Below, piece after piece: positions 1 through 64,000 of a stretch of 64,000 nucleotides of DNA. Positions within the stretch are counted from its first letter, which is position 1. Every line of letters begins with the position of its first letter. The stretch covers positions 2,914,001 to 2,978,000 of the forward strand of contig NZ_CP048397.1 in the NCBI RefSeq assembly GCF_010384365.1, given 5' to 3'. This stretch comes from Streptomyces sp. S4.7. Lineage in GTDB: Bacteria > Actinomycetota > Actinomycetes > Streptomycetales > Streptomycetaceae. The notes below the pieces were generated by a model that was given only the letters and a program-made list of their open reading frames with translations, had not been told where the DNA came from and ran no database searches. The translations under genes and the position numbers were made by a program.

Positions 1-1
1 C

Positions 2-946
2 ACGGTAAGGGTCCTGACGGGCAGTGGGCTGAGCGAGCCCGTTCTCGACATATCCAGTGAGACGAGCACCGACGGTGAACGCGGTCTGCTCGGCGTCGCG
101 TTCGACAAGAGGCTCGCGCACTTCTACATCTCCTACACGGACCTCGAAGGCACCAGCACCATCGACGAGATCGCCCTGCGCAACGGCAAGCTCCAGCCGC
201 AGACCCGGCGTACCGTCCTCACTCAGACGCAGCCGTACGAGAACCACAACGGCGGCGACATCAAGTTCGGCCCCGACGGATACCTCTACATCGCGCTCGG
301 CGACGGTGGCGCGGGCGGCGACCCGCACGGCAACGGGCAGAAGCTCGACACCCTGCTCGGCAAGATCCTGCGGATCGACCCGGCGGGCGGCAGGTACAGC
401 GGCAAGCCCTACACGATCCCGAAGAACAACCCCTTCGTGAACGACCCCGAAGCCAGGGACGAGATCTGGGCCTACGGGCTCCGCAACCCCTGGCGATTCT
501 CCTTCGACTCCGGCACGGGCGACATGCTGATCGCCGATGTCGGCCAGAGCGACTGGGAAGAGGTCGACTGGGCCCCGGCGAGGAGCAGGGGCGGCGAGAA
601 CTACGGCTGGGCCTCGATGGAGGGCACCCACCCCTTCCGCGGCGGCACGGAGCCGGCGAACCACACGCCGCCGGTCTTCGAGTACGACCGCACCGGGCTC
701 GGCTGCTCGGTCACCGGCGGCTACGTCTACCGGGGCAGGGCGATCCCGGCCCTCAGGGGCCAGTACCTCTACAGCGACTACTGCGACGGCACGGTCCGCA
801 CCCTGAAGCTCAGGAACGGCAAGGTGACCGGCCAGAGCGACCTCGGTGTCACCAACGGCGAGGTCATCTCGTTCGTGCAGGACGGCGACGGCGAGCTGTA
901 CGTGCTCGCCATCGGCGGCAGCGTGTCACGTATCGACGCGGCGTAA
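2..946 (+). CDS. PQQ-dependent sugar dehydrogenase (C-terminal part)
   Basis: The reading frame is open from the left edge of the window, so the start and any signal peptide lie outside it. About 314 residues are visible. They show the glucose/sorbosone dehydrogenase (GSDH) beta-propeller pattern: RGLLGVAFD, then HNGGDIKFGPDGYLYIALGD, LLGKILRIDP, GLRNPWRFSFD, ADVGQSDWEEV and a final GGYVYRG. These are the blade motifs that carry the catalytic His/Arg and the calcium/PQQ-binding residues in the family. Streptomyces members are usually exported sugar dehydrogenases, which here is family knowledge and not seen. The gene is followed by a strong hairpin and by a convergent HipA gene, so it ends its transcription unit. 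Confidence 0.85.
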   Translation, partial: TVRVLTGSGLSEPVLDISSETSTDGERGLLGVAFDKRLAHFYISYTDLEGTSTIDEIALRNGKLQPQTRRTVLTQTQPYENHNGGDIKFGPDGYLYIALGDGGAGGDPHGNGQKLDTLLGKILRIDPAGGRYSGKPYTIPKNNPFVNDPEARDEIWAYGLRNPWRFSFDSGTGDMLIADVGQSDWEEVDWAPARSRGGENYGWASMEGTHPFRGGTEPANHTPPVFEYDRTGLGCSVTGGYVYRGRAIPALRGQYLYSDYCDGTVRTLKLRNGKVTGQSDLGVTNGEVISFVQDGDGELYVLAIGGSVSRIDAA

Positions 947-957
947 CCCCTACGAGA

Positions 958-993
958 TCGGGCCCGGTGCCGCAGTCCCGGCACCGGGCCCGA
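958..993. terminator. Bidirectional terminator between sugar dehydrogenase and hipA-like gene
   Basis: A perfect 15-bp inverted repeat (arms 958-972 and 979-993) encloses a 6-nt loop. It lies between two convergent genes and has no U-run, which is normal for Streptomyces terminators. Confidence 0.75.
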
Positions 994-1004
994 CCTGCGT
1001 CGCG

Positions 1005-2273
1005 TCAACGCCCCTGAAGCAGCCGGGCCGTGGCGGCAGAGATCCACGAACGCACCGCCCCGCGAAGTTCCGGGTTGCCGACCAGCGCCTCCTCGTGATC
1101 GGGCCACTGCTCGCGCACGGCCCGTACCGTCTCTTCGGCGACGGCGGCGAGATGTGCCCCGGAGAGCGTGAACCGGCGGTCCAGTGCCGCCTCAAGCCGG
1201 TCGAACGCCCTGAGCGACACTCGCTCGAAGCTCTTGGTGCCGCCGAACTTCAGCCCCAGGTCCTCGGCCTCGTCGCCGGGCGCGTACGGGACGGTCGAGA
1301 CCAAGTCGTACACCGGGGACAGTGACGGGGTCCGGCCGTCGCGGTAGATCAGTGACCAGTTCTTCAGATGGGCGTCGCCGTTGCCGACGGCCAGCGAGAA
1401 GGCGATCCGCCGCGCCGCCTCGCGGAGCGAGCCCACGTCGTGGCCTCGGAAGGAGAGCGCGGCCACTGTCTCGAAGGTCGACTGGTACTTGTCCCGCGCG
1501 TACTTGTCCCGGACCTGCGCGAAGTCCTCGATGTGGATACGCGCTCCGCTGCCGTCCGAGGTCCGGTCGAAGCGCCGGACGGCGTAGGCCCATTGCTCGT
1601 CATTGGGCCACATCCGGTCCGGCAGGCCGTCGAGTTCGTCCCGGTGGAGCAGCCGGATGTCCGGGACGTCCAGCCCGGCGGCACGGGCGAGTGACATCAC
1701 CGCGAACTCGTTGCGGGGCACGTCCGCGTGCCGGTAGTCGGGAAACTTGACCAGCCAGTCCCCCAGTTCACCGCCCACGGGCACGGTGAGCCGATCACCC
1801 CGGGCGAGCATCGAGAACTTCAGCGCCACCCCGGCCAGCGAGAACCGCCACGGCGACGCCGCCAGGTCACCCGCGGCACTGGTGCTCCCCGCCACGGGGT
1901 CCACGGGTTCCTGCCATTCCCAGTCGTCGTCCGGCCCCTCCGCGCGAAGCACCTGGACTGCGCCGGGCAGATCGTGACCGACCTGCGCAAGCAGTTCCAT
2001 CTCACGGTCGAGAGAGACTCCGCGGTCGTCGGCGATCCACTCCCTGAGCGGGCCCTCGGGCAGAAGGTTCGAGAACCACTGGGGCAGTCTGAGCGCGGAC
2101 GAGTACGGCGCTCTGAGGTTCTCTTCGAACCGCAGACCGAGCACAGACCGCTCGGCGTCCTCCACGTAGCGGTCGGTCATCACGAAACGCGTGTAGTCGC
2201 CTTTTTGGCACAGCGTGCCGACACGGCGGCCGTGCAGCAGCACCGCGTAGTAAATCTCGGGGAGGGCGCCCAT
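1005..2273 (-). CDS. HipA-family Ser/Thr kinase (toxin-like), no HipB partner
   Basis: This 422-residue protein is full length for HipA. An N-terminal HipA subdomain (residues about 8-110) precedes a kinase-like core. Visible core features are the ATP-binding lysine in WLVKFP (K176), E189, RRFDR (233-237), the catalytic loop NGDAHLKN (298-305, D300 and N305) and the metal-binding Asp in PVYDL (D323). Known HipA kinases phosphorylate translation factors such as GltX and are normally neutralised by an adjacent HipB repressor. No HTH gene adjoins this one. It lies 50 nt downstream of, and co-directional with, a DUF262 gene, so the two are probably co-transcribed. It converges on the sugar dehydrogenase. 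The family assignment is firm. Its substrate and its role as toxin or defence effector are inference. Confidence 0.9.
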   Translation of the reverse strand: MGALPEIYYAVLLHGRRVGTLCQKGDYTRFVMTDRYVEDAERSVLGLRFEENLRAPYSSALRLPQWFSNLLPEGPLREWIADDRGVSLDREMELLAQVGHDLPGAVQVLRAEGPDDDWEWQEPVDPVAGSTSAAGDLAASPWRFSLAGVALKFSMLARGDRLTVPVGGELGDWLVKFPDYRHADVPRNEFAVMSLARAAGLDVPDIRLLHRDELDGLPDRMWPNDEQWAYAVRRFDRTSDGSGARIHIEDFAQVRDKYARDKYQSTFETVAALSFRGHDVGSLREAARRIAFSLAVGNGDAHLKNWSLIYRDGRTPSLSPVYDLVSTVPYAPGDEAEDLGLKFGGTKSFERVSLRAFDRLEAALDRRFTLSGAHLAAVAEETVRAVREQWPDHEEALVGNPELRGAVRSWISAATARLLQGR

Positions 2274-2323
2274 CGTGTGTGATCCGTTCGTTCGTAACCG
2301 TTCTCGGCGGTTCCCGCGGAAGC

Positions 2324-4060
2324 TCAGCCTTCTGTCTCAGGAGCGGCGGGAAGGTCGGTCTCCTCGAACTCCTGGAACTCACCGTCCAGATCCAGGGCGT
2401 CCAGCGAGGGAGTGTCCTCGTAGTCCCACTCAGCCATGCGGCCGATGAAGGCCGCCAACTGCGGCAGGATTCGCTCTTGGCGTGCCGCGAGAAAAGCATC
2501 ACGGTTTTGATCCGCCAGTACGGCCACATCGCGGTCGAGCAGGTGTGAGGCGAGTACCGAGTCCCAGGTCTCGTCATCTATGTCGAGCGGCTGCCGTGCG
2601 AGGGCTCCCGGAAGCTCGGAGACTGGGTCTCCACCATCAGGCAGGAAAAGCCGGTTGGCTGGCCAGAGTTTCCTCCGTGCATCCCGGAGCCGGGGAAAAA
2701 TCATCGGCGCCGCGTTCGCAGCAGTCCTGTCCTGATCAAGAACGGCATCCAGACTTCGCGAATCAAGAATCTCCCCGGTAGTGACTGAGCGCGGATCCAG
2801 CGACCACCAGGCACTGAGAATGACCTTTGTCATTGCCTCGTTGGTACGGAATCGCTCGACACTGGGAATCACCGGACCTGCGTCGGAGATTGTGTCCAGC
2901 ATGGCATGTAGCGAACCCTCTTCGTCGCCGGGGTGAATCTTCGCACCGAGCGTTCGACTGAAAAGTGTGAAGCTGCCCTTGAAGACCATCGGCCCAACGA
3001 GCGAGAGTCGCCAGAAGAGCCTTCGCAGCAACCGAATGTTGTTGGGCTGCGGCTGAGGAAAGTGCGCAAAGAATCGAGTCAGAGTCACGAGCTGCGCCCG
3101 GTAGGGCAGGAGGGAAATATGAGGTACACCCGCCTCCCGGATCAGGAACTCGACCGCCCGCACGAGTGCCTCTTCACCCTGTGTGTACGCGGTGAGTTGG
3201 TCCTCATCAGGAAACTCGGGCTGCGTACGGCGGCCGGCAAGGGAGAACTCCACACGGATGTCCCTCATGGGGTCCGAACCCCGCCGGGCCAGCACTGACG
3301 CGAGGACAGTACCGGTGTCGATGCTTCCGAAGCCGGTCCGATCCGCTACATTGTCGGAAATCTTTGCCAGAGTCAGCCGCTCGTCGGCGCCCTGTTCCTC
3401 ACCCGAGTAGAGGGCCGAGAAGATCTCTGCGCGGTTCAACCGCCGCCCGTAGTTGTTCATCCGATCGAAAATGTCTGTCAGGGCATCCCTATCGTCCTGA
3501 CGGACAAGATAGGCAGGCACTTTATACTGCCGCAGGGCGGTAGCCACACGCTCGGCCTCATCGAAGTATTCCGAAGCGGCGATTCCATCTGTACGAAACC
3601 AGGTAAGGAGCTTCCTCAGATCGAACAGTACAGGCAAAGAGATGTGATGCGCCTCGCGTAGCTTCGGGGTTTCTACGAACTCTTTCGCAGAAAGATCATA
3701 ATACACATTGAAGGGCTTGTACGGGTGCCCATCCGCACTCAGAGCGTTGGCCAGGCTAATGAGGCGCTGCTGACCGTCCACGACCCAAAGCGACTCATCA
3801 TGCGCGGGCGCCGTCAGCCGGAGTTTACCCAGCATGAACTCTTCCGGCTTTTGCTTGCGCACCCAGAGCAAGAGGTTCCCAATGGGATATCCCTTCACGA
3901 TGCTGTCGAACAACCTCAGCACATCTTGACTCTGCCAGCGGAAGTCGCGCTGGAAATGGGGAACCCTGATCCGGCCACCCCAGGCGAGAGGTACCAGGTC
4001 GCCAAGCTCGTATGTGGTGGCGGACGGCTGCGCATCAAGGCCTGCGGGACCGGTATTCAT
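2324..4060 (-). CDS. DUF262 / GmrSD-type N-terminal domain protein
   Basis: A ParB-like DUF262 domain is clear: VPHFQRDFRW, then VVDGQQRLISLANAL, then IFDRMNNYGRRLNRAEIFSAL. In GmrSD-type restriction enzymes this domain binds or hydrolyses nucleotide and senses modified DNA, while a DUF1524 HNH domain cuts. About 360 further residues follow, but I see no HNH His-x-x-Pro signature, so nuclease activity is not shown. The frame opens at 4084, but an ATG at 4060 is preceded by GGAG at a 5-nt distance and is preferred (578 aa). A HipA-like kinase follows 50 nt downstream. Base composition is lower in GC than the core genes and the pair sits beside gene debris, consistent with horizontal acquisition. 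A phage-defence role is inference. Confidence 0.85.
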   Translation of the reverse strand: MNTGPAGLDAQPSATTYELGDLVPLAWGGRIRVPHFQRDFRWQSQDVLRLFDSIVKGYPIGNLLLWVRKQKPEEFMLGKLRLTAPAHDESLWVVDGQQRLISLANALSADGHPYKPFNVYYDLSAKEFVETPKLREAHHISLPVLFDLRKLLTWFRTDGIAASEYFDEAERVATALRQYKVPAYLVRQDDRDALTDIFDRMNNYGRRLNRAEIFSALYSGEEQGADERLTLAKISDNVADRTGFGSIDTGTVLASVLARRGSDPMRDIRVEFSLAGRRTQPEFPDEDQLTAYTQGEEALVRAVEFLIREAGVPHISLLPYRAQLVTLTRFFAHFPQPQPNNIRLLRRLFWRLSLVGPMVFKGSFTLFSRTLGAKIHPGDEEGSLHAMLDTISDAGPVIPSVERFRTNEAMTKVILSAWWSLDPRSVTTGEILDSRSLDAVLDQDRTAANAAPMIFPRLRDARRKLWPANRLFLPDGGDPVSELPGALARQPLDIDDETWDSVLASHLLDRDVAVLADQNRDAFLAARQERILPQLAAFIGRMAEWDYEDTPSLDALDLDGEFQEFEETDLPAAPETEG

Positions 4061-4165
4061 GGCTGCTCCAAGGCTTGAGGACATGCCGGATCAGTTGGCG
4101 TTTGATTCTTTCACGGACCCCGCCGGGGCGTCGGGGTCGACGGGGCGCGCGGCCCACCCGGATCC

Positions 4166-4553
4166 TCACCCGGCACGGACCAGCCCCACGGCGAGGGCGA
4201 CAAGGCCGACGGCGGCGGGGACGAAGTCCCACGCGAGGTGCTTCACGCGAGGGCACCTGTTGCCGCCCCCGCGGGCGAGGGTGAACCAGACGGCCTTGTA
4301 CGCGGGGGCGGCAACAGCCGTAGATGGTGAGCCCCCAGGCGCGGGCAAGGCTCTCGACGAGCCGGAGCCCCTGCCCACCCTCCTGTACGGCTCCGAGCCC
4401 CGCCTCACCTGGCACGGGCAGCCGCCAGGGGTTGCTGTCACAGAAGTACACGGTGGTCTGCTTCCGATTGACCAAGGCCTCGACCCGGATCTGTCGGCTC
4501 CGGGTGTGCCGATGGGCGTTGGTCACCAACTCACCAACGCAGAGCCGGGCGTC
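4166..4553 (-). pseudogene. Truncated, frameshifted anti-sigma-like ATP-binding protein
   Basis: The minus strand encodes the C-terminal two-thirds of a HATPase_c_2 (RsbW-like) regulator: LCVGELVTNAHRHTRS (N box), FCDSNPWRLP, then GGQGLRLVESLARAWGLTIYG. At about 4305-4318 the reading continues in another frame as YKAVWFTLARGGG plus a hydrophobic tail ending at 4166. One extra C in a C-run explains the shift. The N-terminal part is missing: at about 4550 the sequence switches directly into a DUF397 gene on the opposite strand. Such ATPases normally stand divergent from an XRE regulator/DUF397 pair in Streptomyces. The gene is therefore a remnant of that locus. Confidence 0.75.
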
Positions 4554-4722
4554 GTTCTCCGGCGGCGGAGGCGAGCAATGCGTCGAGATCGCCGAACTCA
4601 ACGGCGACATCCTCATGCGCGAGAGCGACGCCCCGAACACAATCACGACCACCAGCCGAGCCAAGTTTGCCGCCTTCATCGCCGGCGTAAAGTCGGGCGA
4701 GTTCGACCACTTCGCCAACTGA
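4548..4722 (+). pseudogene. DUF397 protein lacking its N-terminus
   Basis: This plus-strand frame contains SFSGGGGEQCVEIAEL, DILMRESDAP and FIAGVKSGEFDHFAN, which is a near-complete DUF397 domain. It closely resembles the intact DUF397 gene at 5447. The normal opening (Met followed by a W-x-K-S-S stretch) is absent. Upstream codons belong antisense to the broken ATPase gene. An ATG exists far upstream in frame but reads through the ATPase remnant, so I treat this as a headless gene left by deletion. Confidence 0.7.
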
Positions 4723-4742
4723 CCGACGTTGACCTGCGATTG

Positions 4743-4773
4743 AAGCCCCTCCGTCCATGCGACGGAGGGGCTT
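4743..4773 (+). terminator. Terminator after DUF397 remnant
   Basis: A perfect 13-bp inverted repeat (4743-4755 and 4761-4773) with a 5-nt loop is followed by TTCGG. It sits 20 nt after the DUF397 stop. The following 4774-5020 stretch shows no convincing gene. Confidence 0.75.
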
Positions 4774-5020
4774 TCGGTGTCTCGCTATAAAAAACATGCC
4801 CCGGCGCACACTTGCCACGAAGCAGTGTGTGACGCTACCGGCACTACGCGTCGCACTGGTCGTGGCTACCTCGGCAGGCCAGCCCCGTGGCGACGTACCT
4901 CCCCCCCTGCCTTGGCCCGGTCGGGGAGAGGCGTCAAAGGGTTGTCCCCGCCCGCCGCCCGTCATGCCGGCGACAGGCGGGGGCGACTCCGCACCGCACG
5001 AACCGGCGGAAGGCCCACCC

Positions 5021-5400
5021 ATGCACCAGCCCGCGGCTTCGCCATGCCCGGACACCGAAATCCGCTACTGGTACGAGCACGTCGCGTACCGTTCGCTCAC
5101 CGCTGCGGGCTCGGAGATCGACAAGATCGAACGCCACTCCGCCGCACCTCCGCCGAGGCGATCCGCCAGATCCGGCTGTCCGTCCGCACCCTCGTCGCCA
5201 CGCTCTCACCCGAAGAGCGCAAACACGCCCGCAGTTGGGCCGAGGGCGGCGGCTGTGTGGGAGCCGTCGCCGCCCCGCACCGGGGCGAACCCTGCGGGTT
5301 CTCGCTCAGCCACCACAGCGCATGGCTGGAGTGGACGGTCCACCCGTACTACGCGTTCCACACCCCCGAAACGCGCCAACTCCCCCTCCTTCCGCGCTGA
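5021..5400 (+). pseudogene. Frameshifted hypothetical gene next to DUF397
   Basis: From the ATG at 5021 a protein-like frame runs through RYWYEHVAYRSLTAAGSEID and IERHS. It then becomes proline/arginine junk at about 5143. From the same point the neighbouring frame continues sensibly through TSAEAIRQIRLSVRTLVATL, SPEERKHARSWAEGGGC and WLEWTVHPYYAFHTPETR to a stop at 5400. A single missing base around 5143-5147 restores one 126-residue product. I do not recognise the family. It lies directly upstream of an intact DUF397 gene. Whether the shift is real or a sequencing error cannot be told here. Confidence 0.55.
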
Positions 5401-5446
5401 ACGCAACCGGCGCACCACAACACGCGACAGAAGGCGAGCCACCGTC

Positions 5447-5647
5447 ATGACCAGCCCCATCACCTGGCAGAAGTCCTCGTTCTCGGGATCCGACGGCGAG
5501 ATCCAGTGCGTCGAACTGGCCCACGTGGACGGCCGGATCCTGCTCCGTGAGAGCGACGCGCCGGACACGATCGTCACCACCGACAGGGACAAGCTGCGCG
5601 CCTTCCTCCTCGGGGTGAAGGCCGGCGAGTTCGACCACCTGGTCTGA
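5447..5647 (+). CDS. DUF397 domain protein
   Basis: A complete 66-residue DUF397 protein: ITWQKSSFSGSDGEIQCVEL, HVDGRILLRESDAPDTIV and a GVKAGEFDHL ending. DUF397 proteins are small Streptomyces proteins normally paired with XRE regulators of the WhiJ/AbaA-like type in developmental control; the role is family knowledge. Here no XRE partner remains next to it, only the frameshifted gene 47 nt upstream. The sequence is close to the headless copy at 4548, suggesting the two sets arose by duplication. The start is the only ATG that keeps the W-x-K-S-S opening. Confidence 0.85.
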   Translation: MTSPITWQKSSFSGSDGEIQCVELAHVDGRILLRESDAPDTIVTTDRDKLRAFLLGVKAGEFDHLV

Positions 5648-5780
5648 TCCGCCCGGCGGAGCGACCTGAGCAGGGCCGAACCCGGACCACGCCGCACGCG
5701 GCTGCCGGTTCGGCCCTCCCACCCGAGTCGGCCCGGCCGGGCCCGGGCCGTTGTCGGTGCCGGGTGGGAGACTGCCCGGC

Positions 5781-6395
5781 ATGATCGAACCCAACCCGAA
5801 CGCGGACCCGCTCAAGGCAGACCTTCTCCGGTATCTCCAATCCGCCCGTGACGCCCTGCTGTGGAAGCTCGACGGCCTCTCGGAGTACGACGTCCGCCGC
5901 CCGCTGACACCCACCGGGACCAATCTGCTGGGACTGATCAAGCATGTCGCCGGGGTGGAGATCGGCTACTTCGGCGAGACGTTCGGGCGGCCGTTCTTCG
6001 ACGCTGCCCGGGTGCCCGCGTGGTACGCGGAGGACGCCGAGGCCAACGCGGACATGTGGGCCACCGCGGAGGAGTCGCGGGACGAGATCGTGGGGCTGTA
6101 CCGGCGGGCGTGGGAGCACACGGACGGCACGGTCGCCGCTCTGCCGCTCGACGCGACCGGTCATGTCGCGTGGTGGCCCGAGGAGCGGAGCGAGGTGACA
6201 CTGCACCGCATCCTGGTGCATGTGATCGCAGACACCACCCGGCACGCGGGGCACGCCGACATCGTGCGCGAACTCGTCGACGGAGCGGTGGGGATGCGGA
6301 AGGGCAACGACAACATGCCTCCGGGCGACCGGGCCTGGTGGGCGGCCTACCGCGACCGGGTGGAGGACACGGCGCGGAAGGCCGGCAACGGCTGA
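5781..6395 (+). CDS. DinB-superfamily protein (DUF664)
   Basis: This 204-residue four-helix protein opens with DPLKADLLRYLQSARDALLW and contains NLLGLIKHVAGVEIGYFG and VHVIADTTRHAGHADIVREL. The His of LIKHVAG and the H/H pair of TTRHAGHAD are the metal triad positions of the DinB/YfiT fold. Family members act as metal-dependent thiol transferases (mycothiol or bacillithiol) or are uncharacterised. The ATG at 5781 is chosen because it starts at the conserved N-terminus. It converges on the DUF4246 gene across a hairpin. Confidence 0.85.
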   Translation: MIEPNPNADPLKADLLRYLQSARDALLWKLDGLSEYDVRRPLTPTGTNLLGLIKHVAGVEIGYFGETFGRPFFDAARVPAWYAEDAEANADMWATAEESRDEIVGLYRRAWEHTDGTVAALPLDATGHVAWWPEERSEVTLHRILVHVIADTTRHAGHADIVRELVDGAVGMRKGNDNMPPGDRAWWAAYRDRVEDTARKAGNG

Positions 6396-6404
6396 TCCCC
6401 GACT

Positions 6405-6438
6405 GCGGCGGCGGGCCGACAGCTCCGCCCGCCGCCGC
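6405..6438. terminator. Convergent-gene terminator
   Basis: Perfect 12-bp GC-only inverted repeat (6405-6416 and 6427-6438) between the DinB stop and the DUF4246 stop. Confidence 0.7.
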
Positions 6439-6441
6439 GGC

Positions 6442-7812
6442 TCAGTGCTCGCAGAGGGAGAATTCTCGTTCGTAGAGCTGCTCGTTGTGCTCGTCGACGA
6501 AGAACTTGCGCTCCCGCATGAGCTGTTCGCGGTAGTCCCTGGCTTGTTCGAGCGTCATGGTCGAGGTGTCGGACCATGGCTGTTGCGGTGGCACATCGGA
6601 TGTCGAGACGATCTTCTCCGACGGGTCGACCAGGAAGAACGCGAGAATTCTGCGGTGTCCCGGGCGGGTGGCGTCCGCGAGGCGGAATGAGCCGACGCGG
6701 TGTTGCAGGATGTTCGGGAACGCCAGGCAGCGGCCCGCCGGGGTCGACGCCGATCCCAGCAACTGGTTCAGCGCGTCTTCGTCCTCCAGGCCGTAGACGT
6801 CACGCAGACCGTTGTCGTCATTCTGTTCGTAGTCCGGGTCGTCGAGCGCCGCGCGGAAACTCAGCGTGCTTTCGGTGATGTTCTCGCTGTCCCAGGAGTA
6901 GATGCCGGTCGAGACGATCCGCTCGTTCATCATCCCCTCGACATGCCAGGAACCGCCCGCGTACTCGGGCTTCTCCGGGGTGAGATGAATGGTGGCGAGC
7001 TTGACGATGACCTGGAGACGGTGGCCGCGCAGATCGACCCGGGCGGAGTCGCCGGGCAACTCGGGCGGAGTGAAGGCCGGGGCGTCCGGAATGGCCGGAC
7101 GGCGGTTCTCCCACCAGTCGTCCGTGGCCGTCCCCCAGGCGCTGACCGCTTCCCGGTAGGCCGTGTCGTCGCTGTAGGAGGATTTGTTCGGATACTCCGG
7201 CTTCGAGTCGTACCACCCGTAGGGATCGGCCTCGATCCGCGGGGGCCGGGGATGGCGCAGATCGGTGAGCACGTTCTCCAGCAGCGGGCGCAGGCGCGCG
7301 AACAAGTCCGGCAGGACGGCGGCCAGTTCGCGATGGGCCTCGGGGTGGATGTTGTTGACGTACGAACTGAAGGCGACATCTCCGTCGTCACTGACGTCGA
7401 CGTCCGTGGGCAGCCACTGGAACTTCTCGGAGAATTCGTACTTCGAGTAACGGTCCGTGGGATTGCGCCAAGCACGCTCGTGCGCACCGGATACCTCTCT
7501 CACCAGGCAGAACAGTGAGGGGTGCACCAGATCCAGTACCTGGCCGTCGGAGCCGGGATGCCAGTCCCGCGCTGCTTCGGGGACCTCTTCCAGAACCCGG
7601 ACCGCCTCGCGCAGCCGCGATCTGAGCTCGTCGTCGACCAGTGTGTCCGACTGCCACACCCCCTCGACGGCGGAAACCTCGACGCCGGTACGTCCGTCCC
7701 GCAGCTCGGCGTAATGGAGGAGTTCGGCGAGAACGTAGCGAACCTGCGCTTCTGTGAGGCCCTGGTCGACCGCTTCCCGCGTCCATCTGGCGACGATGTC
7801 GGCATCGTTCAT
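6442..7812 (-). CDS. DUF4246 domain protein
   Basis: The 456-residue product matches the DUF4246 pattern: YVNNIHPEAHRELAAVLPDL, ENVLTDLRHPRPPRIEADPY, AGGSWHVEGMMNERIVSTG, LQHRVGSFRLAD and HRRILAFFLVDP. The H-x-E (WHVEG) and downstream histidine (LQHRV) suggest a 2-oxoglutarate/Fe(II)-oxygenase-like fold; this is my inference from the motif. The frame is open further upstream to 7950, but the ATG at 7812 is preceded by a GGTGG stretch about 10 nt away and starts at the likely globular domain (MNDADIVARW). It stands alone between a convergent DinB gene and a co-directional hydrolase gene 224 bp upstream. Substrate unknown. Confidence 0.8.
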   Translation of the reverse strand: MNDADIVARWTREAVDQGLTEAQVRYVLAELLHYAELRDGRTGVEVSAVEGVWQSDTLVDDELRSRLREAVRVLEEVPEAARDWHPGSDGQVLDLVHPSLFCLVREVSGAHERAWRNPTDRYSKYEFSEKFQWLPTDVDVSDDGDVAFSSYVNNIHPEAHRELAAVLPDLFARLRPLLENVLTDLRHPRPPRIEADPYGWYDSKPEYPNKSSYSDDTAYREAVSAWGTATDDWWENRRPAIPDAPAFTPPELPGDSARVDLRGHRLQVIVKLATIHLTPEKPEYAGGSWHVEGMMNERIVSTGIYSWDSENITESTLSFRAALDDPDYEQNDDNGLRDVYGLEDEDALNQLLGSASTPAGRCLAFPNILQHRVGSFRLADATRPGHRRILAFFLVDPSEKIVSTSDVPPQQPWSDTSTMTLEQARDYREQLMRERKFFVDEHNEQLYEREFSLCEH

Positions 7813-8036
7813 CTTGTCGAACCACCCCCGCTTGGCCCGAATTGTTGAGCCGCACCGCATCATCTGAATTTCCCGAAGCGTGCGCGGTCTCGCGAACGAT
7901 ATGGAACGGGAGGCGTGAAAGGGCAGCGGGAAGGCGGACGGGCCGGTCAACTCTTCTGATCCTCCGAGTCGGTGTGCGGTGGCGGGAAGACTACTTCAGC
8001 GGACTGACACCCCGGCCCGTGCGAAGGCCGCCGGTG

Positions 8037-8750
8037 TCAGAGGCCGAGCAGGATCGCCGAGAGCTCGTGGGGCTGGGAGAACATCGGCCAGTGGCCCGTG
8101 TTCATCTCCACCAGGCGCCAGTGTTCGCTCTTGAGCAGCTCGGTGACCTCGGGGCTCGGCTCGGGCCAGTCGAGCAGGCATTTGATGTAGGTCGCCGGGA
8201 GTCCGGCCAGTGGTCGCTCCAGCCTCGCCGGGTCGGTCAGCGTCGCGCCCGGGTGCGGCGTGGAGCCGGAGACGAGGCGGGTGATCTGTGCGTCCGTCAG
8301 GCCCTGGCCCGCGAAGTCGGCCGCCGTGAGGGGCGGCCAGAAGCCGCCGCTGTCGGCGATCGACGCCTCCACCGCCGCCCGGCCGTCCGGCCAGCCGGAG
8401 ACGAACGACTCACCGTCCGCCGGCACGTTCGAGTCGACGAACACCACGCGGGACAGCCGGTCACCGATGCGTTCGGCGGCCTGGCCGACCGGGATGCCCG
8501 CGTAGCTGTGGCCGACCAGGACGACATCACGCAGGTCCAGGCGCTCGACCGTGTCCACGATGTCCCGGACGTGGGTCTCCAGCCCGATGGGCCCGTCCCG
8601 CTCCCCGGCCCGCTCCTCCTGCCGCCGCTCGGCGAGGCCCGGCAGTGTCAGCGCGTGGGTGTCGTGCCCGGCCGCGCGCAGCTCGGGCACCACCTCGTCC
8701 CACGCCCACGAGCCGAGCCACGCGCCTGCCACCAGTACGTATCGAGTCAT
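8037..8750 (-). CDS. Alpha/beta hydrolase
   Basis: A compact 237-residue esterase-type hydrolase. The opening VLVAGAWLGSWAWDEV is the oxyanion region. The nucleophile elbow is GHSYAG (Ser82), and the catalytic His is in TGHWPMF (His220). No signal peptide is present. It resembles plant salicylate-esterase/hydroxynitrile-lyase-like bacterial hydrolases by overall pattern, but the substrate cannot be named. Transcribed alone. Its ATG at 8750 opens exactly on the first beta strand. A GACACC/GGTGTC-type hairpin overlaps the stop (about 8001-8041). Confidence 0.85.
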   Translation of the reverse strand: MTRYVLVAGAWLGSWAWDEVVPELRAAGHDTHALTLPGLAERRQEERAGERDGPIGLETHVRDIVDTVERLDLRDVVLVGHSYAGIPVGQAAERIGDRLSRVVFVDSNVPADGESFVSGWPDGRAAVEASIADSGGFWPPLTAADFAGQGLTDAQITRLVSGSTPHPGATLTDPARLERPLAGLPATYIKCLLDWPEPSPEVTELLKSEHWRLVEMNTGHWPMFSQPHELSAILLGL

Positions 8751-8809
8751 GCCGGGAACCTAACGCGCGGGTCTGACAACCGGCCGCCCGGACATGGCCG
8801 CCCGCGCCG

Positions 8810-9841
8810 TCAGAGACTCAGCGTCTCCAGATGGTCCAGCTTCACGAACCGGCTCTTCGGGCTCGCCTTCCGCACCGCGTCGTGCAGCGCGTCGAGCCCG
8901 CCCCAGTCCACCGCGGGCCTGTCCAGCGGCTCGTCGAAGTCGTCCCAGTGCGTCGGTACGACATAGGCGGGGTGTCCCAGCAGATCGAGCAGCCGCGGTA
9001 CGTAGCCGGGCACGTTGGCACCGCCCGGCTGGATCATGACGAGATCCGCGCGTATCCCTTCGAGGTCGTGCTCGCTGAAGTTGGACGACCCGAAGTTGAC
9101 GATGTCGAAGCCGTTGACGCTGACCAGATACGACAGGCTCCCGCCCTCCACCAGGTCCGCGATCGTCTCCGGGGCGTCGGGCACCTGCCCCGGCCGGGTG
9201 CCGGCGAACGCCACGCGGGGGTGCTCGCCGCCCATGGAGTGCAGCGACCGTACGACCTGCACGGAGTAGCCCTTGTACTGGAGCCGCTCGCCGCCCCCCA
9301 CCACCGACAGCTGCCGCTCCGGGGCGCCCATCGCCCGCATGGTGTTCACATGGCTCTCGGTGCCGAAGACCGTGGCGCCGGTGGTCTTCGCGAGGTGCGG
9401 GACGTCGGTCATGTGGTCGTAGTGCCCGTGCGTGACCAGGATCTGGTCGGCGCGCAGCCCGTAACCGTCGATCACCGCGGTGTCGACCTCGATCGGCGTC
9501 TCCGGGGCCGCGCCCGCCTCGGAGTAGGTGCCGGTCCAGAAGCGGGTGAGCCAGGGGTCGATCAGTACGGTGGCGGCCGAGTCACCGGCGCCGATCCGGA
9601 TCTCCCAGCCGTTGTTGCCGAGCCAGCGCAGCCGCAGATCGCCGGGCGGCGCGGCCCGGCCGGCGGAGGGGCGCGCGGACGGGCCGGCGCTCGCGGTGCC
9701 GACGGCCGTCGCGGCCACGCCGGCGCCGACCGCCGCCGAGGCGCCCAGCAGGCCCCGCCGGGTGATGAGGTTCCGTCGTCGCTCGCTCTTCCTGGCGTTG
9801 CTCTCGCCGTTGGTCCCGCCGTTGTTCTCGCGCAAGCTCAT
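8810..9841 (-). CDS. Tat-exported MBL-fold metallo-hydrolase
   Basis: The 343-residue product carries a twin-arginine leader (LITRRGLLGASAAVGAGVAA) and then a metallo-beta-lactamase-fold domain with the zinc motif THGHYDHM. Further features are WLGNNGWEI, an RSLHSMGG loop histidine, and PTHWDDFDEP near the end. This UlaG/YycJ-like arrangement suggests a lactonase or phosphodiesterase working outside the membrane; the substrate is unknown. The start at 9841 is preferred over 9916 because it puts the Tat motif in the usual position. A LysR gene is divergent and likely controls it through the inverted repeat at 9964-9979. Confidence 0.85.
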   Translation of the reverse strand: MSLRENNGGTNGESNARKSERRRNLITRRGLLGASAAVGAGVAATAVGTASAGPSARPSAGRAAPPGDLRLRWLGNNGWEIRIGAGDSAATVLIDPWLTRFWTGTYSEAGAAPETPIEVDTAVIDGYGLRADQILVTHGHYDHMTDVPHLAKTTGATVFGTESHVNTMRAMGAPERQLSVVGGGERLQYKGYSVQVVRSLHSMGGEHPRVAFAGTRPGQVPDAPETIADLVEGGSLSYLVSVNGFDIVNFGSSNFSEHDLEGIRADLVMIQPGGANVPGYVPRLLDLLGHPAYVVPTHWDDFDEPLDRPAVDWGGLDALHDAVRKASPKSRFVKLDHLETLSL

Positions 9842-9963
9842 GTGCGTCAGTGCCCTTCGTCGTACGGCCGGCTCCCCCGGAGGCAGCGGCCGGTGTGGCG
9901 AACAGGACGGGATCACAGCACGCCCGCGGCTGCCCGGTCCAAGACCCTGACCTCCTGTAACTC

Positions 9964-9979
9964 ATATCGAGGCCGATAT
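9964..9979. promoter_or_regulatory. Probable LysR operator
   Basis: ATATCG-AGGC-CGATAT is a perfect 6+6 inverted repeat and contains the T-N11-A core typical of LysR-type regulators. It lies 10 nt before the GTG of the LysR gene, in the 147-bp divergent intergenic region with the metallo-hydrolase. Confidence 0.65.
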
Positions 9980-9988
9980 CGTCGCAGC

Positions 9989-10969
9989 GTGGACCTGTTG
10001 CGACAGCTGCGTCACTTCACCGTGGTGGGCGAGGAACTGCACTTCGGCCGGGCGGCCGAACGCCTCGGCATGGCGCAGCCGCCGCTGAGCCAGCGCATCC
10101 GCGAACTGGAGCGGGAGTTGGGCGTCGAACTCTTCGACCGCTCGCGCCGCCAGGTGCGGCTCACACCGGCCGGCGCCGTACTCCTCGACGAAGCCCGTGA
10201 ACTGCTCGCCGGTGTGGGGCGGATGCGGGAGCTGGTGGCCAGGGCGGGGCGCGGCGAGTACGGCACGCTGCGGGTGGGGGTGCCGCCGGAGCTGCCGGGC
10301 AGCGTACTGGGGGCCGTACTCACCGAGTTCGCCGCGCTGACACCCGAAGTCCGGCTGGAGCTGCGGGAGTTCACCACGGCCGAGCAGCTGGAACTGCTGG
10401 CCGGGCACGGTCTGGACGCCGGACTCGTCCACCATCCGCTCGATCCCGCCGCCGGTCTGGACAGCGGCCCGGTGATCGAGCCTCCGCTGGGGGTGGTGCT
10501 GCCGCGCGTCCCGCCGCTCGCGGAAGAGGCGGCCTCCGGCGGCGACATCACACTCGCCGAGCTGGCGGGCCGGGCACTGGTCACGCATCCGCGCGAGGCG
10601 GCGCCCGCGCTGTACGACGCGACGCTCGCGGCCTGCCGTGACGAGGGTTTCCACCCGGTGCGGGTGTCGACGGCGCGCAGCCCCGAGGTGATGCTCGGCC
10701 TGGTCATCGCCGGGCACGGGGTGGCCTTCAGCCACCCGGCGATCGCGCGGAAGGAACCACGGGTCATCTGGCGCCCGCTGGCGCTCCGCGCGCCGCTGTG
10801 GCGGCTGGTCTTCGCGTGGCCGGCGCGGGCGCCGCACCCGGCGGTGGGGCCGCTGGTGCGGGCGGCGACCGGGATTCTGCGCGGTCACCCGGGCGGTGCC
10901 CTGTCTTCTCCCGGACCGGGCGCCGAGCCCGCTCCCCGACCCTGGAACGCGGTGTACGAGCGGTCATGA
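9989..10969 (+). CDS. LysR-family transcriptional regulator
   Basis: 326 residues with the LysR HTH at the N-terminus (LLRQLRHFTVVGEELHFGRA, PPLSQRIRELERELGVELFD, RRQVRLTPAG) and a periplasmic-binding-like effector domain. The initiator is the GTG at 9989. The longer in-frame ATGs upstream overlap the divergent metallo-hydrolase and are not credible. It probably autoregulates and controls the divergent gene via the palindrome immediately upstream. Its stop overlaps the next start (ATGA), so the beta-lactamase-like gene is translationally coupled to it. The C-terminus has a proline-rich tail of about 25 residues. Confidence 0.9.
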   Translation: MDLLRQLRHFTVVGEELHFGRAAERLGMAQPPLSQRIRELERELGVELFDRSRRQVRLTPAGAVLLDEARELLAGVGRMRELVARAGRGEYGTLRVGVPPELPGSVLGAVLTEFAALTPEVRLELREFTTAEQLELLAGHGLDAGLVHHPLDPAAGLDSGPVIEPPLGVVLPRVPPLAEEAASGGDITLAELAGRALVTHPREAAPALYDATLAACRDEGFHPVRVSTARSPEVMLGLVIAGHGVAFSHPAIARKEPRVIWRPLALRAPLWRLVFAWPARAPHPAVGPLVRAATGILRGHPGGALSSPGPGAEPAPRPWNAVYERS

Positions 10970-11934
10970 ACGGAACGGACATCACGCACACCGGGGAACT
11001 CCCCCGCCCTCCCGGGCTCCCGCGACCGGGCGAACTCCCCCGCCGCTTCGAACTCCTCGGCGCCCGCCTGTGGTTGCACGCCCGCTGCGTCGACTGCGGA
11101 CGCGCGGCCGGCCACGCGGAGGACGAGCCCGTGGTGCTGGCCTCCGTGGTGAAGGTGCTGCTGGTACTGGAGTTCTTCCGGCAGGTCGTCGCCGGGCAGC
11201 TCGATCCGGCCGAACGGGCCGTCGTACGCGCGGCGGACCGGCTCGGCGGTACGGGAACGGCCGGCTTCCACGACGACGTGGAGCTGAGCCTGCGCGATCT
11301 CGCCCTCATGACGATGTCCGTGAGCGACAACACCGCCGCCGACATCCTCTTCCGGCGCGTCGGCCTGGACACGGTGCAGGCCCTGGCCCGCCAACTCGGC
11401 CTGGAGCGCGCCCGGGTGACGGGCGCGCCGCGCGAGGTGCTGGAGAGCATGCTGGAGGATCTGGGGGCTGCCGACGCGGACGCCTTCGCCTCGGCATTCG
11501 CCGCGCTGCCCGCCGAGGAGGTCCACCGGCTGCGCGCCCTGGACCCGGCGCGTACGACGAGCGCGACACCGCGCGAGATGACACGGCTGCTGAGCCTGGT
11601 GTGGAACGACCGCGCGGGCGCGGCGGCGGCCTGCGCGGGCGTCCGCGAACTCATGTCGGGCCAGGTGAACGGCGCTCGGCTGGGCGCGGCGTTCGACCGC
11701 TTCACCACGGTGGCGGCGAAGAGCGGCACGCTGCCGGGCATACGCAACGAGATCGGTGTCGTCACCTACCCCGACGGCGCGCGCTACGCGGTCGCGGTCT
11801 TCACCCGCACCGCCTCCCTCTCCACCCGCCGCCCGGACCTGGACGCGGCGATCGGCGGGGCGGGGCGTGAGGCGGTGGAGGGGCTGCGGGGGTGCTGCGG
11901 GCGGGCGGGCCCGCCGAGCGCGCCCGGCGGATGA
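10966..11934 (+). CDS. Class A beta-lactamase-like serine hydrolase (cytoplasmic)
   Basis: 322 residues with all three penicillin-recognising motifs: SVVK (Ser60, Lys63), SDN (120-122) and KSG (252-254). This pattern fits the class A beta-lactamase/PBP family. No signal peptide or lipobox is seen; the N-terminus is a proline-rich stretch. The protein would therefore stay in the cytoplasm unless mis-annotated at the start, which makes antibiotic resistance doubtful. The ATG overlaps the LysR stop by the ATGA arrangement, so both are co-translated. Confidence 0.85.
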   Translation: MNGTDITHTGELPRPPGLPRPGELPRRFELLGARLWLHARCVDCGRAAGHAEDEPVVLASVVKVLLVLEFFRQVVAGQLDPAERAVVRAADRLGGTGTAGFHDDVELSLRDLALMTMSVSDNTAADILFRRVGLDTVQALARQLGLERARVTGAPREVLESMLEDLGAADADAFASAFAALPAEEVHRLRALDPARTTSATPREMTRLLSLVWNDRAGAAAACAGVRELMSGQVNGARLGAAFDRFTTVAAKSGTLPGIRNEIGVVTYPDGARYAVAVFTRTASLSTRRPDLDAAIGGAGREAVEGLRGCCGRAGPPSAPGG

Positions 11935-12017
11935 GGGCAGAGCGCCTGCCGGGCGGACCCGGCGAACCGGCCGGCGGGACATCCGCCGAGTCCACGCAGA
12001 ATCACCAGGAGCACCCT

Positions 12018-12560
12018 TTGACCGTCGAACTGCGAGTCGATCCCACCCCCGCCGGGCACCCCGCCCTCGGTCTGCGCCCCTGGCGCGACAGCGACATCGA
12101 GCCGCTGATCGGCATCTACCGTGACCCCCTGCTGCGGAAGTGGACCCGGCTGCACGTGACCGGAGCCGAGGACGGCGCGCGCTGGATGGCGGTCCAGTCG
12201 GACGGGTGGCGCACCGGGCAGCGGCTGAGTTTCGCCGTACTCGAAGGGGACCGGCTCGTCGGCAACGTCGCCGTCAAGCGGGGGGCGGTGCCGAGCGAGT
12301 GTGCCGAGGTCGGGTACTGGACGGCCGCCGAAGCGCGCGGGCGCGGGATCGCGTCGCGCGCCGTGGCCGCCCTGACCGACTGGGCGTTCGACACACTCGA
12401 CGGCGTCACGCGGCTCGAACTGCTCCACCAGATCGACAACACGGCTTCGTGCCGCGTCGCGGAGAAGACCGGTTACGTGTACCGCCGGACGCTGGCCGCC
12501 CGCCCGCCGTTCCCTCTGGACGGGCACCAGCACATACGCGAGGCTCCCCGGCCGCGATGA
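12018..12560 (+). CDS. GNAT family N-acetyltransferase (RimJ/RimL-like)
   Basis: 180 residues: LGLRPWRDSDIEPLIGIYRD, then VGYWTAAEARGRGIASRAVA (acetyl-CoA-binding loop with R-G-R-G-I-A), then LELLHQIDNTASCRVAEKTG and a GYVYRRTL ending. This is the RimJ/RimL subgroup that acetylates N-terminal amines or small molecules. The start is the TTG at 12018, which has AGGAG at a 6-nt distance (12007-12011); the upstream ATG lies within the previous gene and gives a low-complexity extension. It follows the beta-lactamase-like gene by 83 nt. Confidence 0.85.
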   Translation: MTVELRVDPTPAGHPALGLRPWRDSDIEPLIGIYRDPLLRKWTRLHVTGAEDGARWMAVQSDGWRTGQRLSFAVLEGDRLVGNVAVKRGAVPSECAEVGYWTAAEARGRGIASRAVAALTDWAFDTLDGVTRLELLHQIDNTASCRVAEKTGYVYRRTLAARPPFPLDGHQHIREAPRPR

Positions 12561-12565
12561 CGGCC

Positions 12566-12732
12566 AGGGCCTGTCGTTTGGATCAGGCCGGATCAGGGAG
12601 CGGGGTCCGGTGCGTGCGATCGCAGGGCGGAGGATCGCATCCGTACCGGGCGCACTCGGGCGAGTCCGACAATGCGGCGGGCGTGCGTGCCAGGCGTCGT
12701 GAGCCAGACGCCGGTTCGAAGACAGGACCTAG
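12566..12732. repeat. MITE-like element, copy A (about 167 bp)
   Basis: Begins AGGGCCTGTCG and ends GACAGGACCTAG, so the ends are inverted (AGG-x-CCTGTC). The first 36 bp and the GCGTGCGTGCCAGG segment near the right end match copy B at 31301-31491 closely, while the middle differs. It fills the gap between the GNAT gene and ispE and encodes nothing recognisable. Confidence 0.6.
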
Positions 12733-12817
12733 TGGTCGTCGTCCGGGCTCGGCGGGACCGCCGTGAGTGCGGTGCCGGCATCGGCGGCGGAGCGGGCCGC
12801 GACCTCCGGCGCGTTTA

Positions 12818-13828
12818 TCAGGAGACCACCCGCGCCCCGGCCGCGGGCGCCGAAGTCACCCGCGCGGTGCGGCAGTCGCCCGATGCCAGCAGTGCCTCGG
12901 CCACCGTGGCCGCCGACTCCTCGTCCTTCGTCAGAAACGCGGTCGTCGGGCCCGAGCCCGAGACCAGGGCCGCCAGCGCGCCCGCCGCAGTGCCCGTGGC
13001 GAGGGTCGTCGCGAGGGACGGGCGCAGCGAGAGGGCCGCGGGCTGGAGGTCGTTGGTCAGGGTGGCCGCCAGGGCCGTCGCGTCGCCCGCGCTCAGGGCG
13101 GCGAGCAGGGCGGGGTCGGCGGCGGGGGGCGGGACGTCGGCCGCCGCGGTGAGGCGGTCGAACTCCGCGTACACCGCCGGGGTCGACAGTCCCCCGTCGG
13201 CGACCGCGAACACCCAGTGGAACGTGCCGCCGACGTCCAGGGGCGTCAGCCGCTCCCCGCGCCCGACGCCCAGCGCCGCGCCGCCCAGCAGGCTGAACGG
13301 CACGTCGCTGCCCAACTCGGCGCAGATGGCGAGCAGTTCGGCCTCGGTCGAGCCCAGCGACCAGAGCGCGTCGCAGGCGAGCAGTGCGCCCGCGCCGTCC
13401 GCGCTGCCGCCGGCCATGCCGCCCGCGACGGGGATGTCCTTGTCGATGTGGATATGGACGCGCGGCCCGATCCCGTGGCGCTCCGCGAGCGCGAGGGCCG
13501 CGCGCGCGGCGAGGTTCGTCGCGTCCAGTGGGACCTGGTGGGCGTCCGGGCCGGCGCAGGTGACGCGCAGTTCGTCGGCCGGGGTCACCGTGATCTCGTC
13601 GTGGAGACCGACCGCCAGAAAGACGTTGGCGAGGTCGTGGAAGCCGTCGGGGCGCGCGGCACCCACCGCCAGCTGGACGTTGACCTTGGCCGGTACGCGT
13701 ACGGTCACCGCCCCCTCGGCACGTACCCCGGCAGCTGACTCTCCACCGCTCACGTCCGTCCCCCTCACGCCCGCTCCCTTCACGTCCGCCCCTGTCACGT
13801 CCGCCCCTGCCACTTCGGCGCCGTTCAC
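12818..13828 (-). CDS. ispE: 4-diphosphocytidyl-2-C-methyl-D-erythritol kinase
   Basis: GHMP kinase of the MEP isoprenoid pathway. It phosphorylates CDP-ME at the 2-hydroxyl. Core motifs: [14 protein letters not shown] (the usual protein start), [12 protein letters not shown], the ATP loop [17 protein letters not shown] (133-149), and [11 protein letters not shown] near the C-terminus. The GTG at 13828 overlaps the rsmA stop (GTGA), so it is translationally coupled in the Rpf-rsmA-ispE operon. Odd feature: about 40 extra residues precede the normal start, built from imperfect repeats of the type GADV ([19 protein letters not shown]). Later GTG codons in that repeat could also initiate. Confidence 0.95.
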
Positions 13829-14733
13829 GCCCCCGCCCCCTTCGACTCCGCGATCCGTGCGAACTCCTCCACCGTCAGCGACTCCCCCCGTGCCTGCGGC
13901 GAGATTCCCGCCGCGACCAGCGCCGCCTCCGCCGCCGGAGCCGACCCGGCCCAGCCCGCGAGCGCCGCCCGCAGCGTCTTGCGGCGCTGCGCGAAGGCCG
14001 CGTCCACGACCGCGAAGACCTCGGTCCGCGAGGCGGTCGTCGTGCGCGGTTCGGTGCGCCGGACGAGCGAGACGAGGCCCGAGTCGACGTTCGGCGCGGG
14101 CCAGAACACGTTGCGGCCGATGGCACCGGCGCGCTTGACCCGCGCGTACCAGTTGGCCTTCACCGACGGCACGCCGTACACCTTGTTGCCCGGCGCCGCC
14201 GCGAGCCGGTCCGCGACCTCCGCCTGGACCATGATCAGGGTGCGTTCGATCGTCGGGAAGTGCTCCAGCATATGGAGCAGGACGGGCACGGCGACGTTGT
14301 ACGGAAGGTTCGCCACCAGCGCGGTGGGTGCCGGCCCCGGCAGCTCGCGCACCTGCATGGCGTCCGAGTGCACCAGTGAGAAATGGCCGGCGCGGGCCGG
14401 CATCCGGGCCTCGATCGTGCGCGGCAGCGCGGCGGCGAGGATGTCGTCGATCTCGACGGCCGTCACATGGCTGGCCGCCTCCAGCAGCGCCAGTGTCAGC
14501 GAGCCGAGCCCGGGGCCCACCTCCACGACCACGTCGTCGGGCCGTACGCCCGCGGTGCGGACGATCCGGCGGACGGTGTTGGCGTCGATGACGAAGTTCT
14601 GGCCGCGCTGCTTCGTGGGGCGTACGCCCAGGGCGGCGGCCAGCTCGCGGATGTCCGCGGGGCCGAGGAGGGCGTCGGTGACATCGGGGACGTCAGGGAC
14701 GCCCGGGGCGTCGGGGGGCTCTGTGGTGCTCAC
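13825..14733 (-). CDS. rsmA: 16S rRNA (adenine1518-N6/adenine1519-N6)-dimethyltransferase
   Basis: Dimethylates the two adjacent adenines in the 3'-terminal hairpin of 16S rRNA using SAM. Motifs: [10 protein letters not shown] (41-50), the SAM loop [16 protein letters not shown] (70-85), acidic VEIDD (93-97), the catalytic NLPYN (142-146), and [12 protein letters not shown] in the C-terminal helical domain. 302 residues is a usual length. The GTG start overlaps the upstream Rpf stop and the rsmA stop overlaps the ispE start, both by four bases. The operon order Rpf-rsmA-ispE is the standard actinobacterial one. Confidence 0.97.
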
Positions 14734-16064
14734 CCGTGCAGCCTACGGCCGCAGTGCGGCCACGGACTCGCCCCCCTTTGCACATAGAGCTTCTTCGCCC
14801 GGAACGTCTGCTCACTGGCCGACGCGTCCTGCGGGCGTCCGCTGCCGCCGAGGGACTGCCAGGTGCCGGAGTCGAACTGGTAGAGCCCGCCGTACGTCCC
14901 CGAGGGGTCGACCGCGTCCGCCCGGCCGCCCGACTCGCAGGCGGCGAGGGCGGCCCAGTCGAGGCCGTCGGCGCCCGCGACGGAGGACGGCCGCTGCCTC
15001 GTACCGACCCTGACGCGCTCGGTGACGGGCGCGCGGACGATCTTCTCGGCGATCCTGCGGGGCTTCTGCTTGACGCCGTTGACGGCGCGCACCGCGTAGG
15101 TGAGGCGGCGCATCCCCGGTTCGCCCCGGTGCGTGACGACCTCGGTGCCGGTGAAGACCGAGGGGTCCCGGGTGCGTTCGACGTCGTACGGGATGGGCTC
15201 CTCGCGCACGATCTCGTCGGCGGTGACGCGCATCACGGTGATCGTCTGGCCGTCGCGCGGGAAGCTGTCGGGGTGCACCGAGGTGGTGTCCTCGCCGTGC
15301 AGGGTGAGCGCGGCGCCGGCCAGGGCGTCACGTACGGTCGCGGCGTTCGTACGGATGGTGCGCTCGCGCCCGTCGGCCATGAACGTCACGGTGCGCTCGG
15401 TCAGGACGTCCAGGGCCAGACCGCTGCGGGGGATCGCGGAGGAGCGCGAGACGGAGAGGAACGCGCCCTGCGCGCGTACGCCGAGCTGACGCAGCGCGCC
15501 CTCGACGGTGTCGGCGGTCGTCCAGATCTGGCGGCGCCGGCCGTCGAGGGTGAGCATGACGGGGCGGCCGTGGCGGACAACCACCGCGTCGCCGTTGGTG
15601 AGTTCGGCGCCGCGGCCGGGGGCCACGAGGTCGTGCGCGCCGATCTTCACGCCCTCGTCGGCGAGGAGTTCGTCCACGTCGTCGGCGAAGGTGTGGAGCG
15701 TGCGCGGGGTGCCGTCGACGCGGAGTTCGACCTCCTTGTCACTGGCGACGAACGCGGAGGTGCCGCCGGCCAGGAAGGCGACGACGAGAGCCTGCGGGAC
15801 GATGCGGCGGCGGGAGACGCGAACGGGGTCGGGCGCCGGGTCCGGGGCGGGGGCCGCCGGTGGTGGCCGGTGCGGGACCAGCGCGTCGGTGGGGTCGAAG
15901 TACGGGAGGGTGGGCGCCGGTTCGGGGTGCGGCCGGGCGACGACGTCGACACCTCCCGCGTACTCGTATGCGTGGTCGGACCCGTACGCGTGTCCGTAAG
16001 CGTGCCCGTACCCCTGCTCGTACTCGTACCGTCCGGCACGGTGACTGCCCTGCGCATTGCTCAC
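14730..16064 (-). CDS. Resuscitation-promoting factor, RpfB-like
   Basis: 444 residues. A tyrosine/glycine-rich N-terminal tail ([10 protein letters not shown]) precedes one membrane segment (about 90-107, [17 protein letters not shown]). Then come repeated DUF348 modules ([60 protein letters not shown]), a G5 domain (about 285-355) and a C-terminal lysozyme-like Rpf domain with catalytic Glu in LAACESGG and [12 protein letters not shown]. Rpf proteins cleave peptidoglycan and support spore germination or exit from dormancy. GTG start at 16064; promoter at 16113-16141. Coupled to rsmA. The C-terminus is unusually abrupt after [10 protein letters not shown]. Confidence 0.93.
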
Positions 16065-16112
16065 GACGCTCGACGCTCCACAACTCCGGTCTGGGCCCCC
16101 GATGCCCGGCGG

Positions 16113-16141
16113 ACACTAGCGGAGCGACGGTCACTCTCCAA
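16113..16141 (-). promoter_or_regulatory. Predicted promoter of the rpf-rsmA-ispE operon
   Basis: On the minus strand TTGGAG (16136-16141) and TAGTGT (16113-16118) are separated by 17 nt, 49 nt before the Rpf start codon. The 163-bp gap to tatD shows no riboswitch-like structure. Confidence 0.55.
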
Positions 16142-16227
16142 AGCAGCGCGACTACTCGGGGTCGCTGTTCGAGTCTGCGTCGAATCCGCCGCGCCGAGCC
16201 GGGCGGGACCGAACGGGACCGGCCGTG

Positions 16228-17130
16228 TCAGTACCCGAAAGCGCGCGCCGTGTTGGCCGAAATCGCCGCCGCCATCACGTCCTCACCGATCCCGCGCACC
16301 TCCGCCATCGCGCGCACCGTGACCGGAATCAAATACGGCACATTGGGACGTCCACGGTACGGAACGGGCGTCAGAAATGGCGCATCCGTCTCGACCAGAA
16401 CGAGTTCGGACGGGGCGACGGCCAACGCCTCGCGCAGCGGACGCGCGTTCTTGAACGTCATATTTCCCGCGAAGGACATGAAGTAGCCTGCGGCGGCGCA
16501 GATTTCGGCCATTTCCGCGTCGCCCGAATAGCAGTGGAAAACGGTCCGTTCCGGAGCGCCTTCGTCGGCCAGCACGCGCAACACGTCGGCGTGCGCGTCT
16601 CGATCGTGGATCACGAGTGCTTTTCCGTGCCGTTTGGCGATCTCGATGTGCGCGCGGAACGAGCGTTCCTGCGCGGCCGTGCCGTCGGACCCCGTACGGA
16701 AGAAGTCGAGCCCCGTCTCGCCGACGGCCTTCACATGAGGAAGGGCTGCCAGCCGGTCGATCTCGGCGAGCGCGTCGTCCAGGGCCGCGGCCCCGCCCGC
16801 CTCGCGCGCCCCCTGGCGCGACCAGCCGTCGGGGTCCCCGTGCACGATGCGCGGCGCCTCGTTGGGATGCAGCGCGACCGCCGCGTGCACGGACTCGTGC
16901 GCGGCGGCCGTGTCGGCCGCCCAGCGGGACCCCTTCACGTCGCAACCCACCTGGACGACGACCGGCACTCCTACGGAGGCCGCCTTGGCGAGCGCGTCCT
17001 CGACGGTGCCGCTCTGCATGTCCAGGTGGGTGTGCGAATCCGCGACCGGCACCCGCAGTGGCTCCGGGGCCGGCGGCGCTTCTTCGGCGCGTGCGGCGCC
17101 TCTCGTGCTGTTGGCGCTCTTCGGGCTCAT
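16228..17130 (-). CDS. TatD-family metal-dependent deoxyribonuclease/hydrolase
   Basis: 300-residue TIM-barrel hydrolase. Metal ligands are visible in order: ADSHTHLD, AVGETGLDFF (Glu), VIHDRDAHAD (His), VFHCYSGD (His), and LVETDAPFLTP (Asp). TatD proteins act as 3'-5' exonucleases in DNA repair and quality control. The N-terminus has about 30 variable residues (SANSTRGAARAEEAPPAPEP) before the barrel; the ATG at 17130 is the plausible start, longer frames run into the upstream gene. In actinobacteria tatD regularly precedes the Rpf gene, as here. Confidence 0.93.
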   Translation of the reverse strand: MSPKSANSTRGAARAEEAPPAPEPLRVPVADSHTHLDMQSGTVEDALAKAASVGVPVVVQVGCDVKGSRWAADTAAAHESVHAAVALHPNEAPRIVHGDPDGWSRQGAREAGGAAALDDALAEIDRLAALPHVKAVGETGLDFFRTGSDGTAAQERSFRAHIEIAKRHGKALVIHDRDAHADVLRVLADEGAPERTVFHCYSGDAEMAEICAAAGYFMSFAGNMTFKNARPLREALAVAPSELVLVETDAPFLTPVPYRGRPNVPYLIPVTVRAMAEVRGIGEDVMAAAISANTARAFGY

Positions 17131-17183
17131 GGTCCCGATCGTACGAGGACCGCGCCCACCGGGCGGACCCCAGGTGCGGGCGC

Positions 17184-17660
17184 CTACTTGCGGTGGAAGG
17201 GGTGCAGGAGATCGGAGAGGTGCCAGTGGTGGTCCGCCTTCTCCCGCGCCCCCTCCGCGACGGCGGCGACGGCCGCTCCGCCCGCCTCGTCGGTCACCGG
17301 CACCGGCCTGGCGGGCTCGGGCTCCTTCGCCGGCTTCTGGGTCTTGCGCGCCTTGGGCTCCCTCGGCGTTCTGGGCGCCTTGACGGAGTTGCGCTGCTGG
17401 TTCATCAGGGAGTACGCGTGCACCGAGGACACCTGTCCCGAGCGCATGATGCGCACGACGTGGTGTCCGCAGTTGAGGCAGGTGGGACTCGACAGCGGTG
17501 AAGGCACCCGCAGTCCGTCCGCCTTGTAGACGACGTATTGCTGACCGGAAGCGTCCGTGTGGTGCTCTATGTCGTACGCCTGCTCCCAGCCGTGACCGCA
17601 TCGCATGCAACAGAAAGCATATGCCTCGTGGGCGACGGCGTTGCCCGTTATCTCACTCAT
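17184..17660 (-). CDS. Zinc-ribbon-containing hypothetical protein
   Basis: 158 residues conserved-looking but of unnamed family. The first half holds two Cys pairs, CMRCGHGWEQAYDIEHH and PTCLNCGHHVVRIM, which together make one zinc ribbon. The second half is lysine/proline-rich (PREPKARKTQKPAKEPEPAR) and ends HHWHLSDLLHPFHRK. AGGAG precedes the ATG at a normal distance. Same strand as tatD, 53 nt upstream of it, and downstream of rsmI. Possibly a nucleic-acid-binding accessory protein, but this is a guess from the ribbon and basic tail. Confidence 0.8.
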   Translation of the reverse strand: MSEITGNAVAHEAYAFCCMRCGHGWEQAYDIEHHTDASGQQYVVYKADGLRVPSPLSSPTCLNCGHHVVRIMRSGQVSSVHAYSLMNQQRNSVKAPRTPREPKARKTQKPAKEPEPARPVPVTDEAGGAAVAAVAEGAREKADHHWHLSDLLHPFHRK

Positions 17661-17788
17661 GCCAGCTCCTCTCCACTCGATCCAGTGGACGCCTGTTCCG
17701 GCGGGAGCGCATCAGCGCTGTCGATTAATGGCAGGCTCTTGGCCTCCTCATGCCGAAAGGGCTCGGCACACGGTCTGCGCTTTGCTTT

Positions 17789-18712
17789 TCAAGATAGTCC
17801 TTTACCGTCACGGGGGCTTGTCACGGCCGCATTCTTTGCCGCGACGACGGCATTGAACACGTCGCGTTTGGGCACCCCCGCTTCCGAGGCGACCGCGGCG
17901 ATGGCCTCTTTACGCCGCTCCCCCGCCTCCTCCCGCACTCGTACCCTGCGCACCAGTTCCACGGGGTCCGTCACGGGCGCGCTCTCGGGTGCCCCCTCCA
18001 CGACGACGGTGATCTCGCCCCGTACGCCTTCGGCCGCCCATTCGGCGAGTTCACCGAGGCCGCCGCGCCTGACCTCCTCGTAGGTCTTCGTCAGCTCGCG
18101 GCAGACGGCGGCCCGGCGCTCGGGGCCGAAGACCTCGGCCATCGCCACGAGGGTGTCGTCGAGCCGGTGCGGTGCCTCGAAGTAGACGAGGGTGCGGCGC
18201 TCACCGGCGACCTCCCGGAGCTTGCCGAGCCGCTCGCCCGCCTTGCGGGGCAGGAACCCCTCGAAGCAGAAGCGGTCGACGGGCAGCCCGGACAGTGCCA
18301 GCGCGGTCAGCACGGCGGACGGGCCGGGCACCGCGGTCACCTTGATGTCGCGTTCGACGGCCGCGGCCACGAGCCGGTAACCGGGGTCGGAGACGGACGG
18401 CATCCCCGCGTCCGTGACGAGCAGCACGCGGGCACCGCCGGCCAGCGCCTCGACGAGCTCGGGCGTACGGGCGCTCTCGTTGCCCTCGAAGTACGACACC
18501 ACCCGGCCCGTCGTCTGCACCCCGAGCGCCTGGGTCAGCCTGCGCAGCCGCCGGGTGTCCTCGGCGGCGACGACGTCCGCGGTCGCCAGCTCGGAGGCGA
18601 GGCGCGGCGGGGCGTCGGAGGTGTCGCCGATGGGGGTCCCGGCGAGGACGAGGACGCCGGTCGGGGCTGCGGGGGCCGTTCCCCGGGAGGGCACAGTAGT
18701 CACGTACGCCAT
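17789..18712 (-). CDS. rsmI: 16S rRNA (cytidine1402-2'-O)-methyltransferase
   Basis: 307-residue tetrapyrrole-methylase-fold enzyme that 2'-O-methylates C1402 of 16S rRNA. Motifs: LVLAGTPIGDTSDAPPR, AAEDTRRLRRL, VSYFEGNE, LVTDAGMPSVSDPGYRLV, VPGPSAVLTALALSGLP, FEGFLPRK, and YFEAPHRLDDTL. The C-terminal basic tail (RRKEAIAAVASEAGVPKRDV) is typical. I chose the ATG at 18712, directly before the conserved start, over the open frame to 18823. It is divergent from pmt, the arrangement found in many actinobacteria. RsmI was formerly annotated as YraL/corrin methylase. Confidence 0.95.
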   Translation of the reverse strand: MAYVTTVPSRGTAPAAPTGVLVLAGTPIGDTSDAPPRLASELATADVVAAEDTRRLRRLTQALGVQTTGRVVSYFEGNESARTPELVEALAGGARVLLVTDAGMPSVSDPGYRLVAAAVERDIKVTAVPGPSAVLTALALSGLPVDRFCFEGFLPRKAGERLGKLREVAGERRTLVYFEAPHRLDDTLVAMAEVFGPERRAAVCRELTKTYEEVRRGGLGELAEWAAEGVRGEITVVVEGAPESAPVTDPVELVRRVRVREEAGERRKEAIAAVASEAGVPKRDVFNAVVAAKNAAVTSPRDGKGLS

Positions 18713-18901
18713 CCTCGCAGGGCGGCGGAGGGGCCCGTCCCCGGTGCCGCGCACCGCCCGCCGGGACCGGCTCCGGACCATCTGCCCGGACGCCGCACCG
18801 GAGCGTGTCGGCGCCGCCCGCACACCACCTGCACGCCTCCTCCGCGCCGTGTCCGCCGCCGTGTGCCCACGTCACACAGTCGCGTTCCCTACGATGGCGC
18901 G

Positions 18902-20623
18902 GTGACCAGTACTGCGCCAGAAGCCCTCCAGGGTCGGGACGCCGAGGACAGACCGCCGTCATGGCCCCAGCGGCTGCGGCGGTTCGGCTATGCGCCGAGA
19001 CCGGTGATCGGGCTGCGCGAGCGCCTGGTGCCGCCGTACACGGAGCCGTCCCAGCGCCTGTGGATCGTGCTCGGCGTGCGCCCCCTGCTCGCCGACCGGC
19101 TGACCCGCTGGTCCGCCTGGCTCGGTCCGCTGCTGGTGGCGCTGGTCGCCGGGCTGATGCGGTTCTGGCACCTGGGCAGCCCCAAGGCGGTGATATTCGA
19201 CGAGACGTACTACGCCAAGGACTCGTGGGCGCTCGTCAAGCAGGGGTACGAGGCGAGCTGGCCCAAGGACGTCGACAAGCTGATCCTGGCCGACCCCTCG
19301 CAGGTCCCGGTGCCGACCGACCCCGGGTACGTGGTGCACCCGCCGGTCGGCAAGTGGATCATCGGGCTCGGCGAGCTGATGTTCGGCTTCGACCCGTTCG
19401 GCTGGCGCTTCATGGTGGCCGTCCTCGGCACGCTCTCCGTACTGATGCTGTGCCGCATCGGCCGCCGGCTGTTCCGTTCCACGTTCCTGGGCTGTCTGGC
19501 GGGCGGGCTGCTCGCCGTCGACGGACTGCACTTCGTGATGAGCCGCACGGCGCTGCTCGACCTGGTGCTGATGTTCTTCGTGCTGGCCGCCTTCGGCTGC
19601 CTGCTGCTCGACCGGGACTGGGCGCGACGGCGGTTCGCGGACGCGCTGCCGGTGGACGCGGAGGGGGTGCTGCGGCCGGACACCGGCGTCGCCGAGGGCC
19701 TGCGGCTGGGCTGGCGGCCGTGGCGTCTCGCGGCCGGTCTGATGCTGGGGCTCGCCTTCGCGACGAAGTGGAACGGCCTCTACATCCTGGCCGCCTTCGG
19801 TCTGCTCACCGTCCTGTGGGACGTGGGCGCGCGGCGCACCGCAGGCGCCGTACGCCCTTGGCAGGCCGTACTCAAGCGCGATCTGCTGCCGGCCTTCGTC
19901 TCCACGGTCCCGGTCGCGATCGGCACGTACGTCGCCTCGTGGACCGGCTGGATCGTCACCGACAAGGGCTACTTCCGGGACTGGGCCGCGACCCAGGGCC
20001 AGGGCGGGATGTGGTCCTGGCTGCCGGACTGGCTGCGCAGCCTGTGGCACTACGAGACCGAGGTCTACAGCTTCCACGTCAATCTGACCTCCGGGCACAC
20101 CTACCAGTCCAACCCCTGGAGCTGGATCGTCCTCGGCCGCCCCGTCTCGTACTTCTACGAGGACCCCAGGGGCGGCACGGAGGGCTGTACGGCGGCCCCG
20201 GCGGACAAGTGCGCCCAGGAGGTCCTGGCGATCGGCACGCCCCTGCTCTGGTGGGCGGCGTGCTTCGCGATCCTGTACGTCCTGTGGCGCTGGTTCTTCC
20301 GCCGCGACTGGCGCGCGGGCGCCATCGCCTGCGCGATCGCGGCGGGCTGGGTGCCGTGGTTCTTCTACCAGGAACGCACGATCTTCCTCTTCTACGCGGT
20401 GGTCTTCGTGCCGTTCCTCTGTCTGGCGGTGTCGATGATGATCGGCGCGATGCTGGGCCCGGCGGGCTCGGACGAGAGGCGCAGAACGATCGGCGCGGTG
20501 GGGGCGGGGGTACTGGTGCTGCTGATCGTCTGGAACTTCATCTACTTCTGGCCGGTCTTCACCGGGCAGACGATCCCCGTCGGGGAGTGGCAGGACCGGA
20601 TGTGGTTCGACACCTGGGTCTAG
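18902..20623 (+). CDS. pmt: Protein O-mannosyltransferase
   Basis: 573-residue polytopic membrane enzyme that transfers mannose from polyprenyl-phosphate mannose to exported proteins. The family signature FDETYYAKD (first extracytoplasmic loop, catalytic Asp-Glu) follows the first membrane span. VVHPPVGKWIIGLGE, MSRTALLDLVLMFFVLAAFG and the C-terminal pair HTYQSNPWSWIVLGRP and WFFYQERTIFLFYAVV are also typical. About eleven hydrophobic segments are visible. GTG at 18902 opens the protein; longer upstream frames lack coding character. In S. coelicolor the orthologue glycosylates PstS and is needed for phage phiC31 infection (established knowledge). Divergent from rsmI. Confidence 0.95.
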   Translation: MTSTAPEALQGRDAEDRPPSWPQRLRRFGYAPRPVIGLRERLVPPYTEPSQRLWIVLGVRPLLADRLTRWSAWLGPLLVALVAGLMRFWHLGSPKAVIFDETYYAKDSWALVKQGYEASWPKDVDKLILADPSQVPVPTDPGYVVHPPVGKWIIGLGELMFGFDPFGWRFMVAVLGTLSVLMLCRIGRRLFRSTFLGCLAGGLLAVDGLHFVMSRTALLDLVLMFFVLAAFGCLLLDRDWARRRFADALPVDAEGVLRPDTGVAEGLRLGWRPWRLAAGLMLGLAFATKWNGLYILAAFGLLTVLWDVGARRTAGAVRPWQAVLKRDLLPAFVSTVPVAIGTYVASWTGWIVTDKGYFRDWAATQGQGGMWSWLPDWLRSLWHYETEVYSFHVNLTSGHTYQSNPWSWIVLGRPVSYFYEDPRGGTEGCTAAPADKCAQEVLAIGTPLLWWAACFAILYVLWRWFFRRDWRAGAIACAIAAGWVPWFFYQERTIFLFYAVVFVPFLCLAVSMMIGAMLGPAGSDERRRTIGAVGAGVLVLLIVWNFIYFWPVFTGQTIPVGEWQDRMWFDTWV

Positions 20624-20629
20624 GCCCTG

Positions 20630-20679
20630 TCCTCGATCGCCGGACGGGCTGCGTTTGCTGCCCGGCCGGCGATCGAGGA
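20630..20679 (+). terminator. Terminator after pmt
   Basis: A 20-bp inverted repeat with one mismatch (20630-20649 and 20660-20679) and a 10-nt loop starts 7 nt after the pmt stop. The stop region reads TAGGCCCTGTC, which also resembles the end of the MITE-like repeats at 12.6 and 31.3 kb. The hairpin separates pmt from the convergent FGGY kinase gene. Confidence 0.8.
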
Positions 20680-20718
20680 CGAACCGGCCACCGGACGGAG
20701 CGGGTACATCCGGCCCGG

Positions 20719-22161
20719 TCACCGCGCCGGGGCGGCGCCCGGGGTGTCCGACAGCCTGTCCGTCGCGTCGCGCAGTTCCAGCCAGCGGGCGTGCAGTCGC
20801 TCGTAGCGCGCCGCCCGCGCCGCGTCGGGGTCGACCCGGCGCGGGGTGCCGATCAGGCGGGCGCGGATCGCGTCCAGGTCGGTGTCCAGGCCGGAGCCGA
20901 TGAACGCCAGCGCCGCCGCGCCGAGCAGGGTCACATCGGGCTCCGGGGAGATCAGGAGCGGCCGGGCGAGGATGTCGGCGCGCAGCCGCGCCACATGGGC
21001 GCTGCGCGAGGAACCCCCGGCCAGCGCGACCGGCAGACCGCCCGAGGGATCGAGGCGGTCCAGTCCCTCGCGGACCGTGAAGGCCGCCGCCTCCTGGGCG
21101 GCCCGGAGCAGGCACGCGGCGTCGTGGTCGGGCCGCTGTCCGAGCACCGCGCCGCGGGTGCCGGACCGCCAGGTCGGGAAGCGAGCGCCCGTCATGCCGG
21201 GCAGCACGGTGAGCCCGTTCGCACCCGGCGGCACCGCGGCGAGTTCTTCGTCGGCGACGGTGCCGACCAGTGAGCGCCACCGGGCGACAGCGCCTCCGGT
21301 GAGCCCGGTCGCCCCGCCGGCGACGAATCGGCCGGGCAGGACGGAGGGGTTGAGTACGGCGCCCTGCGGTACGTCGTCGGGGCCCGGGAGCAGCCGGCCG
21401 ATGACGTCGGTGGTCCCCGCGACGTCGGCGATGGCGTCACCGGCCCCGCCGAGGAGCAGACCGATGCCGACGGATCCGTCGGGGCCGCCGGCGATGACGG
21501 GAAGCCCGGCCGGCAGACCGGTGGCCGCCCCGGCCTCCCCGGTGAGGGCGCCGACCACGGATGTCGGCTCCGACTGCGGCGGCAGCGGTACGGGATCCAG
21601 ACCGGCCTCCGTGAGCAGGCCGGTGTTCCAGGCGCGGCGGCGTACGTCGGAGGCCAGGGTGTAGGCGGCGCTGATCGTGTCGGAGGTGAGCCGTCCGGTG
21701 AGCCGGGCGACGAGGAAGTCCTTGGGCGACAGCAAGGCGTGGACCCTCGACGCGAGTTCCGGCTCCATGCCCAGGAGATGGGCGAGGGCACCGCCCGTCA
21801 GCGCCGGGCGGCCCGCGTCGTGCAGCAGCCGCCGCACCGTCGCGTCGCCGAGCGCCGCGAGGTGCGCCACGCCCCGGGTGTCGGCCCAGCCGCCGCCGCG
21901 CCCGAGGGGCCGGAGCGCGGAATCGACGGCGACCGTGCCGATGTGGGCGGCGATGGCGAGCGCGGCGGGGGCCGGTCCGCCGCAGACGCCCGCCAGCGCG
22001 GCCCGTACGTCCCGTTCCAGTTCGTCCGCGTCGAAGGTGTCGCCGCCGAGTCCCGACGTGCGGGCGATCCGCCGCTGGGCGAGGACTTCGCCCCCCACGC
22101 CGATCGCGACGGCCCGCACGGCCGAGGTGCCGACATCGACCGCGATGACGTGGGCGCTCAT
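20719..22161 (-). CDS. FGGY-family carbohydrate kinase
   Basis: 480-residue sugar/polyol kinase. N-terminal FGGY domain: VIAVDVGTSAVRAVAI (phosphate loop), then SPKDFLVARLTGRLTSDTIS and a GPDGSVGIGLLLGG hinge. C-terminal domain: ADVAGTTDVIGRL and VALAGGSSRSAHVARLRADI, LLGAAALAFIG. Substrate cannot be read from sequence; xylulose-, gluconate- or FucK-like groups are all possible. It is the last gene of the seven-gene operon, and its ATG overlaps the GntR stop (ATGA). Confidence 0.88.
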   Translation of the reverse strand: MSAHVIAVDVGTSAVRAVAIGVGGEVLAQRRIARTSGLGGDTFDADELERDVRAALAGVCGGPAPAALAIAAHIGTVAVDSALRPLGRGGGWADTRGVAHLAALGDATVRRLLHDAGRPALTGGALAHLLGMEPELASRVHALLSPKDFLVARLTGRLTSDTISAAYTLASDVRRRAWNTGLLTEAGLDPVPLPPQSEPTSVVGALTGEAGAATGLPAGLPVIAGGPDGSVGIGLLLGGAGDAIADVAGTTDVIGRLLPGPDDVPQGAVLNPSVLPGRFVAGGATGLTGGAVARWRSLVGTVADEELAAVPPGANGLTVLPGMTGARFPTWRSGTRGAVLGQRPDHDAACLLRAAQEAAAFTVREGLDRLDPSGGLPVALAGGSSRSAHVARLRADILARPLLISPEPDVTLLGAAALAFIGSGLDTDLDAIRARLIGTPRRVDPDAARAARYERLHARWLELRDATDRLSDTPGAAPAR

Positions 22162-22874
22162 TCGGCGTCGATCCTCAGCAGGAAGGGGAATCCGGGCAGC
22201 GTCCAGCTCGTGGTGAACTCGACGATCTCGCCACGCGATCCGTAGGTGGTGCGGCGCACCACCAGCGCGGCCCCGCCGGGTTCGGTTTCGAGCAGGTCCG
22301 CCTGTTCGGCGGTCAGCAAAGTGGCCGTCATGGACTGGTCTGCGTGGCGCAGTTCGACCCCGAAGCGCTCCGTCAGGGTGCGGTAGAGGGAGCCGTCGAG
22401 CAGTGGCTCCCGGGACAGTGACGGAGCCACGGAGTAGGGGATCCAGGCGTCCTGGAGCGCGGCGGGCGAGCCGTCGACGAGACGTACACGGGTGAGCCGG
22501 TTCACCGTGTCGTCCGCCGTGCCTCCGAGGACCTCGGTCACATCACCGGGCGCGGTCGTGGTCCCGCAGTGGATCAGCCGCGTGGACGGCTCACCGCCCG
22601 TGCCCTCGATCTCCTCGGCGAAGGAACGCAGCCGGTTGAGCCGCCGCCCGCGATCGCCGTGCCCGCTGACGAACGTGCCGCTGCCCTGCCGCCGTACGAC
22701 GAACCTCTCCGAGTCGAGCAGGTCCAGGGCCTGCCGCACGGTCATCCGGCTCACCCCGTACTGCCTGGCCAGGTCCGTCTCGCTGGGCAGCCGCGCCGAG
22801 GGGGCCAGGGCGCCGGACCTGATCCGGGAGACGAGGTCGTCGTAGATCACCTGATACCTGGGTGCGCGCGCCAT
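22158..22874 (-). CDS. GntR/HutC-family transcriptional regulator
   Basis: 238 residues. Winged-helix domain at the N-terminus (YDDLVSRIRSGALAP, LPSETDLARQYGVSRMTVRQ, RRQGSGTFVSGHG) and a UTRA effector-binding domain from about residue 95 (DTVNRLTRVRLVDGSPAALQ, VVRRTTYGSRGEIVEFTTSW). UTRA regulators usually bind sugar phosphates or organic acids from the pathway they control. It is encoded inside the operon between the CoA-transferase and FGGY kinase genes. The likely operator is GTCTAGAC at 29341-29348, just downstream of the operon promoter. Confidence 0.93.
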   Translation of the reverse strand: MARAPRYQVIYDDLVSRIRSGALAPSARLPSETDLARQYGVSRMTVRQALDLLDSERFVVRRQGSGTFVSGHGDRGRRLNRLRSFAEEIEGTGGEPSTRLIHCGTTTAPGDVTEVLGGTADDTVNRLTRVRLVDGSPAALQDAWIPYSVAPSLSREPLLDGSLYRTLTERFGVELRHADQSMTATLLTAEQADLLETEPGGAALVVRRTTYGSRGEIVEFTTSWTLPGFPFLLRIDAE

Positions 22875-22876
22875 GG

Positions 22877-24097
22877 TCAGATGGCTCCCGACCTGCGGAG
22901 TCGGGCCATGTCCTGGTCGGACAGCCCGAGGATGCCGCCGTAGACGTAGCTGTTGTCCTCGCCGACCCGAGGTGGCGCCTTGCGGACCATGGGCGGGGTC
23001 TTCTCCATTTTGATCGGATTACCGGGCATCCGGATGTTACCGAGTTCGGGATGCTCCGATTCAACGATCATGTCACGGGCGGCGATCTGCGGTGACTCGG
23101 CCACTTCCGCGACCGAGGCGACCTTGGCGTAGGGCACGCCCACCTCTTCGAGGGTCCGCGCGATGGCCTCCCTCGTACGGCCCGCCGCCCACGCCCCGAT
23201 CTCGCCCTCCAGGAACTCCTGGTGCGTCATCCGGCCCTCGACACGGGCGAAGCGCGGGTCGTCGGAGAGATCCGGCCGCCCTATCACCGCACAGAGCTTC
23301 GGGAACAGCGAGGCGGTGCCCGCCTGGATGTAGATGGGTCCGTCCGCCGCCTCGTAGACGTTGACCGGCGCCGTCAGCAGATCGCGTGAGCCGCTGCGTG
23401 GCATGTCCTGGCCGAGCATGAGCTGGGACATGAGCCGGATGCCGAGCGCGGAGAACATCGTGTCGAAGGACGCGATGTCCACGAGCTGGCCCTCGCCGGT
23501 GCGTTCGCGGTGCAGGATCGCCAGCAGGGCCCCGATCGCGCCCTGGTAGCCGGTGGTGTAGTCGGCGATGTAGGTGCCGCTGAGGGTCGGTTTGCCGTCC
23601 GGCTCACCGGTCATGTCCATCAGCCCGGACGACGCCTGCGAGATGGCGTCGAACAGGGCGCGGCGCGAGTCCGGACCGGTCTGGCCGAAGCCGGAGATGG
23701 ACACCAGGATGATGTCGGGGTTGATCTCCTTCATCCGCTCGTAGCCGATGCCCATCTTCTCGATCGTGCCCGGCCGGTAGTTCTCCACGACGACGTCCGC
23801 CCAGGCGATCAGCCGCTCCAGGATTGCGAGCGCCTCGGGGTGGCGGGTGTCCAGGGAGGCGTCGTACTTGTTCCGGTGGTAGAGGAACATGTAGACGCTC
23901 TCGTCCCGGTGGTACGGGCCGTGGTGCCGGGAGTCCTCACCGCCCGGCCGCTCGATCTTGACCACCTCCGCTCCGAAGTCGGCCAGGATCTGCGCGCAGA
24001 GCGGGCCCGCGATGAAGCGCGAGAGGTCGAGCACCTTCACGCCGTCGAGGGGTGTCGGACCCGCCGCCCCCTTCGGTGCCGCGTTCGCGTTCGGCAT
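22877..24097 (-). CDS. CaiB/BaiF family CoA-transferase
   Basis: 406-residue class III CoA-transferase: LDGVKVLDLSRFIAGPLCAQ, LADFGAEVVKIERPGGEDSR, the NKYDASLDTRHPEAL stretch, VVENYRPGTIEKMGIGYE and VSISGFGQTGPDSRR. The Asp in YHRDE/DASLD region and the ENYRPG motif are family hallmarks (the catalytic Asp sits near residue 170 in homologues). Transfers CoA between carboxylic acids. ATG at 24097 is used; a GTG 12 nt earlier with AGGAAG upstream is a real alternative. Spaced 31 nt from the TPP gene and 2 nt from the GntR gene. Probably activates the pathway substrate. Confidence 0.9.
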   Translation of the reverse strand: MPNANAAPKGAAGPTPLDGVKVLDLSRFIAGPLCAQILADFGAEVVKIERPGGEDSRHHGPYHRDESVYMFLYHRNKYDASLDTRHPEALAILERLIAWADVVVENYRPGTIEKMGIGYERMKEINPDIILVSISGFGQTGPDSRRALFDAISQASSGLMDMTGEPDGKPTLSGTYIADYTTGYQGAIGALLAILHRERTGEGQLVDIASFDTMFSALGIRLMSQLMLGQDMPRSGSRDLLTAPVNVYEAADGPIYIQAGTASLFPKLCAVIGRPDLSDDPRFARVEGRMTHQEFLEGEIGAWAAGRTREAIARTLEEVGVPYAKVASVAEVAESPQIAARDMIVESEHPELGNIRMPGNPIKMEKTPPMVRKAPPRVGEDNSYVYGGILGLSDQDMARLRRSGAI

Positions 24098-24128
24098 TGC
24101 CGCTGTCACCTGCTTCCTGCTCCTGCTT

Positions 24129-25820
24129 CTACTTCTTCGGCGCCACGAACGAGGGGAACGTCCAGGCGTTGGCAGCACGGTCGATCGGTACGTCGAGTAT
24201 CACCGGCGTGCCGGCCGCGAAGGCGTCCGCGACCCGCTGCCGCAGCGCGGCCAGGCCGGTGACGACCTCACCGTCCACGCCCATCGCGCGCGCCACCATG
24301 CCGAAGTCGACGGTGCCGAAGTCGACGCCCGTGGTGCGGCCGTCGAAGTGCAGCTCCTGCTCCTGGCGGATGTTGCCGTAGCTGGAGTCGTTGAGGACCA
24401 CGACGCAGACGTTGCCGCCGACGCGTGCGAGGGTCTCGATCTCGCCCATGCTCATACCGAGGGAGCCGTCCCCGATCAGCGCGAGCACGGGGCGCCGCGG
24501 GTCGATCAGCGACGCCGCGATCGCCGACGGCAGCGCGAATCCCATGTTCCCGAAACCGACGGGCTTGATGTAGCTGTTGGGCCGCTGGATCTCCCAGAGG
24601 AAGGACCAGACGCCCGGGTTGCCGGCGTCCGGGATCAGCAGCGTCTCCTCGGGCGACACCTCGCGCAGGGTGCGGACGATGTCGGCAGGGGACAGCGGGC
24701 CCTCGGCGGCGGTGTCCGTCACCTCGGACGCCTGCCACCAGTCGGTGCGCGCTTGGGTGAGCGAGCTGATCCACTCGGCGCGTCCGGCCTTCGCGTCGGC
24801 CGCGTGCCCGGCCGTCGCGGTGACCAGGTCACGGGCGAACGCGCCGAGGTCGCCGACGACGCCCTGGGTGATCTCGGAGTAGTAGCGCCCGATCATGGCC
24901 GGCTCGACGTCGACCTGGATCATCTCGGGCAGTTCGCGCCGCCAGCGGGTGGTCGACACGGCGTTGAGGCTGTTGCCGAGCGCGAGTACGAGATCGGCGT
25001 CGCCGAGGACCTCGCCGGAGAGCGTGGTGCCCATCCGGCTGACGGCCCCGAACACCAGCGGATGGGTGGTCGGCACCGACCCGATGCCGTTGAAGGTGGT
25101 GACGACCGGGATCGAGAGCGCGTCGGCGAGCGCCAGTACGTCCTCGCTCGCCCGCGCGCGGTTGCCGCCGTTGCCGAGCCAGATGACGGGCCGTTCGGCG
25201 CGCAGCACCCGTTCGGCGACCCTGGCCAGCGCGACGGGGTTGGCGGACGGCCGCTCGGTGACCCACGCGCGGCTCGGGTGGACGGCGGGCACCACCGGCG
25301 GGTCGGTCACCTGTCCCTCGATGGTGTCGCGGGCGAAGTCGAGGTGGACGGGGCCGGGGTTGCCGGTGAGGGCGTTGACGTACGCCTCCTCCATCGCCTG
25401 CTTGATGGACGAGCTGTGTGCCACCAGCCGGGAGTACTTGACCAGCGGCTTGAGCAGTTCGACGTGGTCGGCGTTCTGGGCGTCGTCCTTGTGGATGTTC
25501 TCGCCGTTGTTGTTGCAGGTGAGGACGAAGCCGGGGCTGGAGTCGCGGTAGGCGCCGCCGACGCCGGTGAGCAGGTTGGTGGCGCCGGGGCCGGTGGTGG
25601 AGATGCAGGCGGCCGGGGTGCCGGTGAGCCTGCCGTAGGCGTCCATCATCACGGCCGCGGCGTTCTCGTGCCGGGTGTGGACGAGCTGGATGCCGGGGGT
25701 GTCGATGATCGCGTCGGTGATGGCGAGGGTCTGGCCGCCCACGACGCCGAAGACGTACTCGACGCCGAGGGAGGTCAGAAGGTCTACGACGACCTGGCCG
25801 CCGGTCTTGGAAGTGCTCAT
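24129..25820 (-). CDS. Thiamine-pyrophosphate-dependent enzyme (acetolactate-synthase-like)
   Basis: 563 residues with the three-domain POX/ALS fold. N-terminal Pyr domain with catalytic Glu (TRHENAAAVMMDAYGRLTG), STTGPGATNLLTGVG, the central nucleotide-like domain (RPVIWLGNGGNRARASEDVL) and the TPP site GDGSLGMSMGEIETLARVGG followed by LNDSSYGN (GDG-N motif). It could be a decarboxylase, a carboligase or an acyl-CoA lyase. Motifs do not match oxalyl-CoA decarboxylase closely. Its place between a CoA-transferase and MaoC-like genes suggests it acts on a 2-oxo or 2-hydroxy acid or its CoA ester; this is inference. Confidence 0.88.
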   Translation of the reverse strand: MSTSKTGGQVVVDLLTSLGVEYVFGVVGGQTLAITDAIIDTPGIQLVHTRHENAAAVMMDAYGRLTGTPAACISTTGPGATNLLTGVGGAYRDSSPGFVLTCNNNGENIHKDDAQNADHVELLKPLVKYSRLVAHSSSIKQAMEEAYVNALTGNPGPVHLDFARDTIEGQVTDPPVVPAVHPSRAWVTERPSANPVALARVAERVLRAERPVIWLGNGGNRARASEDVLALADALSIPVVTTFNGIGSVPTTHPLVFGAVSRMGTTLSGEVLGDADLVLALGNSLNAVSTTRWRRELPEMIQVDVEPAMIGRYYSEITQGVVGDLGAFARDLVTATAGHAADAKAGRAEWISSLTQARTDWWQASEVTDTAAEGPLSPADIVRTLREVSPEETLLIPDAGNPGVWSFLWEIQRPNSYIKPVGFGNMGFALPSAIAASLIDPRRPVLALIGDGSLGMSMGEIETLARVGGNVCVVVLNDSSYGNIRQEQELHFDGRTTGVDFGTVDFGMVARAMGVDGEVVTGLAALRQRVADAFAAGTPVILDVPIDRAANAWTFPSFVAPKK

Positions 25821-25902
25821 CTGCGAAGATCCCGTTTTCTGTGTCGGTGCGGTGGTGCGGTCGGTGAGAGGTGCGAAGTGGGGGTGGGAGCGGTGCGGTC
25901 GC

Positions 25903-26910
25903 TCAGGACGCGGGGACGGTCACGGCGGCCCAGCCGGCGGTGAGGAGACGGTTGTCGGCGTCGCGTCGTACCCAGACCTCCAGATCGACGCGGAGACCGT
26001 CGTCGACCGGGGTGACGGCGGTGACGACGCCGGTCGACGTGAACGGCTCGAACACCTCCAGCGGAGCGAGGAACTTGACCCGCAGCCAGCCGCCGGTGAG
26101 GAACGACGGACCGGCGCGCAGGGTGAGCAACTGGGCCAGTACGCCGAACTGTTGCTGCCCCTGCACGATCGGCACCGGCAGGCCGCCCGCGCGGGCGACG
26201 TCGATGTCGTTGTGGATGTTGCGCACGTACTCGCCGACCCGGCTGAAGACCGCGGCCTGTTCGGCGGTCACCGTCTTGTTCAGCGGCGCCAGTACGTCAC
26301 CGGGCCGTACGTCCGGTCCCAGGGTGTGAGAGGTCCGCGCGCCCTCGGGAACCTCGCCGGTGACACGGCGTTCGGGCGCCGCCGATCCGCGTCCGCCGAT
26401 GGCGCCGGGGTCGGTCTTGAGGATCTCCACACCGCGATGGCGGACGACGCTGCGCCCGTCCTCGCCCGTGGCGGTGGCCTCCATGACGACATAGCCCTCG
26501 CCGCGGCGCCGGTACGCCTCGGTGTACGTGCCGCTGAGGGTGACGACCTCGTCGAGGACGGCCGGGCTGTCGAACCACATCTGTTCCTCGGTGTGGTACC
26601 CGACGACCTGGCTGGCCGCGTAGACGAGGGTGAAGAGCTGCACGAGGTCGTTGCCCAGCAGCGCCGCGTGCCCGACGCGCTTCCCGTCGAACGGACTCTC
26701 CGTCAGATGCCAGGGGGAATGGTCGTCGTGGGTGAAGGCGTACCGCTTGATCTTGTGGTCGTCGACGACGACCCGCACGGTGCCGAGGTCCTCGGGAATG
26801 TCGAGGTTCTCGAACTCCGGCTCCTTGAGCCCCTCTTCGAGCCTCTCGGTCGCGCCCGCGCGGCGCGGGTCGGTCAGATCCCGCCACGGACGGGCATTCG
26901 GTTCCGTCAT
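25903..26910 (-). CDS. Double-hotdog MaoC-like hydratase/dehydratase (1)
   Basis: 335 residues made of two hotdog repeats. First half: DIPEDLGTVRVVVDDHKIKR, YAFTHDDHSPWHL, FGKRVGHAAL-like HAALLGNDL. Second half: VTAEQAAVFSRVGEYVRNIH (the N-I-H/D site typical of MaoC), GLPVPIVQGQQQFGVLAQLL. It is similar in layout to the other operon hotdog protein (28341-29303), so the pair may form a heteromer. Stop is 82 nt from the TPP gene; its ATG overlaps the transporter stop (ATGA). The exact acyl substrate is unknown. Confidence 0.82.
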   Translation of the reverse strand: MTEPNARPWRDLTDPRRAGATERLEEGLKEPEFENLDIPEDLGTVRVVVDDHKIKRYAFTHDDHSPWHLTESPFDGKRVGHAALLGNDLVQLFTLVYAASQVVGYHTEEQMWFDSPAVLDEVVTLSGTYTEAYRRRGEGYVVMEATATGEDGRSVVRHRGVEILKTDPGAIGGRGSAAPERRVTGEVPEGARTSHTLGPDVRPGDVLAPLNKTVTAEQAAVFSRVGEYVRNIHNDIDVARAGGLPVPIVQGQQQFGVLAQLLTLRAGPSFLTGGWLRVKFLAPLEVFEPFTSTGVVTAVTPVDDGLRVDLEVWVRRDADNRLLTAGWAAVTVPAS

Positions 26911-28274
26911 CGTGCCTTCTCCGTCTCGTCACCGACACGTGTCATGTCGATGCGGTTGGTCTCGGGGGCCAGGTACGCGCACAGCAGTCCGATGAGCAGG
27001 GCCGCGACGGTGATGGCCGCGATGGGCCAGGGGTCTCCGCCGGTCGCCGCCAGCAGGGCGGTCGAGGCGAGCGGCCACAGTCCGATCAGGACGCTGGGGA
27101 TCTGCGCCGCCAGGGAGATTCCCGTGTAGCGCACCTTCGTACTGAACAGCTCGGCGAAGAAGGCCGGTTCGACGCCGTAGACGGCGCCGACGCCGATCGC
27201 GTACGCCACGGCGTAGGCCACGTACATCAGCACCAGCGCGTCGGCGTCCAGGACCCAGAAGAAGGGGAACGTGACGACCACGCCCACGAGGGAGCCGATG
27301 ATGAAGACCGTGCGCCGGCCGATGCGGTCGGACAGCTTCCCGAAGAAGTAGTACGTGTATATGGCGAGCGCGGCGGCGATGCTGCTCGCGACGAGGACAT
27401 GGGTGCGCGGGATGTCGGTGTAGTTCTCGGCGAACGTCAGACCGATGGTGAGGATGATGTAGCCGAAGACCGCCTCGCCGAGGCGCATGCCCATGGCCAG
27501 GAGCAGTGGCCTCCTGAACCGCTTGAACAGTTCGGTGATCGGCATGCGCTCCCTGGCCTGCTCCTCGGCGGGCTGCTTCTCCAGCTCCTCCTGCGCGGCC
27601 TGGAAGGCGGGTGTCTCGGTGAGCTTGAACCGGATGAACAGGCCGACGGCGATGAGTACGGCACTGAGCAGGAACGGCACGCGCCAGCCCCAGCTCATCA
27701 GTGCCTCGTCGGGCAGCGTGGACACGATCGCGAAGATGCCCGTGGAGAGCACGAGCCCGACCGCGTTGCCGATCTGCGGGAAGCTGCCGTAGGCGCCGCG
27801 TTTGTGCGCCGGGGCGTACTCGACGGCGACCAGTGAGGCGCCTCCCCACTCGCCGCCCACGCCGAATCCCTGGATGAGCCGCAGCAGGACGAGCAGGATC
27901 GGGGCCCATATGCCGATCTGGTCGGTGGTGGGCAGGAGGCCGATGAGGAAGGTGGAGACGCCCATCAGCATGAGCGTCGTGACGAGGGCGGCCTTGCGGC
28001 CGAACTTGTCACCGAAGTGTCCGAAGACCACCCCTCCGACGGGGCGGGCGAAGAAGCCGACACCGAAGACGGCGAACGCCGACAGGGTGCCGATGATCGG
28101 GTCGTCCTCGTTGGGGAAGAACAGCTCCCCGAACACGAGGGCGGCGGCGGTGCCGAAGATGAAGTAGTCGTACCACTCGACGGCGGTGCCGACGAGGCTG
28201 GCGACGGCGGCTCGTTTGGCGAGCTTGGTCCGTTCCTGCTCGGTGGTGGGCGGGGTGGTGGCTGAGTGCGCCAT
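26907..28274 (-). CDS. MFS transporter, metabolite:proton symporter (MHS) group
   Basis: 455 residues, about 12 membrane spans. Typical MHS/ShiA-ProP motifs: ASLVGTAVEWYDYFIFGTAA, VFGVGFFARPVGGVVFGHFG, DKFGRKAALVTTLMLMG, RLIQGFGVGGEWGGASLVAV and the EYAPAHKRGAYGS loop. MHS members import carboxylates or osmolytes with protons, so it is probably the uptake system for the substrate of this operon. ATG at 28274 is preferred to 28334 because it sits before the charged start of helix 1. Stop overlaps the following hotdog gene. Confidence 0.92.
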   Translation of the reverse strand: MAHSATTPPTTEQERTKLAKRAAVASLVGTAVEWYDYFIFGTAAALVFGELFFPNEDDPIIGTLSAFAVFGVGFFARPVGGVVFGHFGDKFGRKAALVTTLMLMGVSTFLIGLLPTTDQIGIWAPILLVLLRLIQGFGVGGEWGGASLVAVEYAPAHKRGAYGSFPQIGNAVGLVLSTGIFAIVSTLPDEALMSWGWRVPFLLSAVLIAVGLFIRFKLTETPAFQAAQEELEKQPAEEQARERMPITELFKRFRRPLLLAMGMRLGEAVFGYIILTIGLTFAENYTDIPRTHVLVASSIAAALAIYTYYFFGKLSDRIGRRTVFIIGSLVGVVVTFPFFWVLDADALVLMYVAYAVAYAIGVGAVYGVEPAFFAELFSTKVRYTGISLAAQIPSVLIGLWPLASTALLAATGGDPWPIAAITVAALLIGLLCAYLAPETNRIDMTRVGDETEKAR

Positions 28275-28340
28275 GGATGACTCCGTTGTCGATCTCACTG
28301 ACGTGTGGGGACGGGGGTGCGGGGGCGGGGACACGGCGGG

Positions 28341-29303
28341 TCAGACCAGGCGCGTGGGGCGCTCCGGGTCGGTGTCCACCTGGGCTGACGCCCACCCGAG
28401 TGCGGTACGGGTGCCGTCGGCCTTGTCGACCCAGACCTCCAGTTCGAGCCGGTCGCCGGTGACTCCGGCGACAGCGCCGCCGGCGGTGAGTTCGTCGCCG
28501 ACGAAGGCGGGGGAGACGAAGCGGAGGTCGAGTTCACCCGAGGTGAAGAACGCCTTGCCGAACACGTCGATCAGGTTGGCGATGAGGAAACCGGTCTGCT
28601 GCTGGGCCTGGACGATGGTGCGGTCCAGGCCGGAGGCGGCGGCCTTGTCGGGGGCCGTGTGCACGTTGGCGTAACCCCGCCCGGCCCAGGAGAAGACCGA
28701 CATCTGGTCCTGGGTGAAGACCGTTGTCCGCCGTGGCAGGGCGGCGCGTGCGGGGGCGTCGGGGCGGGCCCGGTCGAGAGCGGGGACGGTGGTGTCCACC
28801 GTGCCGAGCACGGTGCGTGACCGCACGTCGCCCGCCGTACGGTTCTGTCCGGTGATCTCACCGGCGACCGCCCGCATGATCTCTTTTCCGGTGTGGCGCA
28901 CCAGCAGCCGGCCGTCGGCGCCGCGCGCCTCCGCGTCCAGGGCGACATAGCCCTGGCCCCGGCGTTCGTACTTGTGCGTGTAGCCGCCCTCGATCGTGAC
29001 CGTCTCACCCACCTTGACGGGCGAGTGGAACGTCAGGTGCTCGTGTGTGTGCAGGCCTTGGGCGGTGTTGCCGTCGTACTTCTCGTAGAAGAGGAACAGC
29101 AGGTCGTTGGCGAGTACGAGGGGGTGTCCCACGGGGCCGCCGAACGGGGAGTCCTGGAAGTACCAGGACCCGAAGTCGTCCTCGCTGTAGGCGTGGTCGA
29201 GGACCTTGCGCCGGTCCACGGTCACGGAGACCGGGCCCATCGGCTCAGGAATCTCGACCAGCTCGTAGCGGGCTTCTTTCAGATGCGATGTCCGCGATTC
29301 CAT
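28341..29303 (-). CDS. Double-hotdog MaoC-like hydratase/dehydratase (2)
   Basis: 320 residues with the same two-hotdog layout as the 25903 gene: YELVEIPEPMGPVSVTVDRR, HAYSEDDFGSWYFQDSPFGG, HPLVLANDL in the first half; FTQDQMSVFSWAGRGYANVH and IVQAQQQTGFLIANL in the second. It is the first gene of the operon. The ATG at 29303 has an excellent ribosome-binding site (GGAGG 5 nt upstream). The promoter and GntR-type operator lie 37-86 nt upstream. Confidence 0.85.
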   Translation of the reverse strand: MESRTSHLKEARYELVEIPEPMGPVSVTVDRRKVLDHAYSEDDFGSWYFQDSPFGGPVGHPLVLANDLLFLFYEKYDGNTAQGLHTHEHLTFHSPVKVGETVTIEGGYTHKYERRGQGYVALDAEARGADGRLLVRHTGKEIMRAVAGEITGQNRTAGDVRSRTVLGTVDTTVPALDRARPDAPARAALPRRTTVFTQDQMSVFSWAGRGYANVHTAPDKAAASGLDRTIVQAQQQTGFLIANLIDVFGKAFFTSGELDLRFVSPAFVGDELTAGGAVAGVTGDRLELEVWVDKADGTRTALGWASAQVDTDPERPTRLV

Positions 29304-29338
29304 GGTCACCTCCGCGTCGTGGCCCGGCGGGCTCAAAT

Positions 29339-29353
29339 TAGTCTAGACGACTA
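29339..29353 (-). promoter_or_regulatory. GntR-type operator (GTCTAGAC)
   Basis: The palindrome GTCTAGAC (29341-29348) fits the HutC-subfamily pattern GT-N-TA-N-AC, and lies in a wider inverted repeat TAGTC-TAGAC-GACTA. It begins 7 nt downstream of the predicted -10, a repressing position. The GntR regulator at 22158 is the natural candidate; DasR, whose sites share the GTCTAGAC core, is an alternative. Confidence 0.7.
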
Positions 29354-29359
29354 GTCCTT

Positions 29360-29389
29360 ACGCTACGTTCGCGGAATCGGCCGTGTCAA
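29360..29389 (-). promoter_or_regulatory. Predicted promoter of the catabolic operon
   Basis: Minus-strand TTGACA (29384-29389) and TAGCGT (29360-29365) with an 18-nt spacer, 57 nt before the ATG of the first operon gene. It is one of the closest sigma-70-like (HrdB) matches in the window. Confidence 0.7.
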
Positions 29390-29508
29390 CGGTCGTGCGA
29401 GGAGTCGTGTCGACGGTTGGCGTCAACGCGCGTCCGCACACGTCCGCCGCCTGATGACGCCCTCATCGCGGTCCGGTAACGGGCCCTTCCGCGTTCACCC
29501 GCGTCCCG

Positions 29509-29514
29509 TAGAGT
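29509..29514 (+). promoter_or_regulatory. Possible -10 of the transpeptidase gene
   Basis: TAGAGT 70 nt before the start codon; the -35 region (around TTCCGC, 29487) is weak. Confidence 0.3.
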
Positions 29515-29583
29515 GCGAAACAATTGCCCCTTGAACACGTTCAAACGTGGCGGGGGCGCTCCTGGGGGGAGGGGACCGCACCC

Positions 29584-31206
29584 ATGCGCAGTGGAACGAA
29601 GGTCGCCATCGTCGGCGGCGTGTTCGTCGTGGTGGCCGGTGGTATCGGGTACGGGGCGTACAACGTCCTGGCCGGCGAGGGGGGCACGGAGACCAGGTCG
29701 GCATCGGCCGAGGTCCGGACGGGACCGCTGAGCGCGGAGGAGATCAAGAACGCCGCCGAGCAGTTCCTGACCGCGTGGGCCGAGGGCAAGGACCCCGAAC
29801 TCGCCGCCACGTACACCAACAATCCGGCCGCCGCGAAGGAAGCCGTCGCCGGGTACGGCGAGCAGGCGCACATCACCGGGGCCGTGATCACTCCGGGGAG
29901 GGCGACGGGCGCGAAGGTGCCCTTCACCGTGGAGGCGACGGTGAAGTTCCAGGGGCTGAGCAAGCCCCTGTCGTACGCCTCCGAGCTGACCGTCGTCCGC
30001 GGGCTGACCAGCGGGAAGCCGCTGGTCGACTGGGTCCCGACCGTCATTCATCCGAAGCTGACGAAGAACACGAGCCTGGTCACCGGCGAGGCCGCGAAAC
30101 CGCCGATCAAGGCGGTCGACCGCAACGGGACCGAGCTGACCGCCGAGAGGTACCCGTCACTCGCGCCGGTGCTCGACCAACTGCGGGCCAAGTACGGGGA
30201 GAAGGCGGGCGGCAGGTCCGGCGTCGAGACGTGGATCCAGAGCGACGGTGACAGCGCGCCCCGCACGACACTGCTGGCACTCTCCACGGGCAAGCCCGGC
30301 GAGCTGAGGACGACGCTCGACGCGAAGGTGCAGGGGGCGGCCGAGCAGGCCGTGAAGAAGTACGACGAGGCGTCCGTCGCCGCCGTGAAGCCGAGCACCG
30401 GCGAGATCGTCGCCGTCGCCAACAACCGCGAGGACGGCTTCAACGCGGCGATGCTCGGCAAGCAGGCGCCGGGGTCGACGATGAAGATAGTGACGGCGGC
30501 GATGCTGCTGGAGAAGGGCCTGGTCGGCGCGAACCAGCCGGCCGAGTGTCCCAAGACGGTGCTCTACCAGGGCACTTCGTTCCACAACCTGGACCAGTTC
30601 GACATCAAGGGCGGCAACTTCACGCAGAGCTTCGCCCGCTCCTGCAACACCGCCTTCATCAAGCTGATCGACGACACGAAGGACGACCACGCGCTGCCCG
30701 CGGAGGCCCGTGAGGTCTTCGGCCTCGGGCTGAACTGGCAGACCGGCATAGCGTCGGCGGACGGCAGTGTGCCGGAGTCCGCCGGGGGCGGGGCCGCGGC
30801 GCAGTACATAGGTCAGGGCACGGTCCAGATGAACGTGCTGAACATCGCGTCGGTCACGGCCACCACGAAGGACGGCACGTTCCGCCAGCCGGTCATCGTC
30901 CCGCGCGACCTCGACGACCGCCAACTGGCGGTGGCCGAGCGCCAGTTGCCGGGCGCGGTGGGCCGGCAGCTGCGCGACATGATGCGGGCGACGGCCTCGT
31001 GGGGCACGGGCAAGGCGGCGATGTCCGCGCTCGGCGGCGACAAGGGCGCGAAGACGGGCTCCGCCGAGGTGGACGGACAGGCCACGTCGAACAGCTGGTT
31101 CACCGGCTTCCAGGACGACCTGGCGGCAGCGGCGAGCGTAGAGGCGGGCGGCCACGGCGGCGACGCGGCGGGCCCGGTGGTCGCGGCGGTGCTGGCGGCG
31201 GGGTGA
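29584..31206 (+). CDS. Penicillin-binding transpeptidase with NTF2-like N-terminal domain
   Basis: 540 residues. One N-terminal membrane anchor (TKVAIVGGVFVVVAGGIGYG), a MecA_N/NTF2-like domain (about 45-165), and a transpeptidase domain with active-site STMK (PGSTMKIV), SCN (ARSCNTAF) and KTGSAE. It cross-links peptidoglycan outside the membrane. Streptomyces have one or two such PBPs next to pmt/ssgE loci (from memory SCO3156/3157 in S. coelicolor). The start at 29584 is chosen because it precedes the anchor and has a GGAGGGG box 9 nt away. The C-terminal end is alanine/glycine-rich. Confidence 0.92.
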   Translation: MRSGTKVAIVGGVFVVVAGGIGYGAYNVLAGEGGTETRSASAEVRTGPLSAEEIKNAAEQFLTAWAEGKDPELAATYTNNPAAAKEAVAGYGEQAHITGAVITPGRATGAKVPFTVEATVKFQGLSKPLSYASELTVVRGLTSGKPLVDWVPTVIHPKLTKNTSLVTGEAAKPPIKAVDRNGTELTAERYPSLAPVLDQLRAKYGEKAGGRSGVETWIQSDGDSAPRTTLLALSTGKPGELRTTLDAKVQGAAEQAVKKYDEASVAAVKPSTGEIVAVANNREDGFNAAMLGKQAPGSTMKIVTAAMLLEKGLVGANQPAECPKTVLYQGTSFHNLDQFDIKGGNFTQSFARSCNTAFIKLIDDTKDDHALPAEAREVFGLGLNWQTGIASADGSVPESAGGGAAAQYIGQGTVQMNVLNIASVTATTKDGTFRQPVIVPRDLDDRQLAVAERQLPGAVGRQLRDMMRATASWGTGKAAMSALGGDKGAKTGSAEVDGQATSNSWFTGFQDDLAAAASVEAGGHGGDAAGPVVAAVLAAG

Positions 31207-31300
31207 GGGGGCGGCGCGCGGACGGCGCCGGTCGAGCGTGACGGTGCGAGAGTGCGTGCGACACGCGTCCCGGGTCCGGCGGGTACGACCGACAGGGCGC

Positions 31301-31491
31301 AGGGTCTGTCGGCCGGATCAGGCCGGATCAGGGAGCGCGCGCCGCGGCTGCGGCCGATGCCATGTTGGTGCGTGCGGTCGCGAGACGGAAGGGGAGGCAC
31401 GGCGGGAGCCGTGCCTCCCCTTCCGTCGCCGACGCGGCGGCGTGCGTGCCAGGGACCACGAACCCGGCAGGATCCGACCGACAGGGCCTAG
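31301..31491. repeat. MITE-like element, copy B (191 bp) with strong internal hairpin
   Basis: The ends are imperfect inverted repeats: the left 19 bp starting AGGGTCTGTCGG match the right end read backwards at 16 of 19 positions. Inside, 31384-31403 and 31408-31427 form a perfect 20-bp hairpin with a GGGA loop that can serve as a terminator for the transpeptidase gene. The left flank (31285-31298) carries a further end-like sequence, CGACCGACAGGGC. The right end overlaps the epoxide hydrolase stop codon (CTAG). Shares both ends with copy A at 12566. Confidence 0.65.
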
Positions 31492-32663
31492 CCCAGCGCC
31501 GGGGCCCGGTACGGGCGGAAGAACGCGCGCAGTTCCTCCGCGTAGATCTCGGGCTCCTCGAAAGCCGCGAAGTGGCCGCCGCGCGCGGGCTCGGTGACGC
31601 GTGCGACGTTCGCCGTGCGGTCGAGCCACGCGCGCGGCGGACGGACGATGTCGCCGGGGAAGAGCGAGAAGCCGGACGGCACCTCGACCCGGCGGGCGAG
31701 CTGCTCGGGCGGGATCGCGGCGTTCGCGCCGTACATGCGCATCGACGATCCGATCGTGCCCGTGAGCCAGTAGAGCGTCACGTTCGTGAGGATCTCGTCC
31801 TTCGTGAAGCTGCGCTCGATGTGGCCGTCACAGTCGCTCCACGCGCGCATCTTCTCCACGATCCACGCGGCGAGCCCGGCCGGTGAGTCGGTGAGCCCGA
31901 AGGCGGCGGTCTGGGGCTTCGTACGGTGCATGGCCGCGTACGCGCCCTCGCTCGCGCCCCAGGCCGCGGCGGACTCGATCCAGGCTCGTTCCTCGGGCGC
32001 GAGGTCCGCCGGATCGCCGGTGAAGACGGGCACGCCCGCGTCCGTACGGTGGACGGCCACGACCCGGTCCGGGTGGTCGAGCGCGAGGTAGCGGCTCACG
32101 TGGCTGCCGATGTCCCCGCCCGCCGCGCCGAACCGCGCGTAGCCGAGAACGCCCATGAGTTCGGCCCAGAGACCGGCGACGTCGATGGAGTTGAGGGGCG
32201 GGCCGGTGGGACGGTCGGAGTACCCGTAGCCGGGCATGTCGGGAACGACCACGTCGAACGCGTCCGCGGGGTCGGCGCCGTGCGCGCCGGGGTCGGTGAG
32301 GAGCGGGACGACCTTCGCGTACCGCCAGAACGAGTCCGGCCACCCGTGGCTGAGGACCAGCGGCAGCACAGGGCCGGTCGGCGCGACGGCGGGCGCGTGC
32401 ACGTAGTGGATGCCGAGGCCGCCGAGCGTGACGCGGAAGCGGGGCAGCCGGGCGAGGGCCGCCTCCTGGGCCGGCCAGTCGAACTCGTTCGCCCAGTGGT
32501 CGACAAGCTCGCGGTGGTGGGCGAGGTCGGTCCCGAGCGACCATCCCGCGTTCTCGGGGGCGTCCGGCAGGCGCGTCGCGCGCAGCCGCGCTCGGAGGTC
32601 GTCGAGGGCGGCGGGAGCGGTCCGCGCGGTGAACGGCACGGGACGGGGTGAGATATCCGGCAT
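31488..32663 (-). CDS. Epoxide hydrolase family alpha/beta hydrolase
   Basis: 391 residues, a typical size for microsomal-type epoxide hydrolases. Features: an N-terminal cap segment (DDLRARLRATRLPDAPE), oxyanion motif HGWPDSFW, PDMPGYGYSDRP, nucleophile elbow GGDIGS (Asp), TLYWLTGTIGSSMRMY with the cap-domain tyrosine, and catalytic His in GGHFAAFEEP. It opens epoxides by adding water. ATG at 32663 begins at the conserved MPDISPRPVPF; the frame is open further but without support. Single gene, convergent to the transpeptidase gene across repeat B. Confidence 0.92.
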   Translation of the reverse strand: MPDISPRPVPFTARTAPAALDDLRARLRATRLPDAPENAGWSLGTDLAHHRELVDHWANEFDWPAQEAALARLPRFRVTLGGLGIHYVHAPAVAPTGPVLPLVLSHGWPDSFWRYAKVVPLLTDPGAHGADPADAFDVVVPDMPGYGYSDRPTGPPLNSIDVAGLWAELMGVLGYARFGAAGGDIGSHVSRYLALDHPDRVVAVHRTDAGVPVFTGDPADLAPEERAWIESAAAWGASEGAYAAMHRTKPQTAAFGLTDSPAGLAAWIVEKMRAWSDCDGHIERSFTKDEILTNVTLYWLTGTIGSSMRMYGANAAIPPEQLARRVEVPSGFSLFPGDIVRPPRAWLDRTANVARVTEPARGGHFAAFEEPEIYAEELRAFFRPYRAPALG

Positions 32664-32747
32664 GCGACGCATCCTACGGAGCGGGCAGACCCGCACCGCC
32701 CCGTGCCACTCCGGGGACGCGCACCGCGGAGCACGGCCGCCCCGCCC

Positions 32748-33209
32748 TCAGTCCAGGCAGAACTCGTTGCCCTCGGGATCGGTCATCACGATGAACCCGG
32801 CGCTCAGCGGCGGGGCGGGCTCGTCGCGGCGTACGCGGGTGGCTCCCAGGGCGGTCAGCCGGTCGCACTCCGCCTCCAGTGCCGCCATCCGCGCCTCACC
32901 CTCCAGTCCGGGGGCCGCGCGGACATCGAGGTGGACGCGGTTCTTGGCGACCTTGTCCTCCGGCACCTGCTGGAAGAACAGCCGCGGGCCGTGGCCGTCC
33001 GGGTCCTCGACGGCCGAGCGGGCGTTGCGCTGCTCCTCCGGTACGCCGATCCGCGCCAGGAAGTCGTCCCACGCGGCGAGCGGGTCGGCGCCCTCCGGCA
33101 GATCGACGCCGGGCGGGGCCGGGTGGACGTAGCCGAGTGCGTCGCGCCAGAAGGACGACAGCGCCTGCGGGTCGTGTGCGTCGAAGGTGATCTGGAGGTG
33201 GCGGCTCAT
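32748..33209 (-). CDS. VOC-family protein (glyoxalase-like)
   Basis: 153 residues with two beta-alpha-beta-beta-beta modules: LQITFDAHDPQALSSFWRDA at the start and a PLSAGFIVMTDPEGNEFCLD ending. The H of the RVHLDVRA strand and the terminal Glu are plausible metal ligands. The function is open: glyoxalase, dioxygenase or bleomycin-resistance-like binders all share this fold. ATG overlaps the upstream DinB stop, so the pair is co-translated. Confidence 0.85.
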   Translation of the reverse strand: MSRHLQITFDAHDPQALSSFWRDALGYVHPAPPGVDLPEGADPLAAWDDFLARIGVPEEQRNARSAVEDPDGHGPRLFFQQVPEDKVAKNRVHLDVRAAPGLEGEARMAALEAECDRLTALGATRVRRDEPAPPLSAGFIVMTDPEGNEFCLD

Positions 33210-33799
33210 CGGGTGGCTCCGTTCGTGGTAGGCGTCATGTGCGTGTGGTGGTAGAGGTCGCGCAGCAGGCAGACCTCGGACAGATGGTGGATCAGCTCAC
33301 GGTGGATGTGCAGCACCAGATCCGCCGTCGGGGCCTCGGGATACGGCTCCTTCGCGCCGATCGGAACCTTGAGCCCGGCGTCACCGAGGCCACGCACCCC
33401 GGCCAGCCAGGCGTCGAGCTGTTCCTCCAGCTGCGCGAGCGCGGTCCGGGCGCTCGCGGCGTACTCCCAGGTCTCGTACGACGCCGGCGGCCCGCCGAAG
33501 TGCGCCGCGTTGCGCGCGGCGAGCACGCCGACGACGACATGGCCGAGCCGCCAGGCGATCGTGGTGAAGGCCGCCGGATCCGGGCCGGGGTGGGCGTAGT
33601 CGATCGTGAAGTCCCCGGCGCCGAACCGCAGCGGCGCCGTCGACTCGCCGAGAGGCCGCACGCTCCAGGCGTCCGGCGCCGGCGACCAGAAGTACTCGTC
33701 GTCGGTGAGGCCGTCGAGCCGGGCCCGCAGTTGATGGTTCCAGTGGAACTCCCACTGCTCGCGCAGCGTCCGGTTCCAGTCGAGTTCGTCCGCTTCCAT
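33206..33799 (-). CDS. DinB-family protein
   Basis: 197-residue DinB/YfiT-type helical protein: DWNRTLREQWEFHWNHQLRA, LTDDEYFWSPAPDAWSVRP, IAWRLGHVVVGVLAARNAAH and a C-terminal LVLHIHRELIHHLSEVCLLR, with histidines at the metal positions. Coupled to the VOC gene (ATGA overlap) and divergent from the WYL regulator 61 bp away, which probably controls the pair. Confidence 0.85.
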   Translation of the reverse strand: MEADELDWNRTLREQWEFHWNHQLRARLDGLTDDEYFWSPAPDAWSVRPLGESTAPLRFGAGDFTIDYAHPGPDPAAFTTIAWRLGHVVVGVLAARNAAHFGGPPASYETWEYAASARTALAQLEEQLDAWLAGVRGLGDAGLKVPIGAKEPYPEAPTADLVLHIHRELIHHLSEVCLLRDLYHHTHMTPTTNGATR

Positions 33800-33860
33800 G
33801 GAGCCACCCTCACACCCATGGCGGACAGGATCGGTCCGCTGTCTCTGTCAGGGTGTCGGC

Positions 33861-34877
33861 ATGGATACGTCGGCGAGCGGTGACGGGCGGGGTACGACGG
33901 AGCGGAGCACGACCGAGCGGGGCACGACCGAGCGGGTACTCACCCTGCTCGGACTCCTGCAACAGCGACAGGTCTGGACCGGTCCCGAGCTGGCCGACCG
34001 GCTCGGCGTCACGACGCGCACGGTGCGGCGCGATGTCGAGCGCCTGCGCGTGCTCGGCTATCCGGTACGGGCCGGCCAAGGCGTCGGCGGCGGCTACCAG
34101 CTCGGCGCGGGGCAGGAGTTGCCGCCGCTGCTCCTCGACGACGAGGAGGCGATCGCCACCGCGGTCTCCCTGCTCGTCGGCGCGGGCGGTGCGGTCACCG
34201 GCGCCGGCGACGCCGCGCTCCGGGCGCTGACCAAGCTCGACCAGGTACTGCCAGTCCGGCTGCGGCACGAGGTCCGCGCGCTCTCCGGCTCGGTGGAGTT
34301 CTTCGGCGGAGGGCGCTCGCCGGTCGACCCCGATGTGCTCATGACGCTGGCCAGGGCCTGCCGCGACGAGGTCGAGACCGGCTTCGACTATCCCTCGGGC
34401 GGCGAGACGCGACGGCGGCGCTGCGAGCCGTACCGCCTGGTCGCCTCCGACCGGCGCTGGTACCTCCTCACCTACGACCTCGACCGCGACGACTGGCGTA
34501 CCTTCCGCGTCGACCGGATGACCGCGGTGTCGTTGCGCACCTGGCGCTTCCGCCCGCGTACCGCGCCCGACGCGGCGGCGTACGTACAGGAGGGCGTGGC
34601 GAGCCGGGTCTACGCGCATCGGGCGCGCTTCCTCGTCCACGCCTCCGCCGACACGGTGCGCGAGCAGATCCCGGGGGCGGCGGCCGTCGTGGAGGAGCGA
34701 GGGGACGGACGCTGCGAGGTGGTGAGCGGCGGCGCCCGCCTCGACGCCGTACTGATGCATGTGCTGCTGCTGGGGCACGACTTCGAGGTGCTCGACCCTC
34801 CGGAGCTCGCGGAGCGCTGCGGCGCGCTGGCGGAGAGGCTGCGGGCGGCCGGTACGACGGGTCCACCAGGTGTCTGA
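33861..34877 (+). CDS. HTH-WYL transcriptional regulator
   Basis: 338 residues: winged HTH of the HTH_11/DeoR type (TERVLTLLGLLQQRQVWTGP, LADRLGVTTRTVRRDVERLR), a central WYL domain (RCEPYRLVASDRRWYLLTYD, WRTFRVDRMTAVSL) and a WCX tail. WYL domains sense ligands or nucleic acids. The start at 33861 is the first ATG outside the divergent gene. Oddity: the N-terminus contains TTERS-TTERG-TTERV, three 15-nt tandem repeats in DNA (about 33896-33940). Confidence 0.9.
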   Translation: MDTSASGDGRGTTERSTTERGTTERVLTLLGLLQQRQVWTGPELADRLGVTTRTVRRDVERLRVLGYPVRAGQGVGGGYQLGAGQELPPLLLDDEEAIATAVSLLVGAGGAVTGAGDAALRALTKLDQVLPVRLRHEVRALSGSVEFFGGGRSPVDPDVLMTLARACRDEVETGFDYPSGGETRRRRCEPYRLVASDRRWYLLTYDLDRDDWRTFRVDRMTAVSLRTWRFRPRTAPDAAAYVQEGVASRVYAHRARFLVHASADTVREQIPGAAAVVEERGDGRCEVVSGGARLDAVLMHVLLLGHDFEVLDPPELAERCGALAERLRAAGTTGPPGV

Positions 34878-34931
34878 ACGCCGGTGAAACGCGTTCGCAC
34901 CGCCCCTCCCCCGGCCGCTAGCGTGCCCGTC

Positions 34932-35447
34932 ATGACCAACCCCGACGGCACGCCTGACACCGCCCCCGCCGCGCATCCCCGTTTCGTCGAGGCCCTGCGC
35001 GAACTGGGCCTCGACGACCTCACCGGCCAGATCCGCGCCTTCCCCGACGCCACCCGCACCGCGGCCGAGGCCGCCGCCGCCATCGGCTGCGAACTCGGCG
35101 AGATCGTCAAGTCGCTGATCTTCGAGGCCGACGGCGTCCCGGTGCTCGTACTGATGGACGGCGCGTCGCGCGTCGATGTGGAGCGCGTACGGCAGGAGTT
35201 GGGCGCCGGGGCGGTCAAGCGGGCGCGCGCGGATCTCGTACGGGAGACCACCGGCTACGCGATCGGAGGCGTACCGCCCTTCGGCCACCGCACCCGGACG
35301 CGTGTGCTCGCCGACCGGGGGCTGCTCGACCACGACGTGGTGTGGGCGGCGGCCGGCACCCCGCACACGGTCTTCCCGATGGACCCCAAGAGCGTGGTCT
35401 CGTACGCCGGCGGCACGCTAGTGGACGTTCGCGAGCGCATGGCGTGA
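34932..35447 (+). CDS. YbaK/EbsC-family aminoacyl-tRNA deacylase
   Basis: 171 residues: HPRFVEALRELGLDDLTGQI, AAAIGCELGEIVKSLIF (the conserved Lys), VLVLMDGASRVDVERVRQEL, and GYAIGGVPPFGHRTRTRVLA, the YbaK signature with G-G-x-P-P-F-G-H. Such proteins clear mischarged tRNA (for example Cys-tRNA-Pro). Its TGA overlaps the GTG of the EamA gene (GTGA), so the two are co-translated. Confidence 0.92.
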   Translation: MTNPDGTPDTAPAAHPRFVEALRELGLDDLTGQIRAFPDATRTAAEAAAAIGCELGEIVKSLIFEADGVPVLVLMDGASRVDVERVRQELGAGAVKRARADLVRETTGYAIGGVPPFGHRTRTRVLADRGLLDHDVVWAAAGTPHTVFPMDPKSVVSYAGGTLVDVRERMA

Positions 35448-36220
35448 CCCCGGCCGTCGCCGCCGCTGTCCTCCTGGCGGCCGTCACCCACGCGACCTGG
35501 AACGCGATCGCGCACACCATCAAGGACCAGGTGGTCGCCTTCACGCTGATCGCCGGCGGTGGCGCGCTGATCGGCGCGGTCGCCGTGTGCTTCGCACCGT
35601 TCCCGGCGTCCGGCGCGTGGCCGTATCTGATCGTCTCGGCGGTGCTCCACCTCGGCTACCAGGCGCTGCTGATGCGGTCGTTCAGCCTCGGCGACTTCGG
35701 CCAGATGTACCCGATCGCGCGCGGTACGGCGCCACTGCTGGTGACCGTCCTGGCGGCGGTCTTCGTCGGCGAGTCCCTGGACGGCTGGCAGGCGACCGGC
35801 GTCGCGGTGGCCTCGGCGGGGCTGGTGGGCGTTGCCCTGTGGGGCATGCGGAGCGCGGAGACGAAGCCACAGTGGCCCGCGCTGACCGCCGCGGTCGCGA
35901 CGGGGGTCTCGATCGCCGCGTACACGGTGGTGGACGGGGTGGGCGTCCGCGAATCGGGCACACCACTCGGCTACATCGGCTGGCTGATGATTCTCCAGGG
36001 CTCGCTGATCCCGCTGTACGCGCTGTACGCACGCCGCCGCCGGCTCCTCACCCAACTCCGCCCCCACGCACGCCTCGGCCTCCTCGGCGCGACGCTCTCG
36101 GTGGGCGCGTACGCCCTGGTGCTGTGGGCCCAGACGCAGGCGGCCCTCGCCCCGATCGCGGCACTGCGGGAGTCGTCAAGGAACGCTTCGGCACACCCCG
36201 CATCGCGGCGGCCGGCCTGA
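35444..36220 (+). pseudogene. EamA/DMT-family transporter, 3' end disrupted
   Basis: Intact through about 244 residues and eight or nine membrane helices (ATWNAIAHTIKDQVVAFTLI at the start, QMYPIARGTAPLLVTVLAAV, LAPIAALRESS at the end). EamA exporters move small metabolites. At 36176-36178, after ALRES, about 37 nt encoding the next half-helix are missing and the frame shifts, giving a 14-residue nonsense tail to 36220. The correct C-terminus (KERFGTPRIAAAGLMVIGIG) is still present in the shifted frame to 36258. The missing segment, SIIVGAATGAVFSQERFGTP, is found at 46486 beyond the island. The gene is therefore split by island insertion. GTG start coupled to YbaK. Confidence 0.85.
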
Positions 36221-36264
36221 TGGTGATCGGCATCGGCCTGATGCTGCGGACGAGTTGAGCGAGG
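36178..36264 (+). repeat. EamA 3'-end repeat, copy 1 (left boundary of island)
   Basis: 36179-36264 matches 46526-46611 at 84 of 86 positions, in direct orientation. It covers the last 26 codons of the EamA gene, the stop, and 6 nt beyond. It probably marks the left attachment region of the island. Confidence 0.8.
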
Positions 36265-36649
36265 GAGGAGCGGGGCCCGCCCCCGGCCGGGCCGCGCTCG
36301 TGTCTCCGCCCCGCTCAGTCCGGTCGGCGCCCACCGCTCGCGCGATCAGCCACCAGACCTCCCGTCTGCCGTCGACCCACACACCGTGCAGGTCGACGGC
36401 AGACGGGACGAGGGCAAGGAAATGGCGCGTAGTCGTGGCAGACGTGTTGTAGCCGACGGGCGGCGCAGACTCGAAGTCCCACCCACGCGGGTGTCTGGCT
36501 CTGCGTTGGAAAATCACTCAACTAGGAGCAAACCCGGAGGTGCTTGGAGCACAATGCACGCGTAGGCGGCGCTCGTGCGTCACACGCCTGTGTGCACGAC
36601 AGCCTTGGCACACTCAGATGGCCAGGAATGGGTGACGGGGGAGAAAGAG
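36265..36649. other. Island left intergenic region with 18-bp hairpin
   Basis: No convincing gene in 385 bp. It holds a perfect 18-bp inverted repeat (36360-36377 and 36391-36408, 13-nt loop). A minus-strand frame (36176-36517) has some protein-like composition in its first 60 codons but no recognised family and ends inside the EamA repeat, so I do not call it. Confidence 0.55.
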
Positions 36650-37822
36650 ATGGCCGATCCTACCGAATTGATGCTGAAAGATCTCGCGCAGAGTTACACG
36701 GAAAGACAAGTCTCCAACGCATTTTTGCGACTTTATGCGGATGACACTCAATTTGGTCGCGCTTTCGCCAGCATTCATGAGCGTCTGAACGGGCATTTCG
36801 AATCCATTAACGACAGAGCTGGAACAACTCGCCACTATTGGGCCGATTCAAGCAGAGAGATGATCACACTCTGCAAAGAAACGGACGACATTCTCCAATC
36901 CCTTAAGAGTGTCGGCATAGAAGTGCGGCTCACGGACACCTATGCGGCAGCCATAGAAAACTGTCAATCATGGCTCACGCAAAGCGGAGGCAGCGCCGTA
37001 CCGGATGACTTCGAAAAGATCAAAATCATCAAGTACGAGCCCATCCTGTCTCGCCCCGGCACCGAACTTCACTTGAAAAAGTCCACCGCACGCCCCCGGT
37101 TGCAGTTGATCGGCGAGGGGTCATATGCGCATGTGTTCTCCTTCATTGACCCGGACTACGGCATCAAATTCGCGGTCAAGCGCGCCAAAAAGAACATGGA
37201 CGAACGCGATCTCCACCGCTTCCGACAAGAGTTCGACATTCTAAAGCGTCTGAGTTTCCCATACGTTGTTGAGGTGTATCAGTACGATGCAACTCGCCAC
37301 GAGTACAAGATGGAGTTTTGTGAAGCCACGCTTCGCGACTACATCAAAAGACGCAATAACATGTTGCCCTTTGCGGCACGAAAGAGAATTGCGCTGCAAT
37401 TCCTGTACGGCATCAACTACATCCACACCAAAGACCTACTTCATCGCGACATCAGCCTTCAAAATGTCTTGGTGAAAACCTTCGACGGTGGAGCCGTTTT
37501 GGTGAAGCTTTCGGACTTCGGCCTCGCCAAAGACAGGACCTCTGAATACACTCGAACGAAAACAGAAATGCGCGGGACAATCCGAGATCCTCTACTGGTC
37601 AGCTTCAAAGAGTATGACGCACGCAATGAGATCTATTCGATTGGGCATGTTCTTTCCTATATCTTTACCGGCAAGGAAGCCTTGATGTCTCAAGCGGACG
37701 CAGCGAGCGACATTGTGAGAAAATGCGTGGCGCACGATGTTGCTAACCGGTACCAGACCGTTCGTGGCCTAATCGGTGACGTTGAGAAACTGGAAGCGAC
37801 CCCTACGGACGCGCCCGCCTGA
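36650..37822 (+). CDS. Ser/Thr protein kinase with unknown N-terminal domain, low GC
   Basis: 390 residues. The N-terminal 150 residues match nothing I recognise and look helical. The kinase domain has a glycine loop GEGSYAHVF (155-163), Lys177 in FAVKRAKK, catalytic HRDISLQN (265-272), DFG (289-291) and EIYSIGHVLSYIFTG in place of the usual D-x-W/Y-S-x-G. No membrane span or PASTA repeat, so it is cytosolic and unlike PknB. ATG at 36650 has GGGGGAG upstream. GC content and codon use are far lower than any neighbour (many AAA, ATT, TTT codons), so it was acquired recently, possibly from outside Streptomyces. Similar lone kinases occur in phage-defence islands; function here is unproven. Confidence 0.88.
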   Translation: MADPTELMLKDLAQSYTERQVSNAFLRLYADDTQFGRAFASIHERLNGHFESINDRAGTTRHYWADSSREMITLCKETDDILQSLKSVGIEVRLTDTYAAAIENCQSWLTQSGGSAVPDDFEKIKIIKYEPILSRPGTELHLKKSTARPRLQLIGEGSYAHVFSFIDPDYGIKFAVKRAKKNMDERDLHRFRQEFDILKRLSFPYVVEVYQYDATRHEYKMEFCEATLRDYIKRRNNMLPFAARKRIALQFLYGINYIHTKDLLHRDISLQNVLVKTFDGGAVLVKLSDFGLAKDRTSEYTRTKTEMRGTIRDPLLVSFKEYDARNEIYSIGHVLSYIFTGKEALMSQADAASDIVRKCVAHDVANRYQTVRGLIGDVEKLEATPTDAPA

Positions 37823-37862
37823 AATTCATGGACGACAGTGCAGGCTGATGCAGGCCCGTTAC

Positions 37863-38063
37863 TCACCCGGTTCTGCACTGCCTTGTCGTTGCGACGTGGG
37901 TCAGCATCGTGATCTCGCCGGCTGCGGCGGGCGTTAACTCCAGTCGCACCACGCCCAATCCGTCTATTGAGGCGCTGGCGCGGAGTTGACCTCCGGTCGT
38001 GTCGATGCCTGCCGCTGTTAGCGCTACGGTCAGCTCAGTTACGACAAGTGGCCGCAATTTCAT
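37863..38063 (-). CDS. Small hypothetical protein
   Basis: 66 residues: MKLRPLVVTELTVALTAAGI, QLRASASIDGLGVVRLELTP. The pattern looks like a compact alpha-beta protein rather than chance coding. No clear ribosome-binding site and no family recognised. It is opposite in direction to the kinase and recombinase genes. Apart from it, 37823-38277 shows nothing. Confidence 0.35.
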   Translation of the reverse strand: MKLRPLVVTELTVALTAAGIDTTGGQLRASASIDGLGVVRLELTPAAAGEITMLTHVATTRQCRTG

Positions 38064-38277
38064 CAGATGCAACACTGCGGTTGGGGTGCATATCAACAGC
38101 CGCCTTCCCCCTATGTCCTGGTCAGCACCCTGTGCGGGTTCGGTGTGGATGGCTCGCCGGGCCGCTTGAGATGCGGCGAATGCGAGCCGGCATGCCTTCT
38201 GAGCTGGGAACTTGTCAGGTGATTACATCTGATGAAAGATTCCTTCGTCTGATGTAGGCGGCGGAGGGTAGTCATTC

Positions 38278-39396
38278 GTGGGTGGGAACAGGCTCGCGCC
38301 GGGGGCTGTTGGGCTGCACCTGGTAGGTGACCTGCCGCTGCTGCGGCCGGACGAGCAGGTGTTCACGGCGATGCTGGACGGCTGGCGCAACCAGCAGCTC
38401 GCGCGGAACCTGGCGTTCTCCACGATCGAGGGCCGGGAGAAGGTGGTACGCGCCTTCGTCCGGCACGCGGACACGTTCCCCTGGGCCTGGTCGCCGCAGA
38501 TGGTCGACGAGTGGCTGGGCGACCTGCGGTCGGTACGGCACCTGCGCCGTTCCACACTCCGCAACTACCAGGGATCGGTCCGGTCCTTCTGCTCCTTCAT
38601 CACCGATCCCGCCTACGGATGGGCGGTGACCTGCGAGGAGCGTTTCGGCGCCCACCCGGTGCAGGTGGTGCACGAGTGGAACACCGCGGTGCACGTGGAG
38701 GAAGCCGAGGCAGACCCCAGTAAACGGGCCTTCACCCGGCAGGAGTTGCAGGCGTTCTTCGACCACGCCGACGACCAGGTCGGCAGGGTCCGCGGCCGGG
38801 GCCGCAAGGGCTGGCTGCCCGCATTCCGCGACGCGATGCTGTTCAAGACCGCGTACGCCTTCGGCCTGCGCCGCAACGAGACGCGGATGCTGGACTCGGT
38901 CGACTTCGGACGCAACCCCGAAGGTCCTGAGTTCGGCGAGTACGGCGTCCTCTACGTCCGCCACGGGAAGGCGAAGAAGGGCTCGCCGCCCAAACGCCGC
39001 AGTGTGCTGACCGTCTTCGACTGGTCGGCGGAGATCCTCCAGCAGTGGAACGAGGAGGTACGTCCGCTGTTTCCCACCGCCGGCTCCGGGGCTCTGTGGC
39101 CGTCGGAGCGATCGGCCCGGGTCGGCTTCTCCCAGATGAACACCCGGTTCACCACCTACCGGGACGCCCTCGGCCTGGACGACGGACTCGACTTCCACTC
39201 CTTCCGCAGGTCCTACGTCACCCACCTGATCGAGAAGGGCATGGACGCCCGGTTCGTCCAGGAACAGGTCGGGCACGAACACGCATCCACGACCGCGATC
39301 TACACATGCGTGTCCTCCGACTTCCGCACCCGCACCCTGCGCAGAGCGTTGGACGCGACGATGCAGGCCGCTCTGCGGCCGGCGAGGAGGGCTTGA
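38278..39396 (+). CDS. Tyrosine recombinase (integrase)
   Basis: 372 residues. SAM-like core-binding domain (about 25-115, including STIEGREKVVRAFVRHADTF) and a catalytic domain with the full set R198 (FGLRRNE), K231-K234 (HGKAKKGS), H307-x-x-R310 (FHSFRRSYVTHL), H333 (GHEHASTTA) and Tyr342 (IYTCVS). The enzyme should therefore be active. GTG start. It is the first gene of a coupled trio: its TGA overlaps the ATG of the HTH gene by one base, and that gene overlaps the zinc-ribbon recombinase. Likely drives integration or excision of the island. Confidence 0.92.
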   Translation: MGGNRLAPGAVGLHLVGDLPLLRPDEQVFTAMLDGWRNQQLARNLAFSTIEGREKVVRAFVRHADTFPWAWSPQMVDEWLGDLRSVRHLRRSTLRNYQGSVRSFCSFITDPAYGWAVTCEERFGAHPVQVVHEWNTAVHVEEAEADPSKRAFTRQELQAFFDHADDQVGRVRGRGRKGWLPAFRDAMLFKTAYAFGLRRNETRMLDSVDFGRNPEGPEFGEYGVLYVRHGKAKKGSPPKRRSVLTVFDWSAEILQQWNEEVRPLFPTAGSGALWPSERSARVGFSQMNTRFTTYRDALGLDDGLDFHSFRRSYVTHLIEKGMDARFVQEQVGHEHASTTAIYTCVSSDFRTRTLRRALDATMQAALRPARRA

Positions 39397-39731
39397 TGAA
39401 ACGCCAGGTCAGCTACCAGTGGCGACTGCGCGAGGTGATGGCCACCCGCGGCATCTTCGCCGCCTCCGACCTCTCCCCGCTGCTCGCCGAACGCGGCATC
39501 GAGCTGTCCTCGGTCCAGGTCTGGCGCCTGGTCACCCAGACTCCCGAACGGCTCTCCCTGCCGGTCCTGGCCGCGCTCTGCGACATCCTCGACGTCACCC
39601 CCACCGACCTGATCGCCACCCGGGCCGAGAACGTCGCCCCGCGCCGCACCGCCGCCTCCGGCGGCGCCGACGTCGTGGACCTGGCCAACACCATCCGGCC
39701 CAAGCGCGCCCGGATCACCCCCGACTCGTGA
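39396..39731 (+). CDS. Cro/C1-type HTH protein of the recombination module
   Basis: 111 residues: LREVMATRGIFAASDLSPLL, AERGIELSSVQVWRLVTQTP, LPVLAALCDILDVTPTDLI is a YdaS/HTH_26-like helix-turn-helix. A basic tail follows (RPKRARITPDS). Good ribosome-binding site GAGGAGG before the ATG. Overlaps both flanking genes, so the three proteins are made together, which suggests a role as recombination directionality factor or as repressor of the module. Confidence 0.85.
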   Translation: MKRQVSYQWRLREVMATRGIFAASDLSPLLAERGIELSSVQVWRLVTQTPERLSLPVLAALCDILDVTPTDLIATRAENVAPRRTAASGGADVVDLANTIRPKRARITPDS

Positions 39732-41224
39732 GCCCGGCCTACGACAGCCGCGAGAAATACGAGCGGTGGCACATACGCACCTGCGCACGCTGCGGCCGCC
39801 GCGCAGCCAAGTCCGCGAACTGGTCAGACGGACCTATCTGCCGCACCTGCTATGAACGGGCCACGCGGGACCGAGGCCGCTGCCCCGGCTGCAAAACCGA
39901 GCGGCTGCTTCCCGGCCGCAACGTGGCGGGAACCGCGATCTGCCGGGATTGCGCAGGCATCAGCCGCGACTTCTTCTGCGACCGCTGCGGCTTCGAGGGC
40001 CTACTCCTGGGCGGACGGCTCTGCGAACGCTGCACCCTCTCCGACCAGCTCACCGCCCTCCTGGACGACGGCACCGGCTGCATCCACCCACAGTTGATCC
40101 CGCTGCACCAGCTTCTGGTGAGCCTGGACCGTCCGAAGAGTCGGCTTATCTGGCTCCGCAACCGGCAAGTCCCGGCACTCCTGCGAGACCTCGCCACCGG
40201 AACAGTGCCACTCACACACGACGCCATCCAGGCCCTGCCGAACTGGCGGACCGCCGCCTACCTGCGCGACCTGCTCATGGACAGCGGCGTCCTGCCTCAC
40301 CTCGACCGGCGACTCCTTCTGTTCGAGCGGTGGCTCGCCCAGCGAATCGCCACCACCGCCGACACCGAACACGCCCGCATACTCCAGCACTTCGCCACCT
40401 GGCACCAGCTTCGCAAGCTCCGAGCCAAGGCGGCCAAGGGCCCGTTGGGCACGAGTACGACGCAGGAATGCCGCCAGCAGATCACCCAGGCTGGTGCCTT
40501 CCTGGTCTGGCTCGCCGCCCGGCACGTCGCGCTGAGCGCCTGCACCCAGACCGATCTCGATGCCTGGCACGCGGAGAAGTACGCCACCCGGCGACCTGCC
40601 CAGGCGTTCTTGCGATGGTGCATGGAGACCCGCCGGATGCCGCGGCTGATCATCCCGAACCACCCGACCACCAACCCCCACCCGATGGGCCAACACCAGC
40701 GCGTCACCGCCCTGCAACGGGTCCTCGCCGACGACAGCACCGCGCTGAGAGTCCGGGTCGCGGCCTGTCTGGTCCTGCTGTTCGCCCAACCCGTCAGCCG
40801 CATCGTTCGCATGACCACCGACGACGTTCTCCGCGACGGCCAGTGCGTCACACTCCGCCTTGGCGACCCGCCCACTCCAGCCCCTGAGCCGGTGGCCGAC
40901 CTCCTGCTCGACTACCTCCAAGCGCTGCCCGCCAGCACCCCCGCCATCAACCAGAACTCGCCCTGGCTGTTCCCCGGTCGCCGAGCGAGCCAGCCCATGA
41001 ACCCCGCCACCCTGCGCGACGCACTACGAAAACTCGGCATCCCTGTCGAGAAAGGCCGCACCTCGGCCATTCGCCAGCTCGTCCTCCAGGCCCCGGCGCC
41101 CGTCATCGCCCAGGCACTGGGCTACCACGACAAGAGCACCACCCGCATCGCCAACGACGCCGGAGCCCCCTGGAAGAACTACGCACCCGGCGACCACAAC
41201 CGGCGATCTCCACGGCTCCGGTGA
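39728..41224 (+). CDS. Zinc-ribbon protein with degenerate tyrosine-recombinase domain
   Basis: 498 residues starting at a GTG that overlaps the HTH stop (GTGA). The N-terminal 102 residues carry six CxxC pairs (19/22, 38/41, 52/55, 72/75, 84/87, 99/102), enough for three zinc ribbons. The rest resembles a tyrosine recombinase: core-binding helices (AGAFLVWLAARHVALSACTQ), FAQPVSRIVRMTTDDVL (Arg) and a C-terminal SAIRQLVLQAPAPVIAQALG. The HxxR histidine is replaced (TSAIRQ) and the place of the nucleophile Tyr reads STTRIANDAG; a Tyr occurs later in WKNYAPGDH. It is thus probably an accessory DNA-binding partner rather than a self-sufficient recombinase. Confidence 0.82.
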   Translation: MSPAYDSREKYERWHIRTCARCGRRAAKSANWSDGPICRTCYERATRDRGRCPGCKTERLLPGRNVAGTAICRDCAGISRDFFCDRCGFEGLLLGGRLCERCTLSDQLTALLDDGTGCIHPQLIPLHQLLVSLDRPKSRLIWLRNRQVPALLRDLATGTVPLTHDAIQALPNWRTAAYLRDLLMDSGVLPHLDRRLLLFERWLAQRIATTADTEHARILQHFATWHQLRKLRAKAAKGPLGTSTTQECRQQITQAGAFLVWLAARHVALSACTQTDLDAWHAEKYATRRPAQAFLRWCMETRRMPRLIIPNHPTTNPHPMGQHQRVTALQRVLADDSTALRVRVAACLVLLFAQPVSRIVRMTTDDVLRDGQCVTLRLGDPPTPAPEPVADLLLDYLQALPASTPAINQNSPWLFPGRRASQPMNPATLRDALRKLGIPVEKGRTSAIRQLVLQAPAPVIAQALGYHDKSTTRIANDAGAPWKNYAPGDHNRRSPRLR

Positions 41225-41244
41225 GGCACCGGCCGACCGTGAGA

Positions 41245-41865
41245 TTACGCCTGCAGGCGCTTGATCCAAGGGTGAGGTCCGTACGTCTTGGAGATCGCAT
41301 CGACGAGCCAGCTTCGCTGCTGATCCGTGAGCACGGGCAGCGCAGCGTCGAAGTCCTCTTCGTCCTTGGGCCGAGGTGTCTTGGCTTTGTAGTAGAGCTG
41401 CACGTCCAGGGCGAGAAAGGGAACACCGTCAGCCGAGGTCATCCCCAGCATGCTGATCGGCCTACGCACCCGGGGGTCACGCCGTGACACCCATTCCTGG
41501 CCGCAGGACTCGTCGATCATGATCTGGATACGCCAGGGATCGTCGGGCCCGGGCCGGCACCAGATGTCGTGAACTTCCAGCGACAAGACCTCGTCCAACG
41601 CCCACGGACGCAGGCTTCCCGGTGGATCGGCGGCCCACCATTGCCAGCCCGACAGAGCCTGCTGGGCCACGAGCTGATCACGCCGCAGCAACAGGACATC
41701 GATGTCCCCATGGCTCCGGATTCGGCGGCCCACCGCGAGCTCGATCGCGAAGCCCCCAGCCACCCACCAGCAGGACTCCAAGCCGGAGAACCTCGCGACA
41801 ACCTCGCTCAGAGAGGCGGGATCCCACCTGCCAAACGGAGCCCGGAGACGTGTCATGCCGCTCAT
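41245..41865 (-). CDS. Nucleotidyltransferase, aminoglycoside-2''-adenylyltransferase-like
   Basis: 206 residues: WWVAGGFAIELAVGRRIRSH then GDIDVLLLRRDQL, the ANT/MNT nucleotidyltransferase motif with two catalytic Asp, followed by PFLALDVQLYYKAKTPRPKD and RSWLVDAISKTYGPHPWIKR. Enzymes with this pattern adenylylate aminoglycosides or are uncharacterised. Two ATGs, 41865 and 41856, are 9 nt apart; the GGGAG upstream is better spaced for 41856. It stands alone, convergent to the recombination module. Confidence 0.8.
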   Translation of the reverse strand: MSGMTRLRAPFGRWDPASLSEVVARFSGLESCWWVAGGFAIELAVGRRIRSHGDIDVLLLRRDQLVAQQALSGWQWWAADPPGSLRPWALDEVLSLEVHDIWCRPGPDDPWRIQIMIDESCGQEWVSRRDPRVRRPISMLGMTSADGVPFLALDVQLYYKAKTPRPKDEEDFDAALPVLTDQQRSWLVDAISKTYGPHPWIKRLQA

Positions 41866-42277
41866 TCTCCCGTGGCTGCCCTTGAGCCGACGCACACCAC
41901 TGTTGATCACGAGCAGTAACAGACACGAGAGCCGAAAGGCCGTCAGGTTCAGGAACACCGACTACTCGATAAACGACTCTTACCAGTCTTGGGATGCGTC
42001 CCGCCAGCTGGCCACGTAGTTCACGCCCCAGACACAGAGAAGTGCATCAGCGTTCAGGTCGTCAGCGTCGGATTCGTCGCTCCCGGTGCTGTTCGCCCCT
42101 ACAAGTCCCCCTCTACGCAGGCCGACTGGCAATTCACCATGTCCGGTCACGCAGCAGAAGACACGACGACGGCCCCGGTGCCTCGGCACCGGGGACCGTG
42201 ATCGTTGGAGAGCGGTCCCTAGCCGGACGCCCCCAGTTGCTCTCAGGCCCGGGTGGTCCAGTGTTGTGTGAGTAGTC
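41866..42277. other. Intergenic region with terminator at 42173-42194
   Basis: Short frames here lack coding character. The perfect 10-bp inverted repeat 42173-42182 / 42185-42194 with a 2-nt loop can end transcription of the minus-strand gene at 42278. Confidence 0.5.
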
Positions 42278-42679
42278 CTACGGGTCTGGGATCGGGTGGG
42301 AGCAGGGCTGATCTGGCGTTTTGGTGGGGAGTGCGTGGATGGGTTCGTTGGGGTGGGCCTCGGTCCCGGGCACGGCGTCTTCCGGCTCGTCGTCCTCGTC
42401 CGGAGACGGGAGTCGGGATCCTCTGCTCTCGGCGACTCGTAGCGCGTCGTGCAGGGCCTCGCTTAGTCGCGTGCTGAGGAAGCGCAGCTCTCGGGTGCTG
42501 ACCTTGTCCTCCCGGAGCATCGCCGCCGCATGGTCGAGCAGCGTGCCACCTGTCTGGAGCTGGACCTCTTCCATCTCGTTGGCCAGCGTGGACAAATAGC
42601 TTTGACCGTCATTGGTGACCAGGTAGGAGCGTTGTCCGTCCTCGCCCGGCCATGGGAGCAGTCGTGCCTGTGTGCTCAC
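42278..42679 (-). CDS. Hypothetical protein divergent to XRE/TPR regulator
   Basis: 133 residues starting at GTG 42679: ARLLPWPGEDGQRSYLVTND, GQSYLSTLANEMEEVQLQTG, AAAMLREDKVSTRELRFLST, RLSEALHDALRVAESRG, then an acidic and proline-rich tail. The helical middle resembles no domain I can name. The gene pairs divergently with the regulator at 43172, and both may answer to the palindrome at 43003-43019. Longer frames exist upstream but start in low-complexity arginine-rich sequence. Confidence 0.65.
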   Translation of the reverse strand: MSTQARLLPWPGEDGQRSYLVTNDGQSYLSTLANEMEEVQLQTGGTLLDHAAAMLREDKVSTRELRFLSTRLSEALHDALRVAESRGSRLPSPDEDDEPEDAVPGTEAHPNEPIHALPTKTPDQPCSHPIPDP

Positions 42680-43171
42680 GTCGACACCGCCCACGCGTGG
42701 ACGGCGCACCGCAGCCCCGCTTGGCAGCGGCATTCGTGTCGTTCGAGCCGTCGATCCTGCGCCACGTACGGTCGGACGAGTCGGTCGTCCTCGCCGCACA
42801 TCGTGGGCCAGACGTACGGGTCACGTGCGCGAGGCACTGCCATCGCCCGTACGTCCGCCGCGCGGTGGTGGCCGGGTGGGGGCGATAACAGGCTGATCAG
42901 CCGCTCGAAAACCCTGCCGATATGGTTCCGCATGTCGACCTGCTTTCACCAGGTAGGCCAAACCCCGGGGTGCTGTCACGCACCGCCGGGGTGTCTTGTC
43001 TCGACAGTCAACGACTGTCTTTGACCAAGCGGCAGCGTTCACATAGGGGTTCGTCTGCACACCGGGGTTCAGGAGGTCCGGCCCAGGGGGTTCGTGATGA
43101 ACCCCCCTTTTCAGAACGAACTGCTGTGACAGGATGAACACGTGACGTGATGTCGGGGGTGACAGCAGGAC
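42680..43171. other. Divergent intergenic region (492 bp)
   Basis: No gene seen. Contains the GACAGTC palindrome and a TTGACC -35-like box at 43021. Short direct repeats of CCGGGGTG are at about 42965-42993. Confidence 0.5.
43003..43026 (+). promoter_or_regulatory. Palindromic operator abutting a -35 box
   Basis: GACAGTC-AAC-GACTGTC is a perfect 7+7 inverted repeat (43003-43019), followed one base later by TTGACC (43021-43026). It lies 146 nt before the XRE/TPR regulator start, consistent with autoregulation. Confidence 0.55.
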
Positions 43172-44545
43172 GTGAGCAAAGACCCGAACCATCAGTTGGC
43201 CGCTGTCATGGCTGAGGCCGGAGCTTCTAACAAAGGGCTGGCCAAGAGAGTTCGCGAAGTCGCTCAGCGGCACGGCGACCACTTAGGTACCACGCACGTT
43301 GCTGTACAGCGGTGGTTGGACGGTGGCGGTATTCAGCGTCAGACCGCCGGGTACGTGGCCGAAGCGCTGGGCGACAAACTGCGGCGGACGATCACGCCGA
43401 AGGATCTGGGCTTCCCGGCGACGGCGCTGGCCCGCGTGCCCGTGGGCGCCACCCGTTACGCCGGTTCCTTGGCCGAGACGCTGAGCACCTTGGAAACCCT
43501 CACGCATCAGCGCCCGGAAGACGGGCCGGGCGACGAAGCGCCGTTGCCCGACAGCGATGTGCACTCGGCCGCTCTGTCGTGGCTCGTCTCGCGGCCGGAT
43601 GGCTTGCCCACGGATGTGCCCGCCACGCGCCGAGTCGGTATGCGTGACGTCGCCGCGATCCGCACCGCCGCCGGATTCTTCATGCAGCTCGACTTCCAGT
43701 TCGGCGGTGGCCACGCACACAAGGCGTTCCGGCACTATTTCCGCGAAGACGTCTTGCCATTGTTGAGTGGCAGCTACAGCGCCAAGGTAGGGGAAGCCCT
43801 CTTCCAGGCCGCATCGGAGATGTCCCAGCTCCTTGCATGGAGTGCGTACGACAGCGGCAAACACGCCTTGTCCGACCGCTACATGATGTCGACGCTGCGT
43901 TTGACGCAGGTCATCGGCGACCGTGTGATGGGCGCCCGCATCCTGACCAACATGAGCCACCAGGCCAATTACCTTGGCCAGGCCCCGCGTGCCGTTATGC
44001 TCGCCCGCGCCTCCGTAGAAGGGGGCCGAGCCACCGCAACACCGCGCGCCATGGCGTTGTTTTTCGCGCATGAGGCTCGCGCGCTCTCCACCGCAGGAGA
44101 TCACAGGGGCGCCGAGCGTGCGATGAACGAGGCGGAGCGGTTCTTCGAGCACGCCGACAGCGCCGAAGACCCCGAGTGGCTGTCGTACATGGACGAGGCG
44201 GAGTTGATCGGCGAGTTCTGCCACTGCTTCCGGGATCTCGGACAGGGGCCCGATGCCGTCCGGTTCGCAGAGCGGGCCGTGGAGCTGACCGATCCCAAGT
44301 ACGCCCGGACACTGGGCTTTTGCCGCATGGTTCTCGCTCAGAGCCAGCTACTCAACGGCGACCTGGAGGCCGCCGTGACGACCGCTGGCCTTGCTGTCAG
44401 AGCTGGCGACGCCCTTCAGTCCGCGCGCTTTCAGCGGTACGTGAGCGACTTCCAACGTGAGGTCTCGGTCCACGCGCCCAACCCTGTCGTCCAGCAGTTC
44501 AACGGCGACGTGCAAGCCGCGATGCAACGCCTGGACGACGAGTAA
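43172..44545 (+). CDS. XRE/TPR-type transcriptional regulator (NsdA-like)
   Basis: 457 residues. N-terminal HTH-like segment (HQLAAVMAEAGASNKGLAKR, THVAVQRWLDGG) and a long helical TPR region: SEMSQLLAWSAYDSGKHALS, YMMSTLRLTQVIGDRVMGAR, LTNMSHQANYLGQAPRAVML, RALSTAGDHRGAERAMNEAE. This layout matches Streptomyces regulators such as NsdA, which repress development and antibiotic genes; assignment to that exact protein is not claimed. GTG start with AGGA nearby. It is convergent to the phosphotransferase gene (7-bp gap) and divergent from the 42278 gene. Confidence 0.85.
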   Translation: MSKDPNHQLAAVMAEAGASNKGLAKRVREVAQRHGDHLGTTHVAVQRWLDGGGIQRQTAGYVAEALGDKLRRTITPKDLGFPATALARVPVGATRYAGSLAETLSTLETLTHQRPEDGPGDEAPLPDSDVHSAALSWLVSRPDGLPTDVPATRRVGMRDVAAIRTAAGFFMQLDFQFGGGHAHKAFRHYFREDVLPLLSGSYSAKVGEALFQAASEMSQLLAWSAYDSGKHALSDRYMMSTLRLTQVIGDRVMGARILTNMSHQANYLGQAPRAVMLARASVEGGRATATPRAMALFFAHEARALSTAGDHRGAERAMNEAERFFEHADSAEDPEWLSYMDEAELIGEFCHCFRDLGQGPDAVRFAERAVELTDPKYARTLGFCRMVLAQSQLLNGDLEAAVTTAGLAVRAGDALQSARFQRYVSDFQREVSVHAPNPVVQQFNGDVQAAMQRLDDE

Positions 44546-44551
44546 GCAGGC

Positions 44552-45472
44552 TCAGCCCGGGTTCCAGTCGCGCGGGGCATCCTCGTCACGGAGCGAGGCG
44601 ATACGACGGCTGTACTCCGCTGCCGTCTCGTCGCTCTCCGAGACGTTCTGCATCAGCCATGTCGTCATGTTGAACTCCTGCAATGACCGCAAGGTGGGGA
44701 ACCCCGCCCACGAGCGGAGATCCCGACCGTACGCACCGACGAACGCGCCGTACTCCTGCGGCGTCTGCCAACCCAAGCTGTGGTGCTCCGTAGCGGTGAC
44801 CATCAGGTCCCACTCGGGGTGGTCGTAACTGAACCTCTCCAGGTCGATCAGGATCACCCGGTCACTGCGGTCCACCATGAGGTTCTGTACGTGGGCGTCT
44901 CCGTGCACAGGCCCCTTCTGGGAATCGAAGCGCAACTCTTCCACCCGGCCGCGGAGTTCACGCGCGCGCTTACGCAGGAACGCGCGGTCGTCCTCCGGTA
45001 TCTCGGTCGCCGCGTTGATGCGTCGGTCTGTCCGGTCCAGCACCGGGTACGGCGGGAGACTCAGGGAGGCGGGCAGGGTGAGCGAGTGGAGGTCGCGGAG
45101 AATCGCCCCCAGCTCGCCGTACGTCGGCTTACGGTCGCTCTCCTCGATCAGATGCCAGAACGTCACCGGGTGACCATCAATGATCACGGGTTGCTCCAGA
45201 TCATCCAGAACCCGCGTCGCCGGAAAGCCCTCACGGGCCAGCCACCGGGACACAGCGACCTCACCCCGCGCGGATTCCAGATACTCGGTCGACCGAGCGA
45301 TCCGGACCACCACCGGGTGCGCCTCCAGGCGGAACAGAGCATTCTCACCCAGGCGGATCAGGCGGGCCCCATCACCATCAAGCCCCGCTTGCCGACACGC
45401 CTCAGCAACCACCCGCGTAGCGACGGCCGAGGTAAAGCCTTGTTCCGCGTTCAGTTCAGCACCAGACGGCAT
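44552..45472 (-). CDS. Aminoglycoside-phosphotransferase-like small-molecule kinase
   Basis: 306 residues: LIRLGENALFRLEAHPVVVR, VSRWLAREGFPATRVLDDL, catalytic loop VHGDAHVQNLMVDRSD and VILIDLERFSYDHPEWDL (metal Asp). This is the APH/choline-kinase fold. The typical H-G-D-x-x-x-x-N motif is complete, so it should be active, but the substrate (aminoglycoside, choline, homoserine) cannot be read. Second possible antibiotic-modifying gene in the island, after the nucleotidyltransferase at 41245. Confidence 0.88.
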   Translation of the reverse strand: MPSGAELNAEQGFTSAVATRVVAEACRQAGLDGDGARLIRLGENALFRLEAHPVVVRIARSTEYLESARGEVAVSRWLAREGFPATRVLDDLEQPVIIDGHPVTFWHLIEESDRKPTYGELGAILRDLHSLTLPASLSLPPYPVLDRTDRRINAATEIPEDDRAFLRKRARELRGRVEELRFDSQKGPVHGDAHVQNLMVDRSDRVILIDLERFSYDHPEWDLMVTATEHHSLGWQTPQEYGAFVGAYGRDLRSWAGFPTLRSLQEFNMTTWLMQNVSESDETAAEYSRRIASLRDEDAPRDWNPG

Positions 45473-45720
45473 GCCCCTACCAACTCCTCAGATCCGCCGA
45501 CCTGCCATGCGACCACCGGGCGCACTGTCACGACAACATCCATACTGATAGAACAGCCCCGCAGGCCACGACAGGCGAGAAACCAAGGCGTGACGTTCAG
45601 CCGTACACGCGGAGACTCGGCTGTCCGGAGATCACATGCGGCACGATCACGTGCGAGTTTCCCCTCTGACCGCCATGCGTACCAAGATCAATCGCAGGTC
45701 GGCCGATTAGGGTCGGAGGC

Positions 45721-46380
45721 ATGACGACACCCGTTGCCAGCAGCGCCTTCGACTCGCTCCGCCTCGACGCCGTGCCCGACCAGGAGGCGCTGCGCCGGGC
45801 TTACGCACTCCCCGGCGACGCGGCCGTGCGCAAGCAGATGACCGAACTTACCGAACAGACCCGGCGGTTGATCGGATGCTCACCGCTGGTCCTGGTCGCC
45901 AGCGCGGACGCCAACGGTAATTGTGACGTCTCCCCGCGCGGTGGCCCAGCCGGGTTCGTCGCCGTCCTGGACACACGGACGGTGGCGATACCGGACGCGA
46001 CCGGCAACAAGCGTCTGGACACCCTGCAGAACGTCATCGCCACCGGACGGGCCGGGCTGCTGTTCCTCATCCCGGGGCGCACCACGACGCTCAGGGTGAA
46101 CGGCCGGGCCTGCGTCTCCACCCGCCCGGAGCTGCTGTCGCAGCTGACTGCCGTGGGTAAGCCGCCGGCCAGTGCGCTGGTGCTGGGGATCGAGGAGGTC
46201 TACCCGCACTGTCCCAAGTCGCTTCTGCGCAGCGGGGCCTGGAAGCCGGAGCAGTGGCTGCCGGCGGACGCCCAGCCGACCTCGGCCGAGGTGACGCTGG
46301 CTCAACTGCGGATGCCGGAGCTGACGATCGCTGACATCGAGCAGACGGAGGCGGATTCGCTGAAGTACCGGTACGAGTAA
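45721..46380 (+). CDS. Pyridoxamine-5'-phosphate-oxidase-family flavoprotein
   Basis: 219 residues: LTEQTRRLIGCSPLVLVASA, DANGNCDVSPRGGPAGFVAV, DATGNKRLDTLQNVIATGRA, GLLFLIPGRTTTLRVNGRA and YPHCPKSLLRSGAW. This matches the MSMEG_1061-like split-barrel FMN proteins. Redox partner or substrate unknown. The 248 bp upstream, shared with the divergent phosphotransferase gene, shows no clear operator. A GGAGG immediately precedes the ATG. It is the last island gene before the second EamA 3'-end copy. Confidence 0.85.
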   Translation: MTTPVASSAFDSLRLDAVPDQEALRRAYALPGDAAVRKQMTELTEQTRRLIGCSPLVLVASADANGNCDVSPRGGPAGFVAVLDTRTVAIPDATGNKRLDTLQNVIATGRAGLLFLIPGRTTTLRVNGRACVSTRPELLSQLTAVGKPPASALVLGIEEVYPHCPKSLLRSGAWKPEQWLPADAQPTSAEVTLAQLRMPELTIADIEQTEADSLKYRYE

Positions 46381-46485
46381 CGGACCGACAGCCGCTGGAC
46401 CACCAGCCCGCCGAACCCCCAAAACCAGCACGCCCGAGATCAATCTCGGCGCAGCCGGTAATTACAGCTTGAGCAAGAGTTGACA

Positions 46486-46611
46486 TCGATCATCGTCGGC
46501 GCGGCGACAGGGGCGGTGTTCTCCCAGGAACGCTTCGGCACACCCCGCCTCGCGGCGGCCGGCCTGATGGTGATCGGCATCGGCCTGATGCTGCGCACGA
46601 GTTGAGCGAGG
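46486..46611 (+). repeat. EamA 3'-end fragment, copy 2 (right boundary of island)
   Basis: 46486-46605 encodes SIIVGAATGAVFSQERFGTP and the rest of the EamA C-terminus to the stop, with no start codon. It begins exactly where the 5' part at 36175 stops and includes the segment missing from copy 1. 46526-46611 repeats 36179-36264 (84/86). Confidence 0.85.
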
Positions 46612-46944
46612 AAACCGTAGCGGCAACGGTGTCCGGCCCATCCGGCGACGCCGTCACGTGCGTAACGTCGCAGCGATCAGCCGCTGTTGGCCGCGATTCC
46701 CCGTTCAATCGGGCACGGCACGCGCCCGCCAGCCGCACCGTGGGCGGGCTTCGCCGCTGCTGTCGGCATGGCGATTGCCCGGGTGAGGTGTGGCGAATCG
46801 TGGCGAACAGTCGCTCTGGTCGTGCGGGTGTCCGGCGGGCCGGTAGGTTGCGAGACGTTCGGTCATGTCTCTCCCAGAGCGCCTGCCTGCGACAGGCGGG
46901 CCCCAACAGGGTTGGGAACGCAGAGAGACGGGAGATCGGACGAG
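46612..46944. other. Gene-poor remnant between EamA copies 2 and 3
   Basis: No convincing gene in 333 bp. Two adjacent direct repeats TGGCGAA (46791-46797, 46801-46807) are the only structure noticed; the same heptamer recurs at 47324-47366. Confidence 0.5.
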
Positions 46945-47070
46945 ATGGAGCGATCGAAGAGTCGGAGAAGGCGTCGCCGGCGCGGCCAGTCACCGGACTG
47001 GGCGCAGTTGGCGGCACTGTTCCTCACGGCGATCACTGCCATCGCGGGGTGCGTCCAGCAGTTTCTGTGA
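46945..47070 (+). CDS. Small single-span membrane protein
   Basis: 41 residues: a strongly basic head (ERSKSRRRRRRRGQ) and one hydrophobic helix (WAQLAALFLTAITAIAGCVQ). GGGAG lies upstream of the ATG at a long but acceptable spacing, and a good terminator follows at 47160. The composition is that of a membrane-anchored microprotein, as found on Streptomyces plasmids and integrative elements; function unknown. Confidence 0.5.
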   Translation: MERSKSRRRRRRRGQSPDWAQLAALFLTAITAIAGCVQQFL

Positions 47071-47517
47071 CGCATGGAGGGTGAGCCGGACGACTGGTTG
47101 GGCGAGTAAGTGAGCCCGGCCGATGCCTACTCGGCCGGACCCACCCTGCCCCGCGCACTGCCTGGCTTCGGGCTGTATCCCGAAGCCAGGCTTTGTGCGT
47201 GTGCGGGGAGATCGGCGCACCAGGAGGTCTGGCCTCGTAGGTGCCACAGGATGAGATAACCGCAAGTCAACGGGGTCATCAAGTGCTCGCAGACGATCAC
47301 GGGGCGATTTGTCGCTTTTCCGCTGGCGAATGATCTTGGCGAACGGTGGCGGTGGAGGGTGGCGAAATACGAACGTCCAGCTAGCGGACTCGCGAGGGTA
47401 GCGAAACCTGGCGTTTGCCCTTGCACCGCTGCGGCCGACCGCGCCGACGATCGATAACAGTTGTCGGCAACGGCCACCGGTGCGACCGTACCCACGGACG
47501 GCGAAGACAGGCGCGAC
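47071..47517. other. Gene-poor remnant with terminator and TGGCGAA repeats
   Basis: Nothing coding is evident. A perfect 13-bp hairpin (47160-47172 / 47179-47191) followed by TTTG ends the microprotein gene. TGGCGAA occurs three times in direct orientation at 47324, 47337 and 47360. Confidence 0.55.
47160..47191 (+). terminator. Terminator after the 41-residue gene
   Basis: Perfect 13-bp inverted repeat with a 6-nt loop and a following TTT. Confidence 0.75.
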
Positions 47518-47575
47518 CATCGCGGCGGCCGGCCTGATGGTGATCGGCATCGGGCTGATGCTGCACACGAGTTGA
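47518..47575 (+). repeat. EamA 3'-end fragment, copy 3
   Basis: The last 18 codons and stop of the EamA gene occur a third time, with two base changes from copy 1 (CGGGCTG, GCACACG). The core gene for the ankyrin protein follows 23 nt later, so this is probably the original chromosomal 3' end. Confidence 0.75.
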
Positions 47576-47597
47576 GGACCGGGATGGACGGAGCGGC

Positions 47598-48008
47598 ATG
47601 AACAACAGGCGGCGCAAGAAGCTGTCGCGGCGTCTCGTGTGGGCCGCGAGGCTCGGTGGGGCGAGGGAAGTGGCCGCGTTGCTGCGGGGCGGGGCGCCGG
47701 CCCAGACGTGCGACTCCGAGGGGTCGACGCCCCTGTACGCGGCGGCCGTACACGGGGACGCCGACTCCGTACGCCTCCTGCTGGCGGCGGGCGCGCTGCC
47801 CGACACCGAGAGCGGGGACGGCACGGAGGGCACGCCGCTGTGCGGGGCGGCGTGCTGGGGGCACTCCGACGCCGTACGCGAACTGCTCGCGTACGGCGCC
47901 GATCCGCGGCTGCGCGAGGACGGCGGCAGCGGGCACTCGCCGCTCGAATGGGCGCGGACCGGGCCGTATCCGGAGACGGTGCGGCTGCTGGAGGAGGCGG
48001 GGGCCTGA
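47598..48008 (+). CDS. Ankyrin-repeat protein
   Basis: 136 residues. A basic head (NNRRRKKLSRR) precedes about three ankyrin repeats: SEGSTPLYAAAVHGDADSVR, LLLAAGALPD; TEGTPLCGAACWGHSDAVRE, LLAYGADP; SGHSPLEWARTGPYPETVRL. Protein-protein interaction scaffold; partner unknown. No signal peptide. Probably lay directly downstream of the EamA gene before island insertion. Confidence 0.88.
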   Translation: MNNRRRKKLSRRLVWAARLGGAREVAALLRGGAPAQTCDSEGSTPLYAAAVHGDADSVRLLLAAGALPDTESGDGTEGTPLCGAACWGHSDAVRELLAYGADPRLREDGGSGHSPLEWARTGPYPETVRLLEEAGA

Positions 48009-48028
48009 GAAGCCCGGCGCCAGGGGGG

Positions 48029-48979
48029 TCAGGCCCGCGCCGCCGAGGCCAGCATGTCGAGCGACACCTGCCACAACCGCTCGGCCGCGACGGGGTCCAG
48101 TGCGTGCGCGGCGACGCCGCCCGAGTCGCCCTCCCGGTGGAGGCTCGCCTCCTGGCAGTCCTCGAAGTAGCGCCCGCCTACGCCTTCGAGTCCCGGCCAC
48201 GTCGCCAGGAGTACGGAGGTGGCCGCGCCCTGCTCGGGCGTCTTGAAGGTGTAGCCGGAGGCGACGGCCTTGTCGAGTTCGTCCTGGCTCATGTGGCGGG
48301 TCAGATTCGACAGGACGGCGCCGGGATGGACGGCGTTGGCGGTGATGCCGTCACCGGCCCAGCGCCGGGTCGCCTCGACCGCGAAGAGCACGTTCGCCGT
48401 CTTCGACTGGCCGTAGGCGAGCCGGGTGTCGAACGGGCGGCGGCGGTAGTCGATGTCGTCGAAGTCCACCGCCTGCCGCAGATGCCCGACCGAGCTGAGC
48501 GCGACGACCCGCGCCCGGTCGGCGGCGGCGAGCGCCGGGTGCAGTCCGGTGGCGAGCGCGAAGTGGCCGAGGTGGTTCGTGGCGAACTGCAGCTCCCAGC
48601 CCTCCGGCGTCCGCAGCTCGGGCGTGTACATCACCCCGGCGTTGTTGATCAGGATGTCCAGCGGACCTTCCCACGCGTCGGTGAACGCAGCGACGGACCC
48701 CAGGTCGGCGAGGTCGACCGGCGCCACGAGCACTCGCTCGTTGCCGGTCGTGGCGCTGATGTCCCGGGCGGTGCGCTCACCGGCCAGGACGTCGCGTACG
48801 GCGAGGGTCACCTCGGCGCCCGCCCCGGCGAGCGCGCGGGCGGTCTCGACGCCGATGCCGGAGGAACCGCCGGTCACGACGGTGCGGCGGCCGGTGAGAT
48901 CGACACCGGCGACGACCTCGGCCGCGGTGGACCCGGCGTTGAAGGGGGTGGTCATCGGGCCGTTGGAGTCGGTGGTCAT
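48029..48979 (-). CDS. Short-chain dehydrogenase/reductase (1)
   Basis: 316 residues of the retinol-dehydrogenase/WWOX-like SDR type: TVVTGGSSGIGVETARALAG (NAD(P) loop), LDILINNAGVMYTP, ATNHLGHFALATGL, catalytic Ser in VALSSVGHLR and Y-x-x-x-K in AYGQSKTANVLF. Oxidoreductase of unknown substrate. ATG at 48979 is used; an ATG at 48955 is possible. Convergent to the ankyrin gene. Confidence 0.9.
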   Translation of the reverse strand: MTTDSNGPMTTPFNAGSTAAEVVAGVDLTGRRTVVTGGSSGIGVETARALAGAGAEVTLAVRDVLAGERTARDISATTGNERVLVAPVDLADLGSVAAFTDAWEGPLDILINNAGVMYTPELRTPEGWELQFATNHLGHFALATGLHPALAAADRARVVALSSVGHLRQAVDFDDIDYRRRPFDTRLAYGQSKTANVLFAVEATRRWAGDGITANAVHPGAVLSNLTRHMSQDELDKAVASGYTFKTPEQGAATSVLLATWPGLEGVGGRYFEDCQEASLHREGDSGGVAAHALDPVAAERLWQVSLDMLASAARA

Positions 48980-49112
48980 GGGGGCTGCCTGCCTCTCTCG
49001 CGTCTCCCCTCCAGCCAACCACCGGACGCGGGTCATTCAAGGGAGGCTGATCAGCCGGTTTCCGACCTGCCGCGGCAACCCGGGCGGGCACGCCCCACGC
49101 GGAGGGGCCCAG

Positions 49113-49808
49113 CTACGCGGACGGCCGCGGCGGGAACCGCCAGTACTGGCGCTTCTTCTCGTCGCGGACCGCCAGGCCCAGCCGGTTCAACTCACCGCGC
49201 AGCGCCCGGACGTCCTCCTCCGTACCCGTCTTCCGCATCGCCGTCGCGCGGGCGCTCATCAGCGCGTTCGCGCCCACCGGAAGCCCCGGGGTGTCCGGGA
49301 CCCAGAGCCGGAAGTCGGCCTTGTACGGGTCCTCGGCGGCCCAGGTGTAGCCGTGGGCGGTGAAGGCGGCGGCCAGCTCCGCGGCGTCCAGGTCACAGGG
49401 CTCGCGGGCCATCTCCTGCGCGTGGTGGCCGAGCAGGACGAGGAACTTGCCGTCCAGGAAGACCGGGCCGACGTCGGCGCGGCTCAGCTCCTGGGACTCG
49501 TCGCGGATCGTCAGCGTCACGTGGGTGTCGGTCAGCCGTACGGTCAGCGCCTCGTGCAGCGCGATGAACGCCACGAACACACCGAGCAGCACGCCCGCCG
49601 TCACGCCGAGGAAGGTGAGCCAGGGCTCGGGGATCGAGTTCAGCAGCTCCGCCGGACCTTTCATCGGGGCCCAGCGCAGCGTCACCAGCCAGTTGGCGAG
49701 AAGTTTGACCAGCCAGCCGACGACAGCTCCGATCGCGGCGAAGGCCGGGACGATCCAGAGCTCTTGGGCCAGTACGGTCGCGTCGCGGTCCCTGGCGGTT
49801 GGCTTCAT
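49113..49808 (-). CDS. Two-span membrane protein (YqeB-like)
   Basis: 231 residues. Two hydrophobic helices, LWIVPAFAAIGAVVGWLVKL and WLTFLGVTAGVLLGVFVAFI, are followed by a soluble domain (VRLTDTHVTLTIRDESQELS, VFLDGKFLVLLGHHAQEMA) that looks like a PH-type barrel, and a C-terminal helix (GTEEDVRALRGELNRLGLAV). Such YqeB-type proteins are uncharacterised. Single gene; divergent from the aldo/keto reductase 231 bp away. Confidence 0.75.
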   Translation of the reverse strand: MKPTARDRDATVLAQELWIVPAFAAIGAVVGWLVKLLANWLVTLRWAPMKGPAELLNSIPEPWLTFLGVTAGVLLGVFVAFIALHEALTVRLTDTHVTLTIRDESQELSRADVGPVFLDGKFLVLLGHHAQEMAREPCDLDAAELAAAFTAHGYTWAAEDPYKADFRLWVPDTPGLPVGANALMSARATAMRKTGTEEDVRALRGELNRLGLAVRDEKKRQYWRFPPRPSA

Positions 49809-49962
49809 ACGCAGAGGTTAGGAAGCGGACGCCGGGGCGGGCATCGGCCGAAGGGATCCGCGGGGGTGACCAAAGTAGGGGGAGCACGCGCGGTGACCGG
49901 GCCCGCGCCGATCCGGAGTGACCGGGTCCGTCACGGAGGCTCTCCTGACGGCCCGTCGCGCC

Positions 49963-49995
49963 TTGACCTGGATCGCACTCCAAGTCCTAGAGTGC
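49963..49995 (+). promoter_or_regulatory. MerR-type promoter of the aldo/keto reductase gene
   Basis: TTGACC (49963-49968) and TAGAGT (49988-49993) are 19 nt apart, the over-long spacing of MerR-activated promoters. The inverted repeat GCACTC-N9-GAGTGC (49975-49980, 49990-49995) is centred in the spacer. No MerR gene is in the window. Confidence 0.75.
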
Positions 49996-50039
49996 CCGCG
50001 TACCCCCCAGCGGAGGCCTGACCAGCAAGGGAGCACGAC

Positions 50040-51089
50040 ATGCGTTACCGCACTCTCGGCGGCACCGGTATCGAGGTGAGCGTCCACTGCCTCGGGACCA
50101 TGATGTTCGGCTCCGTCGGCAACAGTGACCACGACGACTGCGTACGCATCATCCACGCCGCCCTCGACCAGGGCGTCAACTTCCTCGACACGGCGGACAT
50201 GTACTCCGCCGGTGAGTCCGAACTCATCGTCGGCAAGGCGCTCAAGGGCCGCCGCGACGACGTCGTACTCGCGACCAAGGTGCACTTCCCGATGGGCGAG
50301 GGCCGCAACCGCGGCGGCAACTCACGGCGCTGGATCGTCAAGGAGGTGGAGGAGAGCCTGAGGCGGCTGGACACCGACTGGATCGACCTCTACCAGATCC
50401 ACCGGCCCGACCACACGACGGACATCGAGGAGACGCTCTCCGCGCTGACCGATCTCGTACGGCAAGGCAAGATCCGCGCCTTCGGCTGCTCGACGTTCCC
50501 CGCCGAGGAGATCGTCGAGTCTCATGTCGTCGCCGAGCGCCGGGCGCTCATGCGGTTCAGGACGGAGCAGCCGCCGTACTCGATCCTGGCGCGCGGCATC
50601 GAGACGTCCGTCCTGCCGGTGTGCGAGCGGTACGGGATGGGTGTGCTGACCTGGAGTCCGCTCGCCTCCGGCTTCCTCACCGGCCGGCACCGTATGGGCG
50701 GGGCCATCGACATGACCACGGGCCGCGCGGCGCTCACCCCCGCGCGGTTCGATCCGTCGCTGCCGGTGAACATCACCAAGCTGGAGATCGTCGAGCGCCT
50801 GGTCGAGCTGGCGAACAGCATCGGCTGCTCGCTGCCCGAGCTGGCGGTGGCCTTCACCGTCGCGCATCCCGCCGTGACATCGGTCATCACCGGGCCGCGC
50901 ACGATGGAGCAGTTGGACGGTCTGCTGAAGGGTGCCTCGCTCGGTCTGGACGACGCGACGCTCGACCGTATCGACGAGATCGTGCCGCCCGGGACGAACG
51001 TCTACCAGCCGGACGGCGCGTGGCGCCCGCCCGTGCTCACCGACGCCTCGCTGCGTCGGCGGCCGGCGGGCGACCGGGCCGCGGCGTGA
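50040..51089 (+). CDS. Aldo/keto reductase
   Basis: 349 residues, NADPH-dependent TIM barrel: [40 protein letters not shown] (catalytic Asp and Tyr), [12 protein letters not shown] (Lys), [15 protein letters not shown] (His) and [14 protein letters not shown]. The four catalytic residues are in place. AKR of the YajO/IolS type reduces aldehydes; substrate unknown. GGGAG precedes the ATG. The MerR-type promoter suggests induction by a stressor or reactive compound. Confidence 0.93.
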
Positions 51090-51135
51090 CGCGCTTCGGC
51101 TCGTCGACCGCTTCCCGGGTCGACCTGACGGCCCG

Positions 51136-52428
51136 TCATGCGGCCTGGGAAGACGCCGTAGCCGACTCGAAGGCGGTCAAGTTTCCTGCCAGTAGGCCGA
51201 CTTGACCGCCCTCCGGCGTGAGGATCAGATCCGACGGCGCACGTGCCTCCACCATCCTCCGGTAGCGGGCGAGTTGGGAGGGCCTGTTCACACACAGCGC
51301 GCCGGTGATGTGCTGACCGTCGGTGTAGGCGGTGACGAACCGGCGCTCGGCGAGCGTCCCCTCGACGACGTGCGGGACGCCGTTCCCGCGTCCGACGAAC
51401 TGGACGGCGCTCTCGTACTGCTCCGACCGGAAGTACGGCACGGATTCGAAGGGCGACGCGTTGTCGCCGTCCGCCAGCAGGGTGTCGGCGGCGGCCCTGG
51501 CCTGCTCCACCGTGTCGCTCCGCCGCCCGACCCGCACCACCGTGCCGAACAGCGGGTTGAACCAGCGGGCCACGTCCCCGGCGGCGACGACACGCGGGGC
51601 ACCCGCCGCCGCGCACGTCGCGTCCAGCAGCACCCCGTCCTCCACGTCGAGGCCGCTCCCCCGCAGCCACTCGGTGCGTGGCGCGCGGCCCACCGCGACG
51701 ACCACCACATCGGCGGCTACGCGGGTGCCGTCGGCCAGCTCGACCCCGTCGGGGTGGAGTGCGGCGGCCTGGGCGCCGGTCTTCATGACCGTGCCGTGGT
51801 CGCGGTGCAGCTGGGCCAGCTCCCGCCCCATCGCCGTACCGAGGACGCGCCCCAGCGGGCCGGGGCCCTCCTCGATGACGGTGACGTCGAGCCCGAGGGC
51901 CCGGCAGTGCGAGGCGACCGCGCAGCCGACGAATCCGGCGCCCACGACCGCGACCCGTGGTCCGCCGAGGAGGGCGGCGCGCAGCGCCAGCGAGTCCTCG
52001 AAGGTACGGAGGACGAAGACGTCCGGGTGCCCGTCGACCAGGGCGGCGGGCCGCCGGGCCTCGGCACCGGTCGCGATGATCAGCCCGTCGAAGTCCAGCG
52101 TCCGGCCGGCCGACAGTCGTACCGTGCCACCCGTGCCGCCGGGTGTACGGCCGAGGGTGATCCCTTCCGCCGTCGTGTTCATCATCAGTTCGACGTCGAG
52201 GTCCGGCGCCACCGGAAGCCGGGCGCCCTCCACGTCCCCGCCGGTCAGCACGGCCTGGGAGGGCGGCGGACGGTCGTAGGGCGGAAAGTCGGTGCCCCGG
52301 CCGATCAGGGTCAGCCGGCCCTGGAAGCCCCGTCGGCGCAGCGCCTCAGCGGCGCGCACCCCGGCGAGGGAGGTGCCGACGACGGCGACACGACGGAGAG
52401 TGCCGTCCGTTCCACGTATTCCACTCAC
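51136..52428 (-). CDS. FAD-dependent pyridine nucleotide-disulfide-type oxidoreductase
   Basis: 430 residues: [20 protein letters not shown] (FAD loop), [35 protein letters not shown] loop [35 protein letters not shown], and [16 protein letters not shown], followed by a reductase C-domain ([20 protein letters not shown]). This matches ferredoxin/rubredoxin reductases that serve P450s and Rieske oxygenases. No ferredoxin or P450 gene adjoins it. GTG start at 52428. Confidence 0.9.
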
Positions 52429-52711
52429 TGCTCTTCGCCGGCCTTGCGCCCCCGCTTGGTCTCGGTCCTCACACGGCTCACTTCCTGACGGATGCCGGTC
52501 CGATCCCTGCTCCCACAGGGTTCATTCACTCGATCGGTCCCGTACCCAGACCCTGTCAAGGGGTGTTAAAGATCCACCGCCCGTCGCCCGTCGACAGCGG
52601 CCGGAACTGTTCCCCGGCCCGCCGCTCGCCTCGCCCGCCACGGACCGGCGAGAGACCTTGGTACCAGCAGGCCGGGCCCACGCCCGGCACGTACCGAGGA
52701 GACGGTCTTCC

Positions 52712-54559
52712 TTGACTTCCGAGCCTTCCGAGCCTCTTGACGACCGCACCAATGCCGACCGCACCGAGTCCGCCGGGCACACCGACGACGCCGGGCTGCT
52801 CTCGCCCGGCCGCGCGGGATCCGCCGCCGAGGCGGCCACCGCGGACGCCGCGTTCCTCCGGGCGATGCTCGACGCCGAGGCGGCGCTGGTCCACGCGCAG
52901 GCCGCCGTCGGTCTCGCGCCGGAGGCGGCGGCCGACGCGATCACGGCGGTGGCGGCGACGGCTGAGCGGTTCGACGTACGGGACGTGGCGCTGCGGGCGC
53001 GCTCCGAGGGCAACCCGGTGCCCCCGCTGGTGGCGGATCTGACGGCGGCGGTGGACGACGAGGACACGAGGGCGGGAAGGAACGCGGACACGGCGCAGTA
53101 CGTGCACCGGGGCGCGACCAGTCAGGACATCGTGGACACGGCGATGATGCTGGTCGCCGCCCGTACGGTGCCCGTGATCCTGGCGGACCTGGACCGTACG
53201 GCCGACGCGCTCGCCGCTCTCGCCACGGCCCACCGCACGACCCCGGCGGCGGGGCGCACCGTCACACAGCACGCGGCCCCGACCACGTTCGGGCTGAAGG
53301 CCGCGGGCTGGCTCTCGTCGGTACGGGCCGCCCGCACCCGGTTGGCGGCCGTCCGGCTCCCGGCCCAACTGGGCGGCGAGGCGGGTACGTTGGCGGCCTT
53401 CGCGCCGGACGACATCACGGTGGACGGGGCACCCGGCAAGACCTCCACGGCCGCGTCCTGCGAGCCCGTCTACGACCTGACGGGTCCGCTCGACACCACC
53501 CTGGAAAGCCCTCCCGAGCCGCTGCCCGACTACCCGCCCGCCACCGGCCCCGTCCCGGAGGGAGACTCCGAGCCCGGCGTCGGGGTCGACCCCGCGCCGG
53601 ACGAGCCGATCTACGACCTGCCGGGCGCGGCCCCCAACAACTCGGCCGAGGCCGCGACGGAGAGCCGGGGCGCACCCGGCACCGGCACCGGCACCACCAC
53701 CGAGGCGGCCGGCCCCAGCGCCGGCCCCGAAGCCGACACCGGCGTGCGTCTCCTCGCCGCGTACGCCGACCGGCTGCGTCTCGCCGAACCGACGCTGCCG
53801 TGGCACACCCTCCGAACTCCCGTCGCCGATCTGGGCTCGGCCCTCGCCTTCACCGCGGGCGCGCTCGGAAAGGTCGCCGCCGACGTGCTCGTGCTGTCCC
53901 GGACCGAGATCGGCGAGGTCGCCGAGGCGCGCGGCGGCGGTCCGGCGACGCCGCCGCACCGGCGCACCCCGGTGCGGGCCGCCCTGATCGCCGCAGCCGC
54001 GCGACAGGCTCCCGCACTCGCCTCCGTACTGCTGGGCGCGCTCGTCGCCGAGGACGAACGCCCCGCCGGCCCCTGGCAGGCCGAGTGGCAGCCGCTGCGC
54101 GAGCTGCTGCGGCTGACCGGCGGAGCCGCCCGCGACGCCGCCGAACTCGCCCACGGCCTGCGCGTCTTCCCCGACCGGATGCGGGACAACCTCGCCCTCA
54201 CCCACGGGGTGCTCTCCGCCGAACGGCTCGCGAGGGCCCTGACCCCCGCCGTCGGCCGGGCCCGCGCGAGGGAACTGCTCGCCGCCGCCGAACGGCTCGC
54301 GGCGGGGGCGGGCATCCCGCTCGCACAGGCGCTGACGGAGACCGACCCGGCGGTCGCCGAGCTGATCGGCGAGGAGCGGATGCGCGCCCTCACCGACCCG
54401 GCCGGATACACCGGTTCCGCCCCGGCCTTCGTGGACCGCGCCCTCGCCGAACACGACGCCGACGCGAATGCGGAAGCGGGAGCGGGAGCGGGAGCGGAGA
54501 CCGGCGCGGAGGCCGAAGCCGAACAGCCCCCGGCCGACACGCCCGAGCCCCCTCGATGA
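52712..54559 (+). CDS. PcaB-like lyase family protein, signature loop lost, low-complexity insert
   Basis: 615 residues from a TTG at 52712 (GAGGAG upstream). It belongs to the fumarase/adenylosuccinate lyase superfamily and resembles 3-carboxy-muconate cycloisomerase: QYVHRGATSQDIVDTAMMLV (129-148), QHAAPTTFGLKAAGWLSSVR, PAQLGGEAGTLAAF, and AEWQPLRELLRLTGGAARDA. Two anomalies. The signature loop, normally GSSTMPHKRNP-like, reads GGGPATPPHRRTPV (408-421), so the catalytic Ser and the Met, Lys and Asn are gone. Residues about 238-343 are a proline/acid-rich insert containing EPVYDL and EPIYDL. The C-terminus is Ala/Glu-rich. No other pca genes adjoin it. Probably not an active cycloisomerase. 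Confidence 0.8.
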   Translation: MTSEPSEPLDDRTNADRTESAGHTDDAGLLSPGRAGSAAEAATADAAFLRAMLDAEAALVHAQAAVGLAPEAAADAITAVAATAERFDVRDVALRARSEGNPVPPLVADLTAAVDDEDTRAGRNADTAQYVHRGATSQDIVDTAMMLVAARTVPVILADLDRTADALAALATAHRTTPAAGRTVTQHAAPTTFGLKAAGWLSSVRAARTRLAAVRLPAQLGGEAGTLAAFAPDDITVDGAPGKTSTAASCEPVYDLTGPLDTTLESPPEPLPDYPPATGPVPEGDSEPGVGVDPAPDEPIYDLPGAAPNNSAEAATESRGAPGTGTGTTTEAAGPSAGPEADTGVRLLAAYADRLRLAEPTLPWHTLRTPVADLGSALAFTAGALGKVAADVLVLSRTEIGEVAEARGGGPATPPHRRTPVRAALIAAAARQAPALASVLLGALVAEDERPAGPWQAEWQPLRELLRLTGGAARDAAELAHGLRVFPDRMRDNLALTHGVLSAERLARALTPAVGRARARELLAAAERLAAGAGIPLAQALTETDPAVAELIGEERMRALTDPAGYTGSAPAFVDRALAEHDADANAEAGAGAGAETGAEAEAEQPPADTPEPPR

Positions 54560-54696
54560 CCGCTCCCCGCTCGGCCGCCCCCGCTCGCTCGCGGCCGAGT
54601 CGCGTGTCCGGTTCACCCCACTTAGAGTCAGATCCGGTGAACGACGGCGCTCCCTGTCCGAGGGCGCGCACCACCCCGTTCCACCACCCCACACCT

Positions 54697-56253
54697 ATGA
54701 CTGATTCACAGGGCACGCCGCCGACCACCACGAAGAGTGCCGCCGCCCCCGACGGGAACGGCGGCAACGGAATCGCGCTGGCCATCATCGCGTCCTGCCA
54801 GCTGATGGTGGTCCTCGACGTCACCATCGTGAACATCGCGCTCCCGCACATCCAGAGCGCGCTCGACTTCTCGACCCAGAACCTGTCGTGGGTGGTCAAC
54901 GCGTACACCCTCACCTTCGGCGGTCTGCTGCTGCTCGGCGGGCGCCTCGGCGACATCCTGGGGCGGCGCAGGGTCTTCATGTCCGGCATCGCGCTCTTCG
55001 CCGTCGCCTCCCTGCTCTGCGGTCTGGCGCAGGACTCGTGGCAGTTGCTGGCCGCCCGTGCCGTCCAGGGCATCGGCGGCGCGATCGCCTCCCCGACGTC
55101 GCTGTCGCTGATCACCACCACGTTCCGCGAAGGGCCCGCGCGCAACAGGGCGTTCGGCGTCTTCGCGGCCGTCTCGGCGGGCGGCAGCGCGATCGGGCTG
55201 CTGGCCGGCGGCATCCTGGTGGAGTGGCTCAACTGGCGGTGGATCTTCTTCGTCAACGTGCCGATCGGGCTGCTGCTCATCCTTCTGACTCCCCGCTTCA
55301 TCAAGGAGTCCGAGCCGCGCCCCGGTCACTTCGACGTCGTCGGCGCGCTCACCGCGACGCTGGGCATGGTCGGTCTGGTCTACGGCTTCATCCGGGCCTC
55401 CGAGGAGGGCTGGACCGACGCCCTGACGCTCGGGTCCTTCGCCGCGGCCGTGGTGCTCCTCGTGCTGTTCATCGTCATCGAGCAGCGTTCGAGGCAGCCG
55501 ATCACACCGCTGCGGATGTTCAAGGACCGCAACCGCGCGGGCGTCTACGGGATGATGCTCAGCCTGGCCGCGGCGCTGTTCGGCATGTTCTTCTTCCTGA
55601 CGCTCTTCGTGCAGGAAGTCCTCGACTTCAGCCCCCTGCGGGCCGGTCTCGCCTTCCTGCCGGTCAGTGTGGTCATCGCCATCGGCTCGGGCCTCGCCTC
55701 GCAACTGCTGCCGCGCTGGGGCCCGAAACCGTTCATGGTCTCCGGCGCGGTCCTGGCCGCCGCGGGCCTCGCCTGGCTGACGCTGACGGACGTGAACAGC
55801 ACCTATCTGGGCAGCCTGCTGGGTCCGGTGCTGGTCTTCGGCCTCGGTATGGGCTTCCAGTTCGTGTCGCTGACCCTGATGGCGCTCTCGGGCATCAGCC
55901 AGGAGGAGGCGGGGGCGGGGTCCGGTGTCTTCAACGCGACACAGCAGGTGGGCGGTTCGCTGGGGCTGTCCATCCTGGTGACGGTGTTCGGCACCGCCAG
56001 CAGGAACGAGGCGAAGACCCAGGCCCGCGACTTCCTGGCGCACGCGACCCCGGCGCAGAAGCTGACGTTCCGGAAGACGGGTTCGCTGCCGAAGCCGTGG
56101 AGTGACGAGGTGCTGACGCACGGTGTGACGAACGCCTTCATCGCCGCGGCGATCTTCGCCCTTGTGTCGGCCCTGATCGCGGTGTTCGTGATCCAGGTAC
56201 GGGCCTCCGACCTCGAACGCCTCCAGGGCGGCATGCCACCGCCCACCGCCTGA
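54697..56253 (+). CDS. DHA2-family MFS drug exporter (EmrB/QacA type)
   Basis: 518 residues and about 14 membrane spans. Motifs: MVVLDVTIVNIALPHIQSAL (motif D1), LLLLGGRLGDILGRRRVFMS (motif A), LAARAVQGIGGAIASPTSL (motif B) and GVFAAVSAGGSAIGLLAGG (motif C). Drug/proton antiporter by family. The ATG at 54697 lacks a ribosome-binding site. A GTG at 54637, 10 nt after a TAGAGT, is an alternative, possibly leaderless, start. It follows the PcaB-like gene by 137 nt on the same strand. Confidence 0.92.
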   Translation: MTDSQGTPPTTTKSAAAPDGNGGNGIALAIIASCQLMVVLDVTIVNIALPHIQSALDFSTQNLSWVVNAYTLTFGGLLLLGGRLGDILGRRRVFMSGIALFAVASLLCGLAQDSWQLLAARAVQGIGGAIASPTSLSLITTTFREGPARNRAFGVFAAVSAGGSAIGLLAGGILVEWLNWRWIFFVNVPIGLLLILLTPRFIKESEPRPGHFDVVGALTATLGMVGLVYGFIRASEEGWTDALTLGSFAAAVVLLVLFIVIEQRSRQPITPLRMFKDRNRAGVYGMMLSLAAALFGMFFFLTLFVQEVLDFSPLRAGLAFLPVSVVIAIGSGLASQLLPRWGPKPFMVSGAVLAAAGLAWLTLTDVNSTYLGSLLGPVLVFGLGMGFQFVSLTLMALSGISQEEAGAGSGVFNATQQVGGSLGLSILVTVFGTASRNEAKTQARDFLAHATPAQKLTFRKTGSLPKPWSDEVLTHGVTNAFIAAAIFALVSALIAVFVIQVRASDLERLQGGMPPPTA

Positions 56254-56259
56254 CCGTTC

Positions 56260-57228
56260 CTATGTGCTCGTGGAGATCAGCCCGAGGGCCAGGATCAGGG
56301 CGGGCCCGGCGGTCCTGCGGGTCACGGCGTTCTGCGCGGGCGGGTAGCCGCGCGGTACGCCCTCCACCAGCATGATCAGATAGAGGTAGCAGCGGTACAG
56401 CGCCATGCGCAGCCGCGCGGCCCCGCCGAAGCCGGAGTCACCGCCACCCGCCCGGTAGCCGGCCAGCAGAGCCTGGTCGTCCTCGGGCTCGCCGAAGAGA
56501 TTGAGCGACACGAACTCCGCCAACGGATCGCCCCAGAACATCCGTTCACCGTCGATGACCCCACCGATCCGCCGCTCCCCCGCCTCACCCGTCAGCAGGA
56601 TGTTGCCCTGCCACAGATCGAAGTGCACGAGCGCGGGCACGGTGACCTCGTCCAGCGCCGGTACGGCGTCCCGTACCAACTCCCGCACGCGCTCCCCGGT
56701 CACCGGCAGCCTGGCCCCGAACCGCTCGGCGTCCGCCAGCACCGCCTCCAGCATCGCGGTGAACGCCTCACGCCAACTCCCGGCGGTGGGAACGGCTCCG
56801 GACGGATACCCGAAACGCGTACCGGTGACGGTGTGCAACCGGGCCACGTACGACCCGAGTTCACGCCGCAGCCGTTCGTGCTCCGCGTCCCCGATCCCGC
56901 CCGCCAGGCCGGACCACGGCTCCCCCGGGCACTCCGTCATCAGCAGCGAATCCGCCGCGAGACGCACCACCTCGGGCACCGGCACGGGCACGCCACCGGC
57001 CGACCGGTAGAACTCGCCCTCGTTGATGAGCAGTTCGCCCTCGTACGTCAGACGCGGCGTCCCGGCCTCCGGCGGCAGCTTCAGAATCAGCCGACCACCG
57101 TCGTCCAGCCGAACGCGGTAGAGGGAGTTGTACGTCCCCCCGCCCAGCACCTCGTATCCGTCGACACCCGCCCGCGCCCCGGCGGCTTCGAGTATCGCGG
57201 CGAGCCGGGACGCGGTCAGCGCGGACAT
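56260..57228 (-). CDS. Phosphotransferase family kinase (APH/fructosamine-kinase-like)
   Basis: 322 residues: YEVLGGGTYNSLYRVRLDDG, RLILKLPPEAGTPRLTYEGE, catalytic ALVHFDLWQGNILLTGE and GGVIDGERMFWGDPLAEFVS. The HFDLWQGN loop and DGER metal site fit APH/fructosamine-kinase folds. Conserved in Streptomyces but without an assigned substrate. Convergent to the exporter gene; single transcription unit. Confidence 0.87.
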   Translation of the reverse strand: MSALTASRLAAILEAAGARAGVDGYEVLGGGTYNSLYRVRLDDGGRLILKLPPEAGTPRLTYEGELLINEGEFYRSAGGVPVPVPEVVRLAADSLLMTECPGEPWSGLAGGIGDAEHERLRRELGSYVARLHTVTGTRFGYPSGAVPTAGSWREAFTAMLEAVLADAERFGARLPVTGERVRELVRDAVPALDEVTVPALVHFDLWQGNILLTGEAGERRIGGVIDGERMFWGDPLAEFVSLNLFGEPEDDQALLAGYRAGGGDSGFGGAARLRMALYRCYLYLIMLVEGVPRGYPPAQNAVTRRTAGPALILALGLISTST

Positions 57229-57273
57229 GTACGGACCCTCTCGACGGCGGACCCCCGAGACGCGGGAGTCCCC

Positions 57274-58083
57274 TCAGCCTACGAGCACCTTCCGCAGCAC
57301 CTCCGCGAACTCCCCCGGCACCTCGACGAACCCGCCGTGCCCGCCCGGGAATTCGGCCGGTTGGGAGCCGAGCCGGTCGGCCAGCTCCGTCGATGTGCGG
57401 TACGTGAGCAGTTGGCCCGACGTCGCGCCGATGCCGATCACGACCCGGGCCGGTCCGGCCTTCAGCGCGTCGATGTCCGGCAGGTAGCGGGCGGTGCCCC
57501 GCAGTTCGTGGCCGAGGAAGCGCGCCACGTCCGCCATGTCCTGGGCGGAGGGCTCGCCGGGCGGCTCGGCGGGGGCACCTTCCTCGCCGGGCGCCATCCC
57601 CGCGGTCGCCATGAACTTCGCGAACGCCGGCCCGGGACCCTCCCGGTGGAACGTCTCGACGATGTCGTCCGTCTCCGCGCGCCGCTCCGCCGCGTCGGGC
57701 AGCAGCTCCAGCACGGGCGGTTCGTGCGCGACGAGGGTCCGTACCCGCGCCGGGTGCCGCGCGACCAGCGCGAGCCCGGTCACGGCGCCGCCGCTGCTGC
57801 CGAACACATGGGCCGACTCGGCGCCCAGGTCGTCCAGGATCGCGGCGAGGTCGTCCGCGCGCAGCTCGGGGGTGGAGTCCTGCGCCGGGTCGTCCAGCGT
57901 GCTGCCGGAGATGCCTCTGGGGTCGTGGGTGACGACGGTGTACTCGGCGGCGAGCGCGTCGGCCAGCGGTGCGAAGTGCGCGCCGCTCATGGGCGCGCCG
58001 GTGAGCACCAGGAAGGGGCCGGAGCCCCGTACCTCGTACCGCAGGTGCGCGCCGGGGACGTCGAGTGTGCGGGTGGTGACCAT
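57274..58083 (-). CDS. Alpha/beta hydrolase
   Basis: 269 residues: GSGPFLVLTGAPMSGAHFAP (oxyanion region), YTVVTHDPRGISGSTLDDPA, nucleophile VFGSSGGAVTGLALVARHP (Ser) and a late EFPGGHGGFVEVPGEFAEVL histidine. Standard esterase/haloperoxidase-like fold; substrate unknown. Opens on the ATG at 58083. Forty-five bp from the phosphotransferase gene on the same strand, and 120 bp from the following SDR gene. Confidence 0.88.
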   Translation of the reverse strand: MVTTRTLDVPGAHLRYEVRGSGPFLVLTGAPMSGAHFAPLADALAAEYTVVTHDPRGISGSTLDDPAQDSTPELRADDLAAILDDLGAESAHVFGSSGGAVTGLALVARHPARVRTLVAHEPPVLELLPDAAERRAETDDIVETFHREGPGPAFAKFMATAGMAPGEEGAPAEPPGEPSAQDMADVARFLGHELRGTARYLPDIDALKAGPARVVIGIGATSGQLLTYRTSTELADRLGSQPAEFPGGHGGFVEVPGEFAEVLRKVLVG

Positions 58084-58203
58084 GATGGAGCCGTCCTTGC
58101 CTGGGAAGCCCGGAGATTCTCGGTGTCACCGGAGTTTCCCGGTGACACAGACAAGACCCCGTCGGTCGCCGAAACTCATCGCCCCCCGCCGCGCTTCCCC
58201 CCG

Positions 58204-58992
58204 CTACTCCGGGACAGCCGGGGCCGGCGCCCCCGCCAGCGCTCTGCGCAGCGCCACGTTCGCCGACAGGATCCCTCCGTCCACCGGCAGCGTCACCCCC
58301 GTGATCCAGCCCGCGTCCGACGACGCCAGGAACGCCACCGCCGACGCGACGTCGTCCGGCAGGCCCACCCGGCCCGCCGGGTAGTGGGGCGCCGCGCGTT
58401 CCAGATTGGCCTCGCGGCCCTTCCAGCCCTCCGTGTGGATCGTGCCGGGTGCGACGAGGTTGACGCGGACCCCGCGCGGCGCCGCGTGGCCCGCCAGGGT
58501 CCGGGTGAGACTCGCGAGGCCGGCCTTCGCCGCGCTGTAGGCGTGGCCGCCGAAGTCCTGTTCGCCGTTGACGGAGCCGATGCTCACGATCGCGCCGCGC
58601 CCCGACGCCGCGAGGTGCGGCAGCGCCGCCCGTGCGCAGCGGAAGGCCCCGGTCAGGGTGAGATCGATGTCGCGGGCCCACTCATCGTCCGGCTCGTCCT
58701 CGAAGAGCGGCACGTCCGGGGTGCAGGAGTACGCGTTGTTGACCAGGACGTCGAGCGAGCCGAAGCGCTCGGCGGCGTACGCCACGGCCGCCTCGACCGA
58801 GGCGCGGTCGGCGACGTCGCACACGTACGGCTCCGCGCCGTCGATCAACTCGGCCGCCCGCTCGGCCCGTTCCCCGTCCACGTCCGTGAGCAGAACCCGC
58901 GCGCCCTCGGCGGCCAGCCGTCGGGCGATCGCCTCGCCGATGCCGCGCCCGGCGGCGGTGATCAGTACGCCGTGATTCTCGAATCGCCTCAT
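58204..58992 (-). CDS. Short-chain dehydrogenase/reductase (2)
   Basis: 262-residue classical SDR: VLITAAGRGIGEAIARRLAA (cofactor loop, with A-A-G in place of the usual T-G-G), LDVLVNNAYSCTP, IVSIGSVNGEQ (Ser) and AYSAAKAGLASLTRTL (Tyr-x-x-x-Lys), RVNLVAPGTIHTEGW. Likely NAD(P)-dependent oxidoreductase. Co-directional with the hydrolase gene downstream; no shared pathway evident. Confidence 0.9.
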   Translation of the reverse strand: MRRFENHGVLITAAGRGIGEAIARRLAAEGARVLLTDVDGERAERAAELIDGAEPYVCDVADRASVEAAVAYAAERFGSLDVLVNNAYSCTPDVPLFEDEPDDEWARDIDLTLTGAFRCARAALPHLAASGRGAIVSIGSVNGEQDFGGHAYSAAKAGLASLTRTLAGHAAPRGVRVNLVAPGTIHTEGWKGREANLERAAPHYPAGRVGLPDDVASAVAFLASSDAGWITGVTLPVDGGILSANVALRRALAGAPAPAVPE

Positions 58993-59076
58993 GTGCCGAT
59001 CATGGGGCCGACCCGACGGCTCGCACCAGGGGCGCGGCGAGGCGCGGCCACCGTGGAGGCGGCCCCGCGACGTCCC

Positions 59077-60294
59077 TCAGGAGGACGTCCCCCGGGACGC
59101 CGACCTGACGGCTCGCACCAGTGCCTGGGCCCGGGGGTCCGCCGTCACTCCCTTGCGCATCCCGTTGGTGACATAGCCGAAGGCGATGCCCGACTCGGGG
59201 TCCGCGAAGCCGAGCGAGCCGCCGCTTCCCGGGTGCCCGAAGGAGCCGGGGCCCAGCAGCGGCGTGCCCGCTCCGTGCAGCATGAAGCCGAGGCCGAAGC
59301 GGGTGCCGACGACCAGCACCCGGTCGGGGCCGGCCGATTCCTCGGTACGGGCGAGGGTCAGCGTCGCGGGGGCGAACAGCCGCTCGCCGCCCCGGTAGCC
59401 GTACCGGGGGCCGTCCACGGGGCCGATCATCGCCGCGTAACAGCGCGCCAGCGCACGCGCGGTGGAGATGCCGCCGCTCGCGGGCATCTCGGCGGCGCGG
59501 TAGGCGGCGCTGTTGAGGTCCGGCAGCGGATCGATCGCGCCGAACGCCCGCCGGGTGAGCGACTGCGGGTCCTTGTACGCCTCGGCGACCGAGCGCTTCA
59601 CGCGCAGCCGCAGCTCACCACCGCCACCGGCGGGCTCCTCGATCCGGCCGATCCGGCCCACCCGGTGCGCCTCCTCGGGGGGCAGCCCGATCCAGAAGTC
59701 CAGGCCGAGCGGGCGGGCGATCTCGTCCGCGATCCACCGGCCGACGGAGCGGCCTGTGACGCGTCTCACCAGCTCGGCGACGAGCCAGCCGTAGGTGTAG
59801 GCGTGGTAGCCGTGGTCGGTGCCCGGCTCCCAGACGGGCCGCTGCGCGGCCAGCGCGTGGGCGCCCGACTCGCCGTCGAGGGCTTCGGCGGGGCTGAGCG
59901 GCCGGTCGAGCACGGGCACGCCGGCGCGGTGCGACAACAGGTGCCGTACGAGGACCCGTTCCTTGCCCGCCGCCTTGAACTCGGGCCAGTAGGTGCCCAC
60001 CGGAGCGTCCAGGTCGATGCGTCCGCGCTGGTGCAGCAGCAGCGGTACGGCGGCGGCGACGCCCTTGGTGGCGGAGTGGACGATCTGCGCGGTGTCCACG
60101 GCCCAGGGCTCCGCGCCGTCGACGTCGCGCGTGCCGGCCCACAGGTCGACGACCTTGTGCCCGTCCCGGTAGACGGCGACGGCGGCGCCCCGTTCACCGC
60201 GCTCCCGGAAGTTCCGTACGAAGGCGTCCTTGACGGGTTCGAAGCCCGCGGCCACCGTGCCCTGGACGTCAGCGACGCCTACGATCCCGCTCAT
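59077..60294 (-). CDS. Serine hydrolase, class C beta-lactamase/esterase type
   Basis: 405 residues: FRERGERGAAVAVYRDGHKV, VHSATKGVAAAVPLLLHQRG (active-site Ser-x-x-Lys, SATK), YHAYTYGWLVAELVRRVTG (Tyr-x-x motif) and FGHPGSGGSLGFADPESGIA (HPG/G triad). This is the EstB-like esterase group. No signal peptide, so it works in the cytoplasm. ATG at 60294 begins the conserved part; the longer frame overlaps poorly conserved sequence. Confidence 0.9.
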   Translation of the reverse strand: MSGIVGVADVQGTVAAGFEPVKDAFVRNFRERGERGAAVAVYRDGHKVVDLWAGTRDVDGAEPWAVDTAQIVHSATKGVAAAVPLLLHQRGRIDLDAPVGTYWPEFKAAGKERVLVRHLLSHRAGVPVLDRPLSPAEALDGESGAHALAAQRPVWEPGTDHGYHAYTYGWLVAELVRRVTGRSVGRWIADEIARPLGLDFWIGLPPEEAHRVGRIGRIEEPAGGGGELRLRVKRSVAEAYKDPQSLTRRAFGAIDPLPDLNSAAYRAAEMPASGGISTARALARCYAAMIGPVDGPRYGYRGGERLFAPATLTLARTEESAGPDRVLVVGTRFGLGFMLHGAGTPLLGPGSFGHPGSGGSLGFADPESGIAFGYVTNGMRKGVTADPRAQALVRAVRSASRGTSS

Positions 60295-60338
60295 GACTCC
60301 ATGGTGCACGGTCGGCACGGCGGACGGGGCCACGGGGT

Positions 60339-61124
60339 TCAGTGCGACGGGACCGTCCCGGGGTCGAAACCGAACGGCAACTCCAGCCGGTGCGCGCCCA
60401 TCAGCTCCCTGTCGCCCAGCAGTTCGCGGGTCGGCCCGTCGGCGGCGATGACACCTTCGCTGAGGATCACGGCGCGCGGGCACAGCTCCAGCGCGTACGG
60501 CAGGTCATGGGTGACCATCAGGACGGTGACGTCCAACGCCCGCAGGATGTCGGCGAGTTCACGGCGCGACGCGGGGTCGAGGTTGGACGAGGGCTCGTCG
60601 AGTACGAGGATCTCGGGCTCCATCGCCAGGACCGTCGCGACGGCGACCCGGCGGCGCTGGCCGAAGGAGAGATGGTGCGGCGGCCGGTCCGCGTACTCGG
60701 CCATGCCCACCTGTGTGAGCGCGGCGACGACCCTCGCCTCCAGCTCCGCGCCGCGCAGTCCGGACGTGGCGGGTCCGAAGGCCACGTCCTCGCGCACCGT
60801 GGGCATGAACAGCTGGTCGTCGGGGTCCTGGAAGACGATGCCGACGCGGCGGCGAATCTCGGCGAGGTGCTGTTTCGCGACGGGCAGCCCGGCGACGGTG
60901 ACGGACCCGGCGCCGGCGGTGTGGATGCCGTTGAGGTGCAGGACGAGGGTGGTCTTCCCGGCGCCGTTGGGTCCGAGCAGGGCGACCCGCTCGCCGCGGG
61001 CGACGGTCAGGTCGACGCCGAAGAGGGCCTGGTGGCCGTCGGGGTAGGCGTAGGCGAGCCCGCGCACTTCGAGAGAGGGCGGCGGGGACGGCTGCTTCGG
61101 CTGGTCCTGGGACTGCGTGCTCAT
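60339..61124 (-). CDS. cbiO: ECF transporter ATPase CbiO (nickel/cobalt)
   Basis: 261 residues: LEVRGLAYAYPDGHQALFGV, Walker A LLGPNGAGKTT, Q-loop VFQDPDDQLFMPTVREDVAF, signature HLSFGQRRRVAVATVLAMEP (LSFGQ), Walker B ILVLDEPSSNLDP and H-loop VTHDLPYALE. The D-D-Q-L-F Q-helix is typical of energy-coupling-factor ATPases. Powers the CbiM/CbiQ complex. The ATG at 61124 overlaps the CbiQ stop (ATGA). Confidence 0.95.
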   Translation of the reverse strand: MSTQSQDQPKQPSPPPSLEVRGLAYAYPDGHQALFGVDLTVARGERVALLGPNGAGKTTLVLHLNGIHTAGAGSVTVAGLPVAKQHLAEIRRRVGIVFQDPDDQLFMPTVREDVAFGPATSGLRGAELEARVVAALTQVGMAEYADRPPHHLSFGQRRRVAVATVLAMEPEILVLDEPSSNLDPASRRELADILRALDVTVLMVTHDLPYALELCPRAVILSEGVIAADGPTRELLGDRELMGAHRLELPFGFDPGTVPSH

Positions 61125-61882
61125 AGTGTCCAGCCAAGCAGACAGACCGCGAGCGCCGAGAGCGGGAGTGCGGCGGCGGACGTCCACTGCGCGCGGGAGG
61201 CCGTCGTCTCGTCGATGACCGGCATCGTGCCCGTGTAGCCGCGGCTCGTCATCGCCAGGTGCACCCGCTCACCGCGCTCGTAGGAACGGATGAACAGCGC
61301 GCCGGCGGATTTGCCGAGCACCCCCCAGTGCCGTACGCCGCGTGCCTCGAACCCGCGCGAGCGGCGGGCGATCGACATCCGGCGCAGCTCGTCGGTGATC
61401 ACGTCGCCGTAGCGGATCATGAACGACGCGATCTGGACGAGCATCGGCGGGAGCCGGAGCCGTTGCAGCCCGAGCAGCAGCGCGCGCAGTTCGGTGGTGG
61501 AGGCGAGGAGTACGGAGGCGGCGACGCCCAGCGTCCCCTTGGCCAGCACGTTCCAGGCGCCCCAGAGGCCGGGGACGCTCAACGAGAGCCCGAGGAAGGT
61601 GACCTGCTCGCCGGGCACCACGAACGGCATGAGGACGGCGAAGGCCACGAACGGGACCTCGATCAGCATGCGGCGCAGCAGGAACCCGGCCGGGACGCGG
61701 GCGATCGCGGCGACGGCGGCGAGCAGTACCGCGTACAGGCCGAAGGCCCACACGGCCTCGCGCGGGGTGGAGACCACGACGAGCACGAAGCACAGGACGG
61801 CGGCGAGCTTGCAGTGCGGCGGCAGCGCGTGGACCGGCGACCGCCCCTGCCGGTAGAGCCTGTGGGCGTGGCCCGCCCCCAT
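61121..61882 (-). CDS. cbiQ: ECF transporter T component CbiQ
   Basis: 253 residues, about five membrane helices (KLAAVLCFVLVVVSTPREAV, FGLYAVLLAAVAAIARVPAG, FVAFAVLMPFVV) and the two coupling helices with A-R-R-S-R-G-F and A-M-T-S-R-G-Y, the paired Ala-x-x-Ser-Arg-Gly motifs that dock on the ATPase. Couples CbiO hydrolysis to the substrate-binding unit. Stop of the CbiM gene's reading frame lies 1 nt upstream of its start, so the three genes form one operon. Confidence 0.95.
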   Translation of the reverse strand: MGAGHAHRLYRQGRSPVHALPPHCKLAAVLCFVLVVVSTPREAVWAFGLYAVLLAAVAAIARVPAGFLLRRMLIEVPFVAFAVLMPFVVPGEQVTFLGLSLSVPGLWGAWNVLAKGTLGVAASVLLASTTELRALLLGLQRLRLPPMLVQIASFMIRYGDVITDELRRMSIARRSRGFEARGVRHWGVLGKSAGALFIRSYERGERVHLAMTSRGYTGTMPVIDETTASRAQWTSAAALPLSALAVCLLGWTL

Positions 61883-61883
61883 G

Positions 61884-62984
61884 TCAGGCCCGCTCGGCGG
61901 AGGTCGGGGCGGACGCGTTCCGCGTCGTACGGCGGCGGTGGACGGCGTAGAAGACCCCGCTGCCGACGACGACCGTCGCGCCGACGCCGATGACGCCCGC
62001 GAGGCCGCCGGAGAGCCGGGAGTCGGAGATGTCCGCGATGCCGTAGTCGGCGAGGGGCGAGTCGGCGGCGGCGTGCTCGTCGACGTTCTTGTCGAAGCCC
62101 TTGTCGGCGGCGACCTTCTCCAGGCCGTCGGGGTTGGCGGAGGCGTAGAAGGAGACGACGCCGGCGAGCAGGAGGGCCGTGCCGAGGCCGGCCGCCAGCA
62201 GCCCGCGCGGCGAGCGCGCCGCGGCCGGCGCGGTCGCGGGCACGGTGGGCGCGGGTGCGGCGGGCGCGTCGATCAGTTCACCGTCCACCCGCAGCTTGAG
62301 CGGCGCGGCGAGCCCGCGTGCCCCGTGGACCAGGTCCGGGCGTACGGCGATGACCGCCCCGACCGTCAGCGCGGTGATCGCAGCCTCGCCGATGCCGATG
62401 AGGACGTGCACGCCGACCATCGCGGTGAGCACCTTGCCGATCGGGACATCGGTGGTCCCGCCGATCGCGTAGAGGAGGGTGAAGGCAGCGGCGGCGGCCG
62501 GCACCGACACCAGGGCGGCGACGAACGCGGACCCGGTCACCGAGTGGCGCCCCTTCGGCAGGACCCGGAGGAGGGCCCGGAAGATCCCGTACGAGACGAG
62601 CACCGTCACGACGCCCATGACCGTGATGTTCACGCCGAGCGCGGTGAGTCCGCCGTCCGCGAAGAGGATTCCCTGCATCAGCAGGACGACGGCGATGCAG
62701 AGCACCCCGGTGAAGGGGCCGACGAGTATCGCCGCCAGCGCCCCGCCGAGCAGATGCCCGCTGGTGCCGGCCGCGACGGGGAAGTTCAGCATCTGTACGG
62801 CGAAGACGAAGGCCGCGACGAGACCCGCGAGGGGCGCGGTGCGCTCCGCGCCGTGGCCCTCGGCGAGGGGTCCGTCGCCCAGCTCGCGGCGTGCGCCGCG
62901 CAGGCTGACCGCCACGGCCCCGGCCGCGACGACGCCGGCGGCGGCCGACACCGGCAGGTTGATCATTCCGTCGGGGACATGCAT
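61884..62984 (-). CDS. cbiM: ECF substrate-specific component CbiM/NikM fused to a PDGLE (CbiN/NikN-like) domain
   Basis: 366 residues. The start MHVPDGMINLPV is the hallmark metal-binding N-terminus of CbiM/NikM: the free amine, His2 and nearby His coordinate Ni or Co. Six or so helices follow (NFPVAAGTSGHLLGGALAAI, VGVHVLIGIGEAAITALTVG). After a linker of Ala/Pro a second part holds PDGLEKVAADKGFD and a last helix (LAGVIGVGATVVVGSGVFYA), the PDGLE domain normally encoded separately. The ATG at 62984 is fixed by the MHVPDG motif. A Nur-like box 70 nt upstream points to nickel as substrate; cobalt cannot be excluded. Confidence 0.93.
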   Translation of the reverse strand: MHVPDGMINLPVSAAAGVVAAGAVAVSLRGARRELGDGPLAEGHGAERTAPLAGLVAAFVFAVQMLNFPVAAGTSGHLLGGALAAILVGPFTGVLCIAVVLLMQGILFADGGLTALGVNITVMGVVTVLVSYGIFRALLRVLPKGRHSVTGSAFVAALVSVPAAAAAFTLLYAIGGTTDVPIGKVLTAMVGVHVLIGIGEAAITALTVGAVIAVRPDLVHGARGLAAPLKLRVDGELIDAPAAPAPTVPATAPAAARSPRGLLAAGLGTALLLAGVVSFYASANPDGLEKVAADKGFDKNVDEHAAADSPLADYGIADISDSRLSGGLAGVIGVGATVVVGSGVFYAVHRRRTTRNASAPTSAERA

Positions 62985-63011
62985 GGGCGGGCTCCGCTTC
63001 CGGCAGGCGTG

Positions 63012-63039
63012 GTGAACCGCTCGAAGTGAACCGTTCGAA
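63012..63039 (-). repeat. Tandem 14-bp repeat in the cbiM leader
   Basis: GTGAACCGCTCGAA is followed immediately by GTGAACCGTTCGAA (13/14). It lies between the promoter/Nur-like box and the cbiM start, in the leader or at the transcription start. Confidence 0.65.
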
Positions 63040-63053
63040 TAGATAGTCCTCTC

Positions 63054-63070
63054 TTGCGAACGAGTTGCAA
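63054..63070 (-). promoter_or_regulatory. Nur-box-like nickel operator
   Basis: TTGCGA-N5-TTGCAA fits the Streptomyces Nur consensus (tTGCaa-N5-ttGCAA, from memory) at 11 of 12 positions. It overlaps the presumed -35 of the cbiMQO promoter (minus-strand TATCTA at about 63040-63045 as -10). Binding of Ni-loaded Nur would repress the importer. Confidence 0.7.
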
Positions 63071-63234
63071 GAGCGCGGGCCATGCGAATCGGTGTACGGG
63101 CACCGAACGGCACGGAAAGTTTGCGGATTCCGGGACGCACGGCGTTAAATATCTGACAAAAGGTATGTTGTGTTGTAAAGCGCCTCATATTGCGCCGCAC
63201 ACCGCGTCGAAGACCGCCGCAGAGGAGCGAAGCG

Positions 63235-63648
63235 ATGCCAGCCGTCGTAGAGCAGCCCGCCAAGGTCCGCCTCATCACGGACACCCCCCACCACCGGCGC
63301 CTCTCGGTCACCCTCCGCTACGACAGCGCCGATCCGCTGGCCGTCCGCGTCGCCTTCCCCGCCGAGGTGTCACGCGACGACGGCGAGGTGGTGTGGGCTT
63401 TCGCCCGCGAGCTGCTGGAAGCGGGACTGCGTACGCCGTCGGGCGAGGGAGATGTACGCGTCTGGCCCTGCGGCCGGGCCCAGACGATGCTCGAATTCCA
63501 CTCACCGGACGGTGTGGCACTGATCCAGTTCGACACCGCCGCACTGCGCCGCTTCCTGCGGCTGACACACCAGACGGTCCCGGCCGGCGAGGAGCGCTAC
63601 CCACTGCGCGCCAAGCGCGGCCTGGACCGCCTGCTGCACAACTCCTAG
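63235..63648 (+). CDS. ssgE: SsgA-like sporulation protein, probably SsgE
   Basis: 137 residues with the SALP pattern: LSVTLRYDSADPLAVRVAFP, EVVWAFARELLEAGLRTPSG, EGDVRVWPCGRAQTMLEFHS, ALIQFDTAALRRFLRLTHQT. SsgA-like proteins guide peptidoglycan synthesis and autolysis during sporulation-specific division; SsgE is tied to spore separation. The subgroup is inferred from position next to the nickel/cobalt transporter, pmt and PBP region (from memory SCO3158 in S. coelicolor), not from a tree. GAGGAGC precedes the ATG. Confidence 0.85.
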   Translation: MPAVVEQPAKVRLITDTPHHRRLSVTLRYDSADPLAVRVAFPAEVSRDDGEVVWAFARELLEAGLRTPSGEGDVRVWPCGRAQTMLEFHSPDGVALIQFDTAALRRFLRLTHQTVPAGEERYPLRAKRGLDRLLHNS

Positions 63649-63670
63649 GTCGGAGTCGGGTCGGGTCACC

Positions 63671-64000
63671 TCAGACCCGCACCAGCTCCTTCTCCGGGCC
63701 GGGCCCGGCGTCCCGGCCCGCGCCGTCGGACTCCTTCTCCAGCATCTTCCGCAGCTGCTCCCCCTCCACGTCCACGTTCGGCAGCAGCCTGTCCAGCCAG
63801 CGGGGCAGCCACCACGCCTTGCTGCCGAGCAGCGCGAGCACCGCCGGGACGATGGCCATCCGGACCACGAACGCGTCGAAGAAGACGGCGATGGCGAGCG
63901 AGAAGCCGATCATCTTGATCATGGACTCGCCGGAGCCGATGAAGCCCGCGAAGACCGCCATCATGATCACCGCGGCGGCGGTGACGACCCGCGCCCCGTG
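63671..64000 (-). CDS. MMPL-family RND transporter (C-terminal part)
   Basis: The frame is open at the right edge, so only about 109 residues are seen. They contain VVTAAAVIMMAVFAGFIGSG, MIGFSLAIAVFFDAFVVRMA, IVPAVLALLGSKAWWLPRWL and DRLLPNVDVEG, the terminal two membrane helices of MMPL exporters (MmpL/ActII-3-like) and their conserved end. A charged tail of about 35 residues follows. Lipid or drug exporter by family. Convergent to ssgE with only 22 bp between. Confidence 0.9.
   Translation of the reverse strand, partial: HGARVVTAAAVIMMAVFAGFIGSGESMIKMIGFSLAIAVFFDAFVVRMAIVPAVLALLGSKAWWLPRWLDRLLPNVDVEGEQLRKMLEKESDGAGRDAGPGPEKELVRV

Follow-up and report, generated by a model that had tools for sequence, protein, structure and literature searches.

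An EamA-family gene of Streptomyces as a recurrent integration site for serine-integrase elements, with a decayed element and repeated gene ends in Streptomyces sp. S4.7

An EamA-family gene of Streptomyces contains an integration site for AICEs with serine integrases, and the island that divides this gene in Streptomyces sp. S4.7 is, judged by its sequence, mainly a decayed AICE. The integration point is one site inside the gene, 118 bp before the stop codon, with TC as the crossover dinucleotide. We think that AICE insertion at attB, rebuilding of the gene in front of the decayed element, and repeated cycles of these events probably explain the locus as a whole. The window, which is the whole stretch analysed, covers 64,000 nucleotides of contig NZ_CP048397.1 (positions 2,914,001 to 2,978,000).

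In the window, the 5' part of EamA is an open frame on the forward strand (35444..36177; PF00892 match, 5.9e-7) that ends in ...ALRESS and lies directly downstream of a forward-strand gene at 34884..35447, which we take to be YbaK-like and which has the same place in several relatives. Relatives are colinear with the window up to GAGTCGTC at 36170-36177. The TC that closes this part (36176..36177, forward strand, left side of the attB crossover) also opens the continuation of the gene (46486..46487, forward strand, right side), and the preliminary description had correctly ended the 5' part at 36175-36177 and resumed the gene at 46486. Three copies of the 3' end are present, all on the forward strand. 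Copy 1 (36178..36258), which we read as the rebuilt end, lacks 37 bp directly after the shared TC, where NP-1717 has an intact equivalent; this deletion abuts the integrase crossover, and because it shifts the frame, the window EamA is currently unrestored. Copy 2 (46488..46605) is a complete orphan end of 118 nt, with two amino-acid changes relative to the genus consensus (AIG to ATG and FFKER to FSQER). Copy 3 (47518..47575) has 58 nt and adjoins an ankyrin-repeat gene (47598..48008, forward strand), the native downstream neighbour of EamA in the clade. The repeat of 86 bp described earlier at both island edges (36179-36264 and 46526-46611) agrees at 84 of 86 positions (97.7% identity), and the shorter third copy at 47518 is also borne out, with 95-96% identity to the other two over 57-59 bp and its end at 47575/47576. 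When the 821-bp gene was compared with its own genome, the sole further match among the 40 of 378 candidates scored was 38 bp at 89% identity, about 0.68 Mb off, which places these repeats beyond chance. Across the genus, an EamA 3'-end match was present in 286 of the 392 sampled Streptomyces genomes, some of these matches being paralogues.

The island retains the distal attachment arm of an AICE (attR side, 46454..46485, reverse strand) at the crossover, together with cargo of the clade in matching order. The arm scores 29.1 bits with the distal-arm matrix, ranking first among 127,952 window 24-mers, and ranks second with the proximal-arm matrix; the same scan found no arm on the left side of the window (score -14.2). 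Three cargo proteins, namely a hypothetical protein (42278..42799, reverse strand), an NsdA-family TPR-like regulator (43172..44545, forward strand; NF053720), and an APH-family phosphotransferase (44552..45472, reverse strand), are 79%, 94%, and 95% identical, respectively, to counterparts that stand in the same order in the S. camponoticapitis AICE, and a left part of the remnant (37883..38039, forward strand, 157 bp) has 82% identity to the interior of that element. Homologues of the G363 integrase, Rep, and Tra were absent from the window (tblastn, E<=0.01), and its one GntR-like tblastn match lies outside the island at 22368-22889. The matching arm at the right junction and the cargo at 94% and 95% argue that the island consists mainly of a decayed AICE, devoid of int, rep, and tra, and is thus a remnant of this group of elements rather than a member.

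Other sequences share the island. A protein kinase cargo gene (36575..37822, forward strand; PF00069) has the mad6 and Stk2 kinase models as its best PADLOC matches, with no system shown, and a PPOX-type flavoprotein gene (45721..46380, forward strand; TIGR04025) has an equivalent place in S. niveus. A 3943-bp transposon (38046..41988) occurs in three copies, 100% identical, in the genome of the window; it encodes a tyrosine recombinase (38278-39396), an HTH_26 protein (39393-39731), a second recombinase-like protein (39725-41224; a weak Phage_integrase match below Pfam's cutoff), and a nucleotidyltransferase-like gene (41245-41958, reverse strand; PF10706), and no terminal inverted repeats were seen in it. 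As part of this unit, the tyrosine recombinase is ruled out as the integrase of the island. Copies 2 and 3 are separated by a 0.85-kb segment with a conserved 41-aa ORF (46612..47456), of which 46713-47424 also sits between two partial ends in NP-1717, and by a short remnant (47457..47517) that we read as the right end of an older element. This remnant is 87% identical to the G344 element and resembles the DNA that immediately precedes the AICE APH gene; it is visible only through G344 and absent from the self-comparison of the window.

Serine-integrase elements occupy the same EamA crossover in seven of 392 sampled Streptomyces genomes (G030, G109, G130, G264, G296, G343, and G363) and in S. 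camponoticapitis, one of the named neighbours added to the sample, which upholds the earlier proposal that EamA is a recurrent integration site. A wider sample of relatives gave matches in 105 of 248, all of them Streptomyces genomes already in the sample. In the int-bearing relatives, e.g., G363, G343, and S. camponoticapitis, the site-specific integrase adjoins the attachment site, and two insertion orientations are found. The G363 element encodes RepSA (PF20199, 1.8e-148), an FtsK/SpoIIIE-type protein (PF01580, 2.5e-25), a GntR protein, and a Resolvase+Recombinase protein; RepSA homologues and FtsK-type transfer homologues were each found in six of the seven further int-bearing elements, neither being found in the 3.1-kb element of G130. 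By their integrase, replication, and transfer genes, these elements are classified as AICEs. In the eight int-bearing elements (with the middle of the G030 element not covered), which cut EamA about 118 bp ahead of its stop codon, we found no second EamA end, and none between attachment arm and integrase, so insertion does no more than split the gene. EamA is also split at the crossover in G372, which was left out of the seven, as no clade integrase similar to that of G363 was found within the 12 kb examined.

An intact EamA directly before the ankyrin gene, as foreseen for an island-free relative, is found in G044, where the gene has 85% nucleotide identity over 734 bp and the ankyrin gene region resumes 42 bp after its end. 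In S. niveus, NP-1717 (with partial ends), G344, and ISL-1, an intact gene is followed by element remnants and then by orphan 3' ends, while in G267 it is followed by uncharacterised DNA and an orphan 3' end. As no EamA end was found in the int-bearing elements, yet these five genomes combine an intact gene with orphan ends, the relatives strongly indicate that the gene was rebuilt after element entry. The full-length copies within one genome are 98% (S. niveus), 96% (main pair of ISL-1), and 95% (G267) identical, as compared to at most 93%, 89%, and 86%, respectively, with copies of other genomes; with the extra ends nearer the host's own gene, it looks as if EamA was rebuilt at a later time, by recombination or repair. 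The window copies, at 95-96% to each other and 94-97% to the intact end of NP-1717, are silent on the source of the rebuilt end. In G344, the two long copies are only 86% identical, and copy 1 has 93% identity to NP-1717.

Further details of the rebuilt loci differ among genomes. In G344, the opening 17 nt of the ankyrin gene come after the rebuilt end; this empty-site flank is clear only there, being weak or absent in S. niveus, NP-1717, ISL-1, G267, and the window. The rebuilt loci of G344, NP-1717, S. niveus, and G267 yielded no homologue of the clade integrase, RepSA, or FtsK, and the whole genomes of G344 and G267 yielded no clade integrase at E<=1e-60; in ISL-1, an internal integrase piece persists 4 bp after the stop codon. 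The ISL-1 orphan C3, at 88-89% to the other two copies, was not placed near the gene, and the G267 orphan lacks a clearly recognisable attachment arm, while a search of the 2.5-kb insert found no AICE gene. Several candidates were not counted as orphans: in G142, G013, G055, and G107 the gene carries an internal deletion or a frameshift, G026 has a bare partial end that does not start at the crossover, G101 starts at the crossover without the 5' part of the gene, and the second 3'-end match in G019, G020, G075, G127, G146, G237, and G295 is a paralogue. Also left out of the counts were a partial end far from the gene in G090 and a single weak match upstream in L195.

These comparisons are consistent with the following history. 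An AICE with a serine integrase entered attB inside EamA and split the gene, as comparison with the relatives shows. In the window lineage the element would have decayed. The gene would have been rebuilt ahead of it through recombination or repair that used an EamA copy with an empty site, possibly on a sister chromosome that had lost the element by excision; this route is one that we infer. The phiC31 integrase is reported to cleave single attL and attR sites in vitro, and a repair of the resulting breaks has been proposed (PMC11784100). Rebuilding would remove the integrase end while the distal arm (attR) and the orphan 3' end stay, and because the rebuilt gene has attB again, the next AICE could enter. 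S. camponoticapitis, in which an older remnant and a half 3' end lie downstream of a complete AICE, looks like that state and like the outcome of serial cycles. Copy 3 may be left over from an older cycle, shortened by a deletion that ran from the right end of the element into the orphan 3' end, and the presence of third copies suggests that the cycle took place more than once. Later, the 37-bp deletion starting at TC would have broken the rebuilt window gene again, presumably by end-joining of an integrase cut at attB; a single deletion at TC could be a coincidence. The transposon and cargo genes would have enlarged the island afterwards.

We also put forward, tentatively, that the site regenerates itself. 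Integrase breaks at attL or attB might be repaired by copying the end of the gene from an empty sister chromosome and by end-joining into the element, so that the host gene becomes whole, the element is locked in place without its integrase, and attB is open to the next element; serial cycles would then leave a ladder of orphan ends, and failed repairs would leave crossover deletions such as that in the window.

A single step could produce an identical topology, down to the ankyrin start that follows copy 1 in G344, if a variant element or circle with a captured 3' end and flank recombined by a homologous single crossover in the 3' end, which would give the intact gene, the element body, attR, and the orphan together. 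This needs an aberrant excision first, and the copies should differ unless the circle came from the same species, whereas they are alike in S. niveus, ISL-1, and G267; we regard it as unlikely. Many tyrosine-integrase islands restore the 3' end of their target at tRNA genes, and the preliminary description had similarly supposed an element whose attachment site is accompanied by the EamA 3' end, so that integration itself would restore the gene. An intact gene with an orphan end in S. niveus, G344, G267, and ISL-1 would suit such an element, but the int-bearing elements split the gene as described above, and in S. niveus, ISL-1, and G267 the additional ends are close to the gene of the host itself, which makes it very improbable. 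From that model we keep the entry of a mobile element, the rebuilding, and more than one cycle; the target at the very 3' end and the element-supplied end are not borne out.

We give hardly any credence to the view that plain tandem duplication or slippage made the three ends independently of integration and that cargo happened to insert afterwards: half copies of the 3' end do lie downstream of intact genes in TSRI0281 and PTY087I2, where no AICE gene was found, but full orphans start at the integrase crossover, the distal arm is present on those of the window, S. niveus, G344, and ISL-1, and AICE cargo sits between the copies. The half copies in the window, NP-1717, TSRI0281, and PTY087I2 led us to consider whether a further site, used by tyrosine integrases, exists at the extreme 3' end; the half copy in the window meets element-like sequence at a shared CA, which a deletion would account for. 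A tRNA target was rejected, as the window has no tRNA, nor any named RNA family at gathering scores, and a phage origin of the island was rejected because no megablast match was found in 50,697 phage records. Plasmid records matching the island number 58, and among the 20 listed, the matches are to the transposon or the PPOX gene.

The site lies in a gene of most sampled Streptomyces, with both attachment sites readable and two orientations in use, and could serve as an integration tool. The loci form a natural series (split gene, split gene with an older remnant behind it, rebuilt gene, and rebuilt gene broken anew) for studying how hosts recover genes interrupted by serine-integrase elements, and the orphan ends suggest a way of counting past invasions. 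A literature search of one open library found no report of EamA with serine integrases in Streptomyces; island databases may already list the site.

Large serine integrases of the phiC31 type use a two-base crossover and imperfect inverted-repeat arms and insert into coding sequence. The EamA elements are alike in these features and differ in their target. The 3943-bp unit recalls Tn554-like transposons in having two recombinase-like proteins and a small HTH protein, a likeness of layout only. The EamA-site relatives, with serine integrase, RepSA, FtsK-type protein, and GntR, are similar to pSAM2-like AICEs with serine integrases, whereas the window copy lacks int, rep, and tra. Serine recombinases were reported in 19 of 144 AICEs, some integrated in protein-coding genes (Ghinet et al. 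2011, PMC3218068); the part of that article drawn on here mentions neither an EamA target nor insertion in two orientations nor a host gene that was rebuilt. The decay and accretion of Streptomyces AICEs, with 14 insertion sites in protein-coding genes, are described in PMC9513070, and in the portion of that study used here such sites resemble EamA in that a single site can hold a stack of several elements, and in that remnants retain part of an integrase along with cargo genes and repeats. Those remnants keep their flanking direct repeats, in contrast to EamA, where insertion destroys attB and attB returns only where the gene is rebuilt.

In the window, the frame of the EamA transporter gene starts at 35444 and is colinear with its relatives through GAGTCGTC, which ends at 36177, and three copies of the 3' end of the gene follow. 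Copy 1 (36178-36258) lacks, by reference to strain NP-1717, the 37 bp immediately past TC 36176-36177 and is therefore frameshifted, while copy 2 (46488-46605), a complete 118-nt end, is preceded by the same TC at 46486-46487. The preliminary description had reported a repeated EamA 3' end at the island edges, and this holds: copies 1 and 2 share 84 of 86 bases, and a third copy lies at 47518-47575. Its expectation that a relative would carry an intact EamA followed directly by the ankyrin gene is borne out by one sampled genome, G044 (85% identity over 734 bp of the gene).

We searched 392 genomes of the genus with the serine integrase found in the split EamA of G030, and 31 of them had a match at E <= 1e-60. 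The eight closest integrases are near full query length with 77-100% identity; seven lie inside EamA (G030, G109, G130, G264, G296, G343, and G363) and one elsewhere (G024), and no part of EamA was found beside the integrase in 22 other loci (L052-L073; flanks up to 1.5 kb). The EamA halves are 3.1 to 19.4 kb apart in six genomes and on different contigs in G030. An eighth case with a complete element, S. camponoticapitis (L141, G392), came from a scan of named genomes covering the best 80 of 236 relatives. The junctions carry TC at the crossover, the two-base exchange point in attB 118 bp before the EamA stop, e.g., GAATCG-TC-GGTCAAG at one end and GGTATGACA-TC-GATCATC at the opposite end. 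The G363 element encodes a Resolvase/Recombinase/zinc-ribbon integrase, RepSA (1.8e-148), FtsK, and GntR proteins, the set of an actinomycete integrative and conjugative element (AICE); homologues of all four are present in six of the seven remaining elements, and the integrase alone was found in the 3.1-kb element of G130.

The elements occur in two orientations: in G030 and S. camponoticapitis the integrase adjoins the 5' part of EamA, in the six other genomes the 3' part. One attB has been entered both ways round (L035 and L231 versus L074-L080 and L082-L085), and the clade seems to have both crossover-base orders relative to the integrase, which would amount to a natural means of switching the direction of insertion. 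The G024 integrase belongs to the same clade and stands at a different place (L081, G024:C56, about 2050-2110) with a similar TCGATCA sequence, possibly a secondary attB. EamA of G372 is split at the same crossover, and the 12 kb read there held no homologue of the clade integrase; the insert includes, just before the orphan 3' end, a full-length but distant EamA paralogue (L260, G372:C37).

The window island retains several parts of such an element. The 32 nt left of TC 46486 match the distal attachment arm at 29.1 bits, rank 1 of 127,952 window 24-mers, with a matrix built from ten sequences that left out S. niveus and G344. With the proximal-arm matrix the same bases score 12.5 bits and rank second, which is expected of arms that form an imperfect inverted repeat; to the right of 36177, neither matrix finds a match. 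Three genes, namely a cargo gene (42278-42799), an NsdA-family regulator (43172-44545), and an APH-family phosphotransferase (44552-45472), have homologues with 79%, 94%, and 95% identity, respectively, in the S. camponoticapitis AICE. Their order is the same there, and they run up to the distal arm, from which a PPOX gene separates them in the window and S. niveus. Window 37883-38039 matches the interior of the same AICE at 82%. Homologues of the clade integrase, RepSA, and FtsK are gone from the window, and the whole genome has no clade integrase at E <= 1e-60. The arm, cargo, and interior matches therefore identify the island as mainly an AICE remnant, and it is almost certain that EamA is a target of serine-integrase AICEs and that the window holds a decayed one.

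The PPOX flavoprotein gene (45681-46461), at the right end of the element, is found with 85-94% nucleotide identity at other loci in dozens of sampled genomes. The cargo at one position of the element varies: the window has a protein kinase (36575-37822) similar to mad6/Stk2 models, and NP-1717 has a TIR-domain protein (L139 11268-12491) that shares 57% identity with one of the G363 AICE; both are possible defence genes. Also inside the island is a 3943-bp unit (38046-41988), present in three 100% identical copies in the genome (others L042 and L043); the close relatives compared do not have it at their loci. Its products are a tyrosine recombinase, another protein with weak recombinase similarity, a small HTH protein, and one resembling nucleotidyltransferases. 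It has no visible terminal inverted repeats or target duplication and is probably a transposon, recently active and Tn554-like in layout. About 600 bp at 46801-47417 are 72-78% conserved at other places in seven other sampled genomes and surround a 41-residue ORF with a hydrophobic stretch, read in four of the seven; the segment may be a small membrane peptide or RNA locus, and it has no Rfam match.

Several genomes combine an intact EamA with spare 3' ends. In S. niveus, a 4.5-kb segment 89% identical to window 42136-46606 begins about 0.1 kb past the intact gene; it contains the cargo together with the distal arm and an orphan end that is complete, and the ankyrin gene comes next. G344 (EamA protein 96% identical over the first 244 residues) has after its intact gene the same cargo, arm, and orphan end, then 3.8 kb with what we take to be ABC-transporter-like genes, a short third copy, and the ankyrin gene. 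In NP-1717, the intact gene comes with TIR-domain cargo in addition to the shared cargo genes, and two partial ends of 65 and 28 bp are present. ISL-1 has an internal integrase-gene piece 4 bp past the stop of its intact gene, and other contigs hold two orphan ends. One of these (C63) has an arm, and 3.3 kb beyond it the same contig resembles what lies downstream of EamA in relatives. G267 has an orphan end starting at the crossover 2.5 kb past its intact gene, with no clear arm there and no AICE gene found between, and TSRI0281 and PTY087I2 have half copies 1.5 and 0.8 kb downstream of intact genes. Of the 80 loci in the named set, 78 are intact at the crossover, and five of these 78 (L139, L140, L152, L165, and L195, the last probably a chance match) gave hits for further 3'-end copies, in a search confined to the locus, to which copies on other contigs are invisible. 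Two 3'-end matches at E <= 1e-5 occur in 12 of the 392 sampled genomes: the second is a paralogue in seven, an orphan at the locus in four (G000, G344, G267, and G372), and a partial end far from the gene in G090. It is likely that EamA was rebuilt upstream of the element, and probably repeatedly within this clade.

On comparison of the copies, the spare end resembles that of the host itself in three genomes: S. niveus full-length copies are 98% identical within the genome versus at most 93% to those of other genomes, the ISL-1 main pair 96% versus at most 89% (counting its own third copy), and G267 copies 95% versus at most 86%. Identity leaves the source undecided in G344, whose long copies are only 86% identical, in S. 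camponoticapitis (93% over 69 sites versus 91-92% to S. niveus), and in the window, whose copies are 95-96% identical to one another but 94-97% to the intact NP-1717 end. The G344 rebuilt end is followed by ATGAACAACAGACGGCG, the ankyrin gene start, as copying from an empty site would predict; such a flank is weak or absent at other rebuilt junctions. Rebuilding on an empty-site copy with an illegitimate right joint would be a tentative route, and the version of it starting from an integrase break an unlikely one.

Such cycles have probably been repeated. In S. camponoticapitis, the complete AICE is succeeded by a full orphan end and a PPOX gene; the latter has the trailer found at the element right end in S. 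niveus and the window, and beyond it lie a half copy and then the ankyrin gene. On our reading, a deletion from the right end of an older element ran into the old 3' end; the gene was then rebuilt, and a second insertion took place. Sequence resembling that just upstream of the AICE APH gene (87% over 63 bp, window versus the G344 element) lies directly before the short third copy in both the window and G344, joined to it at a common CA, and we read it as a remnant of an older element. Alternatively, stacked arrangements of this kind may have been passed between strains by homologous recombination. AICE insertion, decay, and later rebuilding are overall the best explanation, and a fairly probable one; our confidence is not higher because the identity comparison is silent on the window's own copies.

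None of G344, NP-1717, and S. niveus has the 37-bp deletion of copy 1, whose left edge falls at the crossover TC, with an ambiguity of 2 bases. End-joining of an integrase break would produce it; it could possibly have arisen there by chance. In vitro cleavage of single attL and attR sites by phiC31 integrase is reported in PMC11784100, which suggests rejoining of the ends by DNA repair.

What the first reader, a model, noticed from the sequence alone, without database searches (positions are those of the whole stretch)
38278..41224. Coupled trio: active tyrosine recombinase, small HTH protein, zinc-ribbon degenerate recombinase
The three genes overlap by 1-4 bases. Only the first has the full R-K-H-R-H-Y set. 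The third has three zinc ribbons and a recombinase fold with the HxxR histidine replaced and the Tyr region altered. The layout differs from RIT elements (three intact recombinases). A two-subunit recombinase with built-in HTH factor would be a distinct integration machine.
Basis: partly seen in the sequence, partly recalled or inferred. Interest (0 to 1): 0.65.

Follow-up and report, generated by a model that had tools for sequence, protein, structure and literature searches.

The report
Transposon that jumps into other transposons
The three coupled genes are the complete moving machinery of an apparently undescribed family of actinobacterial transposons that pairs one active recombinase with a zinc-binding, catalytically dead one, inserts without gaining or losing a base of target, and prefers the end repeats of other transposons.

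Summary
In detail: an active tyrosine recombinase (YR), a small HTH protein and a long protein with three zinc ribbons and a degenerate YR fold, overlapping by 1 and 4 nt.

They are the core of a 3943-bp transposon (38046-41988). Three copies in this genome are identical end to end, at unrelated sites. 56 complete actinobacterial trios keep the order. ORF1's catalytic residues are invariant (42/42); no ORF3 has the HxxR histidine or a tyrosine at the nucleophile position. Ends are conserved, cargo is exchangeable, and Kutzneria copies carry only the trio.

Insertion adds exactly the element: eight relatives with the empty P450 site align across the joint without gaps. Tn554 and SE elements instead leave a 6-bp footprint. 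Most relatives sit at one register in transposon terminal inverted repeats, mainly of the Tn3 family. Target class follows the ORF3 tree, not the ORF1 tree (AU p = 0.0005; one exception).

Best model (partly inferred): ORF1 cuts, ORF3 is the non-cutting partner and target selector, ORF2 binds leader palindromes; one strand pair is exchanged and replication completes insertion. No description found in the literature held.

The parts
38046..41988 (+). whole transposon, 3943 bp
   Evidence: three 100% identical copies with the same ends and different flanks in the genome; copy B adds exactly this length to an empty site
38046..38072 (+). left end AAGTGGCCGCAATTTCATCAGATGCAA
   Evidence: first base of identity in all three copies; same motif at the left end of nearly all relatives
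38061..38069 (.). palindrome 1, CATCAGATG (CATCNGATG)
   Evidence: fixed position in leaders; ORF2 binding is inferred
38226..38234 (.). palindrome 2, CATCTGATG
   Evidence: fixed position about -52 from ORF1
38246..38254 (.). palindrome 3, CGTCTGATG (one mismatch)
   Evidence: fixed position about -32 from ORF1
38278..39396 (+). ORF1, catalytic tyrosine recombinase, 372 aa
   Evidence: PF00589 E 3e-18; R198 K231 H307 R310 H333 Y342 in 42/42
39396..39731 (+). ORF2, small HTH protein, 111 aa
   Evidence: HTH_26 E 1e-13; conserved between ORF1 and ORF3
39728..41224 (+). ORF3, zinc-ribbon protein with catalytically degraded YR fold, 498 aa
39782..40033 (+). ORF3 zinc-ribbon region, six CxxC (residues 19-102)
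   Evidence: eleven of twelve Cys 46/46, C102 45/46
40364..41206 (+). ORF3 YR-fold region (residues 213-493)
41245..41865 (-). cargo gene, aminoglycoside-2''-adenylyltransferase-like (start codon uncertain)
   Evidence: PF10706 E 9e-8
41953..41988 (+). right end GAACACCGACTACTCGATAAACGACTCTTACCAGTC
   Evidence: last base of identity in all three copies; ACC[AG]GT[AC] at the right end of relatives
38020..38045 (+). target half-site left of copy A, AGCG + 22 nt, same register as Tn3-type inverted repeats in relatives (outside the element)
   Evidence: score in top 0.014% of background windows; no partner repeat found

Best explanation
It is a small autonomous transposon of the tyrosine-recombinase kind. 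SHOWN: a fixed left end, about 230 nt of leader with palindromes, three overlapping genes, an exchangeable cargo gene and a fixed right end. It inserts with no target duplication, loss or footprint, most often at one position and orientation inside terminal inverted repeats of Tn3-family and similar transposons. INFERRED: ORF1 supplies all the cleavage. ORF3 is its non-cleaving partner; its zinc ribbons and dead YR domain recognise the target (and probably the element ends), because target class follows ORF3 rather than ORF1. ORF2 binds the CATCNGATG palindromes at the left end and promoter, to limit expression and shape the end complex. A circular form with right and left ends joined recombines with the target by exchange of one strand pair at one phosphate, the dead partner preventing the second exchange, and replication resolves the junction, as in integrons. 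My odds by layer: transposon with these ends 0.97; ORF3 catalytically dead 0.9; ORF3 as target selector 0.5; one-strand exchange 0.35.
For: Three 100% identical 3943-bp copies with the same ends and unrelated flanks. Relatives with the same ends but other cargo. Kutzneria copies with the trio only, 3238 bp, some in tandem with the right end joined directly to the left end. 56 complete trios. The empty P450 site aligns across the joint without gaps in 8 of 9 relatives examined; the ninth has 4 gap positions in a 602-column alignment. Exact restoration also at nested, YR-gene and inverted-repeat targets. Target repeats occur empty, with 0 hits for the reversed-pattern control, often as facing pairs; four of six fetched pairs have a Tn3 transposase match between them. 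Target class 2 is one clade on the ORF3 tree (100/100) and is rejected as a clade on the ORF1 tree (AU p 0.00046). Catalytic residue counts and fold.
Against: No transposition, circle or protein complex was observed. L015/L131 has an ORF3 of the class-1 clade but sits in a class-2 repeat, so ORF3 does not dictate the target strictly, and the tree signal rests on two class-2 clades whose grouping was noticed before it was tested. ORF3 keeps W482 and Y485 in 44 of 46; a displaced nucleophile cannot be excluded without coordinates. Exact junctions do not by themselves prove one-strand exchange. Copies B and C are not in real inverted repeats, and no partner repeat was found for copy A.
Confidence: 0.6

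Rival explanations
1. ORF3 is not part of the recombination complex but a repressor: a recombinase fold turned transcription factor that controls the operon, while ORF1 alone (perhaps with ORF2 as a directionality factor) moves the element.
For: YR-fold repressors exist; the phage phi3T SroF repressor is among the structural matches (Z 10.3 and 9.8). Zinc ribbons and a degenerate YR fold suit DNA binding. ORF2 and ORF3 both could regulate.
Against: Target class follows ORF3 and not ORF1, which a repressor would not explain. ORF3 is kept in every complete trio and in elements without cargo, although a repressor could be kept too.
Confidence: 0.2
2. ORF1 carries out an ordinary two-strand exchange with a spacer of 6-8 bp; exact junctions arise because mismatches in the spacer are repaired or because target and circle share cryptic core bases.
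For: All well-studied integrative YRs except integron integrases exchange both strands (general knowledge). Terminal bases of two 98.4% identical elements differ (L049/L113), as if the outermost bases can change on movement.
Against: No shared core at the two ends of copies A, B and C; junctions in three copies and several relatives are hybrid at the same single point; no base added or lost.
Confidence: 0.25
3. The element is a passenger of Tn3-family transposons, moved in trans by a Tn3 transposase that recognises the repeats at its flanks.
For: Many relatives lie in Tn3-type repeats.
Against: The element's own ends lie inside the repeat and are constant when the repeat is absent (copy B in a P450 gene); no 5-bp duplication around it; identical units also insert in recombinase genes (subfamily II) and in tandem.
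Confidence: 0.03

Closest known systems
SE elements (intA-tfp-intB-srap) and GInts (ginA-B-C-D)
   Same: Coupled operon near one end; contains a YR-fold protein without the RHRY residues (Tfp, GinC); small, apparently non-mobilizable integrative elements (PMC10214605).
   Different: Two RHRY recombinases instead of one; zinc ribbons are not mentioned there; 6-bp footprint in SEs; reported from Gamma- and Betaproteobacteria; no fourth gene (srap/ginD) here.
Tn554 family (tnpA-tnpB-tnpC)
   Same: Three coupled genes including two YR-fold proteins and one small protein.
   Different: Both Tn554 recombinases carry the catalytic motif; the small protein gene comes last; 6-bp footprint (PMC10214605).
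Actinobacterial long+short recombinase transposons of Van Houdt et al. 2012 (PMC3414803)
   Same: Same hosts; one long and one ordinary YR gene; multicopy.
   Different: Their long protein (611-828 aa) has a potential catalytic motif and adjoins the short one. pNOCA01 carries an annotated pair of that shape at 109.9-113.5 kb and, separately, a trio at 24.4-27.6 kb.
RIT elements (ritA-B-C)
   Same: Three overlapping genes in one operon.
   Different: RIT genes are three recombinases; here one active YR, one HTH protein and one dead YR.
IS5075/IS4321 (IS1111/IS110)
   Different: Unrelated recombinase; IS110-family elements use a bridge RNA (PMC11208160), and no match between leader and target was found here.
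Integron integrase and cassettes
   Same: YR reaction that needs replicative resolution instead of a second strand exchange (PMC4792948 abstract); insertion at a single crossover point (general knowledge).
   Different: Here the element carries its own recombinase and is one unit, not a cassette array; no folded attC-like site was tested for.

Membership tests
Tyrosine recombinases (ORF1) | R-K-H-R-H-Y catalytic set in a PF00589 domain | tested here: met
   42/42 homologues; PF00589 E 3e-18
Tyrosine recombinases (ORF3) | YR fold | tested here: met
   Foldseek E 1.6e-6; VIA Z 15.4 over residues ~213-493
Tyrosine recombinases (ORF3) | catalytic residues | tested here: not met
   Arg-I S/T in 42/46, HxxR His 0/46, no Tyr at the nucleophile position
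RIT elements | three recombinase genes | tested here: not met
   ORF2 is HTH_26; ORF3 lacks catalytic residues
Tn554 family | two recombinases with the catalytic motif, with tnpC last | tested here: not met
   one recombinase with the motif; small HTH gene in the middle
Tn554 family / SE elements | 6-bp footprint at the insertion | tested here: not met
   gap-free empty-site alignments; tandem copies joined directly
SE elements / GInts | four genes with two RHRY recombinases | tested here: not met
   three genes, one RHRY recombinase; trio-only elements exist
SE elements / GInts | YR-fold protein without catalytic residues in the operon | tested here: met
   ORF3; homology to Tfp or GinC was not tested
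Van Houdt actinobacterial transposons | long recombinase with catalytic motif next to a short one | tested here: not met
   ORF3 lacks the residues and an HTH gene lies between; that the pNOCA01 pair at 110 kb is the one in their table is inferred from its annotation
IS110-type bridge-RNA elements | leader RNA matching the target | tested here: not met
   longest shared word, own vs other leaders, 6.68 vs 6.68 nt; only long exact words were tested
Integron-like one-strand exchange | single-strand crossover with replicative resolution | not testable with these tools
   junctions are compatible; needs biochemistry

The most novel reading that the evidence does not exclude
A two-part transposase in which an exchangeable, catalytically dead zinc-ribbon recombinase chooses the target and forces one-strand, footprint-free insertion by its active partner: swapping ORF3 would retarget the element, from Tn3-type repeats to other transposon repeats or, in the sister subfamily, to the active-site codon of recombinase genes.
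Probability: 0.3. Interest if true: 0.86.

Novelty: new variant of a known kind. Interest (0 to 1): 0.72.

Why it matters
Known multi-recombinase transposons (RIT, Tn554, SE, GInt) raise the open question of why several recombinase-fold proteins are needed. Here the division is sharp: one enzyme and one dead partner, with target choice following the dead partner. Insertion leaves no scar, and the preferred sites are the ends of other transposons, a safe and travelling harbour. If ORF3 is a separable target module, the question becomes directly testable by a gene swap and could lead to retargetable recombinases. It also explains a group of genes that annotation lists separately as 'integrase', 'HTH regulator' and 'hypothetical protein' or 'recombinase XerD' on actinobacterial plasmids.

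Tried and rejected
Footprint hidden inside the constant ends: rejected because the right-end bases are conserved across relatives and tandem copies join directly. Passenger of Tn3: rejected on copies outside repeats. Van Houdt's actinobacterial class: rejected, see Membership tests. Bridge-RNA-like guide in the leader: no excess match to target, no unusual fold (z -1.43), no Rfam match in the window. Partner inverted repeat for copy A: best 26/46, no better than the runners-up at 25. Profile-profile alignment of ORF3 with ORF1 gave nothing usable, so catalytic positions in ORF3 rest on the Pfam match region and the family alignment. Profile search of ORF3 against PDB sequences gave only weak hits. 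No phage record, no PADLOC match. PMC12169178 (RHA1 circular element) was read and is unrelated. Literature searches found no description of this trio; only open-licence papers are held, so a description elsewhere is possible. Empty site for copy C: no relative spans the junction.

Full report
WHAT IS THERE. The three genes lie as described: ORF1 38278-39396, ORF2 39396-39731, ORF3 39728-41224, sharing 1 and 4 nt. ORF1 is a tyrosine recombinase (YR), ORF2 a Cro/C1-type HTH protein, ORF3 a weak match to the YR family. In family alignments ORF1 keeps R198, K231, H307, R310, H333 and Y342 in 42 of 42. ORF3 keeps eleven of its twelve cysteines in 46 of 46 and C102 in 45; its Arg-I position is S or T in 42 of 46, the HxxR histidine is never present, and there is no Tyr at the nucleophile position. 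The predicted ORF3 structure (pLDDT 86.6, pTM 0.57) matches XerA, XerH, Tn1549 Int, Cre and an integron integrase over residues ~213-493. So ORF3 is a real but catalytically degraded recombinase fold behind three zinc ribbons.

IT IS A TRANSPOSON. ORF3 occurs three times at 100% identity in the genome. The copies are identical over exactly 3943 bp, with the same first and last base, and all flanks differ. The unit is 38046-41988 in the window and has no obvious terminal inverted repeat. L013/L089 and L042 have the same left and right ends around different cargo, and pairs of near-identical elements at different sites define the ends again. Kutzneria carries 3238-bp units with the trio and no cargo, some in tandem with right end joined directly to left end. 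The trio is therefore the whole machinery. Elsewhere one or two small genes sit between ORF3 and the right end: an ANT(2'')-like gene here; an AAA_33, SUKH-4, methyltransferase, DUF4240, APH, nucleotidyltransferase, SDR or GNAT gene in others.

CONSERVATION. 56 complete trios were found in the loci searched, all in the same order and nearly all with -1 or -4 nt overlaps. Their hosts include Streptomyces, Nonomuraea, Arthrobacter, Saccharopolyspora, Nocardia and Kutzneria. In a sample of 396 genomes of the phylum, 23 have ORF3 matches, in 16 of 236 genera. ORF1-ORF2 and ORF3 can be exchanged between lineages: L089, L092 and L099 are about 86/88-90/49-50% identical to ours for ORF1/ORF2/ORF3, while L056 is 69/60/71%.

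NO FOOTPRINT. Copy B interrupts a cytochrome P450 gene. The joined 600-nt flank aligns with the intact gene of eight relatives without a gap; a ninth has four gap positions in its alignment. Subfamily II insertions (see Noticed in passing) restore recombinase reading frames exactly, and a nested one restores its host gene against intact homologues. In Kutzneria L115 the joined reading frame stays open. The joined sites of L042, L113 and L047 equal the empty repeat GTTCC|CCGAGG. A YR exchanging both strands across a 6-8 bp spacer should leave a footprint or need a shared core; neither is seen. A crossover at one point fits one-strand exchange with replicative resolution. This step is inference.

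TARGET. Left flanks of relatives share a degenerate 26-nt pattern beginning with AGCG, GGCG, ACCG or similar (34 of 47). Searched as a pattern in 199 genomes, the class-1 site occurs intact in 44, with no hit for the reversed control, often as facing pairs 1-13 kb apart. In four of six pairs fetched, a Tn3-family transposase match lies between them, for instance a 1059-aa protein with PF01526 at E 3.8e-127. Class 1 is therefore the terminal inverted repeat of Tn3-family transposons. In L063 the opposite, intact repeat is present (32/34 matches), and in L056 a Tn3 transposase match begins about 105 bp from the element. A second class of target is also a facing pair of repeats; its transposon was not identified. 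Copy A has the same register (AGCG + 22 nt). Copies A, B and C score in the top 0.014%, 0.025% and 0.17% of background windows against the relatives' pattern, so B and C look like off-target hits at repeat-like sequence, as IS5075 makes in ureC (PMC8269217).

WHO CHOOSES THE TARGET. On the ORF3 tree the class-2 elements are one clade (100/100); on the ORF1 tree, holding them together is rejected (AU p 0.00046). One element, L015/L131, breaks the rule. This supports ORF3 as target selector but rests on two class-2 clades, and the grouping was noticed before it was tested. The leader carries CATCNGATG palindromes at three fixed places (11.1/kb against 0.44/kb in the genes), probably ORF2 sites (inferred). 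The leader does not match the target, so a bridge-RNA-like guide is not supported.

COMPARISON. RIT, Tn554, SE, GInt and the Van Houdt class each fail at least one tested defining feature. The nearest in make-up are SEs and GInts, which also contain a YR-fold protein without catalytic residues (PMC10214605). The target choice is like that of IS5075/IS4321. I found no description of this trio in the papers held; most subscription literature is missing, so this is not proof of novelty.

VERDICT. A new family of YR transposons, rated a new variant of a known kind. Existence, ends, lack of footprint and target preference are shown by sequence. The roles of ORF2 and ORF3 and the one-strand mechanism are inferred.

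Noticed in passing
L010, L122, L123, L124, L125, L120:3538-8400: A sister subfamily of trio elements (with a paralogue at 7.67-7.68 Mb of the same genome) inserts just after the catalytic tyrosine codon of other tyrosine-recombinase genes (target reads LGH..TT..Y), with reading frames restored exactly when the element is left out.
   Followed up: partly
L120:3538-8400: A subfamily II element sits inside ORF1 of a relative of our element, at the active-site Tyr codon: one trio transposon interrupting another.
   Followed up: yes
L116:3996-14166: Kutzneria sp. 744 carries an array of cargo-free 3238-bp elements joined right end to left end, one of them followed by a partial copy.
   Followed up: partly
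L008:6976-10918: Copy B of the element interrupts a cytochrome P450 gene that is intact in many relatives.
   Followed up: yes
window 36575-37822: A protein-kinase-like gene in a low-GC stretch (about 51-56%) directly upstream of, but outside, the transposon.
   Followed up: no
L005:1081-1716: A remnant in the same genome joins a left end and the start of ORF1 (residues 1-63) to the end of ORF3 (436-492) in one open frame.
   Followed up: no
L049:4336-8205 and L113:7311-11178: Two elements 98.4% identical overall differ at the first and sixth base of the left end and the fourth base from the right end, as if the outermost bases can change on movement.
   Followed up: no
L042:2905-11169: Two trio elements of different subtypes lie with their left ends facing each other about 1.3 kb apart, each preceded by nearly the same repeat.
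   Followed up: no
G115, G057, G125, G146: The second target class occurs as facing pairs of at least 36-bp repeats about 4-10 kb apart; the transposon between them was not identified.
   Followed up: no
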